From Variovorax sp. Root318D1 (GTDB lineage: Bacteria > Pseudomonadota > Gammaproteobacteria > Burkholderiales > Burkholderiaceae_C), in the NCBI RefSeq assembly GCF_001424835.1, contig NZ_LMCQ01000001.1:280284-344283 (forward strand): 64,000 bases of DNA, written 5' to 3'. Positions 1 to 64,000 of this stretch are shown here, in pieces; positions within the stretch are counted from its first letter, which is position 1; each line of letters starts with the position of its first letter. Below the pieces are notes generated by a model that was given only the letters and a program-made list of their open reading frames with translations, did no database searches and was not told the origin of the DNA. The translations under genes and the position numbers were made by a program.

Positions 1-1602
1 CATGCGGTGGCCCGAAACGTTGAGCACGTCGTCGATGCGCCCGGTGATCGTGAAATAGCCGGTCTGTGCATCGCGGATGGCGCCGTCGCCCGCGAGGTAG
101 AAGCCCCTGAGTTCCGGCGGGTAGTAGCTGGCCTTGAAGCGTTCCGGATCGCCCCAGATCGTGCGGATCATGCTCGGCCAAGGCTTCTTGACTACCAGGA
201 TGCCGCCTTGGCCGTTGGGCACGTCGGCGCCGGTCTCGTCGACGACGGCCGCCGCGATGCCGGGGAAGGGCAGGGTGCACGAGCCCGGCACCAGCGGCGT
301 GGCGCCCGGCAGCGGCGTGATCATGTGGCCACCTGTCTCAGTCTGCCAAAAAGTGTCGACAATCGGACAACGGCCGCCGCCCACGTGCTGGTGGAACCAC
401 TCCCAGGCCGCGGGGTTGATCGGCTCGCCGACCGAGCCCAGGATGCGCAGGCTCGACAGGTCGTAGCGTTTGGGGTGTACGGTTTCGTTGCCTTCGGCCG
501 CCTTGATCAGCGAACGGATGGCCGTCGGCGCGGTGTAGAAAACACTGACCTTGTGGTCCTGAATCATCTTCCAGAAGCGGCCGGCATCGGGGTATGTAGG
601 CACGCCCTCGAACACGACTTCGGTGGCGCCCAGTGCCAGCGGGCCGTAGGCGATGTAGGTGTGGCCCGTGACCCAACCGATGTCCGCGGTGCACCAGAAC
701 ACGTCGTCCGGCTTCAGGTCGAAGGTCCACTTCGTCGTCAGCACCGCATGCAGCAGGTAGCCGCCGCTGGAATGCTGCACGCCCTTGGGCTTGCCGGTCG
801 ATCCGGAGGTGTAGAGCACAAACAGCGGATGCTCGGCGCCCACCCATTCGGGCTCGCAGGTCTCCAGCTGGGCTTGCGTCTCGTCGTGCAGCCAGCGGTC
901 GCGCGAAGGAACCCAGCCGATCGGCCCGCCGGTGCGACGGTAGACGATGACGTTCCTGACGCTCTCGCAGCCGCCTAGCGCGATGGCGTCGTCGACGATG
1001 GCCTTGAGCGGCAATTGCTTGCCGCCGCGCACCTGTTCGTCGGCGGTGACCACCATCACGGCGCCGGCATCCTGGATGCGGTCGCGCAGGCTTTGCGCTG
1101 AGAACCCGCCGAACACCACCGAGTGCGTGGCGCCGATGCGCGCGCAAGCCTGCATCGCGACCACGCCTTCGATGCTCATCGACATGTAGATGACGACGCG
1201 ATCGCCTTTCTTCACGCCGCGCGCCTTCAGCGCATTGGCCATGCGGCAGGTGCGCGCGAGGAGATCGCGGTAGCTGATCCGCGTCACCTGCCCGTCGTCG
1301 GCTTCGAAGATGATCGCGGTCTTGTCGCCCAGGCCGCGCTCGACCTGGCGGTCCAGGCAGTTGTAGGACACGTTCAACGTGCCATCCTCGAACCACTTGA
1401 AGAAGGGGGCCTGGCTGTCGTCGAGCGCCTTGGTGAACGGGGTTTTCCAGTTCAGGAACTCGCGCGCAAGGCGCGACCAGTAGCCGCTGTAGTCGGCCTC
1501 TGCCTCGGCGACCAACTTGTCATACGCGGCCATGCCGGACACGTGGGCATCCTTCATGGCCGGAGCGGGAATAAGAGGGGTCATTGCTTCGTTGCTGCTC
1601 AC
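1..1602 (-). CDS. acs: acetyl-CoA synthetase (partial, C-terminus outside window)
   Basis: AMP-forming ligase that converts acetate, ATP and CoA to acetyl-CoA. Reading from a GTG at 1602 (AGGAG seven bases upstream) the protein shows the Acs N-terminus (WKTPF...FFKWFEDG), the adenylate P-loop [11 protein letters not shown], the [15 protein letters not shown] block and [11 protein letters not shown], and it is still open at ...VLNVSGHRM when the window ends. The C-terminal lid with the catalytic lysine is therefore missing here. An ATG at 1584 is an alternative start. It lies 50 bases after mdcH on the same strand, so it probably is the last gene of the malonate operon. Malonate decarboxylase releases free acetate, and an acetate-activating enzyme at the end of the operon fits that chemistry. 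The family call is firm; the operon link is inferred from spacing. Confidence 0.95.
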
Positions 1603-1652
1603 GATGGATCTCCTGATTGTTCGATTCAAGGCGTCGAGGGGTCGGTCTGGTT

Positions 1653-2561
1653 TCACGGGTCCGCATGGCTGTTCAGCCAGGCGGCAATCGCGGCGGCACT
1701 GCGGAAGTCGTCGCAGGCGCGCGCCGGAACGGTAGGAAAGCGTTGGTTCCACATGCGCGACAGCGCCTGGCCCGGACCCACCTCCAGCACGCAGCGCACC
1801 TGCCGCGCATGGATGTTGTCCATGCATTCGTCCCAGCGAACCGTTCGGGCAATCTGGGCGGCCAACGCAATGCGGGCAGACCTCGCGTCCCGGATGCGGT
1901 CCCCCGCATTGCTGAACAGCACGACCCCGGGCGCGTCGAACGGGACCTGTGCAAGCGTCCGGGAGAAGCTCTCTGCGGCCTCGCGCATCCAGGGCGTGTG
2001 CGATGCGACGTTGACCCGCAAGCGCGTGCACTGCGCGCCCAGCGCCGCGGCCATGCGTTCGGCGTCATTCAACGCGGCGATCGGGCCGCCGAGGATCACG
2101 CTGGCATTGCCATTGCGGATGGCGAGTTCAAGGCCAGCTTCGACACGCAGCTGTTCGAGCTTCTGCTCGGAAACACCGCTGACGGCCAGCAGTCCGCCGG
2201 GCGCATGGGCGGCGCAACGATCCATGGCCTCGGCGCGCTGCGGCGCCAGCGCTGCCGCAGTGGTGGCATCGATCACGCCAGCCGCACTGAACGCGGCCAG
2301 TTCACCGACGCTGTAGCCCGCCACAGCGGCTGGCGGCGCGAGCAGGGGCGCCAGCTGCCCCCAGGCCGCCAGGGCAAGGCCCGTCAGCAGCGTCTGCGCG
2401 TTGTCGTTCCGCTCGGCCCACTCGGGTTTGGCGAGGGCATGGCGCCAGTCGTCGATGCCAAGCCGCGCGCACATGGCGCGCACGAGTGCGTCGTCGGCCA
2501 GCCAAGGAAGCATGGCAGGATGCTGGGTGCCCTGGCCGGAAAAAAGCAGTGCGAAGCTCAT
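1653..2561 (-). CDS. mdcH: malonate decarboxylase subunit epsilon (malonyl-CoA:ACP transacylase)
   Basis: 302-residue acyltransferase that loads the malonate decarboxylase acyl carrier protein with malonate from malonyl-CoA, a priming step before turnover with free malonate. The start [11 protein letters not shown] is the usual FabD/MdcH opening. The nucleophile is Ser84 in AGYSVGELA and the partner His188 lies in ASHTPW. The ATG at 2561 overlaps the mdcB stop (ATGA), which argues for translational coupling and against the longer upstream reading. It is the last mdc gene, followed by acs. Confidence 0.93.
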
Positions 2562-3421
2562 GAGGCTGGACACACGCGCTGGAACCAACATGCAGCGGCG
2601 AGCGTGTCTGCCGCGCCGCCGGGCGACAGGCGCTGCCGCACGAAATCGTCGGCCACGGCTTGTGCCGCCCGGAGCCCATCGGGCCGCGCGATGCCTCCTC
2701 GATCCAGAAAGTCTTTCGCGGCGCGCTGGGCGCATCGCAATCCGGCCAGGCCGCCGCGGTGCGCGAGGTTGCTGTCGTCCAGCACGGCAATGATGTGGAA
2801 CAAGGTATCGAGTCGGGCCTGGCGGAGCGAGAGGCCCCGCGCCAATGCGCCCTTCAATGCGGGGAGCGCTGTCTCGAACAGCACAGGAAACGCCAGCGCC
2901 GCCTCTTCGGACGCGCCGCGCAGGCCGTGGCGTCTCGCAGCGATGCCGCCAGGCAGCACGGGCGGGCGCTGGCTTCGCTTGGCCAGCGCGCTGCCCCAGT
3001 GCTGGCGCAGTGCACCACGCAATTGATCCGGCTGCAATGCGCCGCCGTGTTCTCGCAGCGCGGCACCCGCTGCCGCGCACAACAGGCCGAGCATGAAGAT
3101 CGCACCGCGATGCGTGTTGACGCCGCCGGTGGCAGCGAACATGCGTGCTTCCGCCGCGATGCCGTATCGTTCGAGCACGGCGAAATCCGCGCCGCCGAAT
3201 CCGGCTTCGGCGATCTGGGCGAAGTAGCGGCGCAACGAGAACAGGCTGCGCATGAAGGTGTGCGCGTCCATGTCGTCGTGGCTGCCGGAGTCGATCAGCG
3301 TCACCAGACCAGGCTTGGGTGCCAGCGACAGTTCGTCATACAGCGCGAGCGTGGCGGCGCGTCCGATGGCCGCCGGGGTCAGCGGTGAATGCGGTGTCTG
3401 CGAAAGGGCGAGGTTCGTCAC
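2558..3421 (-). CDS. mdcB: triphosphoribosyl-dephospho-CoA synthase MdcB
   Basis: 287-residue enzyme that makes 2'-(5''-triphosphoribosyl)-3'-dephospho-CoA from ATP and dephospho-CoA, the precursor of the prosthetic group of the malonate decarboxylase carrier protein. Family features seen are KPGLVTLIDSGSHDDMDAHTFMRS near residues 35-58, the GGVNTHRGAIF block and VLDDSNLAHRGG near the C-terminus. The start is taken as the GTG at 3421, which overlaps the mdcG stop in a GTGA junction; a longer reading upstream would run through mdcG. Its own stop overlaps the mdcH start. It works with MdcG immediately upstream. Confidence 0.92.
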   Translation of the reverse strand: MTNLALSQTPHSPLTPAAIGRAATLALYDELSLAPKPGLVTLIDSGSHDDMDAHTFMRSLFSLRRYFAQIAEAGFGGADFAVLERYGIAAEARMFAATGGVNTHRGAIFMLGLLCAAAGAALREHGGALQPDQLRGALRQHWGSALAKRSQRPPVLPGGIAARRHGLRGASEEAALAFPVLFETALPALKGALARGLSLRQARLDTLFHIIAVLDDSNLAHRGGLAGLRCAQRAAKDFLDRGGIARPDGLRAAQAVADDFVRQRLSPGGAADTLAAACWFQRVCPAS

Positions 3422-4110
3422 GCGGCGACCTTCAACCGTCCGGCGTGTTCGCACCACGCGGCATCGCGCTGCAGGGACACGCCACCCAGTTGCTTGACCA
3501 TCACCGCCCGCGTGCGTCCGGCGCGCCAGTCGCTCCATTCACGCCAAGCCACTGCCGCGCCGTCCGCGAACAGGAGCTCGCCATCCAGACGGGGACGTTC
3601 CGCTTCGAAAGATCCGAGTGCACGAACCACGGCATCGGCATGTGCCGCCCCGTCGACGGTGACCGACAGATCGATATCGGAATCCGTCCGCACGTGATCG
3701 AGACCGCTGATCGCCTGCCAGCCGTAGCTGCCGAACACGCGCGCCGTCGCATGGCATGCGTCGAGCCTGCCAAGCAGTGCGCTTGCTGCGTCGCGCGCCG
3801 GCGGTGGCAGCAGCTCCTGCATGTCGGCGAGCCGCGGGAACTCGCCGAGGCCATCCAACGCTGCGTACGGCACCTGCAGCGCGAGCCGGCGCCTGTCCCA
3901 GCGGGCAGGCGCAGGTAAACCGAGCGCGATCCAACCATCGGCCAAGGCGTCCGCCGGCTGGCGCGTCACGACCAGCGGCAGTTGCTGCGAAGCCCAATGC
4001 GCGAGGCAGTCGTGCGACTGTGTATCCCACGGCCGGCCGAGCACGGCGGCCCAGCCGCTCGGGGAGAGGCGGGCGAGTTGATGGCGACGCAGCGGAACCA
4101 TGGCGGTCAT
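3418..4110 (-). CDS. mdcG: malonate decarboxylase holo-ACP synthase (phosphoribosyl-dephospho-CoA transferase)
   Basis: 230-residue nucleotidyltransferase that attaches the phosphoribosyl-dephospho-CoA prosthetic group made by MdcB to the serine of MdcC. The nucleotidyltransferase signature is visible: GS at 127-128 followed by W131, then the acidic metal-binding motif DSDID at 143-147. The N-terminus has the RHQLARLSP start typical of MdcG. It begins 17 bases after mdcE and its stop overlaps the GTG start of mdcB. Length and motifs match the family and nothing looks broken. Confidence 0.93.
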   Translation of the reverse strand: MTAMVPLRRHQLARLSPSGWAAVLGRPWDTQSHDCLAHWASQQLPLVVTRQPADALADGWIALGLPAPARWDRRRLALQVPYAALDGLGEFPRLADMQELLPPPARDAASALLGRLDACHATARVFGSYGWQAISGLDHVRTDSDIDLSVTVDGAAHADAVVRALGSFEAERPRLDGELLFADGAAVAWREWSDWRAGRTRAVMVKQLGGVSLQRDAAWCEHAGRLKVAA

Positions 4111-4127
4111 ACGTATTCAGGTTGCGG

Positions 4128-4829
4128 TCAAGCGGCGTCCAGTACGCGCTGCACGACCGAGGCGGCGAGGCGGCGTCCGCCCCGTTCGGCACCGTCCCGT
4201 GCGCGCCGGTCTTCTGTTGGCGTGTGGGCCAACGCGTCACGCAGGCAGGCCTGCAAGTCGCCCTGCCAGAGCGCACGCACGCCGCCCATCGCCACATAGT
4301 TCTGCACGCCGGGTGCGAACACCGGGTTGGACTGCGACAGCGCCGTGAGTTTTTCTTCCGGCAACTTGGTCACGCGGGCCATGGCCGGGATGCGCATCAC
4401 GCGGATCTCGGCATCCGGCAGCGCGTAGCAGGCGTCTGCAATCAAGCCCGAGGTGATGAAGCCGCCGGACAGCGCCTGGTCGTACACCAGGCCGATCACA
4501 CGATGGCCGCGGCGCCGCGCCAGGTCGATGCTTGCGCCCAGGTGCGCCATCGCACGGTTGATGCCGAGCAGTTCGTCGCGCCGGCGCAGTTGCTGGCCCT
4601 GGGTGTCGATCAAGAGCAGGATCGGCCGGCCCGGGTGTTGCGTGACGGTGTCCAGGACCACGCGGGCCTGAGCCAGCGCGAGCCGGACCCCGATCGGCGC
4701 GTGGTTTGTCGTGCCGATCACGGCAACAGGCTCGCCGTCGAAGATGACTTCGCCCTGCAGAAAATCGCCGTCTTCGCGCATGCCGTGGTACGGGCCGAAG
4801 AGCTGGGTGACAAGTGAATTCCACTGCAT
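4128..4829 (-). CDS. mdcE: malonate decarboxylase subunit gamma
   Basis: 233-residue co-decarboxylase subunit. Together with MdcD it forms the carboxyltransferase-like (crotonase-fold) part that decarboxylates malonyl-S-ACP to acetyl-S-ACP and CO2. Typical segments are GEVIFDGEPVAVIGTTNHAPIG near the N-terminus, the LLLIDTQGQQLRRRDELLGIN block and SGGFITSGLIADACYALP. It sits 20 bases after mdcD and 17 before mdcG, in the usual mdc order. No residue anomalies were seen. Confidence 0.94.
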   Translation of the reverse strand: MQWNSLVTQLFGPYHGMREDGDFLQGEVIFDGEPVAVIGTTNHAPIGVRLALAQARVVLDTVTQHPGRPILLLIDTQGQQLRRRDELLGINRAMAHLGASIDLARRRGHRVIGLVYDQALSGGFITSGLIADACYALPDAEIRVMRIPAMARVTKLPEEKLTALSQSNPVFAPGVQNYVAMGGVRALWQGDLQACLRDALAHTPTEDRRARDGAERGGRRLAASVVQRVLDAA

Positions 4830-4849
4830 GGATTGCCTCTTTCTCTCTG

Positions 4850-5731
4850 TTAAGCGGTGCGAAGCGCGCGAACGGCTTCCACCGAAAGCTCGGGTACCTG
4901 CCCGGCAGCGGCAATGCCGAGTGCGCTCCAGAGCAGCGCCGCCTCGTCGCGATCCGCGGTGTCGATGGTGTCCAGGGCGTGCAGGCGTTGCGTGAGCAGT
5001 GAGTGCTCCTGCTCCAGCGCCGCAAGCGTGAACGGCTTCGATTTGCCGATTGCCGCGATGGCGGCTGCACGAAAGGCGGCCACGTCGTCTTCGACCAGCG
5101 CATCGCAGTCGCCAGTGAGCCAGCGGTGCTTGCCGCCCGTGGTGCGCCAGACCAGTGCCCGGTCGCGCGAGTCGAATTCATCCACGCCGTGTGAAGCCTC
5201 GATCACCTCGGGCCCCGACATTGCCAGCCGGCCGACGTCGCTCATCACGATGTGGTCGGCACAGCGCGCCACGATGCCCATGCCGCCGAAGCAGCCGTTG
5301 GCGCCGCCGATCAGCACCAGCACCGGAATGCCCGCGGCGCGCACGTCGAGCAGGGCGCGCATCACTTCCGACACCGCAATGAGACCGGCGTTGGCCTCGT
5401 GCAGTCGCACGCCGCCCGATTCGGCCAGCAGCAGAACGGCGGCAGGCCGGTCGCGCAGTGCGCGCTGCATCAGGCCGACCAGCTTGGCGCCATGCACCTC
5501 TCCGACGCCGCCGCCCATGAACGCGCCTTCCTGCGCGGCCACGAACACGCTGCGGCCGTCGAGCATCGCGCGGCCGACCGCCACGCCGTCGTCGAAGGCG
5601 GAGGGCACGCCCAGTTGCGCCAGGTGCGGGCTCATGACCCGCTCGCTCGGAGGCAGCCACTCATGAAAACTGCCGGTATCGAGCAGCAGCGCCAGCCGCT
5701 CGCGCGCTGAGCATTCGGCATAGCTGATCAT
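4850..5731 (-). CDS. mdcD: malonate decarboxylase subunit beta
   Basis: 293-residue decarboxylase subunit with the carboxyltransferase fold of the acetyl-CoA carboxylase beta family. Seen are the N-terminal SARERLALLLDTGSFHEW block, the glycine-rich GAFMGGGVGEVHGAK stretch and ESGGVRLHEANAGL, followed by IGGANGCFGGMG. It acts with MdcE on malonyl-S-MdcC. The ATG at 5731 overlaps the end of mdcC (5728), consistent with translational coupling. Length is normal for the family. Confidence 0.94.
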   Translation of the reverse strand: MISYAECSARERLALLLDTGSFHEWLPPSERVMSPHLAQLGVPSAFDDGVAVGRAMLDGRSVFVAAQEGAFMGGGVGEVHGAKLVGLMQRALRDRPAAVLLLAESGGVRLHEANAGLIAVSEVMRALLDVRAAGIPVLVLIGGANGCFGGMGIVARCADHIVMSDVGRLAMSGPEVIEASHGVDEFDSRDRALVWRTTGGKHRWLTGDCDALVEDDVAAFRAAAIAAIGKSKPFTLAALEQEHSLLTQRLHALDTIDTADRDEAALLWSALGIAAAGQVPELSVEAVRALRTA

Positions 5732-6060
5732 GGCTGGCCTCCGGTGATCTCGGCCACCGCCTGGTCGAGCCGCAGGCTCACCACCGCGGGCGTGGCGCCC
5801 ATGTCGTTGATCGAGACGCGCACGCCGGCCAGCGGATGGCGCGCGTGGAAGTCGTTCATCACGGCCTGCCAGATGGGTCCGAAGCCGCGCGCAGACGTCT
5901 CGATGCGCACTGCGCAGTCATTGCCGCCAGCCGGCTCGAGCATGACTTCGAGGTTGCCGGAGCCGACGACGCCGACCAGCACCGGCGCAAAGGCGCCGGC
6001 CGGCTGGCCGCCGGAGAAAGAAAAGTCCAGGGTTTCGAGGCCTGCGGGAACGTCGCTCAT
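5728..6060 (-). CDS. mdcC: malonate decarboxylase acyl carrier protein (subunit delta)
   Basis: 110-residue carrier protein that holds acetyl and malonyl groups as thioesters on a phosphoribosyl-dephospho-CoA arm. The likely attachment residue is Ser34 in VVGSGNLEVML, the conserved site of this family. The C-terminal part (INDMGATPAVVSLRLDQA) also matches MdcC. The short gene lies between mdcA (14-base gap) and mdcD (overlap); longer readings in this frame cross mdcA and are ruled out. MdcB and MdcG downstream supply the prosthetic group. Confidence 0.94.
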   Translation of the reverse strand: MSDVPAGLETLDFSFSGGQPAGAFAPVLVGVVGSGNLEVMLEPAGGNDCAVRIETSARGFGPIWQAVMNDFHARHPLAGVRVSINDMGATPAVVSLRLDQAVAEITGGQP

Positions 6061-6074
6061 CGTTGAATCTCCTC

Positions 6075-7757
6075 TTACCAGTTTCTGAAGCGCTTGGGCG
6101 GTTGGTACAAGCCGCCGGAGGCGCGCACGAGGTCGCGCATGTTGCGTGCGGCCAGCAGATTGCGCGTGGCCTGGCGAGGGTCGATGCCCAGGTCCTGCGG
6201 CCGGCGGATCACGCCGCGATCGCGCAGGTTCTCGACCGCCCGCTTGTCGCGCGCCAGGCCCACCGCGGTGTAGCCGGCCACGCCGCGAATCGCTTGCTCG
6301 CGCTCCGCGTCGCTGCGGCACATCAGCAGGTTCGCAATGCCTTCCTCGGTGAGGATGTGCGAGACGTCGTCGCCGTAGATCATGATTGGCGGAAGCTCCA
6401 TGCCGGCCTGCTCCTGCAGCGTCCACGCGTCGAGCCTGTCGACGAAGGCCGGCTGCATGTGCTCGCGGAAGGTCTCGACCATCTGCACCACCAGCTTCTG
6501 CCCGCGCGGCGTGCCGGCCGCGCCGGTGCGCCCGGCGCGCGCCTCGCGCCCCGCCTTGAGCCAGGCAGGGCTCGCGTGGCGGCGGCCGCGCGCATCGGCG
6601 CCCATGTTGGGGGCGCCGCCAAAGCCGGCGATGCGACCCAGCGTGGCGGTGGAGCTGTTGCCATCGAGGTCGATCTGCAAGGTCGAGCCGATGAACATGT
6701 CGCAGGCATAGTGGCCCGCCGCCTGGCAGAACGCGCGGTTGCTGCGCAGGCTGCCGTCGGGGCCGGTGAAGAACACGTCGGAACGCGCGCGGATGTAGTT
6801 CTCCATGCCCAGCTCGGAGCCGAAGGAATGCACGGACTCCACCCAGCCCGCTTCGATCGCCGGGATCAATGCCGGATGCGGGTTCAATGCCCAGTGCTTG
6901 CCGATCTTGCCCTTGAGGCCGAGCGATTCCGCATAGGTCGGCAGCAGCAGCTCGATGGCCGCGGTGTCGAAGCCGATGCCGTGGTTCAGGCGCTGCACGC
7001 CGTACTCGGCGTAGATGCCCTTGATGGCCATCATCGCCATCAGGATCTGGACCTCGCTGATCTGCGCCGGGTCGCGCGTGAACAGCGGTTCGATGAAATT
7101 CGGGCGCGGTGCCTTCACCACAAAACTCACCCAATCGGCGGGGATGTCGATGCGCGGCAGCGTCGTGGTCTTGCCGTCGACCATCTCGTTGACCTGCGCA
7201 ATCACGATGCCGCCCGAGAACGCGGTGGCTTCGACAATGGCCGGCGTGTCCTCGGTGTTGGGGCCGGTGTACAGATTGCCCTCGGCGTCGGCTGCTTGCG
7301 CGGCGACCAGCGCCACCTTGGGTGTCAGGTCGATGAAATAGCGTGCGAACAGTTCGAGGTAGGTGTGGATGGCGCCGATCTCGATGCGCCCGCCCGACAC
7401 GAGCTTGGCCAGCCGCGCACCCTGTGGCCCCGAGAAGCTGAAGTCCAGCCGCGCGGCCACGCCGTTCTCGAACACGTCCAGATGCTCCGGAAGAGCCAGC
7501 ACCGACTGCACCATGTGTAGGCCATGCACCTTCGCAGGATCGACCTGGACCAGCGCGCGCGCCAGGAAGTCGGCCTGCTTCTGGTTGTTGCCTTCGAGGC
7601 AGACGCGGTCGCCGGGCGAGAGCACTGCTTCGAGCAGGGTGGCAACGGCTTCGGTCTCGACGCGCTTGCCGGCGAGCCGGTACCCGAGCGCGTTGGCCGC
7701 GCGCGCCAGGCGGGCGTTGCGGTCGTCGGCCTTGGAGGTCCAGGAGCGGGAATTCAT
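6075..7757 (-). CDS. mdcA: malonate decarboxylase subunit alpha (acetyl-S-ACP:malonate ACP transferase)
   Basis: 560-residue CoA-transferase-like subunit that swaps acetate for malonate on the carrier protein, releasing free acetate. Recognisable segments are DRVCLEGNNQKQADFLARAL near residue 55, LDFSFSGPQGARLAKLVSGG, GNLYTGPNTEDTPAIVEATAF and the C-terminal GGLYQPPKRFRNW. Length is normal for MdcA (about 550). It is the first enzymatic gene of the operon, 45 bases after the permease gene and 14 before mdcC. Confidence 0.95.
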   Translation of the reverse strand: MNSRSWTSKADDRNARLARAANALGYRLAGKRVETEAVATLLEAVLSPGDRVCLEGNNQKQADFLARALVQVDPAKVHGLHMVQSVLALPEHLDVFENGVAARLDFSFSGPQGARLAKLVSGGRIEIGAIHTYLELFARYFIDLTPKVALVAAQAADAEGNLYTGPNTEDTPAIVEATAFSGGIVIAQVNEMVDGKTTTLPRIDIPADWVSFVVKAPRPNFIEPLFTRDPAQISEVQILMAMMAIKGIYAEYGVQRLNHGIGFDTAAIELLLPTYAESLGLKGKIGKHWALNPHPALIPAIEAGWVESVHSFGSELGMENYIRARSDVFFTGPDGSLRSNRAFCQAAGHYACDMFIGSTLQIDLDGNSSTATLGRIAGFGGAPNMGADARGRRHASPAWLKAGREARAGRTGAAGTPRGQKLVVQMVETFREHMQPAFVDRLDAWTLQEQAGMELPPIMIYGDDVSHILTEEGIANLLMCRSDAEREQAIRGVAGYTAVGLARDKRAVENLRDRGVIRRPQDLGIDPRQATRNLLAARNMRDLVRASGGLYQPPKRFRNW

Positions 7758-7802
7758 GGGAGGTTGATTGGAGTGAAGGTCAGTCGAAACAAAAGCAGCG
7801 CC

Positions 7803-9176
7803 TCACAGCACCACGAAAAGCAGCCACACCACCACGGGGGCCACCAAGGTCACGATGGCGCCGTACACCATCAGCTGCCGGAAGAACACGTCGCGGTCCA
7901 CGCCCTTGGCGTTGGCCAGCACCAGTGCGCCATTGGTCGAGAACGGACTGACGTCGACGATGGTCGAGGACACGGCCATCGCAGCGATGAAGCCAATGGC
8001 ACTGACGCCCGTGTCGCCCTGCAGAAACGGCACCGCCAGCGGGATCAGCGAGCCGAGCACCGCGGTCGAGGAGGCGAAGGCCGACACCACGGCGCCGACG
8101 AAGCACAGCAGCAACGCGGCCACCATGGGCGAGGTGAGCCCGGCCACGCTGTGGCCGACGAAATCGATCGTGCCCATCTTGTCCATCACGCCCACGTAGG
8201 TGCTGACGCCCACGATCAGCATGATCTCCGGCCACGACACCTGGCCCAGGGCGCGCCTTTGCAGATTGGGCGCCATCAGCGTGAGCACGAGGCCAATGCT
8301 GATCGAGACGAAGCCGATGTCCTGCTTGAAGAACAGCGTCAGCACGGCCAGCGCGAGCAGCCCGGCGACGGTGGCGATCTGGTAGAGGCGCGAACCCTGG
8401 TCGGCCGGGACCGCCGGCGCCGCGTCCATGAGCGACTCGCCAGCCGCAGTCGCGACGCGGCGCTCTTCCGCGAACGATTCGGCCTCCGCATCGCCAAATA
8501 CCTGCGCCCCGCCCTGCGCATGTGCAGCGCGGCGCGTTGCGGGTACTGCGCCGGACACGTCGGCCTTCTGACGCAGCAGCTTCATGCCGCCCATGAGGAA
8601 GAACAGCAGCAGCGACACGGACAGGTTGACGCCCAGGCTCGCAAGCATCGTCGTGATCTCGCTGAGCGGCAGGCCGGCCTTGGCGACGATCTTGTTGGTG
8701 ATGCCGCCGTAGATGCTGATCGGCGAGAAGCCGCCGCCTTGCGCGCCGTGCACGACCATCAACCCCATCAGCAGCGGATTGATGCCGTACTTGGCGGCAA
8801 ATCCGAGAGCGATCGGCGCGATGATGGCCACCGCCGCAGGGCTGACCGCGCCCACCGCCGTGAGCAGCGCGGCGATGAAGAACATGATCCACGGAATGGC
8901 GGCAATGCGCCCGCGCACCGCACGCACCGCCAGCTTCACCAGCCAATCGATGGTGCCGTTGTTCTGCGCCAGCGCAAAAAGGTAGGTGATGCCCACCAGC
9001 GTAAGAAACAGGTCGGCGGGGAAACCACCCATGATCGCCTTGGCGTTCATGCCCGCCACCAACGTGCCGACCAGGAAGGCGCCGACGAAGGCGATCACGC
9101 CCATGTTGATGGGCAGCACCGTGGCGAGCACGAACATGCCGACCAGTGCGTAGATCGAAATCCAATGTGAACTCAT
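7803..9176 (-). CDS. MatC-like dicarboxylate (malonate) permease
   Basis: 457-residue integral membrane protein with about 11-12 hydrophobic segments and a MatC-type N-terminus (MGVIAFVGAFLVGTLVAGM). It belongs to the ion-transporter superfamily that contains the Rhizobium malonate carrier MatC and SLC13-like permeases. The motif GGFSPISIYGGITN in the first half and SSTIVDVSPFSTNGALVLAN near the end resemble the paired substrate-binding loops of that superfamily. A hydrophilic loop of roughly 70 residues near residues 200-270 separates the two halves. It is the first gene after mdcR and directly precedes mdcA, so malonate uptake is the likely role. Other mdc operons carry MdcLM or MdcF transporters instead; the substrate here is inferred from position. 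Confidence 0.85.
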   Translation of the reverse strand: MSSHWISIYALVGMFVLATVLPINMGVIAFVGAFLVGTLVAGMNAKAIMGGFPADLFLTLVGITYLFALAQNNGTIDWLVKLAVRAVRGRIAAIPWIMFFIAALLTAVGAVSPAAVAIIAPIALGFAAKYGINPLLMGLMVVHGAQGGGFSPISIYGGITNKIVAKAGLPLSEITTMLASLGVNLSVSLLLFFLMGGMKLLRQKADVSGAVPATRRAAHAQGGAQVFGDAEAESFAEERRVATAAGESLMDAAPAVPADQGSRLYQIATVAGLLALAVLTLFFKQDIGFVSISIGLVLTLMAPNLQRRALGQVSWPEIMLIVGVSTYVGVMDKMGTIDFVGHSVAGLTSPMVAALLLCFVGAVVSAFASSTAVLGSLIPLAVPFLQGDTGVSAIGFIAAMAVSSTIVDVSPFSTNGALVLANAKGVDRDVFFRQLMVYGAIVTLVAPVVVWLLFVVL

Positions 9177-9297
9177 CGATGCGTCTCCGGTGTTTTAGGT
9201 GGGACGCACATGCACGGCGCGTCTGGGTCCGTACGGTACGCACCCCCTCCGGGACGATCAATGAAGCGGCGTCTGCGACCTTTACGCCCAGTGAAAC

Positions 9298-9321
9298 GAT
9301 CGAGGGTTAACCCTGACGATC
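9298..9321. promoter_or_regulatory. inverted repeat, candidate mdc operator
   Basis: In the 158-base gap between mdcR and the permease there is a perfect palindrome AGGGTTAACCCT (9303-9314). It is flanked by GATCG on the left and CGATC on the right with a two-base offset, so the dyad spans 9298-9321. The nonamer GACGATCAA occurs twice, at 9253-9261 and 9315-9323. A LysR-type site for MdcR is a reasonable reading; a terminator for mdcR is less likely because no T-run follows. Confidence 0.45.
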
Positions 9322-9334
9322 AACTGCCCCGTAC

Positions 9335-10249
9335 TCAGCCGAGGTCGGCTTTGGCCAGGCGGCACACCGACAGCAGCGCGAGCAGGTTGGGATCGCGCTC
9401 GCGGGTGCGCAAGAAATTGAGCGCGATGGTCTGGCGCATCAGGTACCTGGGCTGCAGCGGGATCAACTGCACCTTCTGCGGCATGACGCCGCGCACCCGC
9501 CCGGGCAGCAGCGTGTAGCCGACGCCACCGCTCACCAGGTTCATCAGCGAGAAGATGTCGTCGGTCTTCATCACCACGTTGGGCGTGAAGCCGGCGATGC
9601 GGAAGGTCTCGACAAACCCCCGATAGGTCACGAAGCCTTCGCTCAGGCTCACGAAGCGTTCGCCGGCGCAGCTGCTCAGGTCGATTTCCTTTTGCCCGGC
9701 GTAGGGGGAGCCCACCGGCGCGGCAAACTGGATGTCGTCCTCGAACAGCGGCTCGGATTCGACATCGGCCACATCCTCGGGGATCGCCATGAGCGCGGCG
9801 TCGATCGCGCCATCGCGCAGCTTTTGCAGCAGGTGGGCGTTGGACCCGAGCACGAGTTCGGTGTGCAGGTCGGGCTTGCGCAGCTTCATTCCCATGATCA
9901 GCTGCGGCACCGTGCGGCTCGTCAGCGAATAGAGCGAGCCGATGCGAATTCGGTCGGCCGAGTAGCCGGCGACTTCCCGCGTGGCGCGAATGCCCTGGGC
10001 CATGGTGCGAAGCACCTCGCGCGCCACTTCCGCCAACGCATGGGCGGCTTCGGTCGGGTGCAGGTTGCGGCCCTCGTGCCGAAACAGCGCGCAGCGCAGC
10101 CCGGTTTCCAGCGAATGCAGGGCGCGGTGCACGCTCACGGCGCTGATCTCGAGCTTTTCCGCCGCACGGGCCAGGTTGCCGGTCTCCATGAAGGCCAGCA
10201 GGATCTCGAGCTTGCGAAAGGTGATCTCTTCGTCGACGTGGAGGAGCAT
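9335..10249 (-). CDS. mdcR: LysR-family regulator, probable malonate operon regulator MdcR
   Basis: 304-residue LysR-type regulator. The N-terminal winged helix (TFRKLEILLAFMETGNLARAAEKLEIS...SVHRALHSLE) is followed by a type 2 periplasmic-binding-like sensor domain. The ATG at 10249 gives the standard family length; a reading starting 89 codons earlier would add a non-LysR tail. It is encoded on the same strand as, and just upstream of, the permease and mdcA. LysR proteins beside mdc genes usually activate them in the presence of malonate; the ligand is inferred from context. Confidence 0.85.
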   Translation of the reverse strand: MLLHVDEEITFRKLEILLAFMETGNLARAAEKLEISAVSVHRALHSLETGLRCALFRHEGRNLHPTEAAHALAEVAREVLRTMAQGIRATREVAGYSADRIRIGSLYSLTSRTVPQLIMGMKLRKPDLHTELVLGSNAHLLQKLRDGAIDAALMAIPEDVADVESEPLFEDDIQFAAPVGSPYAGQKEIDLSSCAGERFVSLSEGFVTYRGFVETFRIAGFTPNVVMKTDDIFSLMNLVSGGVGYTLLPGRVRGVMPQKVQLIPLQPRYLMRQTIALNFLRTRERDPNLLALLSVCRLAKADLG

Positions 10250-10367
10250 GCGCGGCCCTGGGGATGAAGGCCGATCGTAAGCCTTGTCGACCTGCGACGA
10301 CGGCAAGGTCACCGGCCGAGAGCTTCGATACCGAACCGGCATCGAACTCCAGTGCGGCAGAAGAGGC

Positions 10368-10676
10368 CTAGAAGGCAGCGCTTTGGGACCGCGCCTGGCC
10401 TGAATCCGGGCGTCGCGCAGTGATTGAAGCCGTTCGCGTCGCTTGTGGCCGAGTGGGAAGGTCGTCGTCTGTTCCGCAATAGCGTGCCACGGCGCGCCCC
10501 AGGTGCGTGATCTCATTCACTGTCGCACGCGGCGGCGCCGCGCCGTGTGGCGGCGTGAATGCCACCTTGATGTAGCCGGCAACTTCCAGGTGCCTCAGCT
10601 GATCGATGACAGAGTTGCCCCAGAACTGCACCGGCAGTTGCGCAGCCAGGACTTGGGTGAACAGCGTATGTCCCAT
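10368..10676 (-). CDS. small protein of unknown function, paralog of upstream neighbour
   Basis: 102 residues, not recognised. GGAGAGGCAC precedes the ATG at 10676. The segment LAAQLPVQFWGNSVIDQLRH and the following LEVAGYIKVAFT...ATVNEITHLGRAVARYCG align with the protein encoded 14 bases upstream (QLPVQ, a helix, then GLIEARIT...ATVEGITDEGLAEIAKLG). The helix-then-strand pattern ending in a helix resembles a winged-helix DNA-binding fold, but no family can be named. The two genes look like a tandem duplication. Confidence 0.6.
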   Translation of the reverse strand: MGHTLFTQVLAAQLPVQFWGNSVIDQLRHLEVAGYIKVAFTPPHGAAPPRATVNEITHLGRAVARYCGTDDDLPTRPQATRTASITARRPDSGQARSQSAAF

Positions 10677-10690
10677 GTGCCTCTCCAGTC

Positions 10691-10966
10691 TCACATCAAT
10701 CGCGCTCCGCGGGAAAATCGCATCGAGGTCTGGGCAAAGTTGCGGATGTCGCCCAACTTCGCGATCTCGGCGAGGCCCTCGTCGGTGATGCCCTCCACCG
10801 TCGCAATCGAGGCTTTGGTGTACCGCCCGGCCGGCTGAAGCGCCGTAATCCTGGCCTCGATCAAACCGGTGGCAATGAGCACGGATACATCGCGAATTTC
10901 TTCCGGCTCGACGACCTGCACCGGCAGTTGGGTGCGTAGAAGCCTCATCAAGAACAAGAGCGGCAT
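10691..10966 (-). CDS. small protein of unknown function, first of a tandem pair
   Basis: 91 residues, not recognised. A strong ribosome site, GGAGG, lies six bases before the ATG at 10966. The body (LLRTQLPVQVVEPEEIRDVS, IATGLIEARITAL, ATVEGITDEGLAEIAKLG) matches its neighbour downstream at the same spacing, and both genes carry the 15-base string CTGCACCGGCAGTTG at the corresponding place. The order helix, turn, GLIxA strand, then an ITxxGLAEIA helix is like the wing region of small winged-helix regulators. Function unknown. Confidence 0.62.
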   Translation of the reverse strand: MPLLFLMRLLRTQLPVQVVEPEEIRDVSVLIATGLIEARITALQPAGRYTKASIATVEGITDEGLAEIAKLGDIRNFAQTSMRFSRGARLM

Positions 10967-11084
10967 TCGATCCTCCGGGTTGCCGGCTCGCTATGCCCAA
11001 TGTGCCGGCTTGTACTTGGGAAAGAAAGTGTGTTCTCGGGTGCGACAAGTTGCAACCGGGCCTATCTTCAATCGGGGCTATATC

Positions 11085-11100
11085 TGTGAGCGGCATCACA
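11085..11100. promoter_or_regulatory. CRP-like binding site
   Basis: TGTGAGCGGCATCACA has perfect CRP half-sites TGTGA and TCACA spaced by six bases. It lies in the 268-base gap between the small tandem genes (start 10966) and the stop of the ligase gene at 11235, about 120 bases upstream of the first small gene. No clear -10/-35 pair could be assigned nearby. The rest of this gap holds an eight-T run in the bases after 11139 and no gene. Confidence 0.5.
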
Positions 11101-11234
11101 TCTGCTGACGTGTTCAGGCATGGAAATGCCAATTCCAGCGCTTTTTTTTGCCTTGGTCCATGGCTGGTACCGGTACCGCCCGGGATGGAGCGCCTGCGCA
11201 CCGCAGCAGGCTGAAGCTCCAGCCGGGCCTGTCG

Positions 11235-12878
11235 TCAGACTGCCGCCGCGGGCACCCGAAGCTCCTTGCGCAGGATCTTTCCCACCGCGCTCTTGGGCAA
11301 TGACTCCAGGAAGGTGATGTGGCGAGGCACCTTGTACGCCGCAAGGTGCTTGCGGCAATGCGCTTCCAATGCCTCCGCCTGCAAGCCGGGTGCGCGCCGG
11401 ACGACGAAGAGGTGAGGGACCTCCGCCGAACGCTCGTCCGGCACCCCGACGCACGCGCATTCGAGTACGTCCGGGTGCATGGCGACCACCCCCTCGATCT
11501 CGTTCGGATAGACGTTGAAGCCGGAGACCAGGATCATGTCCTTCTTGCGGTCGACGATGTACATCAGGCCCTGCGCGTCCATGGTGACGATGTCGCCGGT
11601 CTTGAACCAGCCGTCCGGCGTGAAGGACCTGCGCGTTTCGTCTTCGCGGTTCCAGTAACCCGCGAAGACCTGCGGGCCCTTGATCAGCAACTCGCCGGGC
11701 GTGCCGAGTGGCACCGGCTCGCCCGCATCGTCGACGATCAGAACATCGGTGGAGGGCACGGGCGCACCGATCGTGCCGTTGCAGCCGGGCGCATTGAAGG
11801 TCGCGCTGGGGGATGTTTCAGTGAGCCCGTAGGCCTCGGTGATGGGCGGGCCCCCGGCTTTCACCCACTTCGCGGCAACTGCTTCCTGGATCGAGGCGCC
11901 GGCGCCGATGACCACGTTGCAGCGGGAGAAGTCGATGCCCGCGATCTCAGGCAAGGTCACCATGGCATTGAACATCGTGTTCACGCCGATCAGCATGTCG
12001 AAAGGCGCCCGCTTGAGTTCGGCGCAAAGCGCCTGGGCATCGCGCGGGTTGACGACCAGTCGGTTGTGCGCGCCACTGGCCAGCGACGTCAATGTGGTCC
12101 CGAGCGGAAAGATGTGGTACAGCGGCAGCGGCGTCACGATCTCGAAGTTGTCGATGTCGAGCGCCAGTGCCAGCCATGAACGCATCTGCAGGGAGCTGGC
12201 AAGCACGCTGCGGTGCGTCAGGCACGCCCCCTTCGAAACGCCCGTCGTGCCGCCGGTGTACTGCAGGAAAGCCAGGTCGGAGGGGCTGACACGCTCGCTG
12301 GCGAAGTCGGCATCCGCGAGCGAGGAGGTTGCGTCCCGCAAGCTGACGACTTGGCGGCCATGACTCGCCGGCACTGCGTCCGCCTTGCCGCCCGTCGCAA
12401 ACAATGCCTGCTTCACCTCTTTCATCGGCACGGTCATCACATACCGAACCTGTGTCTGGTCGAGAACCTCGTTGACGAGTCCCATGAAAGGCTCGGCTGC
12501 CAGCAGTGCGGACGAACCGGAATCGGCCAGCTGATATTGCAGCTCGCGCGCCGTGTAGAGCGGATTCATGGTCACGCCCACCATGCCCGCGCGCAGGATG
12601 GCCGCCAATGCCACCGGATAGATGAGGTTGTTGTGCAGCAGCAGGGCCACCCTGTCGCCCCGCTTGAGACCGGCCGCTTGCAGCGAACGGGCGAGCAGCG
12701 CCGATGCATGCTCGACCTGCGCGAAGGTCAGCGATTCACCGGCGCACGTCACGGCCGTCTTGGCGGCGTGCCTCGTGAAAGCGCGTTCCAGCAGGGTGAC
12801 GAGGGTCTCTTGTTCGTCGAGGACGATGTCGCGGGGAAGTCCTGCCGGGTAGGAGGCATGCCAGAGTCGTTGTTCCAT
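11235..12878 (-). CDS. long-chain-type acyl-CoA ligase (AMP-forming)
   Basis: 547-residue adenylate-forming ligase that activates a carboxylic acid with ATP and joins it to CoA. The P-loop is YTGGTTGVSKGA at 207-218, then YGLTETSPS, GWFKTGDIV, DRKKDMILVSGFNVYP and the catalytic lysine in SAVGKILRKELR near the end. All core motifs are intact. The ATG at 12878 is preceded by AAGGAAAA. It is the second gene of the minus-strand unit that starts with the isomerase (31-base gap), under a promoter with a TetR-type operator. Substrate not evident; FadD-like enzymes act on medium and long chains and on aryl or alicyclic acids. Confidence 0.88.
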   Translation of the reverse strand: MEQRLWHASYPAGLPRDIVLDEQETLVTLLERAFTRHAAKTAVTCAGESLTFAQVEHASALLARSLQAAGLKRGDRVALLLHNNLIYPVALAAILRAGMVGVTMNPLYTARELQYQLADSGSSALLAAEPFMGLVNEVLDQTQVRYVMTVPMKEVKQALFATGGKADAVPASHGRQVVSLRDATSSLADADFASERVSPSDLAFLQYTGGTTGVSKGACLTHRSVLASSLQMRSWLALALDIDNFEIVTPLPLYHIFPLGTTLTSLASGAHNRLVVNPRDAQALCAELKRAPFDMLIGVNTMFNAMVTLPEIAGIDFSRCNVVIGAGASIQEAVAAKWVKAGGPPITEAYGLTETSPSATFNAPGCNGTIGAPVPSTDVLIVDDAGEPVPLGTPGELLIKGPQVFAGYWNREDETRRSFTPDGWFKTGDIVTMDAQGLMYIVDRKKDMILVSGFNVYPNEIEGVVAMHPDVLECACVGVPDERSAEVPHLFVVRRAPGLQAEALEAHCRKHLAAYKVPRHITFLESLPKSAVGKILRKELRVPAAAV

Positions 12879-12909
12879 GTGATTTTCCTTCGTGCGGTGG
12901 GGCGGAGGT

Positions 12910-13503
12910 TCAGGGCTGCAGCGCTTCGCGAACGAAGTCCATCCGGTCCTGGCCGAAGAACATCTGGTCGCCGACAAAAAGCGTGGGTGCGCCGAACACG
13001 CCGCGCTCGACCGCCTCTTGCGTCGTCGACTTCAGCGCGGCCTTGGTCTCGGGGTCCTGCGTCAGGCGCTCGATTTCGGCGGGATCGAATCCACCTTCGG
13101 TCAGGATGCGTGCCGTGAGCTGCGCATCGTTCAGGTTGAGCGCGTCGATCCAGAGCGCCTTGAACACGCAGGCCAGCAGTTGCTGCAGCTGCTCGGGGCG
13201 GCGCAGCTGGACGCCGGTGACCGCGCGCATGAGAAACAGCGTGATGACCGGGAAGTGCGGATTGCCCTGGAACGGCACGCCATACCGGCGCGCATGGCGC
13301 TCGTAGTCCATCTGCGTATAGCGTCCCTTGACGGGAATGGTGGCGGGCGAGGCGTTGCCGGTGGCCTGGTAGACGCCACCCAGCAGCATCGGCCGGTAGA
13401 CGAGGTCGGCGCCATGGCTGGCACACAAGCCCGGCAACTGCGTCCAGGCGAGGTACGACGACGGGCTGCCGACATCGAAGAAAAAATCAACTGACTTGCG
13501 CAT
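12910..13503 (-). CDS. 2-hydroxychromene-2-carboxylate isomerase-like protein (DsbA/kappa-GST fold)
   Basis: 197-residue thioredoxin-fold enzyme of the HCCA isomerase family. The N-terminus DFFFDVGSPSSYLAW carries the glutathione-contact motif with the active-site serine (Ser13-Ser16 region) in place of a DsbA CxxC. A C-terminal GAPTLFVGDQMFFGQDRMDFV block is typical. In naphthalene catabolism the family isomerises 2-hydroxychromene-2-carboxylate, but relatives beside acyl-CoA genes are common and their substrates are unknown. It heads the minus arm of the 13.5-kb divergon; AAAGGAG lies six bases before the ATG. Confidence 0.85.
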   Translation of the reverse strand: MRKSVDFFFDVGSPSSYLAWTQLPGLCASHGADLVYRPMLLGGVYQATGNASPATIPVKGRYTQMDYERHARRYGVPFQGNPHFPVITLFLMRAVTGVQLRRPEQLQQLLACVFKALWIDALNLNDAQLTARILTEGGFDPAEIERLTQDPETKAALKSTTQEAVERGVFGAPTLFVGDQMFFGQDRMDFVREALQP

Positions 13504-13521
13504 TCATGGCTCCTTTAAGTT

Positions 13522-13540
13522 AACGAACGTTTGGTAAACG
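13522..13540 (+). promoter_or_regulatory. TetR-type operator, site A (isomerase promoter)
   Basis: AACGAACGTTTGGTAAACG, containing the palindrome CGTTT-GGT-AAACG. It lies between the predicted -10 (13542-13547) and the ribosome site of the isomerase gene, so a bound repressor would cover the transcription start. It matches the operator at 38578-38596 beside tetR in 18 of 19 positions. Confidence 0.75.
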
Positions 13541-13541
13541 G

Positions 13542-13570
13542 AAGCTATGTGATTAATGCAACCCCGTCAA
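13542..13570 (-). promoter_or_regulatory. sigma-70 promoter of the isomerase-ligase unit
   Basis: On the minus strand TTGACG (13570-13565) and TAGCTT (13547-13542) are separated by 17 bases. The -35 lies inside a small palindrome ACCCCGT-CA-ACGGGGT (13561-13576). Transcription would start near 13535, within operator site A. Confidence 0.6.
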
Positions 13571-13593
13571 CGGGGTTTCACTGGGTTCTTCTT

Positions 13594-13612
13594 CGATTGA
13601 CAAACGAGCGTT
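13594..13612 (-). promoter_or_regulatory. TetR-type operator, site B
   Basis: Read on the minus strand this is AACGCTCGTTTGTCAATCG, a weaker copy of the operator (14 of 19 positions shared with site A). It overlaps the TTGACA -35 box of the plus-strand promoter. Confidence 0.5.
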
Positions 13613-13625
13613 CAACAATTAACGT
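13597..13625 (+). promoter_or_regulatory. sigma-70 promoter of the SDR-flavoprotein unit
   Basis: A perfect TTGACA (13597-13602) is followed after 17 bases by TAACGT (13620-13625), which is a modest -10. The start would fall near 13632, between operator sites B and C. Confidence 0.5.
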
Positions 13626-13635
13626 GCGATGACTT

Positions 13636-13654
13636 AACGGACGTTTTTTAAAGG
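13636..13654 (+). promoter_or_regulatory. TetR-type operator, site C (SDR promoter)
   Basis: AACGGACGTTTTTTAAAGG keeps the AACG-N2-CGTTT half and the AAA of the other half. It is immediately upstream of the SDR start at 13662 and overlaps its AAGGAG ribosome site, in the same downstream position relative to the promoter as sites A and D. Confidence 0.55.
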
Positions 13655-13661
13655 AGAACGC

Positions 13662-14402
13662 ATGGACCCATCAACCAATCCCCGCGGTGTGGCTCTCGTC
13701 GTCGGCGCCGGCGACGCCACTGGCAGCGCCATCGGCGCGCGCTTCGCCCGCGAGGGCTACGTCGCTTGCCTGACACGGCGATCGGCCGACAAGCTGGAGC
13801 CGGCCGTCGAGCGCATCCGCGCAGCTGGCGGCCAGGCTTTCGGCTACGGCAGCGATGCACGCAAGGAGGACGACGTCGTCGCCCTGATCGATCAGATCGA
13901 GAAGGAGCGCGGCCCGATCGAGGTGATGGTCTTCAACATCGGCGCTAACGTGCCCAGCAGCATCCTGGAGGAAACCGGGCGCAAGTACATGAAGATCTGG
14001 GAGATGGCCGCCTTCAGCGCATTCCTGAATGCGCGCGAGGTCGCGCGCAGGATGGTTGCGAGGGGACGCGGGACGATTCTCTTCACCGGCGCGACGGCAG
14101 GCATCCGCGGCTCGGCGAATTTCGCGGCCTTTGCCGGTGCCAAGCATTCCCTTCGCGCGCTGGCCCAGAGCATGGCGCGCGAACTCGGCCCGCGCGGCAT
14201 CCACGTGGCGCACATCGTGGTCGACGGCGCCATCGACACGGACTTCATCCGTACCCAATTCCCGGAACGCTACGCGCTCAAGGAACAGGGCGGCATCCTG
14301 AACCCCGAGCACATCGCGGAAAACTACTGGTACCTGCATACCCAGCCTCGTGACGCCTGGACCTTCGAGATGGACCTGCGCCCCTACATGGAAACCTGGT
14401 GA
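13662..14402 (+). CDS. short-chain dehydrogenase/reductase with Tyr-to-Phe active site
   Basis: 246-residue Rossmann-fold SDR. The nucleotide loop is GAGDATGSA near residues 15-23 and the NxG region reads NIGANVPSS. The catalytic YxxxK is replaced by F-A-G-A-K in ANFAAFAGAKHSLRALAQS, so the proton-donating Tyr is Phe while the Lys remains; the upstream Ser/Thr position sits in FTGATAG. SDRs of this FAxxK type form a recognisable group in proteobacteria and their reaction is not settled. It is the first plus-strand gene of the divergon, with AAGGAG eight bases before the ATG, and is followed after seven bases by a flavoprotein gene. A dehydrogenase step on an acyl-CoA intermediate is plausible but unproven. 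Confidence 0.85.
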   Translation: MDPSTNPRGVALVVGAGDATGSAIGARFAREGYVACLTRRSADKLEPAVERIRAAGGQAFGYGSDARKEDDVVALIDQIEKERGPIEVMVFNIGANVPSSILEETGRKYMKIWEMAAFSAFLNAREVARRMVARGRGTILFTGATAGIRGSANFAAFAGAKHSLRALAQSMARELGPRGIHVAHIVVDGAIDTDFIRTQFPERYALKEQGGILNPEHIAENYWYLHTQPRDAWTFEMDLRPYMETW

Positions 14403-14409
14403 AAGACAC

Positions 14410-15396
14410 ATGAAAACACGCATCACTGAACTCTTCGGCATCCGCCACCCGATCATCCAGGGCGGCATGCACTACGTCGGCTTTGCGGAGCTGGCCGCGG
14501 CCGTCTCCAATGCCGGCGGCCTCGGGCTCATCACGGGCCTGACCCAAAGGACGCCCGAACTGCTGGCCAAGGAAATCGCGCGCTGCCGGGACATGACGGA
14601 CGAGCCCTTTGGCGTGAACCTCACGTTCCTGCCGACCTTGTCTTCGCCGCCATACCCCGAGTACATCGCGGCCATCGTCGAAGGCGGCGTTCGCATCGTC
14701 GAGACGGCGGGGCGCAGTCCCGAGGCCTACATGCCCGCGCTCAAGAAGGCCGGCATCAAGGTGATCCACAAGTGCACCTCGGTGCGCCACGCGCTGAAGG
14801 CCGAAGCGATCGGCTGCGACGCCGTGAGCGTCGACGGTTTCGAGTGCGGCGGGCATCCGGGCGAGGACGACATGCCCAACATGATCCTGCTGCCCCGGGC
14901 CGCCGAGGAGTTGAAGATTCCGTTCGTGGCCTCCGGGGGCATGGCCGACGCGCGCAGCCTGGTGGCGGCCCTGGCGCTGGGCGCGGAGGGCATGAACATG
15001 GGCACGCGCTTCGTGGCGACGCAGGAAGCGCCGGTCCACCAGAACGTGAAGGACGCCATCGTGGCGGCCACCGAGCTCGACACGCGGCTCGTGATGCGCG
15101 GCCTGCGCAACACCGAGCGGGTGCTGACCAATTCATCGGTCGAGCAGTTGATCCGGATCGAGAAGGAAAAAGGCGCCGATCTCAAGTTCGACGACATCAT
15201 CGACCAGGTGGCCGGCGTTTACCCGCGCGTGATGATGCAGGGCGAGATGGATGCGGGCGCCTGGAGCTGCGGCATGGTGGTCGGCCTGATCAACGACATT
15301 CCGACCGTGCAGGAGCTGATGGACCGCATCATGGAAGAGGCCGAGCAGCTGATCACGCGGAGGCTCTCAGGGTTCCTGGAGCCTGCCCTGGCATAG
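14410..15396 (+). CDS. nitronate monooxygenase family / enoyl-reductase-like FMN protein
   Basis: 328-residue TIM-barrel flavoprotein of the NPD (2-nitropropane dioxygenase)/FabK superfamily. Seen are RHPIIQGGMHYVGFAELAAAVSNAGGLG at residues 12-39, EPFGVNLTFLPTL, KVIHKCTSVRHA, DGFECGGHPGEDD with the family His, and the phosphate-binding VASGGMADARSL followed by GAEGMNMGTRF. Members include nitronate monooxygenases and FMN-dependent enoyl-ACP/CoA reductases; the acyl-CoA context favours a reductase or an oxidase of a CoA thioester. It is co-transcribed with the SDR. The ATG at 14410 is seven bases after the SDR stop. Confidence 0.87.
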   Translation: MKTRITELFGIRHPIIQGGMHYVGFAELAAAVSNAGGLGLITGLTQRTPELLAKEIARCRDMTDEPFGVNLTFLPTLSSPPYPEYIAAIVEGGVRIVETAGRSPEAYMPALKKAGIKVIHKCTSVRHALKAEAIGCDAVSVDGFECGGHPGEDDMPNMILLPRAAEELKIPFVASGGMADARSLVAALALGAEGMNMGTRFVATQEAPVHQNVKDAIVAATELDTRLVMRGLRNTERVLTNSSVEQLIRIEKEKGADLKFDDIIDQVAGVYPRVMMQGEMDAGAWSCGMVVGLINDIPTVQELMDRIMEEAEQLITRRLSGFLEPALA

Positions 15397-15409
15397 CCTG
15401 CGGACATCG

Positions 15410-15437
15410 GCCGGCTCACTTTGCCCAGTGAGCCGGC
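15410..15437. terminator. bidirectional stem-loop between convergent operons
   Basis: GCCGGCTCACT and AGTGAGCCGGC form a perfect 11-bp stem around a TTGCCC loop. It lies 13 bases after the stop of the plus-strand flavoprotein gene and about 40 bases beyond the stop of the minus-strand enolase-family gene. No T-run follows, so it may need help from Rho. Confidence 0.75.
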
Positions 15438-15479
15438 TCCGCATTTGACATCATGAGCCGCCGTCCGTTGACGGGGCGT

Positions 15480-16550
15480 TCACACCAGGTATCGCTGCAC
15501 GGCTGCTTCGTTGAACTCGACACCCGACCCCGGCCGCTCGCTGGTGTAGGCCATCCCATCGCGCACGTCGAGCGGCTCCTTGAGGATCGGGTTCCACCAA
15601 TCCATGTATTCGAGCCAATGCGCGGTCGGCGTAGCGCAAAGCAGATGGGCGCTGACTTCCGGCCAGAAATGGTTGGAAAGCGCCACACCATAAAGCTGGC
15701 CCAGTGCGGCAATTTGTTGCCAACCGGTGACCCCGCCACATCGCATGGCGTCGGGCATGGCCAGGCCGCGCACACCCGCGTCGAAGGCATGGCGGAAACC
15801 GAGAGCCCCCAACCAGTTTTCACCGGCTTGCAACGGCGTGGTGGTGGCCGCTGCCAACTGCACCAGACCGGCGTGGTCGTGGGCAACGATGGGCTCTTCG
15901 ATCCAGGCGAGGCCTTCGCCCTCCAGAGCGCGCAGGCGCCTCGCCGCATCGCTGGTACCAAGCGACTGGTTGTAGTCGACCATGATGGCCGCGTCCGGGC
16001 CCATCGCCGAGCGCATGGCGCGCACGACGGCCAAGTCTTCCGCGACGGTCGGGTAACCGATCTTCGCCTTGACCGCTCTGAAGCCTTTGCGCGCCCACTT
16101 CTCGGCGGACCGGCCGCTGCCCAGCGCGCCCTCGTAGCTGACGCCCGCATAGGCCTGGACCGGTCGCGGCGATGATCCAAGCATGGTGGACAGGGGCCGC
16201 TCGTGTGCGCGAGCGAAAGCGTCCCAGACGGCCATGTCGATCCCGGCCAGGGCCATCCCGACCAAGCCTTCGGTGCCAAGCATCCGGAAGTGCCCATGCA
16301 GCCTGCTCGAGAGATCGGCGGGCGCCAGAGGCTGGCCGACGGCGACCGATTCGAGATTGCGCATCAGCTCGGCCAACGGCTTCTGTGCGGAGAGCCCGTA
16401 GCTGAAGAGGATGCTATGGCCTTGTACGCCAGCGTCCGTGTTGATGGTCAGGAGCACGAGGGGCGACACCCCGACCGTGCCGGAGGCAGTGCGCAGGGGC
16501 TCGGGCATTGGCACGATGACGCAGCGGACCTGGAACGAGGAGATTTTCAT
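15480..16550 (-). CDS. mandelate racemase/muconate lactonizing enzyme family protein
   Basis: 356-residue enolase-superfamily enzyme. The full mandelate-racemase set is present: bases K161 and K163 in AVKAKIG, metal ligands D192 (VDYN), E218 (WIEEP) and E244 (QAGEN), and the H294/D267 dyad (LSNHFWPE and MPDAMRCGG). Such enzymes abstract a proton alpha to a carboxylate, giving racemisation, dehydration of acid sugars or cycloisomerisation. It ends the seven-gene minus operon, 21 bases after the ferredoxin oxidoreductase. The substrate cannot be read from sequence; a second, divergent member is at 23097-24203. Confidence 0.88.
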   Translation of the reverse strand: MKISSFQVRCVIVPMPEPLRTASGTVGVSPLVLLTINTDAGVQGHSILFSYGLSAQKPLAELMRNLESVAVGQPLAPADLSSRLHGHFRMLGTEGLVGMALAGIDMAVWDAFARAHERPLSTMLGSSPRPVQAYAGVSYEGALGSGRSAEKWARKGFRAVKAKIGYPTVAEDLAVVRAMRSAMGPDAAIMVDYNQSLGTSDAARRLRALEGEGLAWIEEPIVAHDHAGLVQLAAATTTPLQAGENWLGALGFRHAFDAGVRGLAMPDAMRCGGVTGWQQIAALGQLYGVALSNHFWPEVSAHLLCATPTAHWLEYMDWWNPILKEPLDVRDGMAYTSERPGSGVEFNEAAVQRYLV

Positions 16551-16571
16551 TGGGTGCTCTCGAAAATGGGT

Positions 16572-19500
16572 TCAGGCCGCCGCCCGCGCCGTTGTTGCCG
16601 GTGGTGCAGAGGAGGGCTCGAATTCGGCCAGCAGCGCCTGCCGGGCAATCTCCGCTTCAGCCATGCTGCGCTCCTTCACGTGGCCATAGCCGCGGATGCG
16701 CTGCGGCAGATGGGCCAACTGGATTGCGATCTCCAGGTTGCGTGCGCGCAGTTCGCTTGCCAGGCGCTGCAACAGCACCTCGTAGTTGGCGATCAGCTCG
16801 CGTTCGGCACGGCGCTCGGCGGTGTAGCCGAACAGGTCGAATGGCGTGCCGCGCACAAATCGAAGCCGGGCCAGCACGCGCATCGCAGGCAGGATCCAGG
16901 GGCCGTATTCTCTTTTCTTCAATTGCCCGGTCAGCGGGTCGCGGCGCGACAGCAGGGGCGGGGCCAGGTTGAAGCGCAGGCGCTGCGGCCCCTCGAATTG
17001 CGCGGCGAGCGCGGCCTGGAACTCCGGTGCCGCGTGCAGGCGCGCCACCTCGTACTCGTCCTTGTAGGCCATCAGCTTGGCGAGGTTTTCGGCGACGGCC
17101 AGCGACAGCCGCTGACTGCCGGGTGCCACCGCGGCCTCGGCTTGCGCGATTTTTTCGACCAGTGCGCGGTAGCGCCGGGCGTAGTCGGCGTTCTGGTAGC
17201 GCGTGAGCAGTTCGGTGCGGTGCGCCAGCACCTCCTGCAGCCCTTGCGGCAGCTTCGGCGCGGGCGGCGAAATACCGGCCGAGGCCGCCTCGACCGCGGC
17301 GCGGTTCGTGACCCACAGGCGGCCCAGGCGCAGCGCGCGACGATTCGACTCGACCTGTACGCCATTGAGCTCCAGGGCCCGCTCGATGGCCGCCACGCCC
17401 ACCGGCAGCCAGCCCTTCTGCGCCGCCACACCCAGCAGGAACGTATTGGCCGCCACCGCATCGCCACACAGCGCGGTGGCGAGGCCGGTCGCGTCGACAT
17501 AGTCCACATGCTCGGGGCGTACCACGCCCGCGACCTTGCGCTGGAGCATGGACACCTCGACCCGATGGTCCGGGTTCCTGGTGAAAACCGCGCTCGGCGG
17601 TACGCGGTCGTTGCCGAGGAAACGGCTGCGTTCCATGTCCAGCGTGCGTGACGCTTCGTCCGCCAGACCGGCGAGCATGTCGAAGGCCAGCATCAGGTCG
17701 GCTTCGCGCAGCCCGATGCGCTGGCTGGCGATGCCCGAGGGCGCCGCCGCGACGCGCAAGTGGCTGAAGACCGTCCCATTCTTCTGAGCCACGCCGGTCA
17801 TGTCGTAGACCGAGGCGGCCTTGTGTTCCAGGTGCGCCGCCATAGCCAGCACCGCGCTGACCGTGATCACGCCGGTGCCGCCGATGCCGGCCACCATGAC
17901 GGAAAAGCCATCGGCAACGGGCTGCACCGGCGGTACGGGGATGTTCTGCAGCAGCGCCTCGGGTATGTCGCCCTGCGCGGGCCGGCGCAGGCTGCCCGAG
18001 CTGACCGTGACGAATGACGGGCAAAAGCCCTCCGCGCAGCGATAGTCCTTGTTGCACGAGGACTGGTTGATGGCGCGCTTGCGGCCCAGGGCGGTTTCCA
18101 CGGGTTCGATGCTGATGCACCCGGATTGCGCCGAGCAGTCCCCGCAGCCCTCGCACACGGCCTGATTGATGAACAGCCGCTTGGGCGGATCGACCATGAC
18201 CTTGCGCTTGCGCCGGCGGCGCTTCTCCGCGGCACAGGTCTGTTCGTAGATGAGTACGGTGCAGCCCGCCACTTCGCGCAGTTCGCGCTGCACCGCATCG
18301 AGATCGTTGCGGTGACGTATCGTCACCTCTTTGGGCATGGCGGCATCGGAGCGGTGCAGATCCGGATTGTCCGACACCAGCACCACCTGCTTCACGCCTT
18401 CGCCCAGCACTTGGCGGGCCACCCGGCTGACCGAAATAGGCCCATCCACGGGCTGTCCGCCCGTCATGGCCACGGCGTCGTTGTAGAGGATCTTGTACGT
18501 GATGTTGGCTTTGCTGGCGACCGCGCCGCGCAGCGCCAGCAGGCCGGAGTGGAAATACGTGCCGTCCCCGAGGTTCTGGAACACATGGCGTGTCTTGGTG
18601 AAATGGTGCAGTCCGCTCCAGTTCATGCCTTCGCCGCCCATCTGCGTGGACAACAGGGTGCGCGCCTTGTAGAACATCGCCATGCTGTGACAGCCGATGC
18701 CCGCCAATGCGAAGCTGCCTTCGGGCACGTTGGTGGATGTGTTGTGCGGGCAGCCCGAGCAAAAGTAGGGAGGGCGGCTGTCCTGGGCCGTCGCCAATGA
18801 GATGACGCCGCTGCGGCGAGGGGCCAGCAGCGCAATGTGCGCCTCCAGCGCTGCATCGGCCAGGCCCGCCGTGCGAAGGCGCGCGGCGATCGCCAGCGCG
18901 AGGTCCAGCGGTTCGAGTTGCTTCTCGAGGGTGACCAGCGGCGAACCATGCTCGTCGTTTTTGCCGACGATGCGCGGGCGCGCCGCGTCGTTGTACAGCA
19001 CGGCGGCGGCCTGCCGCTCGACGAAGGCGGCCTTTTCCTCGATGAAGAACAGCTCGGCCTTGCCGGCGGCGAATTCCTTCAGCCCGACCGGCTCCAGCGG
19101 CCACACCATGCCGACCTTGTAAAGCGCCAAGCCCAGCGTGCGAGCCCGCGCGTCGTCGATGCCCAGATAGGACAGCGCCTGGCGCGTGTCCTGGTAGGCC
19201 TTGCCGGCTGAAACCAGCCCGAACCGCGCACTCTGGTCGCCCATCGTGCATTGGTCGATGCGGTTGGCGCGCGCAAAGCGCAGCACCAGCGGCAATCGGT
19301 GATGCATCAGGATGGTTTCGTCGCGCGCCGGCGCGAACGCGCCACGGTAATGCACGCCCTCGGGCGGCAACAGATCGGCCGGGTCGGGCAGGGCGATGTG
19401 CTGCGCCTGCGGGTCGATGTCAACCGTGGCCGTCTGCTCGATGGTCTCGTTGACCACCTTGAGGCTGGCCCAGCAGCCGGCGTAGCGCGACAGCGCAAAG

Positions 19501-20111
19501 CCTACCAAACCGAACCGCACGATGTCCTCGACGTTGGATGGATACAGCACCGGGATCGAGTTGGCGGCCATCGCCTGCTCGCTTTGATGCGCAACCGTCG
19601 ACGACTTGCCGGGGTGATCGTCGCCGAACACCGCCAACACGCCACCGCGCGGATGCGTGCCGGTGTAATTGGCGTGCTTGAAGGGGTCTCCGGAGCGATC
19701 GACGCCGGGCCCCTTGCCGTACCACATGGCGAACACACCATCGACGTTGGCGGGACCCAGCGCGTCCAGCTGCTGCGTGCCCCAAACCGCTGTCGCGGCC
19801 AGATCTTCGTTGACGCCCGGATCGAAAACGATGCCCGCCTCCTTCAGGTGCCGCGCCGCCGCCCACAGTGCCTGGTCGAAAGTCCCCAGCGGCGAACCGC
19901 GATACCCGCTGACATAGCCGCCGGTGGACATGCCCGCGAGGCGGTCGCGTTCACGCTGCAGCAGCAGCACGGCGATCAACGCCTGCGCGCCGGTCAGGAA
20001 TGCCGAGCCCTGCGCCAGATTGAAGCGCTCGTCCAAGCTGGCGAGCGAGCGCAGCGCGCCGGCTTCGACCGAGGGTCGGGCGCGATCGATGATGTCGGGC
20101 GTCGGGCTCAT
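16572..20111 (-). CDS. fused indolepyruvate ferredoxin oxidoreductase family protein
   Basis: 1179-residue single-chain 2-oxoacid oxidoreductase. Such enzymes decarboxylate aryl-pyruvates or related 2-oxoacids to acyl-CoA and pass electrons to ferredoxin. Domain order: N-terminal pyrimidine-binding domain (SGYRGSPLGTFD near residue 70), TPP-binding domain (CSGCPHNTS about 450, then GIGCHSMAMF), a cysteine-rich cluster region (CEGCGDCSAQSGC about 657), and a gamma-type domain starting GIGGTGVITVSAV near 742, then a C-terminal extension. The ATG at 20111 overlaps the stop of the ketopantoate-reductase-like gene (ATGA). A longer reading upstream runs into that gene and is rejected. The substrate is unknown; its position among enolase-family enzymes is unusual for an amino-acid catabolic IOR. 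Confidence 0.9.
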   Translation of the reverse strand: MSPTPDIIDRARPSVEAGALRSLASLDERFNLAQGSAFLTGAQALIAVLLLQRERDRLAGMSTGGYVSGYRGSPLGTFDQALWAAARHLKEAGIVFDPGVNEDLAATAVWGTQQLDALGPANVDGVFAMWYGKGPGVDRSGDPFKHANYTGTHPRGGVLAVFGDDHPGKSSTVAHQSEQAMAANSIPVLYPSNVEDIVRFGLVGFALSRYAGCWASLKVVNETIEQTATVDIDPQAQHIALPDPADLLPPEGVHYRGAFAPARDETILMHHRLPLVLRFARANRIDQCTMGDQSARFGLVSAGKAYQDTRQALSYLGIDDARARTLGLALYKVGMVWPLEPVGLKEFAAGKAELFFIEEKAAFVERQAAAVLYNDAARPRIVGKNDEHGSPLVTLEKQLEPLDLALAIAARLRTAGLADAALEAHIALLAPRRSGVISLATAQDSRPPYFCSGCPHNTSTNVPEGSFALAGIGCHSMAMFYKARTLLSTQMGGEGMNWSGLHHFTKTRHVFQNLGDGTYFHSGLLALRGAVASKANITYKILYNDAVAMTGGQPVDGPISVSRVARQVLGEGVKQVVLVSDNPDLHRSDAAMPKEVTIRHRNDLDAVQRELREVAGCTVLIYEQTCAAEKRRRRKRKVMVDPPKRLFINQAVCEGCGDCSAQSGCISIEPVETALGRKRAINQSSCNKDYRCAEGFCPSFVTVSSGSLRRPAQGDIPEALLQNIPVPPVQPVADGFSVMVAGIGGTGVITVSAVLAMAAHLEHKAASVYDMTGVAQKNGTVFSHLRVAAAPSGIASQRIGLREADLMLAFDMLAGLADEASRTLDMERSRFLGNDRVPPSAVFTRNPDHRVEVSMLQRKVAGVVRPEHVDYVDATGLATALCGDAVAANTFLLGVAAQKGWLPVGVAAIERALELNGVQVESNRRALRLGRLWVTNRAAVEAASAGISPPAPKLPQGLQEVLAHRTELLTRYQNADYARRYRALVEKIAQAEAAVAPGSQRLSLAVAENLAKLMAYKDEYEVARLHAAPEFQAALAAQFEGPQRLRFNLAPPLLSRRDPLTGQLKKREYGPWILPAMRVLARLRFVRGTPFDLFGYTAERRAERELIANYEVLLQRLASELRARNLEIAIQLAHLPQRIRGYGHVKERSMAEAEIARQALLAEFEPSSAPPATTARAAA

Positions 20112-21052
20112 CGTGCGGACGCTGCCGCGTGCTGGGCCTCGTAGACCTGCAGATTGCAATATGCGGTCTGCAGCAGGGGAACCGCTGCGCCCACGAGCCT
20201 GGCTTGTGCAATCAGGTCGCCCAGGATGGCCTGTGATTCCAGTCGCGGTATGCCGGCCATCATGTCGCGCGCCATCGACGCGGCCCAGGGTGAAGTCGGG
20301 TCCAGCAGGACGCGCTGGACCATGCCGACCGAGGCCGGGCCCGGCGGGTGGCCGGACAGGGTGGCAACCTGCGTCACTTCGTCGATCGACTGACGGATCA
20401 CGGCCTCGCCACCCGTGGCGCCCAATATCTGGCCGACACTCGCGCGCATCAGCGTGGTCGCGGTGGCCCCGGACGCGAGCATCACCCACTTCTCCCATAA
20501 CTCCTGCTCGATGTCGGCGGAGAGCCTGCGCATGCCGGGCGTGCGCGCGATCAGTTCGTGAAAGCGCTGCGCAACGGGCTCCTGCGACGCAGCACGCGCG
20601 CCGAGGACAAACACGTCGTTAGGCCCGAAGTGCTGGATCGCGCCGTCGGGCATCAGCATGGTGGCGATGTAAGCAATGCCGCCGAGCACCTTGTCGCTGC
20701 CGAAGCGCTGGTCCAGCCGGTTGTAGGCTTCCACGCCATTGATGACGGGCAGCACCAGCGCGCCCGCTGCCACTGCGGGGGCGATCGTGTCCATCGCCTC
20801 GTCGAGATCGAAGGCCTTGCAGGTCAGAAGCACCACATCGGCCTGTGCCGCAGGCCCGGCCAGTTCGGCGCGGCTGAGCGTCGCAACGGGCAGGTTCATG
20901 TCGCCCAAGGCACTGCGCGCGACCAGCCCGTGCTCGCTCAGCTGAGCCCGGCGCCGCTCGCGCACGAGGAAGCGCACTTGTGCCCCGGCCTGTTGCAGGC
21001 GGGCCCCGTAATAGCCACCGGCCGCGCCGGCTCCCAACACCAGAATTTGCAT
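20108..21052 (-). CDS. ketopantoate reductase family protein (ApbA/PanE fold)
   Basis: 314-residue NADP-dependent 2-oxoacid reductase family member. The Rossmann motif GAGAAGGYYGARL is at 7-19 and the C-terminal ApbA domain carries WEKWVMLASGATATTLMRAS and GIPRLESQAILGD. True PanE makes pantoate for CoA biosynthesis; this copy sits inside a catabolic operon between a Bug receptor (15-base gap) and the ferredoxin oxidoreductase (overlap), so a role in reducing a pathway 2-oxoacid is more likely. Key Lys/Glu positions appear kept. Confidence 0.87.
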   Translation of the reverse strand: MQILVLGAGAAGGYYGARLQQAGAQVRFLVRERRRAQLSEHGLVARSALGDMNLPVATLSRAELAGPAAQADVVLLTCKAFDLDEAMDTIAPAVAAGALVLPVINGVEAYNRLDQRFGSDKVLGGIAYIATMLMPDGAIQHFGPNDVFVLGARAASQEPVAQRFHELIARTPGMRRLSADIEQELWEKWVMLASGATATTLMRASVGQILGATGGEAVIRQSIDEVTQVATLSGHPPGPASVGMVQRVLLDPTSPWAASMARDMMAGIPRLESQAILGDLIAQARLVGAAVPLLQTAYCNLQVYEAQHAAASAR

Positions 21053-21067
21053 GGAGATTCCCTCTGT

Positions 21068-22042
21068 TTACTGCGCTTGCAAGTTGATCGACTTGGCCAC
21101 GGCCCGCATCTTGGCGGCCTCTTCCCTGAAGAAGTTGGCCGCCTGTACCGTGTCCAGGGGCCCCAAGACCCGCGAGCTGTTTTCGCGCACGAAGCGCAGA
21201 AATTCAGGCTTTCCCAGCGCCTCGGCGCTGGCACGGTTCAGGCGCGCCACTTCGGCATCCGGAACCCGCGTCGGGACAAACAGGCCGCTCCAAACCGAGT
21301 GACTGAACGACTTGAGGGAACTGCCCTCGTTCAAGGTCGGAACGTCGGGGAGGTCGGGGTTGCGCTGCTCGCTCGCAATGCCGATGGCCTTCACCTTGCC
21401 GGACTTCAGCAATCCGACCACAGGACCGGCGAGGGGAAGGAACGCCAGATCAATCTGGCCGCCCACCAGGTCGGGCACCATCGAGGCCGTGCCTTTGTAG
21501 GGCACCGCCATCAGCTTTGCGCCGATGCGCGCTTCGAAGTCGGCTGCCGCTATGTGGGATGAGGAGCCGTGGCCGATGTTGCCGATGGAGAGTTCCGGGT
21601 TGCCAGGCTTACGTACGTAAGCCACAAGCTCATCGACGTTCTTGAACGAATGCTTGGACGCGCTCAGCAAAATGAAGTCAGTCGTGCCCAGGGGCGCGAC
21701 CAGCTTGAACGACTCTGGCGAGTATTTCGCCGTAGCAATGCTCAACGGTGCCAGGATCAGGTCGGGTCCGCTCGTGCCCAGGACCACAACGTTGTCGGGC
21801 GCCGCCGAAGCCACGTTCATCGCGCCCAGCGCGCCGCCCAGGCCTGGCAGGTTCTCTACGACGACGGGCTGGCCCAATGCGTCCTGCAGGGCCGGCTGTA
21901 TCTGCCGGAAGGTCACGTCCACTGCGCCTCCGGCAGGCCAGGCCACCCGAACAATGAGGGGCTTGCCGCTCGCGTTTTGTGCATGCGCGGCGGGAAGGAA
22001 AAGCGAAGCGGCGACGGCCACGGCGAACAGAATTTTTTTCAT
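21068..22042 (-). CDS. Bug/TctC-family periplasmic solute-binding protein
   Basis: 324 residues with a Sec signal peptide (KKILFAVAVAASLFLPAAHAQ). The Bug fold is shown by VRVAWPAGGAVDVTFRQIQPALQDALG, the ENLPGLGGALGAMNVA block and GNIGHGSSSHIAAADFEA. These receptors bind carboxylates or aromatic acids for TctAB-type transport or signalling. No TctA or TctB is encoded in the window, so this is an orphan receptor. It lies 39 bases after a second Bug gene and looks like a divergent duplicate of it. Confidence 0.92.
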   Translation of the reverse strand: MKKILFAVAVAASLFLPAAHAQNASGKPLIVRVAWPAGGAVDVTFRQIQPALQDALGQPVVVENLPGLGGALGAMNVASAAPDNVVVLGTSGPDLILAPLSIATAKYSPESFKLVAPLGTTDFILLSASKHSFKNVDELVAYVRKPGNPELSIGNIGHGSSSHIAAADFEARIGAKLMAVPYKGTASMVPDLVGGQIDLAFLPLAGPVVGLLKSGKVKAIGIASEQRNPDLPDVPTLNEGSSLKSFSHSVWSGLFVPTRVPDAEVARLNRASAEALGKPEFLRFVRENSSRVLGPLDTVQAANFFREEAAKMRAVAKSINLQAQ

Positions 22043-22081
22043 CGCATTGCTCTTTTCTCTGGATGGGCTCGACGCGGCGCG

Positions 22082-23059
22082 CTACTGCGGATGCAGGTTG
22101 GTCTGGCGTGCGAGATCGCCGTACTTCAGGATCTCGGAGTTGTAGAAGTCGTCGGATTCCTTGGCCGACATCCTCAAGGTGATGACCCCGCCTTCGCTGG
22201 CGAACTTCTGGAATTCCGGGCTCAGCACCGCTTCGGTCACCGCCTTGTTCAGGCGTTGCACGATGGCGTCTGGCGTGGCTCTCGGCACCAGCAAGCCGAT
22301 CCATTGCCGGTGGAGGACTGGCCGCTCGGGGTGGGCTTCGGACAGCGTGGGCACATCGGGCAGCATGGGGTTGCGCTTGGCGGCCGCGATGCCGATGGCG
22401 ATCAGCTTCTTTTGTTGAACCATCGCCACGGTGGCCATGCCGAGTGGGATGAACCCGATGTCCACGTGGCCACCCAGCAAATCCTGGACGAGTGGCGCCA
22501 TTCCCTTGTACGGTATGCCTGCCGCTTTGACGCCGCTGGCCGCCTTCATGTCGTCGCCTGCGAGCTGCGAGCTCGACCCCGGGCCCTGATGGGCCAGCGA
22601 CAGGCCGTTTGGCAATGTCTTGCTGTAGTCCACAAGCTCGGCCAGCGTATGGGCCGTCATCGAGGGCCGGGCCACCAGCAGCATGTCGCTCAATCCCAGT
22701 GCCGCCGCCAGCCGGAACTGGTCGGGTCTGTATTGGGCCGACGCCATGGCCAGCGGGGTCAAGATCACGTCGTTGGTGTGCCCCGCCACGACATAGCCGT
22801 CAGCCGGCGCCTTGAGGACATTGACTGCACCGATCGCTCCGCCCGCGCCGGACAGGTTCTCGACCATCAATGGCTGGCCCAGCTCGGCCTGCATCCTCGG
22901 CAGGATTTGTCGGATGAAGACGTCGGCAGTTCCGCCCGCCGGAAAAGCCACCCGGATCGTTACCGGTTTGGTCGGATAAGCCTGCGCCCATGAATTCGAG
23001 CTGATGGCTGCAGCGGCGATGAACGCCCCCAGCAAGATCGATCGTTTGATGCTGTGCAT
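22082..23059 (-). CDS. Bug/TctC-family periplasmic solute-binding protein
   Basis: 325 residues with a Sec signal (SIKRSILLGAFIAAAAISSNSWAQ). It has the Bug pattern IRVAFPAGGTADVFIRQILPRMQ, ENLSGAGGAIGAVNVLKA and LAHQGPGSSSQLAGDDMKA. The ATG at 23059 has GGAGA eight bases upstream and gives a proper signal peptide; a GTG nine codons earlier would spoil it. It follows the second enolase-family gene by 37 bases. Likely captures the substrate of this operon or a related acid. Confidence 0.92.
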   Translation of the reverse strand: MHSIKRSILLGAFIAAAAISSNSWAQAYPTKPVTIRVAFPAGGTADVFIRQILPRMQAELGQPLMVENLSGAGGAIGAVNVLKAPADGYVVAGHTNDVILTPLAMASAQYRPDQFRLAAALGLSDMLLVARPSMTAHTLAELVDYSKTLPNGLSLAHQGPGSSSQLAGDDMKAASGVKAAGIPYKGMAPLVQDLLGGHVDIGFIPLGMATVAMVQQKKLIAIGIAAAKRNPMLPDVPTLSEAHPERPVLHRQWIGLLVPRATPDAIVQRLNKAVTEAVLSPEFQKFASEGGVITLRMSAKESDDFYNSEILKYGDLARQTNLHPQ

Positions 23060-23096
23060 GAAATTGTCTCCGTCCTTGTTGGGCACCCGCCATCTT

Positions 23097-24203
23097 TCAG
23101 AAGCGGTGGGCGTACTTGGCTATCGCGCTCTCGTTCCATTCGACCCCGCTGCCGGGTCGGTCGGGGATGTGGATCAAGCCGTTGCGGACCTCGAAGGGCT
23201 CTGCCAGGATCAGATCGGCCCAATCGCACCACTCGAGCCAGTGGGCGGTTTCCGTCACCCGCATCAGGTGAGCCGAAAACTCGGGGTACAGGTGGGTGGA
23301 CACCGGCACCCCCTTGGCTGCCGCGATGCCGGCGGCACGCATCCAGCCGGTGACGCCGCCGATGCGCATCAGGTCGGGCATCACGAAGTCTGTCGCGTCC
23401 AGCTCGAGTGCGATCTGCAGGTCGCGCGGACCCCAGAAGTTCTCGCCGACCTGGATCGGTGTCGCCAGCCGGCGGCGCAACTGCGCCAATCCCGAGAGGT
23501 TGTCGCATGCAATCGGCTCCTCCATCCAGTCGAGCCCTTCGCCGTCCAGCGCACGGCAGCGGGCGATGGCTTCGTCCATGGTGTGGGCCTGGCTGAAATC
23601 GGCCATGAGTTGCAGCGATGCGCCGCCAGCGCGCCGGGCGGCCGCGATGGCCGCAAGATCCTGCGCCAGGCTGTCGCGTCCCAGCCGGATCTTCAGGGCG
23701 GTGAAGTCCCCTTGCGCGATGAGCTCCTCGGTCTCGCGCTCGACCTCCGAAGGGTCGACCAGCCATAGGCCGTTGCTGTTGTATGCCTTGACCGGGCCCA
23801 CGCTGCCGCCAAGGTAGCGGGCCAGCGGCATCTGCGCCGCCTTGGACAGCGCGTCCCACAACGCCATGTCGAGGCCGGCGATCGCCGCCAGCGTGACGCC
23901 TTCCAGTCCGATGGGCCACAGGCTCTGGCGCGCCTGTCGGAACAGGTCGACCGGGTTGGCGGGCTTGCCCTTGAAGCGTTCGACCAGGTCGTGAATGAGG
24001 GGCGCGATGTAGCGCACGCTGTTGGGCAGGTACGGCTGCAGGTAGCTGCGCCCCACCACGCCGCCCTGCATGTGCAGGTCGATCAGGATGATGGTCCAGG
24101 CCGGCGGGGACATGCTCTTGAGCACCGGCGTGCGCTTGAGCGGCACCAGCACGGCACGCACGTCGACGGACTCGATGGCCAGGGGAGGGTGCACGGCAAC
24201 CAC
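23097..24203 (-). CDS. mandelate racemase/muconate lactonizing enzyme family protein (KxR variant)
   Basis: About 368 residues, enolase superfamily. Metal ligands and the His/Asp dyad are present: D202 (ADFSQ), E228 (WMEEP), E254 (QVGEN), D277 (MPDLMRIGG) and H304 (VSTHLYPE). The KxK base motif reads K171-I-R173, so the second lysine is arginine. The C-terminal HWLEWCDWADL...HIPDRPGSGVEWNE matches the member at 15480-16550. The start is uncertain: a GTG at 24203 just after the SDR stop fits the family length; a GTG at 24194 is also possible. Likely an acid dehydratase, epimerase or cycloisomerase; substrate unknown. Confidence 0.85.
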   Translation of the reverse strand: MVAVHPPLAIESVDVRAVLVPLKRTPVLKSMSPPAWTIILIDLHMQGGVVGRSYLQPYLPNSVRYIAPLIHDLVERFKGKPANPVDLFRQARQSLWPIGLEGVTLAAIAGLDMALWDALSKAAQMPLARYLGGSVGPVKAYNSNGLWLVDPSEVERETEELIAQGDFTALKIRLGRDSLAQDLAAIAAARRAGGASLQLMADFSQAHTMDEAIARCRALDGEGLDWMEEPIACDNLSGLAQLRRRLATPIQVGENFWGPRDLQIALELDATDFVMPDLMRIGGVTGWMRAAGIAAAKGVPVSTHLYPEFSAHLMRVTETAHWLEWCDWADLILAEPFEVRNGLIHIPDRPGSGVEWNESAIAKYAHRF

Positions 24204-24208
24204 CGCGT

Positions 24209-24991
24209 TCAGCCCAGAGTGCCCGTGAAGGCGCCGCCATCGAGCAGCAGGTTCTGCCCGGTCATGAAACCGGCGTTGGCACCGCACAGGAAAGCGCAGG
24301 CCTGGCCGAATTCCTCGATCGTGCCAAAGCGCCCGGCCGGCACCTGCTGCAGCATGGCGTCGCGTGCTTCGTCCGCGGTCTTGCCGCTGCGCTTGCCCAG
24401 CACGGCGAAGCCCATGAGGATGCGGTCAGTCGCGTGGAAGCCGGGCAGCAGGGCGTTGATCGTCACGTTGTGCTTCACGATCTGCCGTGACAGTCCGGCG
24501 ACAAAGCCGGTCAGCCCCAGGCGTGCGCCGTTGCTGAGCCCGAGAAAATCAATGGGTGACTTGACGGCGCTCGAGGTGATGTTGACGATGCGCCCGAACT
24601 TGCGGGCGATCATGCCGTCCACCGTGGCGCGGATCAGTTCGATCGGCGCCAGCATGTTGGCGTCCAGGGCGGCGATCCACGCGTCGCGGTCCCATTCCCT
24701 GAAGTCGCCCGGTGGGGGCCCGCCCGCGTTGTTGACCAGAATGTCGGGTGCCGGCATCGCCGCAAGCACGGCTTGGCGGCCCTCGGGCGTTGCGATGTCG
24801 GCGGCCACGGTCTTTACCGTCGCGCCGGTGCTGGTGCGGATTTCGTGCGCCGTGCTCTCCAGAGCGTCCAAGCCGCGCGCGGTGATGAGCAGTTCCAAGC
24901 CTTCATTCGCGAGCGCCAGGGCGCAGCCTTTGCCCAGCCCCTTGCTCGCGCCGCAGACGATCGCGCGCCTTCCTCTGATCCCCAAATCCAT
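24209..24991 (-). CDS. SDR family oxidoreductase lacking the YxxxK pair
   Basis: 260-residue SDR of the 3-oxoacyl-ACP-reductase-like group. The nucleotide loop GASKGLGKG (14-22), NNAGGPPPGDF and the C-terminal MTGQNLLLDGG are standard. The active-site stretch reads ITSSAVKSPIDFLGLSNGARLGL, where YxxxK is replaced by L-S-N-G-A with an Arg next to it. The serine position is kept. Other SDRs with LSNGARxGL are known, and whether they are redox enzymes is unclear. It is the first gene of the seven-gene minus operon; CAGGAG lies seven bases before the ATG. Confidence 0.85.
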   Translation of the reverse strand: MDLGIRGRRAIVCGASKGLGKGCALALANEGLELLITARGLDALESTAHEIRTSTGATVKTVAADIATPEGRQAVLAAMPAPDILVNNAGGPPPGDFREWDRDAWIAALDANMLAPIELIRATVDGMIARKFGRIVNITSSAVKSPIDFLGLSNGARLGLTGFVAGLSRQIVKHNVTINALLPGFHATDRILMGFAVLGKRSGKTADEARDAMLQQVPAGRFGTIEEFGQACAFLCGANAGFMTGQNLLLDGGAFTGTLG

Positions 24992-25046
24992 TGCTCACTC
25001 CTGGGTGTTTACAAGGTGCCTACACGCGCAAGAGGGTGTGCCTTGC

Positions 25047-25067
25047 GTCGCCAAATTTTGTGGCGAC
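25047..25067. promoter_or_regulatory. inverted repeat upstream of the SDR operon
   Basis: GTCGCCA and TGGCGAC form a perfect 7-bp dyad around AATTTTG, 56 bases upstream of the SDR start and 107 beyond the araC stop. The AT-rich centre and lack of a following T-run suggest an operator rather than a terminator. The remaining bases of the 182-base gap show no gene. Confidence 0.45.
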
Positions 25068-25173
25068 CGTTTCGGCTCGACGAGGTCTGCCAGCGCCAGA
25101 GAGGGGTTCGTTTGTGCCATGCAGCCTTGTCCCGGGGCTGCGGGGCTTTTCCTCGCGAGGCGAGGCGAGGCGC

Positions 25174-26211
25174 TCAGGCGACTCCGGTGCGGTAGTCGCT
25201 CGGCACCTTGCCGGTCCAGCGCCTGAAGGCCTTGCGGAAGTTGGTGGCTTCGGTAAAGCCCACGCGCTCGGCGATGTCGACCACGGGAAGCTTCGAATTG
25301 CTGAGATAGCCGATCGCCAGTTCCTTGCGGGTCTCGTCGACCACGCTCTTGAATGTCACGCCCTCGTCCGCCAGACGCCGGTGCAACGTGCGCACCGACA
25401 CGCCCAGCCGCTCGGCCAGCCGCACTACCGACACCATGCAGCGGGCATCGTCCAGGCAGGCGCCGCGCACCTGCGCCGGCCAGCCGCCGGCCTGGTAGCC
25501 GCCGTACACAGGGGCGACACACAGCCGCCTGCATAACTCGTGGGTGATCGAATTGGCACCCGCACACGCCGCATCCAGGATCGAAGCATCGAAATGCCAT
25601 TCGAGCACGTCGGCGCCGAACTCGGCCGTGCAACCGAAGACCTGCGCGTAGGACCGCCAGTGCGTTGGAGCCGGGTAGTTGCAGACGAGGCGCCGGGCGG
25701 GCAGTGGCACTTCGAGCACGCGCTGGAACAGGGCGTTGAGCGAGCTGCGCCAGAACTCCGCCACGAAGGGGAGTACGGCGCCGAAGCGCTCGGCCGGCGC
25801 ACAAGCGAGGATGGCCAGGTTGCCCTGGACGCGCAGCGTGGGCTGCAGGAACGGCATGGCGGGCTGCATGTGCGCAATCCCGAATTCAAGTCCGTCCCGG
25901 AAGGTGGCGCTGCTGGCCATTGCGAATCCGTAGATGCCGAAGTCGCCGATGCGCTGGCGTGCCCCGGCGCGCAGGGCCACGTCGGACCCGGACGACAGCT
26001 TCTGTGCATTGGCAAAGACTGCCATGCGTTGGACTTGCGACATGGGAGCGTAGGCGTTGCCGATGTCGCCAGGCTCCAACCCCGTGCGTGCGAAGAGGTC
26101 GGACAGGGCGACTCCCTCGCTTTGCAGCTGCGCCGCCAGCGCCGAAAAACCCAGCATGGCGGCGCCGGGCGCAACGGCCGCGTGCACGATCGGCGGGGCC
26201 AGTTGCGTCAT
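25174..26211 (-). CDS. AraC-family regulator (arabinose-operon-like ligand domain)
   Basis: 345-residue regulator. The N-terminal two thirds match the ligand-binding domain of the OruR/ArgR-like AraC group (HAAVAPGAAMLGFSALAAQL, then YGFAMASSATFRDGLEFG). The C-terminal double helix-turn-helix is clear: RLAERLGVSVRTLHRRLADEG and VDIAERVGFTEATNFRKAF, ending RRWTGKVPSDYR. It is 39 bases downstream of the thiolase stop and 182 upstream of the SDR operon on the same strand. It most likely controls the SDR-enolase-oxidoreductase operon, though the upstream acyl-CoA operon cannot be excluded. Confidence 0.88.
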   Translation of the reverse strand: MTQLAPPIVHAAVAPGAAMLGFSALAAQLQSEGVALSDLFARTGLEPGDIGNAYAPMSQVQRMAVFANAQKLSSGSDVALRAGARQRIGDFGIYGFAMASSATFRDGLEFGIAHMQPAMPFLQPTLRVQGNLAILACAPAERFGAVLPFVAEFWRSSLNALFQRVLEVPLPARRLVCNYPAPTHWRSYAQVFGCTAEFGADVLEWHFDASILDAACAGANSITHELCRRLCVAPVYGGYQAGGWPAQVRGACLDDARCMVSVVRLAERLGVSVRTLHRRLADEGVTFKSVVDETRKELAIGYLSNSKLPVVDIAERVGFTEATNFRKAFRRWTGKVPSDYRTGVA

Positions 26212-26250
26212 CGAGATACTCCGCTTCGATCGAGCGAGCCTGACCCGCTG

Positions 26251-27432
26251 CTAGACCCGTTCGAGACACAGGGCAATGCCCTGTCCTCCGCCGATGCACA
26301 GCGACACCACGGCCTTGCGGCCTCCGGTTCGCTGGAGCGCATGGGCCACCTTCGTGATCAGGATCGCACCCGTTGCGCCGATGGGATGGCCGTGCGCGAT
26401 TGCGCCGCCGTCGATGTTGTATCGCGAGGGATCGATCTTCAGCTCGTCGCGTACGACGATCGCGATGGCCGCGAAGGCTTCGTTGACCTCGAAGCGGTCG
26501 ACGTCCTGCACGTTCCATTCGGCACGGCCGAGTGCTTGGCGGATGGCGGGCAGCGGCCCCAATCCGAAGAAGCCCGGCTCGACCCCGGCCACGGCGACAC
26601 TGCGGATGGCGAGCATCGGCGTGAGGCCGGCCTCGCGCGCGACCGAAGCCTCGCAAACGATCATCGCGGCGGCCCCGCCGTTGATGCCCGGGGCGTTGCC
26701 GGCGGTGATGGTGCCGTCGGGACGGAAAGCGGGCTTCAGACGCGCCAGCGTCTCGGCCGTGGTGTCGGGGCGGTTTCCTTCGTCCGCGGCGAAGACTGTG
26801 GATGCCTTGCCGCCCTTGATCGTCAGCGGCTCGATCTCGTCCTTGAACCATCCGGCCTTTTGCGCGGCGGCAAACCGCTGCTGGCTCTGGGCCGCGAACG
26901 CATCCTGCGCTTCGCGCGTGACGCCGTATTTCTGCACCAGGTCTTCCGTGTGCCACCCGGAATGCTTGCCGGAGAAGGCGTCGTTCAATCCGTCGAGCAG
27001 CAGGGAATCCATGGCCTCGGCATTGCCCATGCGCGCGCCGAAGCGCATGCCCGGCAGGAGGAACGGCGCGCGGTCCATGTTCTCCACGCCGCCGGCAATC
27101 ACCATTTGCGAAACCCCGGCGAGTACTTCCGCGTACGCGGTTGCGACTCCCTGTGCGCCGGAGCCGCAGACTCGGTTCACGGTCATGGCGGGCGCCGCCA
27201 CGGGAAGGCCACCCTGGACCGCGGCCTGCCTGGCCACGTTCATGCCGTTGCCCGCCTGCACGACGTTGCCCATCACCACGGAATCGACGCGCGCCGGGTC
27301 CAATCCGGAACGGCGCAGCACCGCGGCAATCGCGTGCGCGCCCAGCGCAGCGGTGGGCGTTGTCTTCAGCGACCCGCCGAAACTGGCGATCGCGCTTCGC
27401 GCAGGGGAACAGATGACGATCTCTTTGCTCAT
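26251..27432 (-). CDS. acetyl-CoA C-acyltransferase (thiolase)
   Basis: 393-residue thiolase that cleaves a 3-oxoacyl-CoA with CoA, or the reverse. Active-site residues are present: Cys89 (RVCGSGAQG), His349 (GHPIGATG) and Cys379 (CIGGGQG). The ATG at 27432 overlaps the stop of the ligase gene (ATGA). It is the last gene of the ten-gene minus operon that begins with livH. It differs from the second thiolase at 30782-31966 around the first Cys, so the two probably act on different chain types. Confidence 0.93.
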   Translation of the reverse strand: MSKEIVICSPARSAIASFGGSLKTTPTAALGAHAIAAVLRRSGLDPARVDSVVMGNVVQAGNGMNVARQAAVQGGLPVAAPAMTVNRVCGSGAQGVATAYAEVLAGVSQMVIAGGVENMDRAPFLLPGMRFGARMGNAEAMDSLLLDGLNDAFSGKHSGWHTEDLVQKYGVTREAQDAFAAQSQQRFAAAQKAGWFKDEIEPLTIKGGKASTVFAADEGNRPDTTAETLARLKPAFRPDGTITAGNAPGINGGAAAMIVCEASVAREAGLTPMLAIRSVAVAGVEPGFFGLGPLPAIRQALGRAEWNVQDVDRFEVNEAFAAIAIVVRDELKIDPSRYNIDGGAIAHGHPIGATGAILITKVAHALQRTGGRKAVVSLCIGGGQGIALCLERV

Positions 27433-28964
27433 GGTGGACTCTCCTTGGTTAGATAACGGTCGCGCAGCAATTTCTTGTAGAGCTTGCCGGTCGCGTGGCG
27501 AGGAAATTCGAATTCGAAATCGATGCTCCTGGGCACCTTGATCGACCCGAGCTGCGCGAGGCAGCGGGCCTTCAGCGCATCGGCGATCGCTGGGCCGGTG
27601 AAGTCCGGGTGCGCCGGCTGGATGACGGCTTTGACTTCCTCGCCGTATTCCTCGTTCGGCACCCCGAACACTGCGGCATCCGCAACGCGCGGATCCTGCA
27701 GCAGCACGTCTTCGATCTCTTGCGGGTAGATGTTGACGCCGCCCGAGATGATGACGAAGTCCTTGCGGTCGGTCAGGTAGAGGTAGCCTTCATCATCGAG
27801 ACGGCCGATGTCGCCGAAGGAGCGCCAGCCCTGCGGACTCGTCGCCGCACGGGTCTTGGCGGGGTCGTTCCAGTACTCGAATTGCGCATCGCTTTCGAAG
27901 TAGACGTTCCCGGTTTCACCCGCAGGCAATTCATGGCCGGCGTCGTCCAGGATGTGCAGGATGCCGTCGGTCGCGCGTCCGACCGAACCCTTGTGCTGGA
28001 GCCATTCGCGCGACGTGATGGCCGTGGAGCCGATGCCCTCGGTGCCCGAGTAGTACTCCTGAAGAATCGGACCCCACCAGTCGATCATCGCCTGCTTGAC
28101 GTGCACCGGGCAGGGCGCCGCGCCATGGACCGCCTGCACCATGGAGGCCATGCTGTAGCGGCTGCGTACGCCCGCTTCCAGGCGCAGCAGGCGGTGGAAC
28201 ATCGTCGGCACCCAGAGCGAATGCGTGCATCCGAAATGCGCGATGGCGGCGAGCGCGCGCTCGGCGTCGAACTTCGACATCACGATGCTGGTGGCGCCGG
28301 CATGGATGGCCGCCGAGAGGAACCGGTTGGGGGCGCTGTGATAGAGCGGCGAGGTGGACAGGTAGACCGAGGAGGCGTCGAGCGAGAACGACCGGGCCAC
28401 CGCGGCATTGCGGTTGTCGACCGCATCGAAGTCGCCCTCGAAGGGCGGCTTGCGCACGCCCTTGGGCCGGCCGGTCGTGCCGGATGAATACAGCATCTCG
28501 CGTCCTGGCGCGAGCACCGGCGGCAGCTCGCTCGACGCCGCCAGGAAATGCATCTCCCAGGATTCGATGGCCGTATCCGCAAAGCCGATACCGACGCGTC
28601 GTGCGCCACCCAGGTCCAGCGACGAAGCCGTTCCGGCGCTCATGCAGCCGGATGCCAGGATGGCGACCGACGCCATCGAGTCCTTGGCGATGTACTCCAA
28701 ATCCGCAGCCGACAGCCGCGTCGAGGCGAGCACGTAGTACAGCCCGATGCGTTGCGCTCCGAGCGCAAGAAAAAGCAGTGAGGGCGAGTTCTCGATGCAC
28801 AGGACGATGCAGTCGCCGCGTTTCAATCCGAGCGACAGCAGGGCGTTGGCCGCCCGGTTCGCCTCGCGCTCCAGTTGCCGGAAGCTGAACGCTTCGCCGG
28901 ATTCGAGAAAGTGCGCCGCCACCTTGTCGGGCGTGGCAGCTGCGAAGCGGCTCAGGTGGTACAT
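27429..28964 (-). CDS. AMP-dependent acyl-CoA synthetase
   Basis: 511-residue adenylate-forming ligase. P-loop LYSSGTTGRPKGV is at 158-170; YYSGTEGIG, GWRSFGDIGRLD, DRKDFVIISGGVNIYP and the C-terminal lysine in RHATGKLYKKLL follow. The motif set is complete, and SGTEG in place of YGxTE is typical of the group near cyclohexanecarboxylate- and bile-acid-CoA ligases. It starts 22 bases after the acyl-CoA dehydrogenase gene. It probably activates the acid imported by the operon's ABC system; the ligase-like protein at 31969-33750 lacks key residues and may not. Confidence 0.88.
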   Translation of the reverse strand: MYHLSRFAAATPDKVAAHFLESGEAFSFRQLEREANRAANALLSLGLKRGDCIVLCIENSPSLLFLALGAQRIGLYYVLASTRLSAADLEYIAKDSMASVAILASGCMSAGTASSLDLGGARRVGIGFADTAIESWEMHFLAASSELPPVLAPGREMLYSSGTTGRPKGVRKPPFEGDFDAVDNRNAAVARSFSLDASSVYLSTSPLYHSAPNRFLSAAIHAGATSIVMSKFDAERALAAIAHFGCTHSLWVPTMFHRLLRLEAGVRSRYSMASMVQAVHGAAPCPVHVKQAMIDWWGPILQEYYSGTEGIGSTAITSREWLQHKGSVGRATDGILHILDDAGHELPAGETGNVYFESDAQFEYWNDPAKTRAATSPQGWRSFGDIGRLDDEGYLYLTDRKDFVIISGGVNIYPQEIEDVLLQDPRVADAAVFGVPNEEYGEEVKAVIQPAHPDFTGPAIADALKARCLAQLGSIKVPRSIDFEFEFPRHATGKLYKKLLRDRYLTKESPP

Positions 28965-28986
28965 GCCGGGCGATCGACAAGAGTGG

Positions 28987-30765
28987 TCAGAAAAGATCGA
29001 TGGCCGGTTCCATCAAAGCGGACGATCCCGCCCGGATCTCACCGCACAGCGCTGCCGTCTGCGGCAGCAGCCGCTCAAAGTAGAAGCGGGCTGTCGCGAT
29101 CTTCGATGCGTAGATCGGGTCGGTGGAGCCGGCGTTCTTGAACGCCACCTCGGCCATGCGGGCCCAACTCCACGCGAGGGCCAGGTGCCCGACCAGGCGC
29201 AGATAGGGCGCAGCGGCGGCGCCTGCGGCGTGCGGATCTTGCGCCGACGTGTCCACCAGTTCGCGGGTGAGCTGCCTGATGTCGGCGACCAGCCCGGCGA
29301 GCGGCTCCGCGAATTCGCGCATCGACTCGCGCGGGCCGCAGGTCTCGGCGAATGCGTCGGCCATGTCCAGGAAGACGCCCATCTGCCGGCCCTGGTCGGC
29401 CAGCACCTTGCGCCCGAGCAGGTCCATGGCCTGCACGCCGTTCGTGCCCTCGTAGAGGCCCACGATGCGCACGTCCCGAAGGTGCTGCTCCACGCCGTTC
29501 TCGCGGATGTAGCCGTGCCCGCCGAACACCTGCATGGCAAGCAGCGTGCACTCCACCGCGAGGTCGCTGGACAGCGCCTTCACGAGCGGGGTCAAAAGGC
29601 CCAGCAGTTCGGCCGTCTCGTTGCGCTTGGCCGCGTCAGGATGAAGACGCTGAAGATCGCTCAGCTGTGCGGTCCACAGCGCCAATGCGCGTGCGCCCTC
29701 GATGTTCGCCTTCTGCGTGAGCAGCATGCGGCGCACGTCGGCATGCCCGATGATCGGATCCGCCGCTTCGCTGGACGATCGCGCGCCGCTGGCGCGGCCC
29801 TGCAGGCGCTCCTTCGCATAGGCCAGGGCCTTCTGGTAGGCCGCTTCCATCAGCCCGATCGCGATCATGCCGACCAGCACGCGCATGTGGTTCATCTGCA
29901 CGAACATGCCCGCCAGCCCCTTGTTGGGCGCGCCCAGCAGCCAGCCGGTGGCGCCGTCGAAATTGATGGTGCAGGTCGAGTTGCCGTGGATGCCCAGCTT
30001 GTGCTCGATGGAGCCGCAGACCACCGCATTGCGCGCGCCGGCCGCGCCGCTCGCATCGGGGATGAACTTGGGAACGATGAAAAGAGAGATGCCTTTCACG
30101 CCGGGTGGTGCGTCGGGCATGCGCGCGAGCACCAGGTGCATGATGTTGTCGGTCAGGTCCTGCTCGCCACCCGAGATGAAGATCTTGCTGCCGGTGATGC
30201 TGTAGCTGCCGTCGGGTTGCGCCACGGCACGGGTGCGCATCAGGCCCAGGTCGGTGCCGGCGTTCGGCTCGGTCAGGCACATGGTGCCGGCCCACTCGCC
30301 CGAGGCGATCTTCGGCAGGTAGAGCGCCTTCTGCTCCTCCGACCCGTTGGCCGCCACGTTCACATAGGTGGCATGCGACATGCCGGGATACGACGACCAC
30401 GCCATGTTCGCGCCGCCGAAGACTTCATAGACCGCGTTGGCCACGACCGAAGGAAAGCCCTGGCCGCCGAACTCGGGGCTGCACGCGAGGCCGGCCCAGC
30501 CGTTCTTCGTGAACTCGTCATAGGCCTTCTTGAAGCCGGGCGGGGTCTGCACCACGCCGGGCGAGGGCATGCTGCACCCGTGCTCGTCGCCCGGGCCATT
30601 GAGCGGCGCGATCACCTCGGATGCGAACTGGCCGGCCGCGGTGAGCACCTGGTCGATGGTCTCGGCATCGAGCTCCGGCTGGCCGCAGGCCTCCAGCATG
30701 GCCGGCACCTGGAGCACTTCGTGCAGAACGAATTGAATGTCCCGCATGGGGGCTTGATAGGTCAT
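28987..30765 (-). CDS. acyl-CoA dehydrogenase (large, C-terminal-domain type)
   Basis: 592-residue FAD enzyme that introduces a 2,3-double bond into an acyl-CoA. It is longer than the usual 380-400 residues because of the extra C-terminal domain seen in FadE/DmdC-like members. Visible are MCLTEPNAGTDLGLMRTRA, ITGSKIFISGGEQDL, the FGGHGYIRENGVEQHLRDVR stretch and the catalytic-base motif LYEGTNGVQAMDLLGRK near residue 438. It lies 16 bases after a thiolase gene. No matching ETF genes are in the window. Confidence 0.93.
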   Translation of the reverse strand: MTYQAPMRDIQFVLHEVLQVPAMLEACGQPELDAETIDQVLTAAGQFASEVIAPLNGPGDEHGCSMPSPGVVQTPPGFKKAYDEFTKNGWAGLACSPEFGGQGFPSVVANAVYEVFGGANMAWSSYPGMSHATYVNVAANGSEEQKALYLPKIASGEWAGTMCLTEPNAGTDLGLMRTRAVAQPDGSYSITGSKIFISGGEQDLTDNIMHLVLARMPDAPPGVKGISLFIVPKFIPDASGAAGARNAVVCGSIEHKLGIHGNSTCTINFDGATGWLLGAPNKGLAGMFVQMNHMRVLVGMIAIGLMEAAYQKALAYAKERLQGRASGARSSSEAADPIIGHADVRRMLLTQKANIEGARALALWTAQLSDLQRLHPDAAKRNETAELLGLLTPLVKALSSDLAVECTLLAMQVFGGHGYIRENGVEQHLRDVRIVGLYEGTNGVQAMDLLGRKVLADQGRQMGVFLDMADAFAETCGPRESMREFAEPLAGLVADIRQLTRELVDTSAQDPHAAGAAAAPYLRLVGHLALAWSWARMAEVAFKNAGSTDPIYASKIATARFYFERLLPQTAALCGEIRAGSSALMEPAIDLF

Positions 30766-30781
30766 GGTGCTGTTCCTTGCC

Positions 30782-31966
<1,185 letters not shown>

Positions 31967-31968
31967 GA

Positions 31969-33750
31969 TCAGACTCCAAGGGGTTCGGTAAACAGGTTGG
32001 CGTATCGGCTCGCCACGACGCGGCGATTCAGGCGCAGCGCGGGCGTAAGTTCTTCGTCGCCTTGATGCAACGAGCGCGGGATGACCCGGATCGTGCGCAC
32101 GCGATGGTTCTCGGGCAGACGCCCGTTGGCAATTTCCACTTGCGCCGCGATGAGCGCCGTGATCTCGGGCAGGCCGAGCAGGCTGGCGTAGTCGGTGAAG
32201 GGCAGGCGCTGCTGCTGCGCATGCTTCCTGATTCGCTCCTCGTCCAAGGCGAGCAGCGCGGCCGAATGTCCGCCTTCCGCCGGCACGACGATCGCATCGG
32301 CGATGTAGGCACTGAGCCGGAATGCGTCTTCCGCAATCTCCGGGCTGATGGATTCGCCCCGTGCGCCGATGGACTGCGCGCGCACGCGGCCGAGCAGGTG
32401 CACGCGGCGGTGTTCGTCGACACGCCCGAGGTCGCCGGTGCGCAGCCAGCCGTCCTCAAGGATCGCGGCAGGGCTCAGTGTTCCGCGCACCCAGTAGTCC
32501 GGGCGCGGGATCGCGCCGCGCACCAGCACTTCGCCGTCGGGCGCCAGCTTCAGCTGAGTGCCTGTCTCGAATGGCGCGGATGCAGTCGCCATCGAGCGGC
32601 CGGCGGGAGCGATCCTGCAGAAGCCGGCCTCGGCCATGCCATAGCAATCGAGCAGGGGAATGCCGATGGCGTCGAACCAGTCGGCCACCTGCGTGGGGCT
32701 GGAGGCGCCGCTCGCGAGGGCGAGCCGCACGTTCCGCAAACCCAGGGCGGAGCGTATGCGCGCCTGCGTCCTGCGCTGCAGCCAGCCGGGCCGGCGCGCC
32801 GAAAGGCTCGAGGCGTATGCGGTTCGGGCGACAGGCACGGCTTCCTGCATGAACAGCTCGGTCGTTCCTTGCAGCTTCTCGAAGAAGCGCGGGGCGGCAA
32901 ACAGGACGTGCGGCTCGACCTCGCCCATGTCGTTGAACACCGTGGACCCGTTCTCCGGCAAGTGGAGCAAGGTTTCGTGCATGAGCATGGCCTTCTGGGC
33001 CAGCATGCGTTCACCGTAGTGCGCCAGCGACATGATCGACAGGGCCCGATCGCCGGGGCGCAGCTGCAGCCAATGACTCACGGCGCGCACTTCCCTTAGG
33101 AAGTCGTGCTGTCGCCGCGCCACCAGCCGCGCCGGGCCGGTGCTGCCCGCCGTGGCCGCGAGGAATGCAATCTGCTCCCCGGTACCGGCGTCGATGCGGC
33201 TGTCGAACAGCGCCGGATCCCTGGCCGCGGCTTGCGCACCGCGCGCAAGCCATTCGTCGTAGGAACTGACCTGGGCGTCCGTGAAGCGCGAGAGGCCGCG
33301 TGTATTGAGGACCACGATGTGGCGCAGATCGGGACAGGTGTCGCGTACCGCCAGCACCTTCACCAGTTGGTCGGCGTTCTCCACGAACACCACCCGCGAC
33401 CCGGCTTCGACCAGCGCATGCCCGACTTGCGCGGCCGTGCTGCACGGGTACATGCCGTGGGATACGAAACTCATGGCCTGCGCGGCCATGTCGACGATCA
33501 GCCACCGGGGCCGATTGTCCGAAAGGACCGAGACCACCTCGCCGGCCTGCAGCCCGGCATCGGCCATCGCGAGCCCGATGGCCCGCGCCTCGCTGAAATA
33601 GCCGCTCCAGGACAGGCCCTGCCAGATGCCGCGCTCCTTGTGCCGGAGGGCGGGCCGATCGCCCCATTCCGCGCACCGGCGCCGCCACAACTGCGGCAGC
33701 GTCGCGAGGCGCGCCTCGTCCGCGGCCAGGGATGCCGACACGTGGATCAC
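31969..33750 (-). CDS. AMP-binding long-chain-ligase-like protein with degenerate motifs
   Basis: 593 residues, similar to long-chain acyl-CoA synthetases that accompany Liv-type transporters. The overall fold is there ([46 protein letters not shown]), but catalytic motifs are eroded. The P-loop reads [13 protein letters not shown] with no lysine. The A8 region reads [17 protein letters not shown]. The C-terminal A10 element is [13 protein letters not shown], with Arg where a Lys is expected. The start is a GTG at 33750 overlapping the stop of the binding-protein gene (GTGA). Either a ligase with altered chemistry or a non-catalytic partner of the transporter. Confidence 0.82.
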
Positions 33751-34946
33751 AGGGCGCTCTTGGCCGGGTCGACCACGCTGGATCGTGCAGTCCAGCGGCC
33801 CTGCACGACCTGCTCGACCCGCGTCCATTCCGGGTCGATGTGGTTGTTGGCGAAGCGCTGCGTGTCGTACGACGCCACGCCCTTGAAGGTGGACGCCTGG
33901 AGCGCCTTGACCAGCTTGTCGGTCGTCAGGTCGCGGCCCGCAGTGCGCAGTTCCTGCAGGAACCAGCTGGTGTAGTCGTAAAAGGCTGCGGCCACGTCGT
34001 CCGGCTCCGCCTTGAACCGCTTGCGGTAGGCCTCGGCCCACGACTTCTCGGCGGGGGTGGCCTGGTCGGGCGTCGCAATGCGCCAAGTGCCGACGCCGTA
34101 TACGCCTTCCATCGCATCCTTGCCGAGCGCGACGGTGAGGCCGGCGCGGCCCGGGCTGGCGGTCAGCACGTTGACGCCGGTCAGCCCGAGTTTCTTCACT
34201 TCGGCCGCCACCGCGATGGTCTCGCGCGTGGTGGTTGCGCAGACGATGAGGTCAACGCCCGCGGCCTGCATGCGTGCGACGTGCGAGGAGAAGTCGAGAT
34301 CGCCCACCTTGTAGCTGGCTTCGGCCGCGAGCGGCATGCCCTTGGCTGCGAGCGCCGCCTTCACGCCCTTGCCGACCAGGTCGCCGAAGGGGCCTTCCTG
34401 GTAGACGAAGCCAACCTTCTTGCTGCCCAGGTTGCCGGTGGCCCACTTGACGGCGGACGAGGTGGTGCTGTCGTAGTTCAGGTTGGTCGTGAAAAGCAGT
34501 GGCGTCTGCCCGGCCGCCTGGCGCACCAGGCCCGAGGCTGCGTAAGGCGCGAAGCAGACCACGCCGGCATCCACCGCCTTTTTTACCGTGGCCACGTTCG
34601 GCCCGGAGCCGAAGGGGCAGAGCAGGGCAAAGACCTCGTCCTTGCGGATCAGCTTGTCCACGGCGCGCACTGCCTGCGACGGCTGGCTCGCGTTGTCCTC
34701 GATGACCAGCCGGAGCTTGCGGCCGTTGATGCCGCCGGCCTCGTTGGCCTCGTCGATGCGCATCTGGATGCCGTTGCGGATCACGGGCATGCCGACCGCC
34801 ACCGGTCCGGAAAGGTCCAGGTGCGTGCCCAGGACGAGTTCCTTGTCGCCCACACCCGCTGCGCGCGCGGATGTTGCGGTCCACAGGGCGCCCGGTGCCG
34901 CGGCGGCAAGGCTTGTCTTCAGGAGGGTTCGGCGATTGAGTGTCAT
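33747..34946 (-). CDS. Liv-type ABC transporter substrate-binding protein
   Basis: 399 residues, periplasmic binding protein type I fold. The N-terminus NRRTLLKTSLAAAAPGALW looks like a Tat signal with twin arginines and ends at ARAA. Core segments are LVLGTHLDLSGPVAVGMPVIRNGIQM, LVIEDNASQPSQAVRAVDKLI and VGFVYQEGPFGDLVGKGVKAAL. It lies between livF (15-base gap) and the ligase-like gene. It differs clearly from the two closely related binding proteins at 41245 and 57972, so the ligand class is probably different, most likely the acid handled by the acyl-CoA genes of this operon. Confidence 0.9.
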   Translation of the reverse strand: MTLNRRTLLKTSLAAAAPGALWTATSARAAGVGDKELVLGTHLDLSGPVAVGMPVIRNGIQMRIDEANEAGGINGRKLRLVIEDNASQPSQAVRAVDKLIRKDEVFALLCPFGSGPNVATVKKAVDAGVVCFAPYAASGLVRQAAGQTPLLFTTNLNYDSTTSSAVKWATGNLGSKKVGFVYQEGPFGDLVGKGVKAALAAKGMPLAAEASYKVGDLDFSSHVARMQAAGVDLIVCATTTRETIAVAAEVKKLGLTGVNVLTASPGRAGLTVALGKDAMEGVYGVGTWRIATPDQATPAEKSWAEAYRKRFKAEPDDVAAAFYDYTSWFLQELRTAGRDLTTDKLVKALQASTFKGVASYDTQRFANNHIDPEWTRVEQVVQGRWTARSSVVDPAKSAL

Positions 34947-34961
34947 GGCAGGGTCCTTTTC

Positions 34962-35744
34962 TCAGTTCCAGGAAGGGCGCCGCCGCGCCGGCCGGATCCC
35001 GCCAGCGACGCCTTGCGGCAGGTGGTGCGAAGCGCCACCCAGGTAAAACTCCTTGATGTCTTCGCGCTGCGAGAGGGCCTCGCAGGTGCCGGCGGCGGCC
35101 ACGCGCCCCAGCTCGATGACGTAGCCGTGGTCGGCGGTGGCCAGCGCGATTGCCGCGTTCTGCTCGACCACCAGCACCGCGGTCCTGGTCTGCTCGCGGA
35201 TGCGCTTGATGATGGCGAAGATGTCCTTGGTGAACAGCGGCGAGAGGCCCAGCGACGGCTCGTCGAGCAGAAGCAGGCGCGGCCGCCCCATCAGCGCGCG
35301 GCTGATCGCCAGCATCTGCTGCTCGCCGCCCGAAAGCAGGCCCGCCTGCTGGCGCTGGCGTTCGCGCAGGCGCGGGAACCAGTCGTACATCTGCTCCATG
35401 TCGCGCGCGATCTCCGCGTCCTTGCGTGCGAACGCGCCCATGCGCAGGTTCTCCGCGATGGTGAGGAACGGGAAGATCTGTCGCCCTTCAGGCACCAGCA
35501 CGACGCCGCCCCGGGCCACGTCATCAGCGTCCTTGCCGCCGACGGACCGGCCCTCGAACTCGACGGTTCCGTTGGAAGGCGCGAGCACGCCTGCAATGGT
35601 GTTGAGCAGCGTCGTCTTGCCCGCGCCGTTAGCGCCCAGCACGGTGACGATCTGCGCGGCATGCACTTCGAGGCTCACGCCGTGCAGCGCACGCACCGGG
35701 CCATACCATGTCTCGAGATTGCGGACGGAGAGCAGCGAAGTCAT
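34962..35744 (-). CDS. livF: branched-chain-type ABC transporter ATP-binding protein LivF
   Basis: 260-residue ATPase. Walker A GANGAGKT is at 37-44, the signature LLSGGEQQMLAISRALM and Walker B LLLLDEPSLGLSP follow, and the H-loop region is VLVVEQNAAIALATAD. It pairs with the LivG protein encoded four bases upstream. A tail of about 25 residues (HHLPQGVAGGIRPARRRPSW) beyond the usual LivF end is weakly conserved and may be neutral. Confidence 0.92.
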   Translation of the reverse strand: MTSLLSVRNLETWYGPVRALHGVSLEVHAAQIVTVLGANGAGKTTLLNTIAGVLAPSNGTVEFEGRSVGGKDADDVARGGVVLVPEGRQIFPFLTIAENLRMGAFARKDAEIARDMEQMYDWFPRLRERQRQQAGLLSGGEQQMLAISRALMGRPRLLLLDEPSLGLSPLFTKDIFAIIKRIREQTRTAVLVVEQNAAIALATADHGYVIELGRVAAAGTCEALSQREDIKEFYLGGASHHLPQGVAGGIRPARRRPSWN

Positions 35745-35748
35745 GACA

Positions 35749-36513
35749 TCAGGTCCCCAGGTAAGCCGCGATCACGCGCGGGTCGGCTTGCACCTGTGCT
35801 GGCGTGCCATCGGTCAGAACCTGTCCCTGGTCCATCACCACCACGCGATTGGCCACGGCGGCGACCAGCGACATGTCGTGTTCCACCATGACCACGGTGA
35901 CGCCCAGTTCGGTCTGAATGTCTTCCAGCCAGTACGCGAGCCTGCGCGTCTCCTCGGGGTTGAGCCCCGAGGCCGGTTCGTCAAGCAGCAGCAACTGGGG
36001 CTCCGCAGCCAGCGCGCGACCGAGCTCGACGACCTTGCGCACGCCGTAGGGCAGTTCCGCCACCGGCCGATGCCGGAATGCGGCGAGGTCCAGCAGGCGC
36101 ACGACGTCTTCGACGCGTTCGCGCGTGTGGGCTTCCGCGCGCTGCACGGACGGCAGATTGAACATCTGCGAGAAGAAGTTGCCGTGGTTCGCACGGTGGC
36201 GGCCGAGCAGCAGGTTCTCCAGCACTGTCGCGCCTTCGAACAGCTCGATGTTCTGGAATGTGCGCGCGATGCCCTGGCGTACCACGTCGTGCCGCGCGAG
36301 GCGCGAGATCTCGTGCCCGTTGAAGCGGATGCTGCCGCTGCTGGCGTCGAACACGCGCGTGATGAGATTCAGGAGCGATGTCTTGCCCGCGCCGTTCGGA
36401 CCGATCACCGCGAGAATCTCTCCCGCGCCGACCGAGAAGCTCACATCGCGCACGGCCTTCACACCGCCGAAGGACAGGCTCAGCCGCTCGACCTCGAAGA
36501 ATGCGGCGTTCAA
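35749..36513 (-). CDS. livG: branched-chain-type ABC transporter ATP-binding protein LivG
   Basis: 254 residues from a TTG at 36513 with GGGGGA four bases upstream. Walker A GPNGAGKT is at 38-45, then TFQNIELFEGATVLENLLLGRH, the ELPYGVRKVVELGRALA signature region and LLLLDEPASGLNP. An ATG at 36597 overlapping the livM stop would add 28 residues, but those read through a GC-rich palindromic repeat and have no LivG character. The TTG gives the standard family length. Either start keeps the same stop. Confidence 0.88.
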   Translation of the reverse strand: MNAAFFEVERLSLSFGGVKAVRDVSFSVGAGEILAVIGPNGAGKTSLLNLITRVFDASSGSIRFNGHEISRLARHDVVRQGIARTFQNIELFEGATVLENLLLGRHRANHGNFFSQMFNLPSVQRAEAHTRERVEDVVRLLDLAAFRHRPVAELPYGVRKVVELGRALAAEPQLLLLDEPASGLNPEETRRLAYWLEDIQTELGVTVVMVEHDMSLVAAVANRVVVMDQGQVLTDGTPAQVQADPRVIAAYLGT

Positions 36514-36516
36514 TAA

Positions 36517-36597
36517 ATCCCCCACGCTTGTCACTTCGTGTACTGCGCTGCCCCCCAAGGGGGCCTTCGCCCCTTCGGGCGGCCGTGCGGCGCTCAT
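36517..36597. repeat. palindromic dispersed-repeat-like element before livG
   Basis: Between the livM stop and the core of livG lies a stretch with nested palindromes: CCCCCAAGGGGG, then GCCTTCGCCCCTTCGGGC, then GGCCGTGCGGCGC. From memory, elements of this look are scattered between genes in Comamonadaceae genomes, often directly after a stop codon. It is an insertion in the operon that leaves an open frame into livG. No second copy was noticed in the window. Confidence 0.5.
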
Positions 36598-37667
36598 CGG
36601 TAACGCTCCGATTTCATGTAGACCTTGGTCTGGTGAACGCTGCTCTTGCGCACCCACGGAAACTCGGCGAGAACCTTGCGGATGCGGACCCAGCGGGCGT
36701 TGAGGCCGCCCGGTTCGAGCAGGACGAAGAAGGTCAGCACGGCGCCGTAGACGAAAAGCTCCAGCCCGAACTGCGCGCCGAGCCTGGCAGGCAGCGCCTC
36801 CTTGAGCGAGGAGATGAAGGAGGGCAAGAGGCCGATCAGGATCGCGCCGAGGACGGCTCCTCGCAGGCTCCCCAGTCCGCCGATGAACACCATCAGCACG
36901 AGCTGCAGCGACAGCGCCAGACCGAACGCTTCCGGTGTGATGTGCTGCATCTGGTGCGAGAGCAATGCACCGGCCAGGCCGGAGCACGCCGCCGAAAGGC
37001 TGAAGGCCAGCACCTTGGTGCGCGCGACGTCGATGCCCAGGCCCTGCGCGGCGGCCTCGGAGTCGCGGATGCCGATGAAAGCGCGGCCGGTGGCGGACCG
37101 CATCAGGTTGACCAGCAGGAGCAGGACCACCGCCAGCACCACCAGGCAAAGGAAATAGAAGGCGCGCGGACCGCCGAGGCTGAGCCCGAAAAGGGTCGGG
37201 TCCGGGACGGCCATCCCGCTGTGGCCCCCGGTGACGCTCTTCCAGCGGCCGAGGACATGCTCGCAGACGATGGCGAACGCCATGGTGACCATGGCCAGGT
37301 GCAGCCCCGACACGCGAATGGCCGGCATGCCGACGAGCAACCCGCCGAGCGCCGCGCCCGCGGTGGTGAGGAGCAGCGACACGGGCAGCGGCACGCCCTG
37401 GGTCAAGAGGATGGTGTGGATGTACGCGCCGATGCCGACGAACGCCGACTGGCCAAGCGACACCTGCCCGGTGAAACCCGTAAGCATCATGAGCCCGAGG
37501 CTGGCCACGCACATGATGAGGATGAACGTCGCCTCGCCAATGTGATAAGCCGGCAGCACCCATGGCGCGGCAATCAGGGCCGCGGCGAGCAAGCCATACG
37601 CGAGCCGCTCGGGTTTGCCGCGCAGCAGCCGCCGGCCGTCTTCGAATCCGGTTTCGTAGCGTGCCAT
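36594..37667 (-). CDS. livM: branched-chain-type ABC transporter permease LivM
   Basis: 357-residue membrane protein with 8-10 hydrophobic segments. The LivM signature regions LTGFTGQVSLGQSAFVGIGAY near residue 63 and FIGGLGSLRGAVLGAILIGLLP are present, and the EAA-like loop GRAFIGIRDSEAAAQGLGID lies between. The ATG at 37667, four bases after the livH stop, gives a normal length. The C-terminal tail of about 35 charged residues is longer than usual. Confidence 0.92.
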   Translation of the reverse strand: MARYETGFEDGRRLLRGKPERLAYGLLAAALIAAPWVLPAYHIGEATFILIMCVASLGLMMLTGFTGQVSLGQSAFVGIGAYIHTILLTQGVPLPVSLLLTTAGAALGGLLVGMPAIRVSGLHLAMVTMAFAIVCEHVLGRWKSVTGGHSGMAVPDPTLFGLSLGGPRAFYFLCLVVLAVVLLLLVNLMRSATGRAFIGIRDSEAAAQGLGIDVARTKVLAFSLSAACSGLAGALLSHQMQHITPEAFGLALSLQLVLMVFIGGLGSLRGAVLGAILIGLLPSFISSLKEALPARLGAQFGLELFVYGAVLTFFVLLEPGGLNARWVRIRKVLAEFPWVRKSSVHQTKVYMKSERYR

Positions 37668-37671
37668 GGTG

Positions 37672-38547
37672 TCAGACCCTCCGGCCGTGGCTTTCGCCAA
37701 GAATCCCGCGCGGATACAGGATGAGAACCGCAATGAGCACCAGGTAAGGCGCCACGTCCTTGACGCCGTCGGGCAGGTAGACGCCGGCGAACTGTTCGAT
37801 GAGGCCGATCAGGAGCCCGCCGATGACGGCGCCCGGCGCGCTGCCGAAGCCGCCGAGAACCAGGGCTGCCAGCGCCTTGAGCATGACGAACCACAGGCCC
37901 AGGTCGACCAGCGTGATGGGCGCGAGCAGCAGCCCGCACAGCGCGGCGATGGCGCCGGAGATGGCCCACACCAGCGAATTGAGGCGCTTCACGCGAACCC
38001 CGCACAGATAGGCCGCCAGCTGGTTCTGCGACGTCGCGTGGATGGCAATGCCAAGCGTGGTGCGGCGCAGAAAGTAATAGAGAAGGGCCGTCACGGCCAT
38101 TGCAGCGCCGACGATCACCAGGTTGAGCTCGGCCACCACGCTGCCGCCGAGCTGCATGGATTGCCCCGTCCACGGCGTGGGATAGCTGCGCGACTCCGGT
38201 CCGAAGAACATGCTGACGCCGCCGCGAATCATGAAGCCGATCCCGATGGTGAGCATGACGCCCGAGAATTGGGGTCGGCCGACGATCCTGCGCATGATCT
38301 TCGCTTCCAGCAGAAAGCAGAACGCGGCCGAGATGCACAGCACGACGACGAAGCTGAGCCAGAAGGGAAGGCCAGCCGAGACGACCAGACCCCAGCCGAG
38401 GAACGCGGACAGCATCACCACGTCGCCTTGGGCGAAGTTGAGAACCTCGGTCGCCTTGTAGCTGAGCACGAGGCCGAGCGCGACGAGCCCGTAGATTGCA
38501 CCGCTGGAGATGCCTTGCACGATCAGCTGGGTCAGTTGCGTCATCAC
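37672..38547 (-). CDS. livH: branched-chain-type ABC transporter permease LivH
   Basis: 291-residue membrane protein, about eight hydrophobic segments. The opening LTQLIVQGISSGAIYGLVALGL and the ATEVLNFAQGDVVMLSAF block are LivH hallmarks, as is VLGGFGSAPGAVIGGLLIGL near the end. It is the first gene of the ten-gene operon. Its promoter and a TetR operator lie within 86 bases upstream, divergent from tetR. Confidence 0.93.
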   Translation of the reverse strand: MMTQLTQLIVQGISSGAIYGLVALGLVLSYKATEVLNFAQGDVVMLSAFLGWGLVVSAGLPFWLSFVVVLCISAAFCFLLEAKIMRRIVGRPQFSGVMLTIGIGFMIRGGVSMFFGPESRSYPTPWTGQSMQLGGSVVAELNLVIVGAAMAVTALLYYFLRRTTLGIAIHATSQNQLAAYLCGVRVKRLNSLVWAISGAIAALCGLLLAPITLVDLGLWFVMLKALAALVLGGFGSAPGAVIGGLLIGLIEQFAGVYLPDGVKDVAPYLVLIAVLILYPRGILGESHGRRV

Positions 38548-38577
38548 ATCATCCGGTCTTGGCTTTGGTCTTTAAAT

Positions 38578-38596
38578 AACGATCGTTTGGTAAACG
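38578..38596 (+). promoter_or_regulatory. TetR-type operator, site D (livH promoter)
   Basis: AACGATCGTTTGGTAAACG, differing from site A at 13522 in one base. It begins eight bases after the livH -10 box on the minus strand and so covers the expected transcription start. Confidence 0.8.
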
Positions 38597-38603
38597 ATGG
38601 TGA

Positions 38604-38633
38604 ACTATAGGTTTGCAACGCGGGCAGCGTCAA
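38604..38633 (-). promoter_or_regulatory. sigma-70 promoter of the liv-fad operon
   Basis: On the minus strand TTGACG (38633-38628) and TATAGT (38609-38604) are separated by 18 bases. The predicted start near 38597 abuts operator site D. The spacing of promoter and operator is the same as at the isomerase promoter. Confidence 0.65.
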
Positions 38634-38698
38634 CACGCCGGAGCGGGTTTGGCGCAGGGACAAACCCTCGGTCGAGTGACGGGGGGCCTAGATAGAAG

Positions 38699-38717
38699 TA
38701 CGTTCGTTTAACAAACG
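38699..38717 (+). promoter_or_regulatory. TetR-type operator, site E (tetR promoter)
   Basis: TACGTTCGTTTAACAAACG contains the dyad CGTTT-AAC-AAACG. It sits about 11 bases upstream of a TATGAT box (38728-38733) on the plus strand, where the -35 region of tetR should be, which suggests autoregulation. Confidence 0.7.
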
Positions 38718-38764
38718 AGCGGCATGCTATGATGGGGTACCTAACGATTTGCAGAGGCCCATTC

Positions 38765-39355
38765 ATGCGCTATCCGACGACCCACAAAGAGGAAACCCGC
38801 AAGAAGCTGCTCGCCAATGCCCGTGCGATCGCCAAGAAGGGCGGCTTCGGAACCACTGGCGTCGATGAATTGATGGCCAGCATCGGCCTGACCGGGGGCG
38901 CCTTCTATGGACATTTCCCGTCCAAGGAAGCGCTGTTCGCCGAGCTCCTCGAACACGAGATCTCCAACAGCACCGACATGCTGGCCGGAGACCGCGACTC
39001 GCCGCCCGACCACGTCGCCAAGCGCTTGCGCAGCTACCTGAGTTCGTACCACGCGCTGCACCCCGAAACCGGCTGCGTCCTGCCGGCACTGGGGCCGGAG
39101 ATCGCAAGGGCGGGGCCCGAGGTGCGTGCGGCGGTCGAGGAGGGGCTGAAGCGCTTGCAGAAGAGCTGGAGCTCGCGCATCGGCGACCCGGATGCGGCAT
39201 GGGCGCTGATTGCCCAGTGCGTTGGCGCACTGGTTTTGTCTCGGGCGGTCGAGTCCGAGCGCACCCGCAAGGAAATTCTGGCTTCCAGCCGCCGCTTCAT
39301 CGACCAGACGCATGCGCTGGACGAGGCCCCCGCCAAACCGTCTAAGGCCTCCTGA
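38765..39355 (+). CDS. TetR/AcrR-family transcriptional regulator
   Basis: 196-residue repressor. The N-terminal helix-turn-helix is clear: ARAIAKKGGFGTTGVDELMASIGLTGGAFYGHFPSKEALF at about residues 18-57. The remainder is a helical ligand domain (PETGCVLPALGPEIARAGPEVRA). The ATG at 38765 is chosen over one at 38729 because the latter would overlap the likely -10 box; AGAGG lies about nine bases before. It diverges from the liv-fad operon and is flanked by two copies of a shared operator, with three more at 13.5 kb. The inducer is probably a CoA thioester or acid of the pathway. Confidence 0.9.
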   Translation: MRYPTTHKEETRKKLLANARAIAKKGGFGTTGVDELMASIGLTGGAFYGHFPSKEALFAELLEHEISNSTDMLAGDRDSPPDHVAKRLRSYLSSYHALHPETGCVLPALGPEIARAGPEVRAAVEEGLKRLQKSWSSRIGDPDAAWALIAQCVGALVLSRAVESERTRKEILASSRRFIDQTHALDEAPAKPSKAS

Positions 39356-39367
39356 CAGCCGCGGCCG

Positions 39368-39877
39368 ATGCTGCCCCGGCGCCGCACTCCTGCACGAGCG
39401 CCGGTGCAATCACCATCAACTGAGGCGGCGCACGCAGTGGGAGGCGGCAGTCTCCAGCGCTCCGCCTGCACCGACACCCAGGCGCATCAACTCGCCCGCC
39501 TCGTCAGGCAGCACTACGACGCGGAACTCGGCAAGGCCGGCCTCAGGACCACGCAATACTGGCTGCTGGCGGAAGTGCTGGCGCATGGGCCGGTGCGCCC
39601 GTGCGACTTGGCCGAGGCGATGTCGCTCTCGCCCTCCACGCTCACCCGCAACCTCAAGCCGCTGGTCTCGACCGGCTTGCTGGAGCTTGGGCCAGGCATC
39701 GACGGGCGCACGCGCAGCGTGCGCATCACCGCTTCCGGCCGCCGGAAGTGCGACGAGGGGCTGCCCCACTGGACCGCCGCTCAGGCCAGGGTGCATCGAT
39801 TGATCGGGAGCCGGAACGTGAGTGCATTGCATGCACTCATCGAGGAGTGCTTGAGCAGCATGTCGGCGGGGCAATGA
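39368..39877 (+). CDS. MarR-family transcriptional regulator
   Basis: 169 residues with a winged helix: YWLLAEVLAHGPVRPCDLAEAMSLSPSTLTRNLKPLVSTGLLELGPG at about 64-110, then the wing DGRTRSVRITASGRRKC. The first 35 residues are low-complexity and poorly conserved in type, so translation could begin later. It follows tetR by 12 bases and may be co-transcribed with it. Its stop is 10 bases from the convergent porin stop. Target unknown. Confidence 0.82.
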   Translation: MLPRRRTPARAPVQSPSTEAAHAVGGGSLQRSACTDTQAHQLARLVRQHYDAELGKAGLRTTQYWLLAEVLAHGPVRPCDLAEAMSLSPSTLTRNLKPLVSTGLLELGPGIDGRTRSVRITASGRRKCDEGLPHWTAAQARVHRLIGSRNVSALHALIEECLSSMSAGQ

Positions 39878-39887
39878 ATGTCGCTCC

Positions 39888-41093
39888 TCAGAACGAATGC
39901 CGCATCCCCAGCATGGCACCCATCTGGGAGCCGCCCGCAACGGGATTGCTCCCCGCCGCGCCCGAGCTCACCGACAAGGCAAGGTTGCCGTCATTGGAGA
40001 TGTGTCCGACCGTCGCGTACAGGGCGGTGCGCTTGGACAGGTGATAGGTGCCGCGGACAGCGGCAAGGGTTGCGCTGTTCCTGCTGTTCTTGTAGTTGAG
40101 CCGGAAGACCTGTGCGTCGAGGGTCAAGGCCGGCAGCACGGGGTAGCTTCCGCCCACATACCAGAGGTCGCTTCGGGGGGTGAGGGGACTGGCGTCGTTG
40201 TTTCGCCGGATCAGGCCTGCGGAGAGTTGTCCCTCGCCCAGCTTCACATATCCGTTTGCAGAAATGCGCCGGTCCTTGAGCGCACTGCTCGCGAGGCCCG
40301 CAAACGCCCCGGGACCGCCGCGGATCTCGTCAACGGCAAAGGCTGTGCCCCACCTTGCGGCGTCGTACTTCAGCAGCACGGACCACTCGCGGCAAGCCCT
40401 GGTGTCGGCAGCACTTTCGCCGGCGCAGTTGGTTCCCGCCGGACTCGGCCCTGCATTCACCACGTCGCGTCCGAGGCTGTAAGAGGCGCCCATCGTGAAG
40501 CCGCCGAACGTACCCCGGTAGACGATGGCGTTGTCGGCGCGCGCGTTCGGGATGTAGGCGTCGAGCGAGCCGCTGCCGTAGACGTTGGGCCCGAGCACGT
40601 CCGCGTCCAGCAGCGACCAGAACAGCATCGTGTACTGGCGGCCCAGCGTCACGGTGCCCCAGCCTCCGGACAGGCCCACGAAGGCTTGCCGCCCGAAGCT
40701 GCGGCCGCCCTGATTCAAGGTGCCGGTGTCCGGTCCAAAGCCCGATTCCAGCACGAAGACGCCGCGCAGGCCGTCGCCGAGATCCTCGACGCCGCGCACG
40801 CCCCAGCGGGATGGCAGGCTGCCCGTCAGCGACGGCATGCGAATCAGGCGGTTGCTGCCAGGGCCGACATTGCTGATGTACTCGACACCGGTGTCGATCA
40901 GCCCGTAGAGCGAGACGCTGGAAGCCGATGCGGCCCGGGCGCGCGATTGCGCCTCCGATTCGACGCGCCGCGCATCCTGGTCGGGCGCCGTGGCGGGACC
41001 GCTGACGCTCGGCGACTGTGCCCAGGCGCTTGCGGCAAGCATGCAGGCTGCGGCGGCCGCGATCGAGTTCTTCTTCGAGATCTGTCTGTTCAT
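39888..41093 (-). CDS. Gram-negative porin (Burkholderiales type)
   Basis: 401-residue outer-membrane trimeric porin. The signal peptide KKNSIAAAAACMLAASAWAQ is followed by an unusual 40-residue hydrophilic stretch and then the porin start SVSLYGLIDTGVEYISNVG. Alternating strands include SRWGVRGVEDLGDGLRGVFVLESGF and GRQAFVGLSGGWGTVTLGRQYT, ending GAMLGMRHSF with the terminal Phe required for assembly. Probably provides entry of small acids. It is monocistronic, with a 151-base upstream gap. Confidence 0.93.
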   Translation of the reverse strand: MNRQISKKNSIAAAAACMLAASAWAQSPSVSGPATAPDQDARRVESEAQSRARAASASSVSLYGLIDTGVEYISNVGPGSNRLIRMPSLTGSLPSRWGVRGVEDLGDGLRGVFVLESGFGPDTGTLNQGGRSFGRQAFVGLSGGWGTVTLGRQYTMLFWSLLDADVLGPNVYGSGSLDAYIPNARADNAIVYRGTFGGFTMGASYSLGRDVVNAGPSPAGTNCAGESAADTRACREWSVLLKYDAARWGTAFAVDEIRGGPGAFAGLASSALKDRRISANGYVKLGEGQLSAGLIRRNNDASPLTPRSDLWYVGGSYPVLPALTLDAQVFRLNYKNSRNSATLAAVRGTYHLSKRTALYATVGHISNDGNLALSVSSGAAGSNPVAGGSQMGAMLGMRHSF

Positions 41094-41219
41094 GGTTTGT
41101 CTCCAGGTGTTATTGCGAAAAAAGGGCGAGCGCCATCCACACCGATGCCTCGCATCGATTGCGGTGTGAAAGAGAGAAAGAAAGAGGGAGGGAACTGCCG
41201 GCGCCTGCGGCCGGCGAGC

Positions 41220-41243
41220 TCAGCGGATCAGGCTGACCGCTGA
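41220..41243. terminator. stem-loop after the solute-binding protein gene
   Basis: TCAGCGG and CCGCTGA form a 7-bp stem with a ten-base loop, starting two bases beyond the stop of the minus-strand gene at 41245. A second GC-rich dyad (GCCGGC repeated) follows in the next 20 bases. No T-run. The rest of the 41094-41244 gap holds a purine-rich stretch and presumably the porin promoter. Confidence 0.6.
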
Positions 41244-41244
41244 A

Positions 41245-42414
41245 TCACTTGGCTATGCACTGCGATGCATAGGCGTCCGCATGCGACTGCAGGACGTTTT
41301 CCGCCAGCAAGCGGAATTCAGGCTTGCCCGCCGCGCCCTTGGCGACTTCGAACACGTGATAGTTCTGGACCGGGAAGTTGTTGGCGCCGAAGCGGAACGC
41401 ACCGCGCACGGACTTGAACGGCGTCGTGGCAATGGCCTTTGTCAGCGCCTTGCGGTTGGAGGCATCGCCCTTGAGCTTTGCAAGGGCGGCGTCGAGCGCC
41501 ATTGCGGCGTCGTAGCTGAAGGCAGCATAGGCGGAGGGCATGCGTGCGTACTTCTTCTCGAAGGCTGCGACGAACTGGCGGGACTCGGCCCCCGGGTTGC
41601 CGGGCGACCAGGCGTCGGCGGTAATGACGCCCACGGCGGCGCTGCCCATGGCAGTCATCGAGGTGCCCTCGACGGTGTTGGTCGTATAGAGCGGGATCTT
41701 GCCGAGCAGGCCGGCCTGCTGATACTGCCGCACGAAGGTCACGCCGAGCCCGCCAGGATAGAAGGCGAAGACCGCCTCGGGCCGGGCTGCGCCGAGGCGC
41801 GTCAGCTCGGCGGAAAAATCCAGCTGGTTCAGCGGCGTGTAGAGCTCGTCGACGATCTCGCCCTTGTAGAAGCGCTTGAGCCCGGCGATCTTGTCCTTGC
41901 CGCCGACAAAGTTCGGCGTCATCACGCTGATGCGCTTGACGCCCTTGTCCGTCAGGTACTTTCCCATGGCCTCCGCGGGCACATCGCTTTGCCACGAGGT
42001 CACGAAAAGGTTCGGCTTGCATTGCGCGCCTGCCGCAGCCGACACGCCGGCGACCGACCCGAGGAACGGCACGTCCGTCGATGCGATCTTGTTTTGAAGC
42101 GCCATCATGATGTTGGCGAAGGTCAGGCCGGTGACCACGTCGACCTTCTCTTTCTCGAGCAGCTTCGAAAGGGCGCCAAGCGCAACCTCGGGCTTCTGCT
42201 GATCGTCTTCCTTGAAGAGGGTGGCGGTGGTGCCGCCGAGCTTGCCGCCCAGTTGCTCGAGCGCGAGGTTGAAGCCGTCGAGCTGGTCGCGTCCGACATC
42301 GGCCGAAGGGCCGCTCAGCGTGGCGAGGAAGCCCACTCTCACGTCGGCATGGGATGCCGAGGCCAGCAAGGCGATGCAGAGGGCGAGAGCGTTGTGCTTG
42401 ATGGTCTTGTTCAT
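41245..42414 (-). CDS. ABC transporter substrate-binding protein, paralog of the salicylate-operon binding protein
   Basis: 389 residues with a Sec signal (ALCIALLASASHA) and a type I periplasmic-binding fold. It is strikingly close to the protein at 57972-59150: shared blocks include LEQLGGKLGG, KEDDQ, CKPN, FYPGG and SVRG-FxFxxNNxPVQNY, as well as a Cys near the C-terminus (SQC/AQC). No permease or ATPase genes accompany it, so it may use the Liv system at 54.5-58 kb. It ends the minus operon that starts with the NIPSNAP gene, 37 bases after YciI. Confidence 0.9.
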   Translation of the reverse strand: MNKTIKHNALALCIALLASASHADVRVGFLATLSGPSADVGRDQLDGFNLALEQLGGKLGGTTATLFKEDDQQKPEVALGALSKLLEKEKVDVVTGLTFANIMMALQNKIASTDVPFLGSVAGVSAAAGAQCKPNLFVTSWQSDVPAEAMGKYLTDKGVKRISVMTPNFVGGKDKIAGLKRFYKGEIVDELYTPLNQLDFSAELTRLGAARPEAVFAFYPGGLGVTFVRQYQQAGLLGKIPLYTTNTVEGTSMTAMGSAAVGVITADAWSPGNPGAESRQFVAAFEKKYARMPSAYAAFSYDAAMALDAALAKLKGDASNRKALTKAIATTPFKSVRGAFRFGANNFPVQNYHVFEVAKGAAGKPEFRLLAENVLQSHADAYASQCIAK

Positions 42415-42451
42415 GATGTCTCCTCACAGGTGGGGTTTTGGCGGGGCGGCG

Positions 42452-42835
42452 CTAGAGAAGGCGGGCGGACTGGTCCGACAGCCGCACGGCGACGGAGAAG
42501 CCGCCCTCCATCAGCAGCCATTTCTTGACCTCGATCGTCACCACGCCCTCTTGCACGAAGGGATCACACGACAGCAGCTCCCGCGCATGCGAGGCGGACG
42601 CGGCGCGCACGATCGACAGGCCGCCGAGCGAGCCGGGCGCGCTCGTGTCGTCCGTGAAAGGCCCGGAGGCGAACAGCTCGCCGCGGCGTTCCGCGGCGAT
42701 CATCCAGTGCAGGTGTGCCTCCAGCAATTGCGGCATGCGCGCCAGGTCGCCCGGCTTTCGCAGCGCCACGTAGAGCGGCTTGTTGAGCATGGCGCGCAGC
42801 AGCTCATGCGCGCTCTGGTCTTGCGCGGCCATCAC
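42452..42835 (-). CDS. YciI-related (YCII domain) protein
   Basis: 127 residues. The YCII/dimeric alpha-beta barrel core is seen in NKPLYVALRKPGDL, LEAHLHWMIAAERRGELFASGPF and GGLSIVRAASASHARELLSCDPFVQEGVV. The HxxW/Asp pattern (HLHW, DPF) matches the proposed active site, related to muconolactone isomerase-like and chlorohydroquinone-processing enzymes. It overlaps the VOC gene by four bases (ATGA). Reaction unknown; a role in ring-cleavage product handling fits the neighbours. Confidence 0.85.
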   Translation of the reverse strand: MMAAQDQSAHELLRAMLNKPLYVALRKPGDLARMPQLLEAHLHWMIAAERRGELFASGPFTDDTSAPGSLGGLSIVRAASASHARELLSCDPFVQEGVVTIEVKKWLLMEGGFSVAVRLSDQSARLL

Positions 42836-43755
42836 TCGCGCTCTTCAAAGTTCATGGGGAACTCCGGCGGCGGCGGTGTCGCCGCCCACACCGCGGTCAG
42901 CTCTTGCGGCGTGACGTTCAAGGCTTCCCATTCGCTGTCGTCCTCTGGAATGACGTCGATGTCCCAGAAATATTCGACCAGGCTGTTCCACGGATCGCGG
43001 ATGTAGTGGAAGTAGTTCGAGCCGCCCACGTGCCGCCCCAGCCCGAAGCCGTCCTTGTAGCCCGCACGCAGCAAGGTCTGCGCGCCGATTTCGATCTCGT
43101 CGATGTCGCCGACCTCGAAGCTGAGGTGGTGCAGACCGGTGTGCGTGCTCTGGGCAAAGGCCACGATGTGGTGGTCGCCTCCCGCGCTGCCGCGCAGGAA
43201 GGCCAGAACGTCGCCCGCGCGGTCGGACACCTTCATACCCAGGACCTCGGTATAGAACGCGACCGATTTGTCCACGTCGGGGGAGAACTTGATGAGGTGG
43301 CCCATGCGCCGCGGTCTGGCCCTTTTCTGTTGCGAGGAGGGATCGCATGCGCGCGTGCCGATGCGGCGGTAGCGGCCGGGCGCATTGATCTCGGCCGGCG
43401 CCTGCGTGCTCGATGGCTGCGGCTCGGCCACCTGCACGTTGAGCCAGTCGCCATGCGGGTCGCGAAACCAGATGCCCGCCATCGGCCCGAAAGGGCTGGG
43501 GGCCAAGGCCACGCCATGGCGTTCGAGATTGGCCATCAGCGCGTCCATGCCGGCCGCATTGGTGCCGAGCGAGACGTAGCTCAACTTCTTGCGGGCGCCG
43601 GGCATCAGGCGCAACAGCTCCTGGGCACTTCCTTCGCAATGGAAGAGCAGGTCGTCACCCGAGACCCGCGTCTCAAGGCCGAAGAGTTCGTAGAAGGCTC
43701 GACCGACTTCGAGTTCCGGAACGGTCATGCCCACTTGCAGCAACGAGCGGATCAT
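42832..43755 (-). CDS. VOC-family (extradiol dioxygenase-like) protein
   Basis: 307 residues made of two vicinal-oxygen-chelate modules. The C-terminal module keeps a 2-His-1-carboxylate set: H153 (RMGHLIKF), H209/H210 (GLHHLSFEV) and E261 (SLVEYFWD), as in type I extradiol ring-cleaving dioxygenases. The N-terminal module lacks these residues, which is also normal for that class. It overlaps yciI and follows the NIPSNAP gene by nine bases. An Fe(II) dioxygenase acting on a catechol-type ring is likely; the substrate is not evident. Confidence 0.87.
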   Translation of the reverse strand: MIRSLLQVGMTVPELEVGRAFYELFGLETRVSGDDLLFHCEGSAQELLRLMPGARKKLSYVSLGTNAAGMDALMANLERHGVALAPSPFGPMAGIWFRDPHGDWLNVQVAEPQPSSTQAPAEINAPGRYRRIGTRACDPSSQQKRARPRRMGHLIKFSPDVDKSVAFYTEVLGMKVSDRAGDVLAFLRGSAGGDHHIVAFAQSTHTGLHHLSFEVGDIDEIEIGAQTLLRAGYKDGFGLGRHVGGSNYFHYIRDPWNSLVEYFWDIDVIPEDDSEWEALNVTPQELTAVWAATPPPPEFPMNFEERE

Positions 43756-43764
43756 GGGGCTCTC

Positions 43765-44079
43765 CTAGCGGATCGGCGAGAAGCTCGCCGGGGTCAGCAA
43801 TTCGCTGCGCTGCCGCACCACCAGGGCCGCTGTCTTTCCGAGAAAGCTGCGCCACTGCGGATTGGCCGAGAGTGCGGCGCGCCGCGACACGCGGTCTTCG
43901 TAAGAGTCGAAGCCCCACAGCTGCACGATGCGGTTCAGCTCGCCGACTTCGGCGACGAAGTACCCGATGAGGCGGCCCAGCGCCTGCTGCTGCAACGGGA
44001 GTCCTTCGGCCTCGTAGCCCGCGAGAAATTCAGGCAGCGAGCCGGGCTTCAGTTCATAGGTGCGTTGTTCGATGATCAT
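43765..44079 (-). CDS. NIPSNAP-family protein
   Basis: 104 residues with the ferredoxin-like dimeric barrel of the NIPSNAP family: MIIEQRTYELKPGSLPEFL at the N-terminus, then GYFVAEVGELNRIVQLWGFDSYEDR and an RR...W pattern near residue 70. The ATG at 44079 starts the conserved core; an upstream reading of 14 residues is not family-like. It is the first gene of the minus operon NIPSNAP-VOC-YciI-binding protein. Homologs often accompany aromatic-acid genes but have no settled reaction. Confidence 0.85.
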   Translation of the reverse strand: MIIEQRTYELKPGSLPEFLAGYEAEGLPLQQQALGRLIGYFVAEVGELNRIVQLWGFDSYEDRVSRRAALSANPQWRSFLGKTAALVVRQRSELLTPASFSPIR

Positions 44080-44187
44080 GGCCAGTCTGGAGAGATCGTG
44101 CGGCCGGCGTGGCCGATGCACTCACTCAGTCTCCTTGTTGATGTGGCTGGATTCTGCGTTTTAGCGACCGACCAAACCATACTGAAT

Positions 44188-44207
44188 CGATGATTCATTC
44201 GTATAAA
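44188..44207 (+). promoter_or_regulatory. LysR-linked shared element, copy 1
   Basis: CGATGATTCATTCGTATAAA, 109 bases upstream of the NIPSNAP start. It matches the element at 45259-45278 (minus strand) in 18 of 20 bases. The preceding bases complete a dyad GAATC-GAT-GATTC (44184-44196). The surrounding gap (44080-44345) has no gene. Confidence 0.65.
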
Positions 44208-44345
44208 CGCAATTTGTGGAGCGAGCCGAATGGCGACTCTCACAGCTGCGATGCATGGAGCGAAGACGCAGGCGAACGCTGCCCGTCTTGAGGCTCGTCG
44301 AGCCGGAGTGGCGTGACCCGCGCGCCGCTGAGCGGGCCGATGGCG

Positions 44346-45245
44346 TCAGGTGGGCGCCAGCTGCTGCACGACGAAATCGCGCATCCACTTGTTCGCGGGA
44401 TCCTGGTGGTAGCGGTCGTGCCAATACAGGAAAATCTCGAAGCTGGGCAGGTCGAGGGGAAGCGGCTTGATGACCAGCGGGTAGTGCTTGGCCAGCGTCT
44501 CGGCAAGGACCGCGGGGGCCGACCACAGGAGATCGGAACTCACGACGAAGTGAGGCGCCGCCAGATACTGGGGCAGCCGTATCTTGATGCGGTTTCGCGC
44601 ACCCGCGTCGATCAGCGCCCGTTCCAGCTGGATATGGCCGCTGCCGGAGTATTCCACCAGCAGATGTTCGCTTTCGCTGAAGCGTTCCAACGTCATTTTC
44701 TTGTCGGCGAGCGGATGCCCGGCGCGCATGACGCACACGTAGTGCTGGGTGTGGATCAGGCGACGGTGGATCCCCGCTTCGAGCGACGGCAGGAATCCCA
44801 ACGCGAAGTCGATCTGTCCGGCCGCCAGACCGCTGACGGTTTCCGGGATCGTTCGAAAGACCGTTCGCAGCCGGATGCCCGGCGCGCACTGTGCAAGGGC
44901 CGCCATGATCGGCGGAAAGGACACGGCTTCGCCGATGTCGCGAGTGCGCACGGTGAACATCCGCTTTGCCGTCGCCGGCTCGAAGCCCCGGCGCTCCACC
45001 TGCGTCTTGCGGACCATGGACAGCACGTCCAGCAGCATCGGTGCCAGGTCCGACGCCAGGGGTGTGGGCTCCATCTTGCGGCCGACGGGCGTGAACAGCT
45101 TGTCCTCGTACTCCTCACGCAGGCGCTTCAGTGACGCGCTCACCGCGGCCTGGGTCAGGCCGAGGCTCTCGGCCGCGCCGGTCACGGAGCGGTCGCGCCA
45201 GATGGCCTCGAAGGTATAGAGGAGGTTCAGGTCTTTCACGCGCAA
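44346..45245 (-). CDS. LysR-family transcriptional regulator (NahR/NodD-like)
   Basis: 299 residues. The N-terminus VKDLNLLYTFEAIWRDRSVTGAAESLGLTQAAVSASLKRLRE is the helix-turn-helix of the NahR/DntR/NodD branch. The sensor domain follows (FTVRTRDIGEAVSFPPIMAALAQCAPG). It lies between two operons that read away from it, with one copy of an 18/20 element on each side. It probably activates both in response to an aromatic acid. Confidence 0.9.
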   Translation of the reverse strand: MRVKDLNLLYTFEAIWRDRSVTGAAESLGLTQAAVSASLKRLREEYEDKLFTPVGRKMEPTPLASDLAPMLLDVLSMVRKTQVERRGFEPATAKRMFTVRTRDIGEAVSFPPIMAALAQCAPGIRLRTVFRTIPETVSGLAAGQIDFALGFLPSLEAGIHRRLIHTQHYVCVMRAGHPLADKKMTLERFSESEHLLVEYSGSGHIQLERALIDAGARNRIKIRLPQYLAAPHFVVSSDLLWSAPAVLAETLAKHYPLVIKPLPLDLPSFEIFLYWHDRYHQDPANKWMRDFVVQQLAPT

Positions 45246-45258
45246 AGTATAGAAGTGA

Positions 45259-45278
45259 TTTATGGGAATGAATCATCG
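45259..45278 (-). promoter_or_regulatory. LysR-linked shared element, copy 2
   Basis: On the minus strand CGATGATTCATTCCCATAAA, 63 bases upstream of the dehydrogenase start at 45341 and 14 bases from the LysR start. As with copy 1, the element runs opposite to the gene it would activate. Confidence 0.65.
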
Positions 45279-45340
45279 AATCGGTCTGGATTGATGCGCA
45301 TCGGAACCGCAGAATCCGCTTCCATAACCAGGAGACACAG

Positions 45341-46255
45341 GTGCTACAACCTCATCACGTCATCGGCATGATCGGCATCGGCCAGCTCGGCCTGCCCATT
45401 GCCGTCAATCTCATGCGGGCCGGCTACAGGGTGGTCGGCTTCCGACGCACGGACCGCGAGGCGTTCACGCGCGCCGGCGGCGAGGCGCTGCAATCTCCGG
45501 CCGAAGTGACCCGCGCGGCCGACGTGCTGTTGCTGTGCCTGCCTGGTGAAGACGCGCAGGCGGCGGTGCTCCACGGCGCGGACGGTGTCTTGCAGGCTCT
45601 CGCTCCCGGCAAGATCGTCATCGAGATGGGCACCTACACGCGGGACTACAAGGTGCAGCAGGCGCTGCGTGTGCAACAGGCCGGCGCCCGCATGCTCGAG
45701 GCCGAGGTAAGCGGATCGCCTCCCATGGTGGTCGAGCGCCGCGCTGCCCTGTACGTGGGGGGCGACGAGGGCTTGTTCCAGGAATGCAAACCGGTGCTGG
45801 ATGCCATCACGGAGCACCATTTCCACCTGGGCGATGTCGGCTCCGCGGTCGCAATGAAGCTGATCGCCAATACGCTCGTCACTATCCATACGCTTGCCGC
45901 CGCGGAAGCCATGAACATGGGCGTTCGCGCAGGCTTCGCGCCTGAGCGGGTCGCGGAAGTCATTCGCCAGGGCGCGGGCAATTCCGCCATGTTCACGATC
46001 CGCGCGCCGCTGATGGCCGCGCGGGCCTTCACGCCCGCTCCCGGCTCGTTCAACACCTTGCACAAGTACCTGCGGCTCGGCGCCGGGATGGCGCGTGAGC
46101 TGGGTTGCGCCACGCCTCTCTTTTCTGCCGCCGCTCCGTACTTCCTGCGGGCACTGGAAGGCGGCATGGGCGAAGAAGACATTGCCGCCGTGATCAAGCT
46201 GCTGGAAGCCGAATCGCGTCCATCCAACCCAAGCGGCAGCTTCTCTCTCGAATGA
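45341..46255 (+). CDS. NAD(P)-dependent beta-hydroxyacid dehydrogenase (3-hydroxyisobutyrate dehydrogenase family)
   Basis: 304 residues from a GTG at 45341 with AGGAG seven bases before. N-terminal Rossmann motif GMIGIGQLGLPIAVNLM, then DVLLLCLPGEDAQAAVLHG, the substrate loop EAEVSGSPPMVVERRAALYVGG and the catalytic-lysine helix GSAVAMKLIANTLV. Family members oxidise 3-hydroxyisobutyrate, tartronate semialdehyde and similar acids. It heads the plus operon with a FAH-family hydrolase, a lipoprotein and an amidohydrolase. Substrate unknown. Confidence 0.88.
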   Translation: MLQPHHVIGMIGIGQLGLPIAVNLMRAGYRVVGFRRTDREAFTRAGGEALQSPAEVTRAADVLLLCLPGEDAQAAVLHGADGVLQALAPGKIVIEMGTYTRDYKVQQALRVQQAGARMLEAEVSGSPPMVVERRAALYVGGDEGLFQECKPVLDAITEHHFHLGDVGSAVAMKLIANTLVTIHTLAAAEAMNMGVRAGFAPERVAEVIRQGAGNSAMFTIRAPLMAARAFTPAPGSFNTLHKYLRLGAGMARELGCATPLFSAAAPYFLRALEGGMGEEDIAAVIKLLEAESRPSNPSGSFSLE

Positions 46256-47217
46256 CCTCCATGAAGTATCAACTGTTCACTTATGAAAAAACGGAACGCA
46301 TGGCGCGGTCCGGCATTTCGATCGGCACGGACTGGTTCGACTTGGGCCATGTGGCAAGCACGGCTGGTTGCACGAGCCTGGCAGCGGCGAGCCTCGATGA
46401 TCTCGTCGCTCGCTGGGCATCGTGCATGCCTGAACTCGACACGCTGGCCGCCGACCTTGCCACCAAGCCGGATCGGTTTTCGTCCGCTGCGCTCGATCCG
46501 GCCAGCCTCGTTCTGCGTTCCCCGTTCGGCCGGCCCGGTGCCATCTATGCGGCGGGCGCCAATTACCGCGATCACGTGGAAGCCATGGGCCGCGCCTTCA
46601 ACCAGAAGCTGGTGCTCGATCCGAAGAAGGAGGGCGTGCCGCCCTGGCACTTCCTGAAGGCAGGGGCCGCAACCCTCTCCGGCCACCGCGGCGAAGTTGC
46701 GTATCCGGCGCGCACAGAGCGCCTGGACTGGGAGGCCGAACTCGCTGTCGTGATCGGCAGGCGTGCCGCAAAAGTCAGCGTGAGCAGCGCACTGGATTAC
46801 GTGGCGGGCTACATGTGCGCCAACGACCTGTCGGCACGCGACCACCTGGTGCGGGACGGCGTGGATCCTTCGTCTCCCTTTCGCTTCGACTGGATCGGGC
46901 ACAAGTGCTTCAACGGCTCGTGCCCATTGGGGCCGGTATTCACGCCGGCACAGTTCGTCCGCTCGCCGGAGAACCTGGCCATCAAGCTCTGGGTCAATGG
47001 CGAGCTGCGGCAGGACTCGAACACCAGCAATCATCTCTATGGCGTTGCCGAACAGATCGCCTACCTGAGCGAGCGCGTGGACCTGCTTCCCGGCGACGTG
47101 ATCCTGACCGGTACGCCGGCAGGTGTCGGCATGGAGACCGGCACCTTCCTCAAGCGCGGCGACGTGACGAGGGTATGGATCGAGGCGCTCGGAGAGCTCG
47201 AAACCCGCATCGTGTAG
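46252..47217 (+). CDS. fumarylacetoacetate hydrolase family protein
   Basis: 321 residues; the ATG overlaps the previous stop (ATGA), with a second ATG at 46261 possible. The FAH C-terminal domain is seen from GAIYAAGANYRDHVEAMGRAF: KAGAATLSGHRGEV, metal-binding acidic residues in LDWEAELAVVIGRRA, GYMCANDLSARDH and the ending PGDVILTGTPAGVGMETGTFL. The family hydrolyses C-C bonds of acylpyruvates or hydrates/decarboxylates 2-hydroxymuconate derivatives, so it could act downstream of the VOC ring-cleavage enzyme across the LysR gene. Confidence 0.9.
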   Translation: MTSMKYQLFTYEKTERMARSGISIGTDWFDLGHVASTAGCTSLAAASLDDLVARWASCMPELDTLAADLATKPDRFSSAALDPASLVLRSPFGRPGAIYAAGANYRDHVEAMGRAFNQKLVLDPKKEGVPPWHFLKAGAATLSGHRGEVAYPARTERLDWEAELAVVIGRRAAKVSVSSALDYVAGYMCANDLSARDHLVRDGVDPSSPFRFDWIGHKCFNGSCPLGPVFTPAQFVRSPENLAIKLWVNGELRQDSNTSNHLYGVAEQIAYLSERVDLLPGDVILTGTPAGVGMETGTFLKRGDVTRVWIEALGELETRIV

Positions 47218-47255
47218 CCGCGGCTGCATCGCACAACCAGACGGAGGAGGTGTCA

Positions 47256-48296
47256 GTGAAGCAGGTCTTGAAACAGGCGTCCATGTTCATCCGGTTTTTC
47301 ATTGTTCCGTTGCTGGCCGCGCTGGTCGCGGGATGCGCAGGCGGCACCCGTGTGGTGGCGGAAGCTGAGCCGCCGTTGCGCGTCATCGTGTTTCCCGGCG
47401 CATTCAACTGGCCGCTGTGGGTGGCCGAGGACAAGGGGTTCTTCGCCAGCGAGCGGCTGGCCGTTGCGATCACGCCGACACCGAACTCCACGTTCCAGAT
47501 GAAGGGCCTGATCCAGGGCGAGTTCGACATCGCCATGACGGCCATGGACAACGTCATCGCCTACCGGGAAGGGCAGGGCGAGGCGGGCGTGGACGGACCC
47601 GATCTGGTGGCGGTCATGGGTTCGGATGCGGGCTTCCTGCGGCTGGTCGCCTCGCCGGAGAGCCGCGGCTATGCCGATCTGCGGGGCAAGACACTGTCGG
47701 TGGACGCCCTGACCACCGGCTACGCTTTCGTGCTGCTTGAACTGCTGGAGCGCCACGGCCTGGTGCTGGACCGCGACTACAAGACCGAGCGGGCGGGCGG
47801 CGTGTTGCAGCGCTACCAGTCGCTGCTGGAGCGCAAGCACGCGGCGACCATCCTGGTGGCGCCGTTCGACGCGATGGCCGAAGCGCAGGGCTTCAACCGC
47901 TTGGCCAATGCGACGGACGAGCTTGGCCACTACCAGGGCGTCGTGGCCGCGGTGCGCCAGGGCTGGGCGCGTGCCCATCCGGAGCGCGTGCGGGGCTACA
48001 TCCGCGCCCATGCGCGCGCCGTCGACTGGCTGCGCGAGCCCCGCAACAAGGACGAGGCGCTCAGGGTCTTCCTGGCCCACATGCCGCCGAACACACCGCC
48101 GCAGGCAGCGGACAGCGCCTACCGCGCGCTGCTGTCCGGCCCCGAAAGCTTCCAGCGCGGGGCACGGATCGACCTTGCAGGCGTCGAGACCGTCGTGAAG
48201 CTGCGCGCCAAGTTCGGCAGGCCCGGCGCCAAGCTGCACGATGCCGCGACCTACTACGACCCGAGCTTCCACGAAGCCGCTTTTCACAACCACTGA
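47256..48296 (+). CDS. NMT1/THI5-like ABC substrate-binding lipoprotein
   Basis: 346 residues from a GTG at 47256 with GGAGG upstream; an ATG at 47283 is possible. The lipobox LVAGC ends the hydrophobic signal near residue 28. The SsuA/ThiY-like core is seen: FPGAFNWPLWVAEDKGFFASERLAV, MKGLIQGEFDIAMTAMDNVIAY and LRGKTLSVDALTTGYAFVLLELL. Its permease and ATPase are not in the window. It lies between the FAH hydrolase (38-base gap) and the amidohydrolase (14-base gap). Confidence 0.87.
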   Translation: MKQVLKQASMFIRFFIVPLLAALVAGCAGGTRVVAEAEPPLRVIVFPGAFNWPLWVAEDKGFFASERLAVAITPTPNSTFQMKGLIQGEFDIAMTAMDNVIAYREGQGEAGVDGPDLVAVMGSDAGFLRLVASPESRGYADLRGKTLSVDALTTGYAFVLLELLERHGLVLDRDYKTERAGGVLQRYQSLLERKHAATILVAPFDAMAEAQGFNRLANATDELGHYQGVVAAVRQGWARAHPERVRGYIRAHARAVDWLREPRNKDEALRVFLAHMPPNTPPQAADSAYRALLSGPESFQRGARIDLAGVETVVKLRAKFGRPGAKLHDAATYYDPSFHEAAFHNH

Positions 48297-48310
48297 ACCG
48301 GGAGCCCGAC

Positions 48311-50236
48311 ATGTACCGCAGAACCCTTCTCCAGGGAGCCGCCGGTGCGGCCGCCGTCATGGGCTTGCCTGGTTGCGTCACCACGCCAGGCACGACGCAG
48401 GCCGACCTGATCCTTCGGGGCGGAAGGATCCACACGCTCGATGCACGCAACCGCGTGGTGTCGTCCGCCGCCGTGCGTGACGGCAAGATCCTGGCGGTCG
48501 GTTCCGATGCGGAAACCGCGGCATTCCAGGGGCCCGGCACGAAGCTGGTCGAACTGGCCGGCCGCGTGGTGATCCCGGGGCTCAACGACTCGCACATCCA
48601 CCTGATCAACGGGGGACTCCAATACAACCTGGAGGTGCGCTGGGACGAAGTCGAGTCGCTGGCCGATGCGCTGCGCCTCTTGCGGGAGCAGGTGCAGCGC
48701 ACGCCGCCCGGCCAATGGGTGCGCGTGCTGGGCGGCTGGTCGGAGTTCCAGTTCGCCGAAAAGCGCATGCCCACCATCGAGGAGATCAACGCCGTCTCGA
48801 ACGATGTGCCGGTGATGCTGCTGCACTTCTACGACACCGCGCTGCTGAACAAGGCGGCGCTGCGGGCGCTGGGCTACACGAAGGACACGCCGCAGCCCGC
48901 CGGCGGCGAGATCGTGCGCGACGCGCTCGGCCATCCCACAGGCGTGATCCTGGCCAAGCCCAGCATGTTCTCGGTGTATTCGGCGATGCGCCGCGCACCG
49001 CAACTCGACCATGCGGCGCGGCTGAACTCGATGCGCCAGTTCATGGGCGAACTCAACCGCGTGGGCATCACGAGCGTGAGCGACGGCGGCGCCGACAACA
49101 ACCTGGCCGACTACGCATTGATGAGCGAGCTGGCCGGCGGTCGGCACCTCACGGTGCGCGTGGCCTGCAGCATGTTCAGCTTCTCGCCGGGCAAGGAGTA
49201 TGAAGATTTCGCGTCCTGGATCCGCCAGGTGAAACTGACCGACGACCCGATCTACAAGATCCGCGGCGCGGGCGAGATCCTCACTTTCTCGGCCTTCGAT
49301 TCGGCCAACTTCCTGCTGCCGCGGCCGAACCTGCAGCCGACAGGCGAAGCGGAGTTCGAGAAGGTCATCCGTCTGTTCGTCGAGCACGGCTGGCCGTTCC
49401 AGTTCCATGCGTCCTACGACGAGTCCATCACGCCACTGCTGGGTGTGCTGGAGCGCGTGCAGCGCGATGCCCCGCTCGACCGCGTGCGCTGGTTCCTCGA
49501 TCATGCCGAGACGATCTCGCCGCGCAACATCGACCGCGTGAAGGCGCTGGGCGGCGGCATCGCCGTGCAGAACCGCATGACCTTCCAGGGCGAGAGCTTC
49601 TTGCGCCGCTACGGGGCCGGCGTGGCCGATCGCGCGCCGCCCGTGGGCGAGATGCTGCGTGCCGGCGTGCCAGTCGGCCTGGGCACCGATGCAACCCGCA
49701 TCGCGAGCTACAACCCGTGGATCTCGCTGCAGTGGTTCGTGACCGGGCGCACCGCCGGTGGCCTGCAGATGGTGGGCGCCGCGAACCGGCTCGACCGGCA
49801 GCAGGCGCTGCGGCTGTACACCCAGGGCAGCGCCTGGTTCTCCGGCGACGAGGCGGCCAAGGGTTCGCTCGAGCCGGGCAAGCTGGCAGACCTGGCCGTG
49901 CTGTCGGCCGACTATTTCGCCGTGCCCGAGGACCAGATCCGCAAGATCGAATCGGTGCTGACGGTGATGGACGGGCAGGTCGTGCATGCCAAGGGGCCTT
50001 ACCGTTCGATGGCGCCGGCACCACTGCCGGTGAATCCGGACTGGTCACCGGTCGCCTCGGCCCGCGCGGCCGAGGAGGAGGGCCGCTACCTTGCCAAGGC
50101 AATGCGCGGGTCGCACGCCTGCGGCCACACGCACGCCGATGGAGACAGCTGCGCCGGCCACATCCATGCGCACAGCTGGATCGCCAGCGGCGAAGGCGGC
50201 ATGTGGTCGCTCAGCTGCAATTGCATGGTCGCATGA
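48311..50236 (+). CDS. YtcJ-like metal-dependent amidohydrolase, exported lipoprotein candidate
   Basis: 641 residues. The N-terminus YRRTLLQGAAGAAAVMGLPGC combines a twin-arginine start with a lipobox. The amidohydrolase-3 fold shows H95/H97 in NDSHIHLI, a long central barrel, FHASYDES, FLDHAETISPRN and GLGTDATRIASYNPW. The last 45 residues are rich in His and Cys (GSHACGHTHADGDSC, GHIHAHSW, SCNCMVA), giving six His and four Cys. Family members hydrolyse N-substituted amides or related bonds; the substrate is unknown. Last gene of the plus operon. Confidence 0.88.
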   Translation: MYRRTLLQGAAGAAAVMGLPGCVTTPGTTQADLILRGGRIHTLDARNRVVSSAAVRDGKILAVGSDAETAAFQGPGTKLVELAGRVVIPGLNDSHIHLINGGLQYNLEVRWDEVESLADALRLLREQVQRTPPGQWVRVLGGWSEFQFAEKRMPTIEEINAVSNDVPVMLLHFYDTALLNKAALRALGYTKDTPQPAGGEIVRDALGHPTGVILAKPSMFSVYSAMRRAPQLDHAARLNSMRQFMGELNRVGITSVSDGGADNNLADYALMSELAGGRHLTVRVACSMFSFSPGKEYEDFASWIRQVKLTDDPIYKIRGAGEILTFSAFDSANFLLPRPNLQPTGEAEFEKVIRLFVEHGWPFQFHASYDESITPLLGVLERVQRDAPLDRVRWFLDHAETISPRNIDRVKALGGGIAVQNRMTFQGESFLRRYGAGVADRAPPVGEMLRAGVPVGLGTDATRIASYNPWISLQWFVTGRTAGGLQMVGAANRLDRQQALRLYTQGSAWFSGDEAAKGSLEPGKLADLAVLSADYFAVPEDQIRKIESVLTVMDGQVVHAKGPYRSMAPAPLPVNPDWSPVASARAAEEEGRYLAKAMRGSHACGHTHADGDSCAGHIHAHSWIASGEGGMWSLSCNCMVA

Positions 50237-50242
50237 GAAAAG

Positions 50243-50266
50243 CGCGGCGCCATGGTAGGCGCCGCG
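50243..50266. terminator. bidirectional terminator between amidohydrolase and maleylacetate reductase
   Basis: CGCGGCGCC and GGCGCCGCG form a perfect 9-bp stem around ATGGTA in the 34-base gap between two convergent stops. Read on the minus strand the stem is followed by CTTTTCTC, suitable for ending the hydroxyquinol operon. Confidence 0.82.
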
Positions 50267-50270
50267 TCGC

Positions 50271-51344
50271 TCAAGGCAAGGGCGGCGCGCCCTCGTAGGC
50301 GCGCTGCAGCATCGCGCGCAATGCGGCACGGGCTAGCGGCCTCGGGTTGGGGTACGGGTTCTGCACGGCGAGATCGGCCACGCGGTCGAGCGACGCCGCC
50401 GGCAGGCCGAGTTCCTTCAGCGCCAGCGGTGCGCCTGTCGCCCGCATGAGTTCGTGAATCGCCTGCGGCACGCGGTTCTCCGCAGCGCCGAGCGCGCGCG
50501 CCGCACGCGACATGGCCTCCGGTGCGCTGGCGGCGTTGTAGGCCAGCGTATGCGGCAGCATCACCGTGTGGGTCTCGGCGTGCGGCAGGTTGTAGCTGCC
50601 GCCCAGCGTGTGGCACAGCTTGTGATGCAGGCCCATGGACACGGCGCCCAGCACCGTGCCGCACAGCCAGGCGCCGTAGAGCCCCTGTTCGCGTGCCGCG
50701 TCGGATTGCGGCGCTTCCTGCAAACCCTGGAGCGCAGCGGCCATGGCGCGCAGGCCTTCCTCCGCCATGAGCGACACCACCGGGTTTCGATCGTGCGCAT
50801 AGAGCGCCTCCGCGGCGTGTGCCATGGCATTGAAGCCGCTGGTCACGCACACCCTGAGCGGCAGCGTGCGAATCAGGTCCGGGTCGTACAACACGGTGCG
50901 CGGCAACACCCGTGCATCGCGGCCGGTCTTCTTGATGCCATCCTCGGTGATGCCGTAGATGGACGTCATCTCGCTGCCGGCGTAGGTGGTGGGAATGGCC
51001 ACGATGGGAAGCGCATGCTCCAGCGCGATGGCTTTGCCCAGGCCGATGGTCGAACCGCCGCCGACGGCGACCATGCCATCGGCGCCCACCGACCGGGCGT
51101 GGGCCACGGCTTCGCGCGCGGTCTCGATGGGTACATGCATGGCGGCACGATCGAAGACGCCGGCGGCACGCGCGCCCAGTCGCGCCGCGACCGACTCCGC
51201 GGTTTCGCGCTGCTCGGGCGTGCACAGCACCAGCGCACGCCGCACGTTCAAGGCAAGCAGTTCCTCTTCGAGGCGGCTCAGGCTGCCGCGTCCGAACAGC
51301 ACGCGGGCCGGCGCGCATTGGTAGGTGAAGGCCAGGTGCTCCAT
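50271..51344 (-). CDS. maleylacetate reductase (iron-containing alcohol dehydrogenase family)
   Basis: 357 residues. NAD-binding glycine loop GGGSTIGLGKAIALEHALP near residue 95 and AIPTTYAGSEMTSIYGITE are typical of maleylacetate reductases, as are GFNAMAHAAEALYA and the metal-ligand region GLHHKLCHTLGGSYNLPHAETHTVMLPH. It reduces maleylacetate to 3-oxoadipate, the step after hydroxyquinol ring cleavage. It begins three bases after the dioxygenase gene and ends the operon. Confidence 0.93.
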   Translation of the reverse strand: MEHLAFTYQCAPARVLFGRGSLSRLEEELLALNVRRALVLCTPEQRETAESVAARLGARAAGVFDRAAMHVPIETAREAVAHARSVGADGMVAVGGGSTIGLGKAIALEHALPIVAIPTTYAGSEMTSIYGITEDGIKKTGRDARVLPRTVLYDPDLIRTLPLRVCVTSGFNAMAHAAEALYAHDRNPVVSLMAEEGLRAMAAALQGLQEAPQSDAAREQGLYGAWLCGTVLGAVSMGLHHKLCHTLGGSYNLPHAETHTVMLPHTLAYNAASAPEAMSRAARALGAAENRVPQAIHELMRATGAPLALKELGLPAASLDRVADLAVQNPYPNPRPLARAALRAMLQRAYEGAPPLP

Positions 51345-51347
51345 CGT

Positions 51348-52217
51348 TCAGTCCGCCGACGGTGTGCTGCGGTTCAACACGAAGTCGTAGTCCAGCGTGT
51401 AGTAGACCGGAGGCTTGGCCGGGTCGTCGCTTTCGTGGCGCTCCCAATCGGCGATGAGACTCGGGCGGACGCCGAAGACTGCATCGGATTCCAGGTAGGG
51501 CCCGCCACGCCGGAACACGTGAGTGATCAAGCGTTCATAGCCTTCCGCCTGGATCATGAAATGCAGGTGCGCCGGGCGCCAGGGGTGGCGGCCGAGGGAA
51601 TCAAGCATGGCGCCCACCGGGCCGTCGTGCGGAATCGGGTACTCATGCGCGACGATGGAGCGGAAGTGGCAGCGGCCATCTGCATCGGTGCGCAATTGGG
51701 CGCGGGCCCGATGCTCGGACAGCGACGGGTCAGGTTTCTGCACGTCGTAAAAACCTTCTTCGTCGGCCTGCCAGACATCGACCAGCGCGTGAGCAACCGG
51801 TTCGCCGTCTGCCCCGGTGACCCGGCCCTGCACGAAGCAGGGCGCACCTTTGGCGCCGTTGGCGATGTCGGCGCCATGCTCGATCATCGGCGCGCCCTCG
51901 ACGAAGAAGGGCCCGAAGACCGTGGCCTCGGTGCAGCCCGCCGGCTTGCTGTTGTTCTGAGCCATGACCAGCGTGGACAGTCCGAGCACGTCCGACAGCA
52001 GGATGAACTCCTGCCGCTTGTCGTCGGTGATGTGTCCCGCGTCGGTGAGAAACCGGATGCCGCGCCACCACTCGTCCTCGGTGAGTTTCACCTCGCGGGC
52101 GAAGTCGTGCAGATGACGCACCAGGCTGGCCATTACGCTGCGCAGCCGGGCATCGGGGCATCGATCCATCGACTCGAGCACGGCCTCGGTGATGGTGAAT
52201 GAGTCGAGCGGTTTCAT
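51348..52217 (-). CDS. hydroxyquinol 1,2-dioxygenase (intradiol)
   Basis: 289 residues. Fe(III) ligands are Y157 (GFYDVQ), Y193 (HEYPIPHDG), H217 and H219 (RPAHLHFMI), the full intradiol set. The N-terminal helical domain (RLRSVMASLVRHLHDFAREVKLTEDEW) is the dimer linker of catechol/hydroxyquinol dioxygenases. Pairing with maleylacetate reductase and a flavin monooxygenase favours 1,2,4-trihydroxybenzene as substrate, giving maleylacetate. The ATG overlaps the monooxygenase stop. Confidence 0.92.
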   Translation of the reverse strand: MKPLDSFTITEAVLESMDRCPDARLRSVMASLVRHLHDFAREVKLTEDEWWRGIRFLTDAGHITDDKRQEFILLSDVLGLSTLVMAQNNSKPAGCTEATVFGPFFVEGAPMIEHGADIANGAKGAPCFVQGRVTGADGEPVAHALVDVWQADEEGFYDVQKPDPSLSEHRARAQLRTDADGRCHFRSIVAHEYPIPHDGPVGAMLDSLGRHPWRPAHLHFMIQAEGYERLITHVFRRGGPYLESDAVFGVRPSLIADWERHESDDPAKPPVYYTLDYDFVLNRSTPSAD

Positions 52218-53932
52218 GGGTGGTTCTCCTGAAGGGAATGGTGGCCCGTGGCCTGGTCGAACACGGCCTGCGCCTCGTCGGCGGAGCTGCCGCGCCAGGC
52301 GACGATCTGGTCGGGACGGATCAACACGAGCGGTGCCTCGTACAGGTCGCGCAGCATGGGCTCTGCAAGCCGCACGATCCGCAGGTCCAGGCCGCGCGCG
52401 TGCGCCATCGCTTCGAACGGCGCCGTGTCGGGCGGCTCCAAGCCCAGCGCGAGCACCGTCCAGTCGCGCCCGAAAAGATCGAACAGCGAACGGCCATCGT
52501 CCAGCCAGGCGTGCGGCGGCCGGCCGCCGGGGCAGGCGGTGGGGACGTAGCGATTGGGCTCATCGGGCGGCGCCGCCGTGCCATCGGCCACGATCACCGG
52601 CGAGCCGTCGTAGCGCCCGCCGAAAGTGACACCGGGAATGTTGAACTCCAGCCGTGCGTGCGCGTCCAGATGCTCGGCGGCGGCGCGGCGCTCGGCATCG
52701 CCACGGGGCGAATCTTCTTCGAGTTCGGGGCTCGCAGCGAACAGGCCGACCGAATCGGCGAATCGTCTCGCGTAGCCGGTGTTGCGCTCGGCCAGCGGAC
52801 GGCGCTCCGCCTCGTAGCTTTCCAGCAGCGCCGCGGGCGCCAGCCCGCGCAGTACTGCGGCCAGCTTCCAACCCAGGTTCACCGCGTCTTCGACCGCGGT
52901 GTTGTAGCCCAGGCCGCCGGTGGGCGTGAACAGATGGGCCGCATCGCCCGCGATGAACACGCGGCCGCGCTGGAACTGTTTGGCGACGAGGGCGTGGCCG
53001 GCCTGCCAGACGCCCATCGACAAGATGTCGATCGGCACGTCCACGCCGACCGTCTGCGCGAAGATGCGCCGCGCATCGGCTTCGGTCCAGGTCTCCGGGT
53101 TCTCGTGCGGATGCACCGCCGCATGAAAAGCGTACTCGGCGACGCCGTCCACGGACGCCATGAAGGCACGCCGCTCATGATTGACCGCGACGTACATCCA
53201 GGCCTTGGGATGCGTCAGCGCCGAGATGAATTGCGGAGACCTTAGGTAGATGGCGAACATCTTGCCGCCCATGAAGTCGCGCTGGATGCCGGTGACGCCG
53301 CCCCATTCGACGCCGAGCTCGGTACGCACGATGCTGCGCGGGCCGTCGGCCCCGACCAGGAACCTGGCCTTCACCTCGACCGGGTCACCGCCTTCCGTGG
53401 GCCGGATGCACGCATCGATGCCGTCGCCGGCGTCGGCGAAGCGTTCCAGCCGCCAGCCGTAGCGCACGTCGGCCGTGGGCCACGCCTCGGCATGGCTGCG
53501 CAGCGCCGCCTCCACGAACTTCTGCGAAACGCGGTGCGGCAACTCGGCCGCGCTCCACGAACCGGTCATCGACCTGATCTTCTCGGTGGCCTCCGCCGCC
53601 GTTGGCAAGTGAATGCGTGCCAGTTCATGGCCCGTGTAGCGCGTGAAGTAGGCGATGTCGGTCGGATGGTCGGCCGGCAGGCCCAGGCGCCGGATCTCGT
53701 GCGCGAAGCCCAGCCGGCGGAAGTGCTCCATCGTGCGCGCCTGGGTGGCGTTGGCCTGCGGGTTGAAGGCGGTTCCCGGCTTCGCATCGACCAGCAGGCA
53801 GCGGATGCCCCGTCGGCCGAGTTCGTTGGCGAGCATGAGGCCGCACGGGCCGCCGCCCGCGATCAGGATTTCTGTCTCCAGCGTGCGTGGCTGCACGGTG
53901 GCAGTAGTATTGGTGGAATAGGTCATGGACAT
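52214..53932 (-). CDS. FAD-dependent aromatic monooxygenase (phenol/resorcinol hydroxylase type)
   Basis: 572 residues from an ATG at 53932. It is a class A flavoprotein hydroxylase: ILIAGGGPCGLMLANELGRRG near residue 22 (FAD), VGADGPRSIVR (DG motif) and FIAGDAAHLFTPTGGLGYNTAVEDAVNL, with a C-terminal thioredoxin-like domain as in PheA/TfdB. In hydroxyquinol clusters such enzymes ortho-hydroxylate resorcinol or a related phenol to 1,2,4-trihydroxybenzene. It is the first gene of the operon; the promoter region to the divergent marR gene is 85 bases. Confidence 0.9.
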   Translation of the reverse strand: MSMTYSTNTTATVQPRTLETEILIAGGGPCGLMLANELGRRGIRCLLVDAKPGTAFNPQANATQARTMEHFRRLGFAHEIRRLGLPADHPTDIAYFTRYTGHELARIHLPTAAEATEKIRSMTGSWSAAELPHRVSQKFVEAALRSHAEAWPTADVRYGWRLERFADAGDGIDACIRPTEGGDPVEVKARFLVGADGPRSIVRTELGVEWGGVTGIQRDFMGGKMFAIYLRSPQFISALTHPKAWMYVAVNHERRAFMASVDGVAEYAFHAAVHPHENPETWTEADARRIFAQTVGVDVPIDILSMGVWQAGHALVAKQFQRGRVFIAGDAAHLFTPTGGLGYNTAVEDAVNLGWKLAAVLRGLAPAALLESYEAERRPLAERNTGYARRFADSVGLFAASPELEEDSPRGDAERRAAAEHLDAHARLEFNIPGVTFGGRYDGSPVIVADGTAAPPDEPNRYVPTACPGGRPPHAWLDDGRSLFDLFGRDWTVLALGLEPPDTAPFEAMAHARGLDLRIVRLAEPMLRDLYEAPLVLIRPDQIVAWRGSSADEAQAVFDQATGHHSLQENHP

Positions 53933-53983
53933 GGGCCGTATGGGCTCGGCATCGCCGGCGAAGCGATGGCTCCGCATAGATGC

Positions 53984-53996
53984 TTAGGTTACCTAA
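53984..53996. promoter_or_regulatory. MarR-type operator in the hydroxyquinol divergent promoter
   Basis: TTAGGT-T-ACCTAA is a perfect 6-bp dyad with a one-base centre, placed 52 bases upstream of the monooxygenase start and 22 bases upstream of the marR start. Position and form suit autoregulation and repression by the MarR protein. Confidence 0.7.
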
Positions 53997-54017
53997 ATAC
54001 TTCAGGATTGCAAGACT

Positions 54018-54494
54018 TTGAGGAATTCCCCTACGCCCGGAAAGGGAGCGCGCGTCGACGAGGGCTGGCGCACCGACAACGTCGGACGACTGCTCAGCAG
54101 CGCGCTTCGCCGCTTCGAGGAGCGCGTCATGTCGCTGATGGTCGAGCGCGGCCATGCGCAGACGCGCCGCTCGCATGTCAATCTCACGCGCCACCTCGAC
54201 ATCGGAGGTACGCGCATCACCGAACTCGCCCGGCGCGCCGCAATGACGAACGCGGCGATGACGGAGCTGATCGACCAATGCGAATCGATCGGGCTCGTCG
54301 AGCGGATGGCCGATCCCGCGGACAAGCGCGTGCGCATCGTCCGGTTCACGCCGGTCGGTGAAAGCTGGCTGAAGGATTTCGGCCGCGCCGTGGCGCAGGC
54401 GCAGCGCGAGATGTCGAAGGAGGTGGGTGAGGACCAGTTGGCCGTGGTGCTGGCCGCGCTGGCAAGCTACGCGGGCACGGGCGGGGAGCCCTGA
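54018..54494 (+). CDS. MarR-family transcriptional regulator
   Basis: 158 residues from a TTG at 54018, the only suitable start before the conserved region. The winged helix is HLDIGGTRITELARRAAMTNAAMTELIDQCESIGLVERMADPADKRVRIVRFT at about 58-110. It diverges from the hydroxyquinol operon, and a perfect dyad lies between. It is probably released by the phenolic substrate. Confidence 0.87.
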   Translation: MRNSPTPGKGARVDEGWRTDNVGRLLSSALRRFEERVMSLMVERGHAQTRRSHVNLTRHLDIGGTRITELARRAAMTNAAMTELIDQCESIGLVERMADPADKRVRIVRFTPVGESWLKDFGRAVAQAQREMSKEVGEDQLAVVLAALASYAGTGGEP

Positions 54495-54517
54495 GGGCGC
54501 CCCGCGATCCCCGCGAT

Positions 54518-54536
54518 CCCCGCGGGCTCGGCGGGG
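54518..54536. terminator. stem-loop between marR and livF
   Basis: CCCCGC and GCGGGG pair around a seven-base loop in the 57-base gap between convergent stops, preceded by two tandem CGCGATCCC units. It can act in both directions; the tails are AAAT on plus and no clear T-run on minus. Confidence 0.5.
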
Positions 54537-54551
54537 AAATTCAACGGCTTG

Positions 54552-55261
<710 letters not shown>

Positions 55262-55265
<4 letters not shown>

Positions 55266-56023
55266 GCTTCGGCCTCTTCTTCGCCTAGGTAAACGGCCCG
55301 CACTTCGGGATGGTTGCGGATCTCTTCCGGCGTGCCGGTGAACAAAATCTTTCCGTAGACCAGCACGCTGATGCGGTCGGCCAAGGCAAACACCGCGTCC
55401 ATGTCGTGCTCGACCAGCAGGATCGTGTACTGGCGCTTCAGCTGCTGCAGCAGCGCGATGACGCTGGTGGATTCCTGCACGCTCATGCCGGCCATGGGCT
55501 CGTCGAGCAGCAGGAACTTGGGTCCGGCCGCCAGGCTCATGGCCAGCTCGAGCTGGCGGCGCTCGCCATAGCCGAGGTCGCCGGCCGGCACATGGAGGCG
55601 GTTTGCAAGGCCCGTGGCGGCAAGCGCCTCTTCGGCGGACTGGCGCGCTTGGCGGTCAGCCGCCATGGGTTGCCAGAACCGGAAGGCGTGCTTGCGCGAG
55701 GCCAGCGCTGCGAAGGTCGCGTTCTCGATCACGCTGAAATCCTCGAAGATCGAGGTGATCTGGTAGGACCGCAGCAAGCCGCGTTGCGCGCGTTGGTGGA
55801 TGGGCAGCGCGGACACGTCGGCGCCGCGGAACCACACGCTGCCGCTGTCCGCTTCGAGCTCGCCGGACAGCTGGTTGATGAGGGTCGTCTTGCCGGCCCC
55901 GTTGGGGCCGATGATGGCGTGAAGCTCGCCTTCATGGATGTCGAGCGACACCGAGTCGGTGACGAGCAGTGCGCCAAAGCGTTTGGTCAGCCCGTCGGTG
56001 CGAAGGACGCTGGTGGTCATCAT
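55262..56023 (-). CDS. livG: branched-chain-type ABC transporter ATP-binding protein LivG
   Basis: 253 residues; Walker A GPNGAGKT at 39-46, LLRSYQITSIFEDFSVIENATFAAL, the LGYGERRQLELAMSLA signature and LLLDEPMAGMS. The ATG at 56023 overlaps the livM stop. A far longer reading upstream lies out of frame with livM and is not a gene. Confidence 0.92.
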
Positions 56024-57045
56024 GCGGATCCTTTCGCTGCGGAGATCGCATTGCGTGCCGTGGCCGAGTCGTCGACAAGCGTTGGTGCCTTGGGCGTTGG
56101 CCTTGCGTCGAAGCGCTCCAGCAAGCCGACGATGCCTCGCTTGCCCAGCAGTGCAACGATCACGATCAGTGGCCCGAAGATGACCATCCAGTGCTCGGTG
56201 AAGCCTTTCAGGACCTCTTCCAGGCCAAGAAAAACCAACGCACCCATGAGAGGCCCGAACACCGTTCCCAGGCCGCCGATTACGACGATGACGATCAGCT
56301 CGCCCGAGACGGACCATGCGAGCGTGCTGGGTGAAGCAAAGGCGTTGAGGTTGGCCAGCAGCAGCCCCGCGACGCCGCACAGCATGCCCGACACCACATA
56401 CGCCAGCAGCTGGTAGCGAACCACCGGAATGCCGGCGGCACTCACCCGGCGCGCGTTCTGTCTGGCACCGCGGATCACCATGCCGAACGGCGCGACGCGC
56501 AGGCGCGCGAGCCACCAGATCGAAAGCACCAGCACGACGAACGCCGCGACATAGACACTGGTCGCCGACGACAGGTCGATGGGCCCGAAGCGGCTGCCCA
56601 GAGCAATCGACAGGCCGTCGTCGCCGCCGTAGTTCTTCAGACTCACGAACAGGAAGTAGCCCATCTGCGCAAAGGCCAGCGTGATCATGATGAAGGCGAT
56701 GCCGCTGGTGCGAAGGCTGATCGCGCCAGTGACCAGCGCGACCAGGCCGCAGGCACCCAGGCAAAGCAGCAGGTGGACCCAGCCGCTGCCGACGCCGTGG
56801 AACGAGGCCAGTCCGACCGCATAGGCGCCGAGCCCGAGGAACAGCGAATGGCCGAAACTCACCAGGCCGCCATAGCCCAGCGCGATGTTGAGCGCGCAGG
56901 CGGCGATCGCATAGATGATGATGCGCGCGAAGAAGGCGATGTAGAAGGTCTGGCCGGTGGCCTCGGCCACGAACGGCACGCTTGCCAGCAGCAGCAGGAC
57001 CAGCAGCGGCACCCAGGTGCTCGGGCGGGAAAGAAGTGTGGTCAT
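56020..57045 (-). CDS. livM: branched-chain-type ABC transporter permease LivM
   Basis: 341-residue membrane protein with 8-10 hydrophobic segments. LNIALGYGGLVSFGHSLFLGLGAYAVG near residue 50 and VIGGLGTVFGPLMGALVFLGLEE near 270 are LivM signatures. The ATG at 57045 is four bases after the livH stop. A C-terminal tail of about 35 residues is predicted cytoplasmic. Confidence 0.92.
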   Translation of the reverse strand: MTTLLSRPSTWVPLLVLLLLASVPFVAEATGQTFYIAFFARIIIYAIAACALNIALGYGGLVSFGHSLFLGLGAYAVGLASFHGVGSGWVHLLLCLGACGLVALVTGAISLRTSGIAFIMITLAFAQMGYFLFVSLKNYGGDDGLSIALGSRFGPIDLSSATSVYVAAFVVLVLSIWWLARLRVAPFGMVIRGARQNARRVSAAGIPVVRYQLLAYVVSGMLCGVAGLLLANLNAFASPSTLAWSVSGELIVIVVIGGLGTVFGPLMGALVFLGLEEVLKGFTEHWMVIFGPLIVIVALLGKRGIVGLLERFDARPTPKAPTLVDDSATARNAISAAKGSA

Positions 57046-57049
57046 GGGA

Positions 57050-57967
57050 CTACCGGTTGGCGGGGAAGAGACCTTGGGGGCGCCACGCGAGCACCACGGC
57101 CATGAGCAGGTAAACCAGCATCGAAGCCAGCGCGGGACCGGCCGCATCGGCAAAGGAACGCTCGGTGACCTGGCGCAGCAGGAACGGCAGGAACACGCGG
57201 CCCATGGTGTCGACGATGCCCACGATCAGCGCGGCATAGAAGGCGCCGGTCACGGAGCCGATGCCGCCGATGACGATGACCACCAGCGTCGTGATGAGGA
57301 CCGACTCGCCCATGCCCGATTGCACCGACAGGATCGGCCCGGCCATCGCGCCGGCCAGCCCCGCCAGCATCGCGCCGACGGCGAAGAGCATCGCGTTCAG
57401 CAGGCGGATGTTCACGCCGAGCGCGGCCACCATCGCGGGATTGACGGCGCCGGCGCGGATCAGCATGCCGACCTTGGTCTTGTTGATCAGCAGCCAGGAG
57501 CCGACCGCGACGGCCAGCCCGACCGCGATGATCGCGATCCGATACGAGGGGTAGCTGAATCCGCCGATGTCGATGGCGCCGCTCAGGAACTCGGGCACTT
57601 GCAGGAAGACGGGTTGCGACCCCCAGATGATGCGCACCAGTTCGTTGAAGAACAGGACGAGGCCGAAGGTGGCCAGCACGTGATCGAGGTGGTCTCGCCT
57701 GTAAAGCCGAGATACCGCCACGAACTCCAGCGCCAGGCCCAGCAGCAGCGAGCCGCCCATGGCCGCCGCGACGGCCCATCCGAACGACCCCGTGTACTGG
57801 AAGGCCGTCGCCGCGAAGTAGGCCCCCATCATGTACAGCGAGCCGTGCGCCAGATTCACGAAGCTCATGATGCCGAAGACCAGCGTCAAGCCCGCCGCCA
57901 GCAGGAACAACAAGACCCCGTACTGGAGCCCGTTGAGCAGCTGTGCAAGAACAACCGTGCTGCTCAT
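57050..57967 (-). CDS. livH: branched-chain-type ABC transporter permease LivH
   Basis: 305-residue membrane protein. The start QLLNGLQYGVLLFLLAAGLTLVFGIMSFVNLAHGSLYM is the LivH hallmark, and VIGGIGSVTGAFYAALIVGIVDTMG lies in the second half. It begins four bases after the binding-protein stop. Together with LivM, LivG and LivF it forms a complete importer placed in the same operon as salicylate/gentisate genes. Confidence 0.93.
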   Translation of the reverse strand: MSSTVVLAQLLNGLQYGVLLFLLAAGLTLVFGIMSFVNLAHGSLYMMGAYFAATAFQYTGSFGWAVAAAMGGSLLLGLALEFVAVSRLYRRDHLDHVLATFGLVLFFNELVRIIWGSQPVFLQVPEFLSGAIDIGGFSYPSYRIAIIAVGLAVAVGSWLLINKTKVGMLIRAGAVNPAMVAALGVNIRLLNAMLFAVGAMLAGLAGAMAGPILSVQSGMGESVLITTLVVIVIGGIGSVTGAFYAALIVGIVDTMGRVFLPFLLRQVTERSFADAAGPALASMLVYLLMAVVLAWRPQGLFPANR

Positions 57968-57971
57968 GGGA

Positions 57972-59150
57972 TCACTTCAGCGCGCACTGCGCGTGGTAGG
58001 CGTCGACCTGCTTCGGCAGCGGCGTGGCCAGCAGCTTGCCGGTGACGCTGCTGCCGTTCTTCACGGTCTCGAACGCGTAGTAGTTCTGCACCGGCAGGTT
58101 GTTGTTGTTGAAGGCGAAGGGCCCCCGCACCGATTTGACTTCGCTGCCCGCGGCCTTGACGGCGGCGGCCAGCGCCTTGCTGTCGCCGGCCTTGGCCTTG
58201 CCCAGCGCAATGTTCAGGATGTTGGCCGCGTCGTAGGCCGTTGCGGCGTACTCGCTGGGCGTGCGCTTGTATTTGGCCTCGAAGTCGGCCACGAACTTCT
58301 TGCTCTCGGGCGTGTCCAGCGCCGCATCCCACATGGCGCCGCTGATGCTGCCGACGGCCGCGTCGCGCAAGGCGGGGAGGGTGGTGCCGTCGACGGTGAA
58401 GACCGAGTAGAGCGGCAGCTTGCCCATCAGGCCGGCCTGGGCCATCTGCTTGATGAAGTTCACGCCCATGCCGCCGGGATAGAACACGAACACGGCATCG
58501 GGCTTGGCCGCCTGCAGCTGCGCGAGCTCGGCGGAATAGTCGGGCTGGTTGACCTGGGTGTAGACCTCTTCGACGATCTGGCCCTTGAAGTAGCGCTTGA
58601 AGCCGGTCAGCATGTCCTTGCCGGCCTGGTAGTTGGGGGCCATCAGGTAGACCTTTTTCACGCCCTTGTCCTGCGCGAACTTGCCCATGGCTTCGGCTGC
58701 GCCGTCGTTCTGCCAGGCGGTCGAGAACACATTGGGCTTGCAACCGGCGCCGGCCAGGGGCGACGGCCCCGAGTTGGTGGCAATGGCGACGACGCCGGAC
58801 TCCGCGATGCGCGGCAAGCTGGCCATCATCACGTTGGAAAAACTCAGTCCGACGATGGCGTCGACCTTGTCCTTGTCGATGAACTTGCGCACGATCTGGC
58901 CACCGATCTCCGGCTTGAGCTGGTCGTCTTCCTTGAGCACCGTGGCCGGTTGCCCGCCCAGCTTGCCGCCGAGCTGCTCGACCGCCAGCATGAAGCCGTC
59001 GACCTGGTCCTGGCCGACGACCGCGATCGGCCCCGACAGCGGCGCCATGAAGCCGATGGTGGCTGCCGCGGCGAGCTGGCTGGCGCCCGCGCAGGCGAGG
59101 GCGGCCAGAACCAGGCTGGTGCGGCGAAGGGAAGGAGTGCGTGTCGTCAT
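57972..59150 (-). CDS. ABC transporter substrate-binding protein (aromatic acid uptake candidate)
   Basis: 392 residues from an ATG at 59150, with a Sec signal (RTSLVLAALACAGASQLAAA). Type I binding fold: GFMAPLSGPIAVVGQDQVDGFMLAVEQLGGKLGG, CKPN near residue 130, VFYPGGMGVNFIKQ and SVRGPFAFNNNNLPVQNYY. It is a close paralog of the orphan protein at 41245-42414. The gap to the gentisate dioxygenase gene (76 bases) carries an eight-T run on the minus strand after a GC-rich stretch. Salicylate or a related hydroxybenzoate is the likely ligand, inferred from context. Confidence 0.9.
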   Translation of the reverse strand: MTTRTPSLRRTSLVLAALACAGASQLAAAATIGFMAPLSGPIAVVGQDQVDGFMLAVEQLGGKLGGQPATVLKEDDQLKPEIGGQIVRKFIDKDKVDAIVGLSFSNVMMASLPRIAESGVVAIATNSGPSPLAGAGCKPNVFSTAWQNDGAAEAMGKFAQDKGVKKVYLMAPNYQAGKDMLTGFKRYFKGQIVEEVYTQVNQPDYSAELAQLQAAKPDAVFVFYPGGMGVNFIKQMAQAGLMGKLPLYSVFTVDGTTLPALRDAAVGSISGAMWDAALDTPESKKFVADFEAKYKRTPSEYAATAYDAANILNIALGKAKAGDSKALAAAVKAAGSEVKSVRGPFAFNNNNLPVQNYYAFETVKNGSSVTGKLLATPLPKQVDAYHAQCALK

Positions 59151-59226
59151 GTCTTGTCTCGAGTGCTTATGAAATAAAAAAAAGGGTTGCAAGGGCGGCG
59201 GGGCCGGCCGAGCGCCGTGCAGCGTG

Positions 59227-60363
59227 CTACGCCAGCTCGCCCGCCTGCGTTCGGTGCGCGTGCAGCGCTTCGAAGATCGGTCCGTCGCTGAAGCGGAAGA
59301 GATCGAGCGTTCCGTGGCTCGCCGCGTCGCAATGGGCCGAGAACGGCTGCCACGACGGCACGACGAACATGTCGCCGCGCTTGACGCTCCATTGCTGCTC
59401 GCCCACCTTCACCGTGCCGCTGCCTTCGAACACCTGGTAGACCGATGAGCCGACCTCGCGCTGCACCACGGTGCTCGCGCCATTCCTGATGCGGTGCATC
59501 TCGGTGCGCATCGTGGGCAGCACGTCCCGTCCGGTGCTCGGGTTCGTGAAGCGAACCGCGGCGTGGCCAGGGCTCAATGTGGCGGGATGGCCTTCATCCT
59601 CCAGCGCCAGCTGGTCGGCCAGGGCGCGGTCGGTGTCGACCCAGCGGTAGGCCAGGAGCGGCGTTGCTGTCGGCGCCTCCGGCTGCGACAGCGGACGCAG
59701 GCCCGGGTGGCCCCAGAGGCGCTCCGAGCGCGAGCGCTCCGGCGTGGCCTTCTCGACCGTGCTGACGCGCTCGCGGCCGAATTCGAAGAACTGCGACTCC
59801 GTGTAGTACGAGAACGGAATGTCCAGCCCGTCGATCCACGCCATCGGCGCGGTGGCCGCGTTGTGATGGGAATGCCAGTTCCACCCGGCTTGCGGCAGGA
59901 AGTCGCCGCGCGACATCCGCACCGGATCGCCGTTCACCACGGTCCACACGCCTTCGCCTTCCACAACGAAGCGGAACGCGTGCTGCGAGTGGCGGTGCTC
60001 CGGTGCGTCCTCGCCCGGCATCAGGTACTGGATGGCGGCCCACAGCGTGGGCGTGGCAAACGGCCTGCCGCCGAGGGCCGGATTGGCCAGTGCGATGGCG
60101 CGCCGCTCGCCGCCGCGGCCCACGGGCACGATGCGCCCCGCCTCGCTGGCCAGCTCGACCAGGCGATCCCAGCGCCACAGATGGGGCACCGCCTTGCTGC
60201 GCGGGTGCCGCGGCATCAGGTCGCCGATCTCCGTCCACAGCGGAACGAGCAGCTCGCTTTCGAAGCCCCGGTAGAGCTGCTCGAGCGCGGGGCTGGGTTC
60301 GGGTTGGCCCGGACCCGCGACGGCCTTCAGGCGCACGGGGGAGGGGACGGTGTCGACTGTCAT
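59227..60363 (-). CDS. gentisate 1,2-dioxygenase
   Basis: 378-residue bicupin that cleaves gentisate to maleylpyruvate with Fe(II) and O2. The three iron ligands of the N-terminal cupin are H123 and H125 (PEHRHSQHAF) and H164 (WNWHSHHN), with the spacing of characterised enzymes. LWRWDRLVELASEAGRIVPVGRGGERRA and LYRGFESELLVPLW are family-typical; the C-terminal cupin is EGSGTVKVGEQQWSVKRGDMFVVPSW. It lies 97 bases after the fumarylpyruvate hydrolase gene in the operon. Confidence 0.95.
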   Translation of the reverse strand: MTVDTVPSPVRLKAVAGPGQPEPSPALEQLYRGFESELLVPLWTEIGDLMPRHPRSKAVPHLWRWDRLVELASEAGRIVPVGRGGERRAIALANPALGGRPFATPTLWAAIQYLMPGEDAPEHRHSQHAFRFVVEGEGVWTVVNGDPVRMSRGDFLPQAGWNWHSHHNAATAPMAWIDGLDIPFSYYTESQFFEFGRERVSTVEKATPERSRSERLWGHPGLRPLSQPEAPTATPLLAYRWVDTDRALADQLALEDEGHPATLSPGHAAVRFTNPSTGRDVLPTMRTEMHRIRNGASTVVQREVGSSVYQVFEGSGTVKVGEQQWSVKRGDMFVVPSWQPFSAHCDAASHGTLDLFRFSDGPIFEALHAHRTQAGELA

Positions 60364-60460
60364 GGAAGTTCCTTCGTGGGGATCGCTGCAGCGAGCGCTC
60401 GCGTGGCGCTTCTGTCCGCTGTGTCGTTTTGTCGGGAGCCGGATTACGTCGGCTTGCGCT

Positions 60461-61165
60461 TCACTCGGCCGGACCGACCGTGAGCGTGATCTCGCCCACG
60501 CCGGCCACGCTGCCTTCGACGCGATCGCCAGGCCGGAGCGCGCCCACGCCTTCGGGTGTCCCGGTGAAGATCAGATCGCCGGGCTGCAGGTGGTAGTACT
60601 TCGACAGGTCCTCGATCAGCTCGGGGATGTTCCAGATCAGTTTGGAAAGATCGGAGCGCTGGCGCTCTTGGCCGTTCACGCTCAGTGCCAGCGCGCCTTG
60701 CTCGAGCACGGTGCCGGCCATGGGGACGACCTCGGACACCACCGACGACTGCTCCACGTCCTTGCCGAGGTCCCAGGGCCGGCCCTTGTCGCGGGCCACG
60801 AGCTGCAGGTCGCGCCGCGTCATGTCCAGGCCGCAGGCGTAGCCGTAGATCAGCTTGTGCGCATCGGCGCGGTCGACGCGAAAACCGGGTGCTCCGACGA
60901 CGAGCACCAGCTCCATTTCGAAGTGGTAGTTGGCCGTGCCGGGCGGATAGGCCACGGTGGCGCCGGATTCCACCAGCGTCGGCAGGCTCTTCGTGAAATA
61001 GAACGGCACCTCCACCGTCTTGTCGACCGGCCGGCCCATCTCGATGGCGTGGGCGTGGTAGTTGCGGCCGACGAAGAACAGCCGGTTCACGGGCAGGCGC
61101 TCCGTCTTGCCGCGAACGGGCAGCGAGGCGATCGGAGGAGGGGTCCAGAGATAGGTGGTGGTCAT
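60461..61165 (-). CDS. fumarylpyruvate hydrolase (FAH family)
   Basis: 234-residue hydrolase that splits fumarylpyruvate to fumarate and pyruvate. Seen are VNRLFFVGRNYHAHAIEMG, FYFTKSLPTLVESGATVAYPPGTANYHFEMELVLVVG with the metal-binding acidic residues, YGYACGLDMTRRDLQLVARDKGRPWDLGK and the end GDLIFTGTPEGVGALRPGD. This small FAH form with DMTRRDLQ is the one found in gentisate pathways. No maleylpyruvate isomerase is seen in the window. Confidence 0.93.
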   Translation of the reverse strand: MTTTYLWTPPPIASLPVRGKTERLPVNRLFFVGRNYHAHAIEMGRPVDKTVEVPFYFTKSLPTLVESGATVAYPPGTANYHFEMELVLVVGAPGFRVDRADAHKLIYGYACGLDMTRRDLQLVARDKGRPWDLGKDVEQSSVVSEVVPMAGTVLEQGALALSVNGQERQRSDLSKLIWNIPELIEDLSKYYHLQPGDLIFTGTPEGVGALRPGDRVEGSVAGVGEITLTVGPAE

Positions 61166-61215
61166 GATGTTTGCAGTGCGTGGATCGGGGCGGACGCGCG
61201 TTGCGCATCCGTAAG

Positions 61216-62433
61216 TCAAAGCTTGGAGAGCGGCACCTGAAGGTCGGCGAGCTGGGCTGCATCGACGCTGGTGCGGCGCTCGATCAGGCGCCGCGCAAAG
61301 CGCAGGTCGCGCGCAGAGTTGGGGCCCAACGCGGCGACGACCTTGTCGCCGTCGAGGAAGAACATCACGAAGCTGCCGGCGCTCTGGTCGCCGCGCAGCA
61401 CTACGCGATGCGCCGGCGCAGGCATGCCAAAGATCTGCAGGTTGACGTCGTACTGGTCCGACCAGAACCAGGGCAGCGGCTGATGGTTCACCGCGGTGCC
61501 GAGCGCGGCGCGCGCGGCGGCGATGCCTTGCTCCTGGGCGTTCTGCCAGGACTCGAGCCGCATCCGCCGGCCGGCCCATTCGCAGTGCCATGCCGCCACG
61601 TCGCCCGCGGCCAGGATGTCGGGATCCGACGAGCGGCATTGCGAATCGACCAGCACGCCGCCATCGCACGCCAGGCCCGCCTCGCGGGCGAGTTCGTCGT
61701 TGGGAACGAGGCCGACACCGATGAGGACCGCGTCGCACGCGAGCTCGCTTCCGTCGCCGAACGACGCCATGAGGCCGCCTTGCGCGCTCTGTGCCAGGCG
61801 CTCGATGCCCGTGCCCAGGCGCACATCGACGCCGTGCGCGGTGTGCAGCTGCAGCAGGTAGTCTGAAATTTCGGGCGGAACGGTGCGCTCGCACAGCCGG
61901 CCCATCGCTTCCACGACGGTGACGTCCAGGCCCTTCTTGCGGGCCGTGGCGGCCACCTCGAGTCCGATCCAGCCGCCGCCGACGACGAGCAGCCGCTTGC
62001 CGGCAGACAGCGCGGCACCGAGCGCCGCCGCATCCTCGATGCTGCGCAGGGTGAACACGCCGGGCAGATCCGCACCCGGGATAGTGAGGCGGCGTGCCCG
62101 TCCGCCGTTGCAGAGGATGAGCTTGTCGTAGGCAACGGGCTCTCCACGCGTGAGGCGAAGCTGCTTCGCCGCCCTGTCGATGAAGGTCGCGCCCACGTTC
62201 GGCCGCCAGTCGATGCCGAGTGCATCGAAGGCTTCCGGTTTCAGCAGATGGGTCGTGTCCGCGTGGGCGTCTCCGGAGAGCACCGCCTTGGACAGCGGCG
62301 GGCGCTCGTAGGGACGATGGGGCTCGTCGCCGATCAGGACCACGCGGCCCGCGAAGCCCTCGCTGCGCAGCGTCTGCGCGGCCCAGCCGCCGGCCTGGCC
62401 GGCGCCCACGATGACGATGGTTTCGGTGGTCAT
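61216..62433 (-). CDS. ferredoxin reductase of the ring-hydroxylating oxygenase (AndAa/BphA4-like)
   Basis: 405-residue FAD/NADH oxidoreductase of the glutathione-reductase-like class. FAD motif IVGAGQAGGWAAQ at 8-20, NAD motif LLVVGGGWIGLEVAATARKKG near 150, and DPDILAAGDVAAW near 275; the end carries the oxygenase-reductase C-terminal domain (FWSDQYDVNLQIFG). It feeds electrons from NADH to the Rieske ferredoxin encoded 34 bases upstream. Classical nag-type salicylate 5-hydroxylases use a different, plant-ferredoxin-type reductase, so this is a distinct arrangement. Confidence 0.92.
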   Translation of the reverse strand: MTTETIVIVGAGQAGGWAAQTLRSEGFAGRVVLIGDEPHRPYERPPLSKAVLSGDAHADTTHLLKPEAFDALGIDWRPNVGATFIDRAAKQLRLTRGEPVAYDKLILCNGGRARRLTIPGADLPGVFTLRSIEDAAALGAALSAGKRLLVVGGGWIGLEVAATARKKGLDVTVVEAMGRLCERTVPPEISDYLLQLHTAHGVDVRLGTGIERLAQSAQGGLMASFGDGSELACDAVLIGVGLVPNDELAREAGLACDGGVLVDSQCRSSDPDILAAGDVAAWHCEWAGRRMRLESWQNAQEQGIAAARAALGTAVNHQPLPWFWSDQYDVNLQIFGMPAPAHRVVLRGDQSAGSFVMFFLDGDKVVAALGPNSARDLRFARRLIERRTSVDAAQLADLQVPLSKL

Positions 62434-62467
62434 GGGTGCAAAAAGGCCATGGAAGAAAGGAGAGGCA

Positions 62468-62785
62468 TCAGTCCAGCGAGAGGAACACGCGGCCCGCGTC
62501 GATCTTCACGGGGTACGAGCGGATCGCCTCGGTTACGGGGGCGCAGGTCGGCTTGCCGTTGCGCACGTCGAACTTGCCCTGGTGCAGGGGGCACTCGATC
62601 TCGTGCCCTTCGAGGAAGCCCTCGCACAGGCGCGCATGGCCGTGGGTGCACACGTTGTCGGTCGCGTAGATCTGGCCGTCCACGTTGTACAGCGCGATGT
62701 CGCGCCCGCCGACCACCATGCCGACCACATCATCGGTGGGCACCTCGTCGACGGTTGCGGCGTCGGTCCATTGGAATTCGCTCAT
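62468..62785 (-). CDS. Rieske [2Fe-2S] ferredoxin of the ring-hydroxylating oxygenase
   Basis: 105 residues. Cluster ligands C46 and H48 (CTHGHA) and C65 and H68 (CPLHQG) are in the standard spacing for dioxygenase ferredoxins. The ATG at 62785 is eight bases after the small-subunit stop. It shuttles electrons from the reductase to the oxygenase. Confidence 0.94.
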
Positions 62786-62793
62786 GGCTGGCC

Positions 62794-63264
62794 TCAGAGG
62801 GGATAGATGACGGAGTTGGGGATCATTTCGCTGTCGTAGATGACCTGGCGCGAGGCGAACTTCAGTCCCTGTTCGGTGCGCACGACCACGTCGATGTAGC
62901 GACCCACGCTGAAGACGCTCGAGAGTTCGGACAGCTTGGTGCGGAACACCGCGTAGTTGGCTTCGCACTCGAAGCGGTCCGCCTCGGCCTTCAGCACGAG
63001 GGGCGTTCCGACGACGTGGCGCTGGTAGTAGGGGTCGTGGAACAAGGTCTCGCGAATGCCGTAGACCCGGTCCTTCAGCATGCCTTTGCTCTCGAACGAC
63101 AGCGTGGCCAGCGGAAAGCCGCGGTCGTAGTTCTCGCGCGGCTGCAGCCGGTAGCTGCAGTCGTCCGTGAAGAACTCCGGCCAGAGTTCCCATTCGCCGG
63201 AGCTCACGGCCTGGGCATAGCGGGCGTAGAGCTGGGTCAGGTCGAAGTAGTCCTGGAAGTTCAT
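62794..63264 (-). CDS. ring-hydroxylating oxygenase small (beta) subunit
   Basis: 156 residues with the cystatin-like beta-subunit fold: [35 protein letters not shown] at the N-terminus, then [19 protein letters not shown] and the [28 protein letters not shown] ending. It resembles the small subunits of salicylate 5-hydroxylase and anthranilate dioxygenase. It begins one base after the large-subunit stop. Confidence 0.92.
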
Positions 63265-63265
63265 C

Positions 63266-64000
63266 TCAAGCCTCCATGACCTTGCGCCAGTACTCGTACA
63301 TGCCCCGGATCAGCGTCTCGGTCACCATGTGGTCCGTGTCGCCGACCTCGCGGCCGCCGAGTTCGGCAAGCGTGCGGTGGAAGGGCTTCTGTTCGAAGCC
63401 TTTCTGCGAAAGCTCGATCACCTCGCCGTCGTCGGCCGAGACGAAGCCTGCCGGACCGAAAAGGTTGGCCTGGCGCAGCCGCCGCTGTGTCATCGCATCC
63501 TCGTCGTCCTCGAAGCCGAAGTGCGTCCAGACGAAGTCGAAGGCGCCGGGGCCGCTCGGCTGGATGTGCCGGGTCGAGACGCTGTTGACCTGCTGCTGGA
63601 AGATCACGCTCGGGAACAGCGTCATCATCACCGCCGTGGGGCCCTTCCACCACGGCTCGGGCACGATGTCCAGGAAGCGGTCGTCGTTGAGCTTCATGCT
63701 TTCCTTGAAGCTCGACACCTGCGTGACTTCGTTGGCCTTGCCGCTGGCGCCGCGGGTCGAGATCATGGCGGCGTGCCGATGATGGCTGTCCATCTTGAGC
63801 TCCGACTTGTTGTCCGCACGCCAGAGCCCGAAGGTGACGAACCACGTATGCAGGAGGCCCGGGTGGTACGGGTCCTTGATGTTCTCCTGCATCAGCTTCC
63901 AGTTGCCGGGAATGCGCTGGCGGTTGTAGCCGAGGATCGTCAGCTTGCGGCCGTTGAACAGGCGGTCGAAGTAGCCCAGGATTTCCGGGCCCATGAAGTC
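63266..64000 (-). CDS. salicylate 5-hydroxylase-type oxygenase large subunit (partial, N-terminus outside window)
   Basis: At least 244 C-terminal residues, open at the right edge. The mononuclear-iron site is present: ENIKDPYHPGLLHTW gives Asp and two His in the D-x2-H-x4-H arrangement, and the downstream acidic ligand region is FGFEDDEDAMTQRRLRQANLFGPAG. The Rieske domain lies beyond the window. The sequence around RIPGNWKLMQ and LWRADN resembles NagG and AndAc. Because gentisate dioxygenase follows in the same operon, conversion of salicylate (or a substituted salicylate) to gentisate is the best guess; anthranilate dioxygenase is the main alternative. Confidence 0.9.
   Translation of the reverse strand, partial: DFMGPEILGYFDRLFNGRKLTILGYNRQRIPGNWKLMQENIKDPYHPGLLHTWFVTFGLWRADNKSELKMDSHHRHAAMISTRGASGKANEVTQVSSFKESMKLNDDRFLDIVPEPWWKGPTAVMMTLFPSVIFQQQVNSVSTRHIQPSGPGAFDFVWTHFGFEDDEDAMTQRRLRQANLFGPAGFVSADDGEVIELSQKGFEQKPFHRTLAELGGREVGDTDHMVTETLIRGMYEYWRKVMEA

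Follow-up and report, generated by a model that had tools for sequence, protein, structure and literature searches.

The two operons flanking a LysR-type regulator gene in this Variovorax genome, that of a soil bacterium, are predicted to be switched by paired LysR operator-promoters, which would derive from an ancestral operon that was split behind an inverted copy of its own promoter. The probability of this reading of the 64,000-nucleotide stretch analysed here (the window) is estimated at approximately 0.86. Sequence comparison gives good support for co-regulation of the two gene sets by the NahR/DntR-like regulator within one pathway, and the two sets very probably form a single switchable degradation pathway.

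In the proposed mechanism, a recognition dyad close to ATAAA-N5-TTTAT would be centred some 65 bp before the presumed transcription start, and would be followed by a conserved activation region that reaches the -35 zone, and then by a weak -10 box. A LysR tetramer at each site, on meeting an aromatic inducer, would switch on both operons, NIPSNAP-VOC-YciI-SBP-porin and, across lysR, dehydrogenase-FAH-NMT1-amidohydrolase. The regulator would probably also repress its own gene, whose start adjoins the dehydrogenase-side site. The ancestral state would most likely have been a single operon, dehydrogenase-NIPSNAP-VOC-YciI-FAH, divergent from lysR; this operon would have been split in one Variovorax lineage, with the detached genes coming under a second, inverted copy of its promoter, Shine-Dalgarno sequence included.

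The Shared Element

The element CGATGATTCATTC-N2-ATAAA occurs exactly at 44188-44207 on the plus strand and at 45259-45278 on the minus strand, as reported in a preliminary description of this DNA, and its mirrored copies lie 1.07 kb apart. With up to three mismatches, these two are the only matches to the 20-mer in the 64-kb window (mean of 0 in 100 dinucleotide shuffles) and in the whole genome of 5,745,828 bases, where the reversed control pattern gives 0. The shared element is far beyond chance. The reported distances to the start codons also hold, at 109 bp for NIPSNAP (ATG 44079) and 63 bp for the dehydrogenase gene (GTG 45341). The observation that the element runs opposite to the gene it would serve is true as written, but is not a peculiarity, given that the non-coding strand was merely chosen for the spelling; in the direction of transcription, both copies read TTTAT-N2-GAATGAATCATCG. 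While the shared 18/20 element is real, its extent was drawn too short, as it belongs to a 42 bp operator with a matched -10 box and Shine-Dalgarno sequence.

The 14-mer GAATGAATCATCGA is present in 7 of 299 genomes of the family, twice in the genome of the window and once in each of six others, and its reversed control is found in none. The six stray copies were rejected as instances of this operator, since only 15 to 21 of the 42 bases are alike, with no real likeness outside the 14 bases, and no LysR or cassette protein matches were found in the 2-3 kb around each of them.

Operator and Promoter Anatomy

In the window, an ungapped alignment of the regions upstream of both operons, oriented along transcription, spans 70 bp and comprises a 15 bp dyad followed by two bases, GAATGAATCATCGAWTC, then GTMTGG, and then CAGAATCC. 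The predicted operator covers 42 bp and comprises the dyad, similar to ATAAA-N5-TTTAT, and the conserved putative activation region GAATGAATCATCGAWTC-N-GTMTGG; the CAGAAT box follows at a fixed distance, with the Shine-Dalgarno sequence downstream (Table 1). The ATAAA of the preliminary description thus corresponds to half of the predicted recognition dyad, and its CGATGATTCATTC to the predicted activation region.

Table 1. Coordinates of the features predicted or recognized in the window.
Feature	Position	Strand	Basis or remark
Gram-negative porin, end of NIPSNAP operon	39888..41093	-	PF13609
Periplasmic binding protein, branched-chain amino acid type	41245..42414	-	PF13458
YciI-related protein	42452..42835	-	PF03795
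Two-domain VOC protein, type I extradiol triad H153/H210/E261	42832..43755	-	Alignment and Pfam
NIPSNAP-family protein	43765..44079	-	PF07978
Shine-Dalgarno sequence AAGGAGA, NIPSNAP side	44130..44136	-	Homologous to that before the dehydrogenase gene
Predicted -10 box CAGAAT, NIPSNAP operon	44151..44156	-	54 bp from dyad centre
Predicted NIPSNAP-side LysR operator	44177..44218	-	Ortholog-only matrix, rank 1 (42.7)
NIPSNAP-side RBS dyad ACAAATTGCGTTTAT	44217-44203	-	Followed by GAATGAATCATCGATTC (44200-44184) and GTATGG
LysR-type regulator, NahR/DntR-like	44346..45239	-	Pfam; DntR is the best solved relative
Predicted dehydrogenase-side LysR operator	45248..45289	+	Ortholog-only matrix, rank 2 (36.7)
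Dehydrogenase-side RBS dyad ATAGAAGTGATTTAT	45249-45263	+	T-N11-A; followed by GAATGAATCATCGAATC and GTCTGG
Predicted -10 box CAGAAT, dehydrogenase operon	45310..45315	+	54 bp from dyad centre
3-hydroxyisobutyrate-dehydrogenase-family oxidoreductase	45341..46255	+	PF03446 and PF14833
FAH-family hydrolase/isomerase/decarboxylase	46252..47217	+	PF01557; closest solved relative HpaG
NMT1-like solute-binding protein	47262..48296	+	PF13379
Amidohydro_3 amidohydrolase, optional member	48311..50236	+	PF07969

The distance from the dyad centre to CAGAAT is 54 bp in 15 of the 16 aligned promoters, and 53 bp in the remaining one. If CAGAAT, a weak candidate, is assumed to be the -10 box, the dyad falls at about -65 in both promoters, with the transcription start being presumed from this spacing. 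The high-affinity T-N11-A site of the LysR-type regulators is placed near -65 in published accounts (PMC4834489, PMC8407307, PMC4730206), and the predicted layout is consistent with this pattern. The T-N11-A register is present on the dehydrogenase side (TAGAAGTGATTTA), with C-N11-A on the NIPSNAP side, and both letters are kept in 9 of 12 sites.

The ideal ATAAA-N5-TTTAT, a consensus picked after inspection of the sequences, is found in the relatives L057, L060, L061, and L062. For every one of the ten split-clade regions, no more than 2% of 500 upstream shuffles reached the best dyad score; of the 21 regions examined, L050 (77%), L054 (24%), and L058 (8%) have a dyad that is not significant by itself.

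The Shine-Dalgarno sequence on the NIPSNAP side lies approximately 50 bases from the ATG at 44079 (44079-44137, minus strand), and probably survives from the copying of promoter and leader. An upstream-open-frame role for this leader was rejected, as the frame from GTG 44121 breaks in L053 and shifts in L056, judged by eye. This GTG is in frame in the window, but the leader frames from GTG 44121/44125 are not conserved by eye among the split genomes, and the ATG at 44079 is thus preferred as the NIPSNAP start.

Matrix Search and Conservation

A 42 bp matrix built solely from five relatives with an unsplit operon (L050, L051, L054, L057, and L059) ranks the two predicted operators above all other matches in the 64 kb window, the next match scoring 13.0. 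Nine relatives were scanned in turn, with the sites of the scanned locus itself being left out of the matrix, and the top match was located upstream of lysR or the adjacent cassette in seven of them (L051, L054, L057, L059, L060, L061, and L055, the last marginal at 9.8). In L050, the expected site came second (26.3), behind a new site (27.4), while the promoter of L058 was not recovered by the scan. No third site was found with the full matrix, which scored at most 7.4 elsewhere in the window and at most 6.3 in the 6 kb around its 3' end, and the aromatic operon at 50-64 kb is, for this reason, not predicted to belong to the regulon.

The extended element, with up to three mismatches, is found in 5 of 101 Variovorax genomes, always as one copy per strand; the same five, and no others, encode a LysR at 95% identity or more (95-100%). 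Diverged sites in G327 (LysR identity 73%) and G378 (69%) were missed by the pattern and found by the matrix. In the five split genomes, the invariant columns on the NIPSNAP side number 15/16 in the dyad and 21/26 in the next 26 bp, against 33/132 upstream, and those on the dehydrogenase side number 13/16 in the dyad and 21/26 in the next stretch.

Homology between the two window promoters spans approximately 110 bp (score 32, against a best of 10 in 1000 shuffles), and extends past the operator to include the Shine-Dalgarno sequence (score 13, against a best of 9 in 1000 shuffles). The proposal that the regulator at 44346 drives both operons is upheld as a prediction by the performance of the ortholog-only matrix, the restriction of the element, among the 101 Variovorax genomes, to those with this LysR, and its conservation against the drift of the upstream DNA.

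The LysR Regulator

The protein belongs to the LysR family, with scores of 58.7 bits for the N-terminal HTH domain (PF00126, gathering cut-off 26.6) and 101.2 for the substrate-binding domain (PF03466, cut-off 28). Its closest solved structure is DntR (1uth, E 3e-61), with similarity over the full length. This agrees with the NahR-like assignment of the preliminary description, although the residue aligned with H169 of DntR, which lines the inducer pocket (PMC3180648), is Gln in 12 of 12 sequences, including that of the window (Gln167 when numbered from the TTG start, or Q165 from the GTG, with the numbering of the DntR chain deduced from its tag). The invariant Gln suggests that the inducer is probably not salicylate itself.

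The lysR gene probably starts at GTG 45239, which is favoured by comparison with the relatives by eye, while the listing of open reading frames gives TTG 45245. A TATACT motif is found six bases before this GTG and overlaps the recognition dyad (45239-45256, minus strand), an arrangement which suggests that the lysR mRNA may be leaderless, and the gene autorepressed. Another LysR gene (38%) is located just outside the window, at G000:C1:344959.

Arrangement in the Relatives and Probable Origin of the Split

Sixteen loci were mapped, some of which are from the same genome (L003/L056 and L004/L052). The window, L049, L052, L053, and L056 have the split arrangement. All seven of the other cassette loci (L050, L051, L054, L057, L058, L059, and L061; LysR 59-73%) have the unsplit order dehydrogenase-(NIPSNAP)-VOC-YciI-FAH in one direction. 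The NIPSNAP gene is intact in four of these seven loci, is represented by a fragment in L059, and was not detected in L051 or L058. A complete cassette was not seen in L055, L060, or L062, and the 15.6 kb examined in G529 hold a VOC relative (49%) but none of the remaining cassette genes.

The same unsplit arrangement is seen in the annotated records of pA81 and Caballeronia p3. Among the plasmids, all five of the records with a relative of the VOC protein (E 1e-90) are among the eight with a relative of the LysR (E 1e-60). The preliminary description treated both operons as one pathway, and this is supported because seven relatives keep the dehydrogenase, VOC, YciI, and FAH genes, that is, most of the genes, in one operon next to the same LysR; the chemistry assigned to the pathway is less secure (see below).

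In the LysR tree, the split label requires a single change, and the split clade is supported by 91/100, an ultrafast bootstrap value below 95, and is recovered in 92% of 200 bootstrap trees, with long-branched outgroups. The NIPSNAP-side copies of the promoter are 83-100% alike, and the dehydrogenase-side copies 77-95%, compared with 61-70% across sides. Given that the same-side copies are more alike than those across sides, the five split species most likely diverged after a single duplication.

This evidence bears on other explanations of the paired sites. The NIPSNAP-side copy may be a remote auxiliary operator, from which bound LysR loops over its own gene to the dehydrogenase-side site to tune repression, while the NIPSNAP genes are driven from elsewhere. 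The distance of about one kilobase between the copies, and their mirrored orientation, would suit such a loop, and the LysR-type regulator ThnR forms a complex by looping the DNA between its distant sites at divergent promoters (PMC4834489). This interpretation is very unlikely, however, given that in all five split genomes this copy is accompanied by a Shine-Dalgarno sequence and by a -10 box spaced, as before, at 54 bp, and that there is no other matrix match near the NIPSNAP operon.

It is less probable still that the element is bound by a different regulator, such as the TetR- or MarR-family protein encoded at 38.7-39.9 kb, with its placement around lysR being incidental to the element. 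Genes of these two families do lie beyond the porin gene in the window and in L056/L003, but tblastn finds neither in the 18-20 kb examined of L049, L052, and L053, which keep both elements, and relatives of other genera have a matching site upstream of lysR or the adjacent cassette, with LysR-type spacing. The slightest chance is assigned to the shared DNA being a repeat, or a recent duplication that serves no regulatory function today. The promoter pair is clearly the product of copying, as a duplication would imply, yet both copies have been conserved across five species while the upstream DNA drifts, the genomes that have the element hold just two copies each, and a related operator occurs singly, with no duplication, in L051, L054, and L059. 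A pair of functional operator-promoters served by the adjacent LysR is the preferred reading.

Genes and Chemistry of the Two Operons

The VOC protein aligns with two-domain extradiol dioxygenases, the best being 3b59, followed by 23al and BphC (1han). Its residues H153, H210, and E261, in the C-terminal domain, align with the metal ligands of BphC. Like H196, H242, and Y251, they are unchanged across all 12 sequences compared. The protein falls below the cut-off of the named dioxygenase families, with the best score, that of TIGR02295 (HpaD), reaching 59.6 bits against 321.4. The FAH protein is a member of its family (PF01557, 206.2 bits against 23.9), but scores 150.8 bits against the cut-off of 276.4 for HpaG (TIGR02303). 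No NCBIfam cut-off was reached by either protein among the models listed, and the YciI protein has no solved relative by sequence at E 0.1.

Aromatic ring cleavage by the VOC enzyme, followed by the action of the FAH enzyme, is a plausible chemistry: the VOC protein keeps the extradiol triad, and with the cut-offs missed, the reaction order of the preliminary description, which ends in hydrolysis by the FAH enzyme, is plausible as a proposal. The genes neighbouring the cassette in the relatives, which encode ring-hydroxylating oxygenases (L054 and L057), gentisate dioxygenase (L050), and chlorocatechol dioxygenase (L057), are consistent with the catabolism of aromatic acids. The amidohydrolase gene, which had been counted as a member of the pathway, does lie in the dehydrogenase operon, but its membership of the cassette looks optional, as, within the stretches examined, a single locus out of the seven unsplit ones has it, and it was not detected in L053, one of the four further split loci.

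Beyond the amidohydrolase gene, a long co-directional run of aromatic genes occupies 50271-64000 on the minus strand, and includes an iron-type alcohol dehydrogenase, an intradiol dioxygenase, an FAD monooxygenase, and a liv-type transporter, as well as a gentisate-dioxygenase-like cupin, an FAH gene, and a Rieske oxygenase. The iron-type alcohol dehydrogenase is presumably maleylacetate-reductase-like. At L052:1619-2356 (G337, Variovorax sp. Root411), the counterpart of the dehydrogenase at 50271-51344 aligns as two overlapping pieces, with the middle missing, and may be broken in this strain.

A Second Predicted Mirrored Operator in Variovorax G327

The new site of L050, in G327, is located at 8477-8518 on the minus strand, 3' of lysR, and the third-ranked match at this locus scores -2.3. 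The site precedes a liv/urt-type transporter operon, which runs on into a gentisate 1,2-dioxygenase gene (508.6 bits, cut-off 442.1) and an FAH-family gene. A longer pattern finds just this site and the cassette-side one in the G327 genome. They have 33 of 42 bases in common, against 20-28 for each with the six window-clade sites compared, and a -10-like GACAAT follows the new site at the same spacing, although no homology was found between the two downstream of the operator. Because the G327 sites are closer to each other than to those of the window clade, a separate origin of the second site, or concerted change with the regulator, is suggested.

The predicted mirrored two-operator layout thus recurs with different cargo. 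It is conceivable, though somewhat doubtful, that the capture of genes by the regulator through promoter copying recurs around this LysR, that the cassette is an undescribed branch operating jointly with a gentisate-type pathway, and that the two-operator lysR is a plug-in module. If so, the inverted copy 3' of lysR would carry half of the old operon in the window clade, and a separately derived mirrored copy would carry the operon of the liv-type transporter, gentisate 1,2-dioxygenase, and FAH genes in G327.

Broken frames between lysR and the liv-type operon of L050 had raised the suspicion of a second, decayed LysR gene, which was rejected, as four pieces gave no Pfam support. A tblastn search for it also found none, in what was a weak test, being on the wrong strand for at least one query.

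Relation to Known Systems

The predicted window system is a known type of LysR-type regulon, made instructive by its promoter duplication. It resembles the salicylate-responsive NahR/NagR/DntR group in the similarity of its regulator to DntR, its aromatic catabolic neighbourhood, and the predicted place of its operator near -65, and differs from DntR in having Gln in place of the H169 of the inducer pocket. In tetralin degradation, similarly, a single LysR-type activator, ThnR, serves several catabolic promoters, two of them divergent, from a primary site near -64 and a conserved secondary region (PMC4834489). In contrast to the ThnR regulon, the window has copied promoters, with the two operators placed as mirror images on either side of the regulator gene. 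In the hpa meta-cleavage pathway, HpaD and HpaG are the proteins whose NCBIfam models are most like the VOC and FAH proteins, far below the cut-offs; unlike hpa, the window system has a dehydrogenase of the 3-hydroxyisobutyrate family, together with NIPSNAP and YciI proteins.

Plasmid pA81 of Achromobacter xylosoxidans A8 carries the same LysR (67%), dehydrogenase, NIPSNAP, VOC, YciI, and FAH genes in order. Unlike the window, this cassette lies on one strand, downstream of lysR and an NMT1-type gene, with no split and no mirrored pair. The cassette genes may be described in a 2008 paper on the pA81 sequence, which is cited in PMC6379261. The literature search found no description of the cassette among the matches listed, subscription journals being mostly outside its scope.

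The predicted regulon is sharply testable, with two promoters, one regulator, and defined bases, and would provide a clear natural example of an operon split with no loss of co-regulation, through the copying of a promoter together with its operator. The catabolic cassette involved occurs in several Burkholderiales and on plasmids, pA81 among them, and is linked to gentisate cleavage in one strain (G327). In pA81, two LysR-type dyads stand in tandem (L057:10093 and 11350), and precede the NMT1-type and dehydrogenase genes, respectively.
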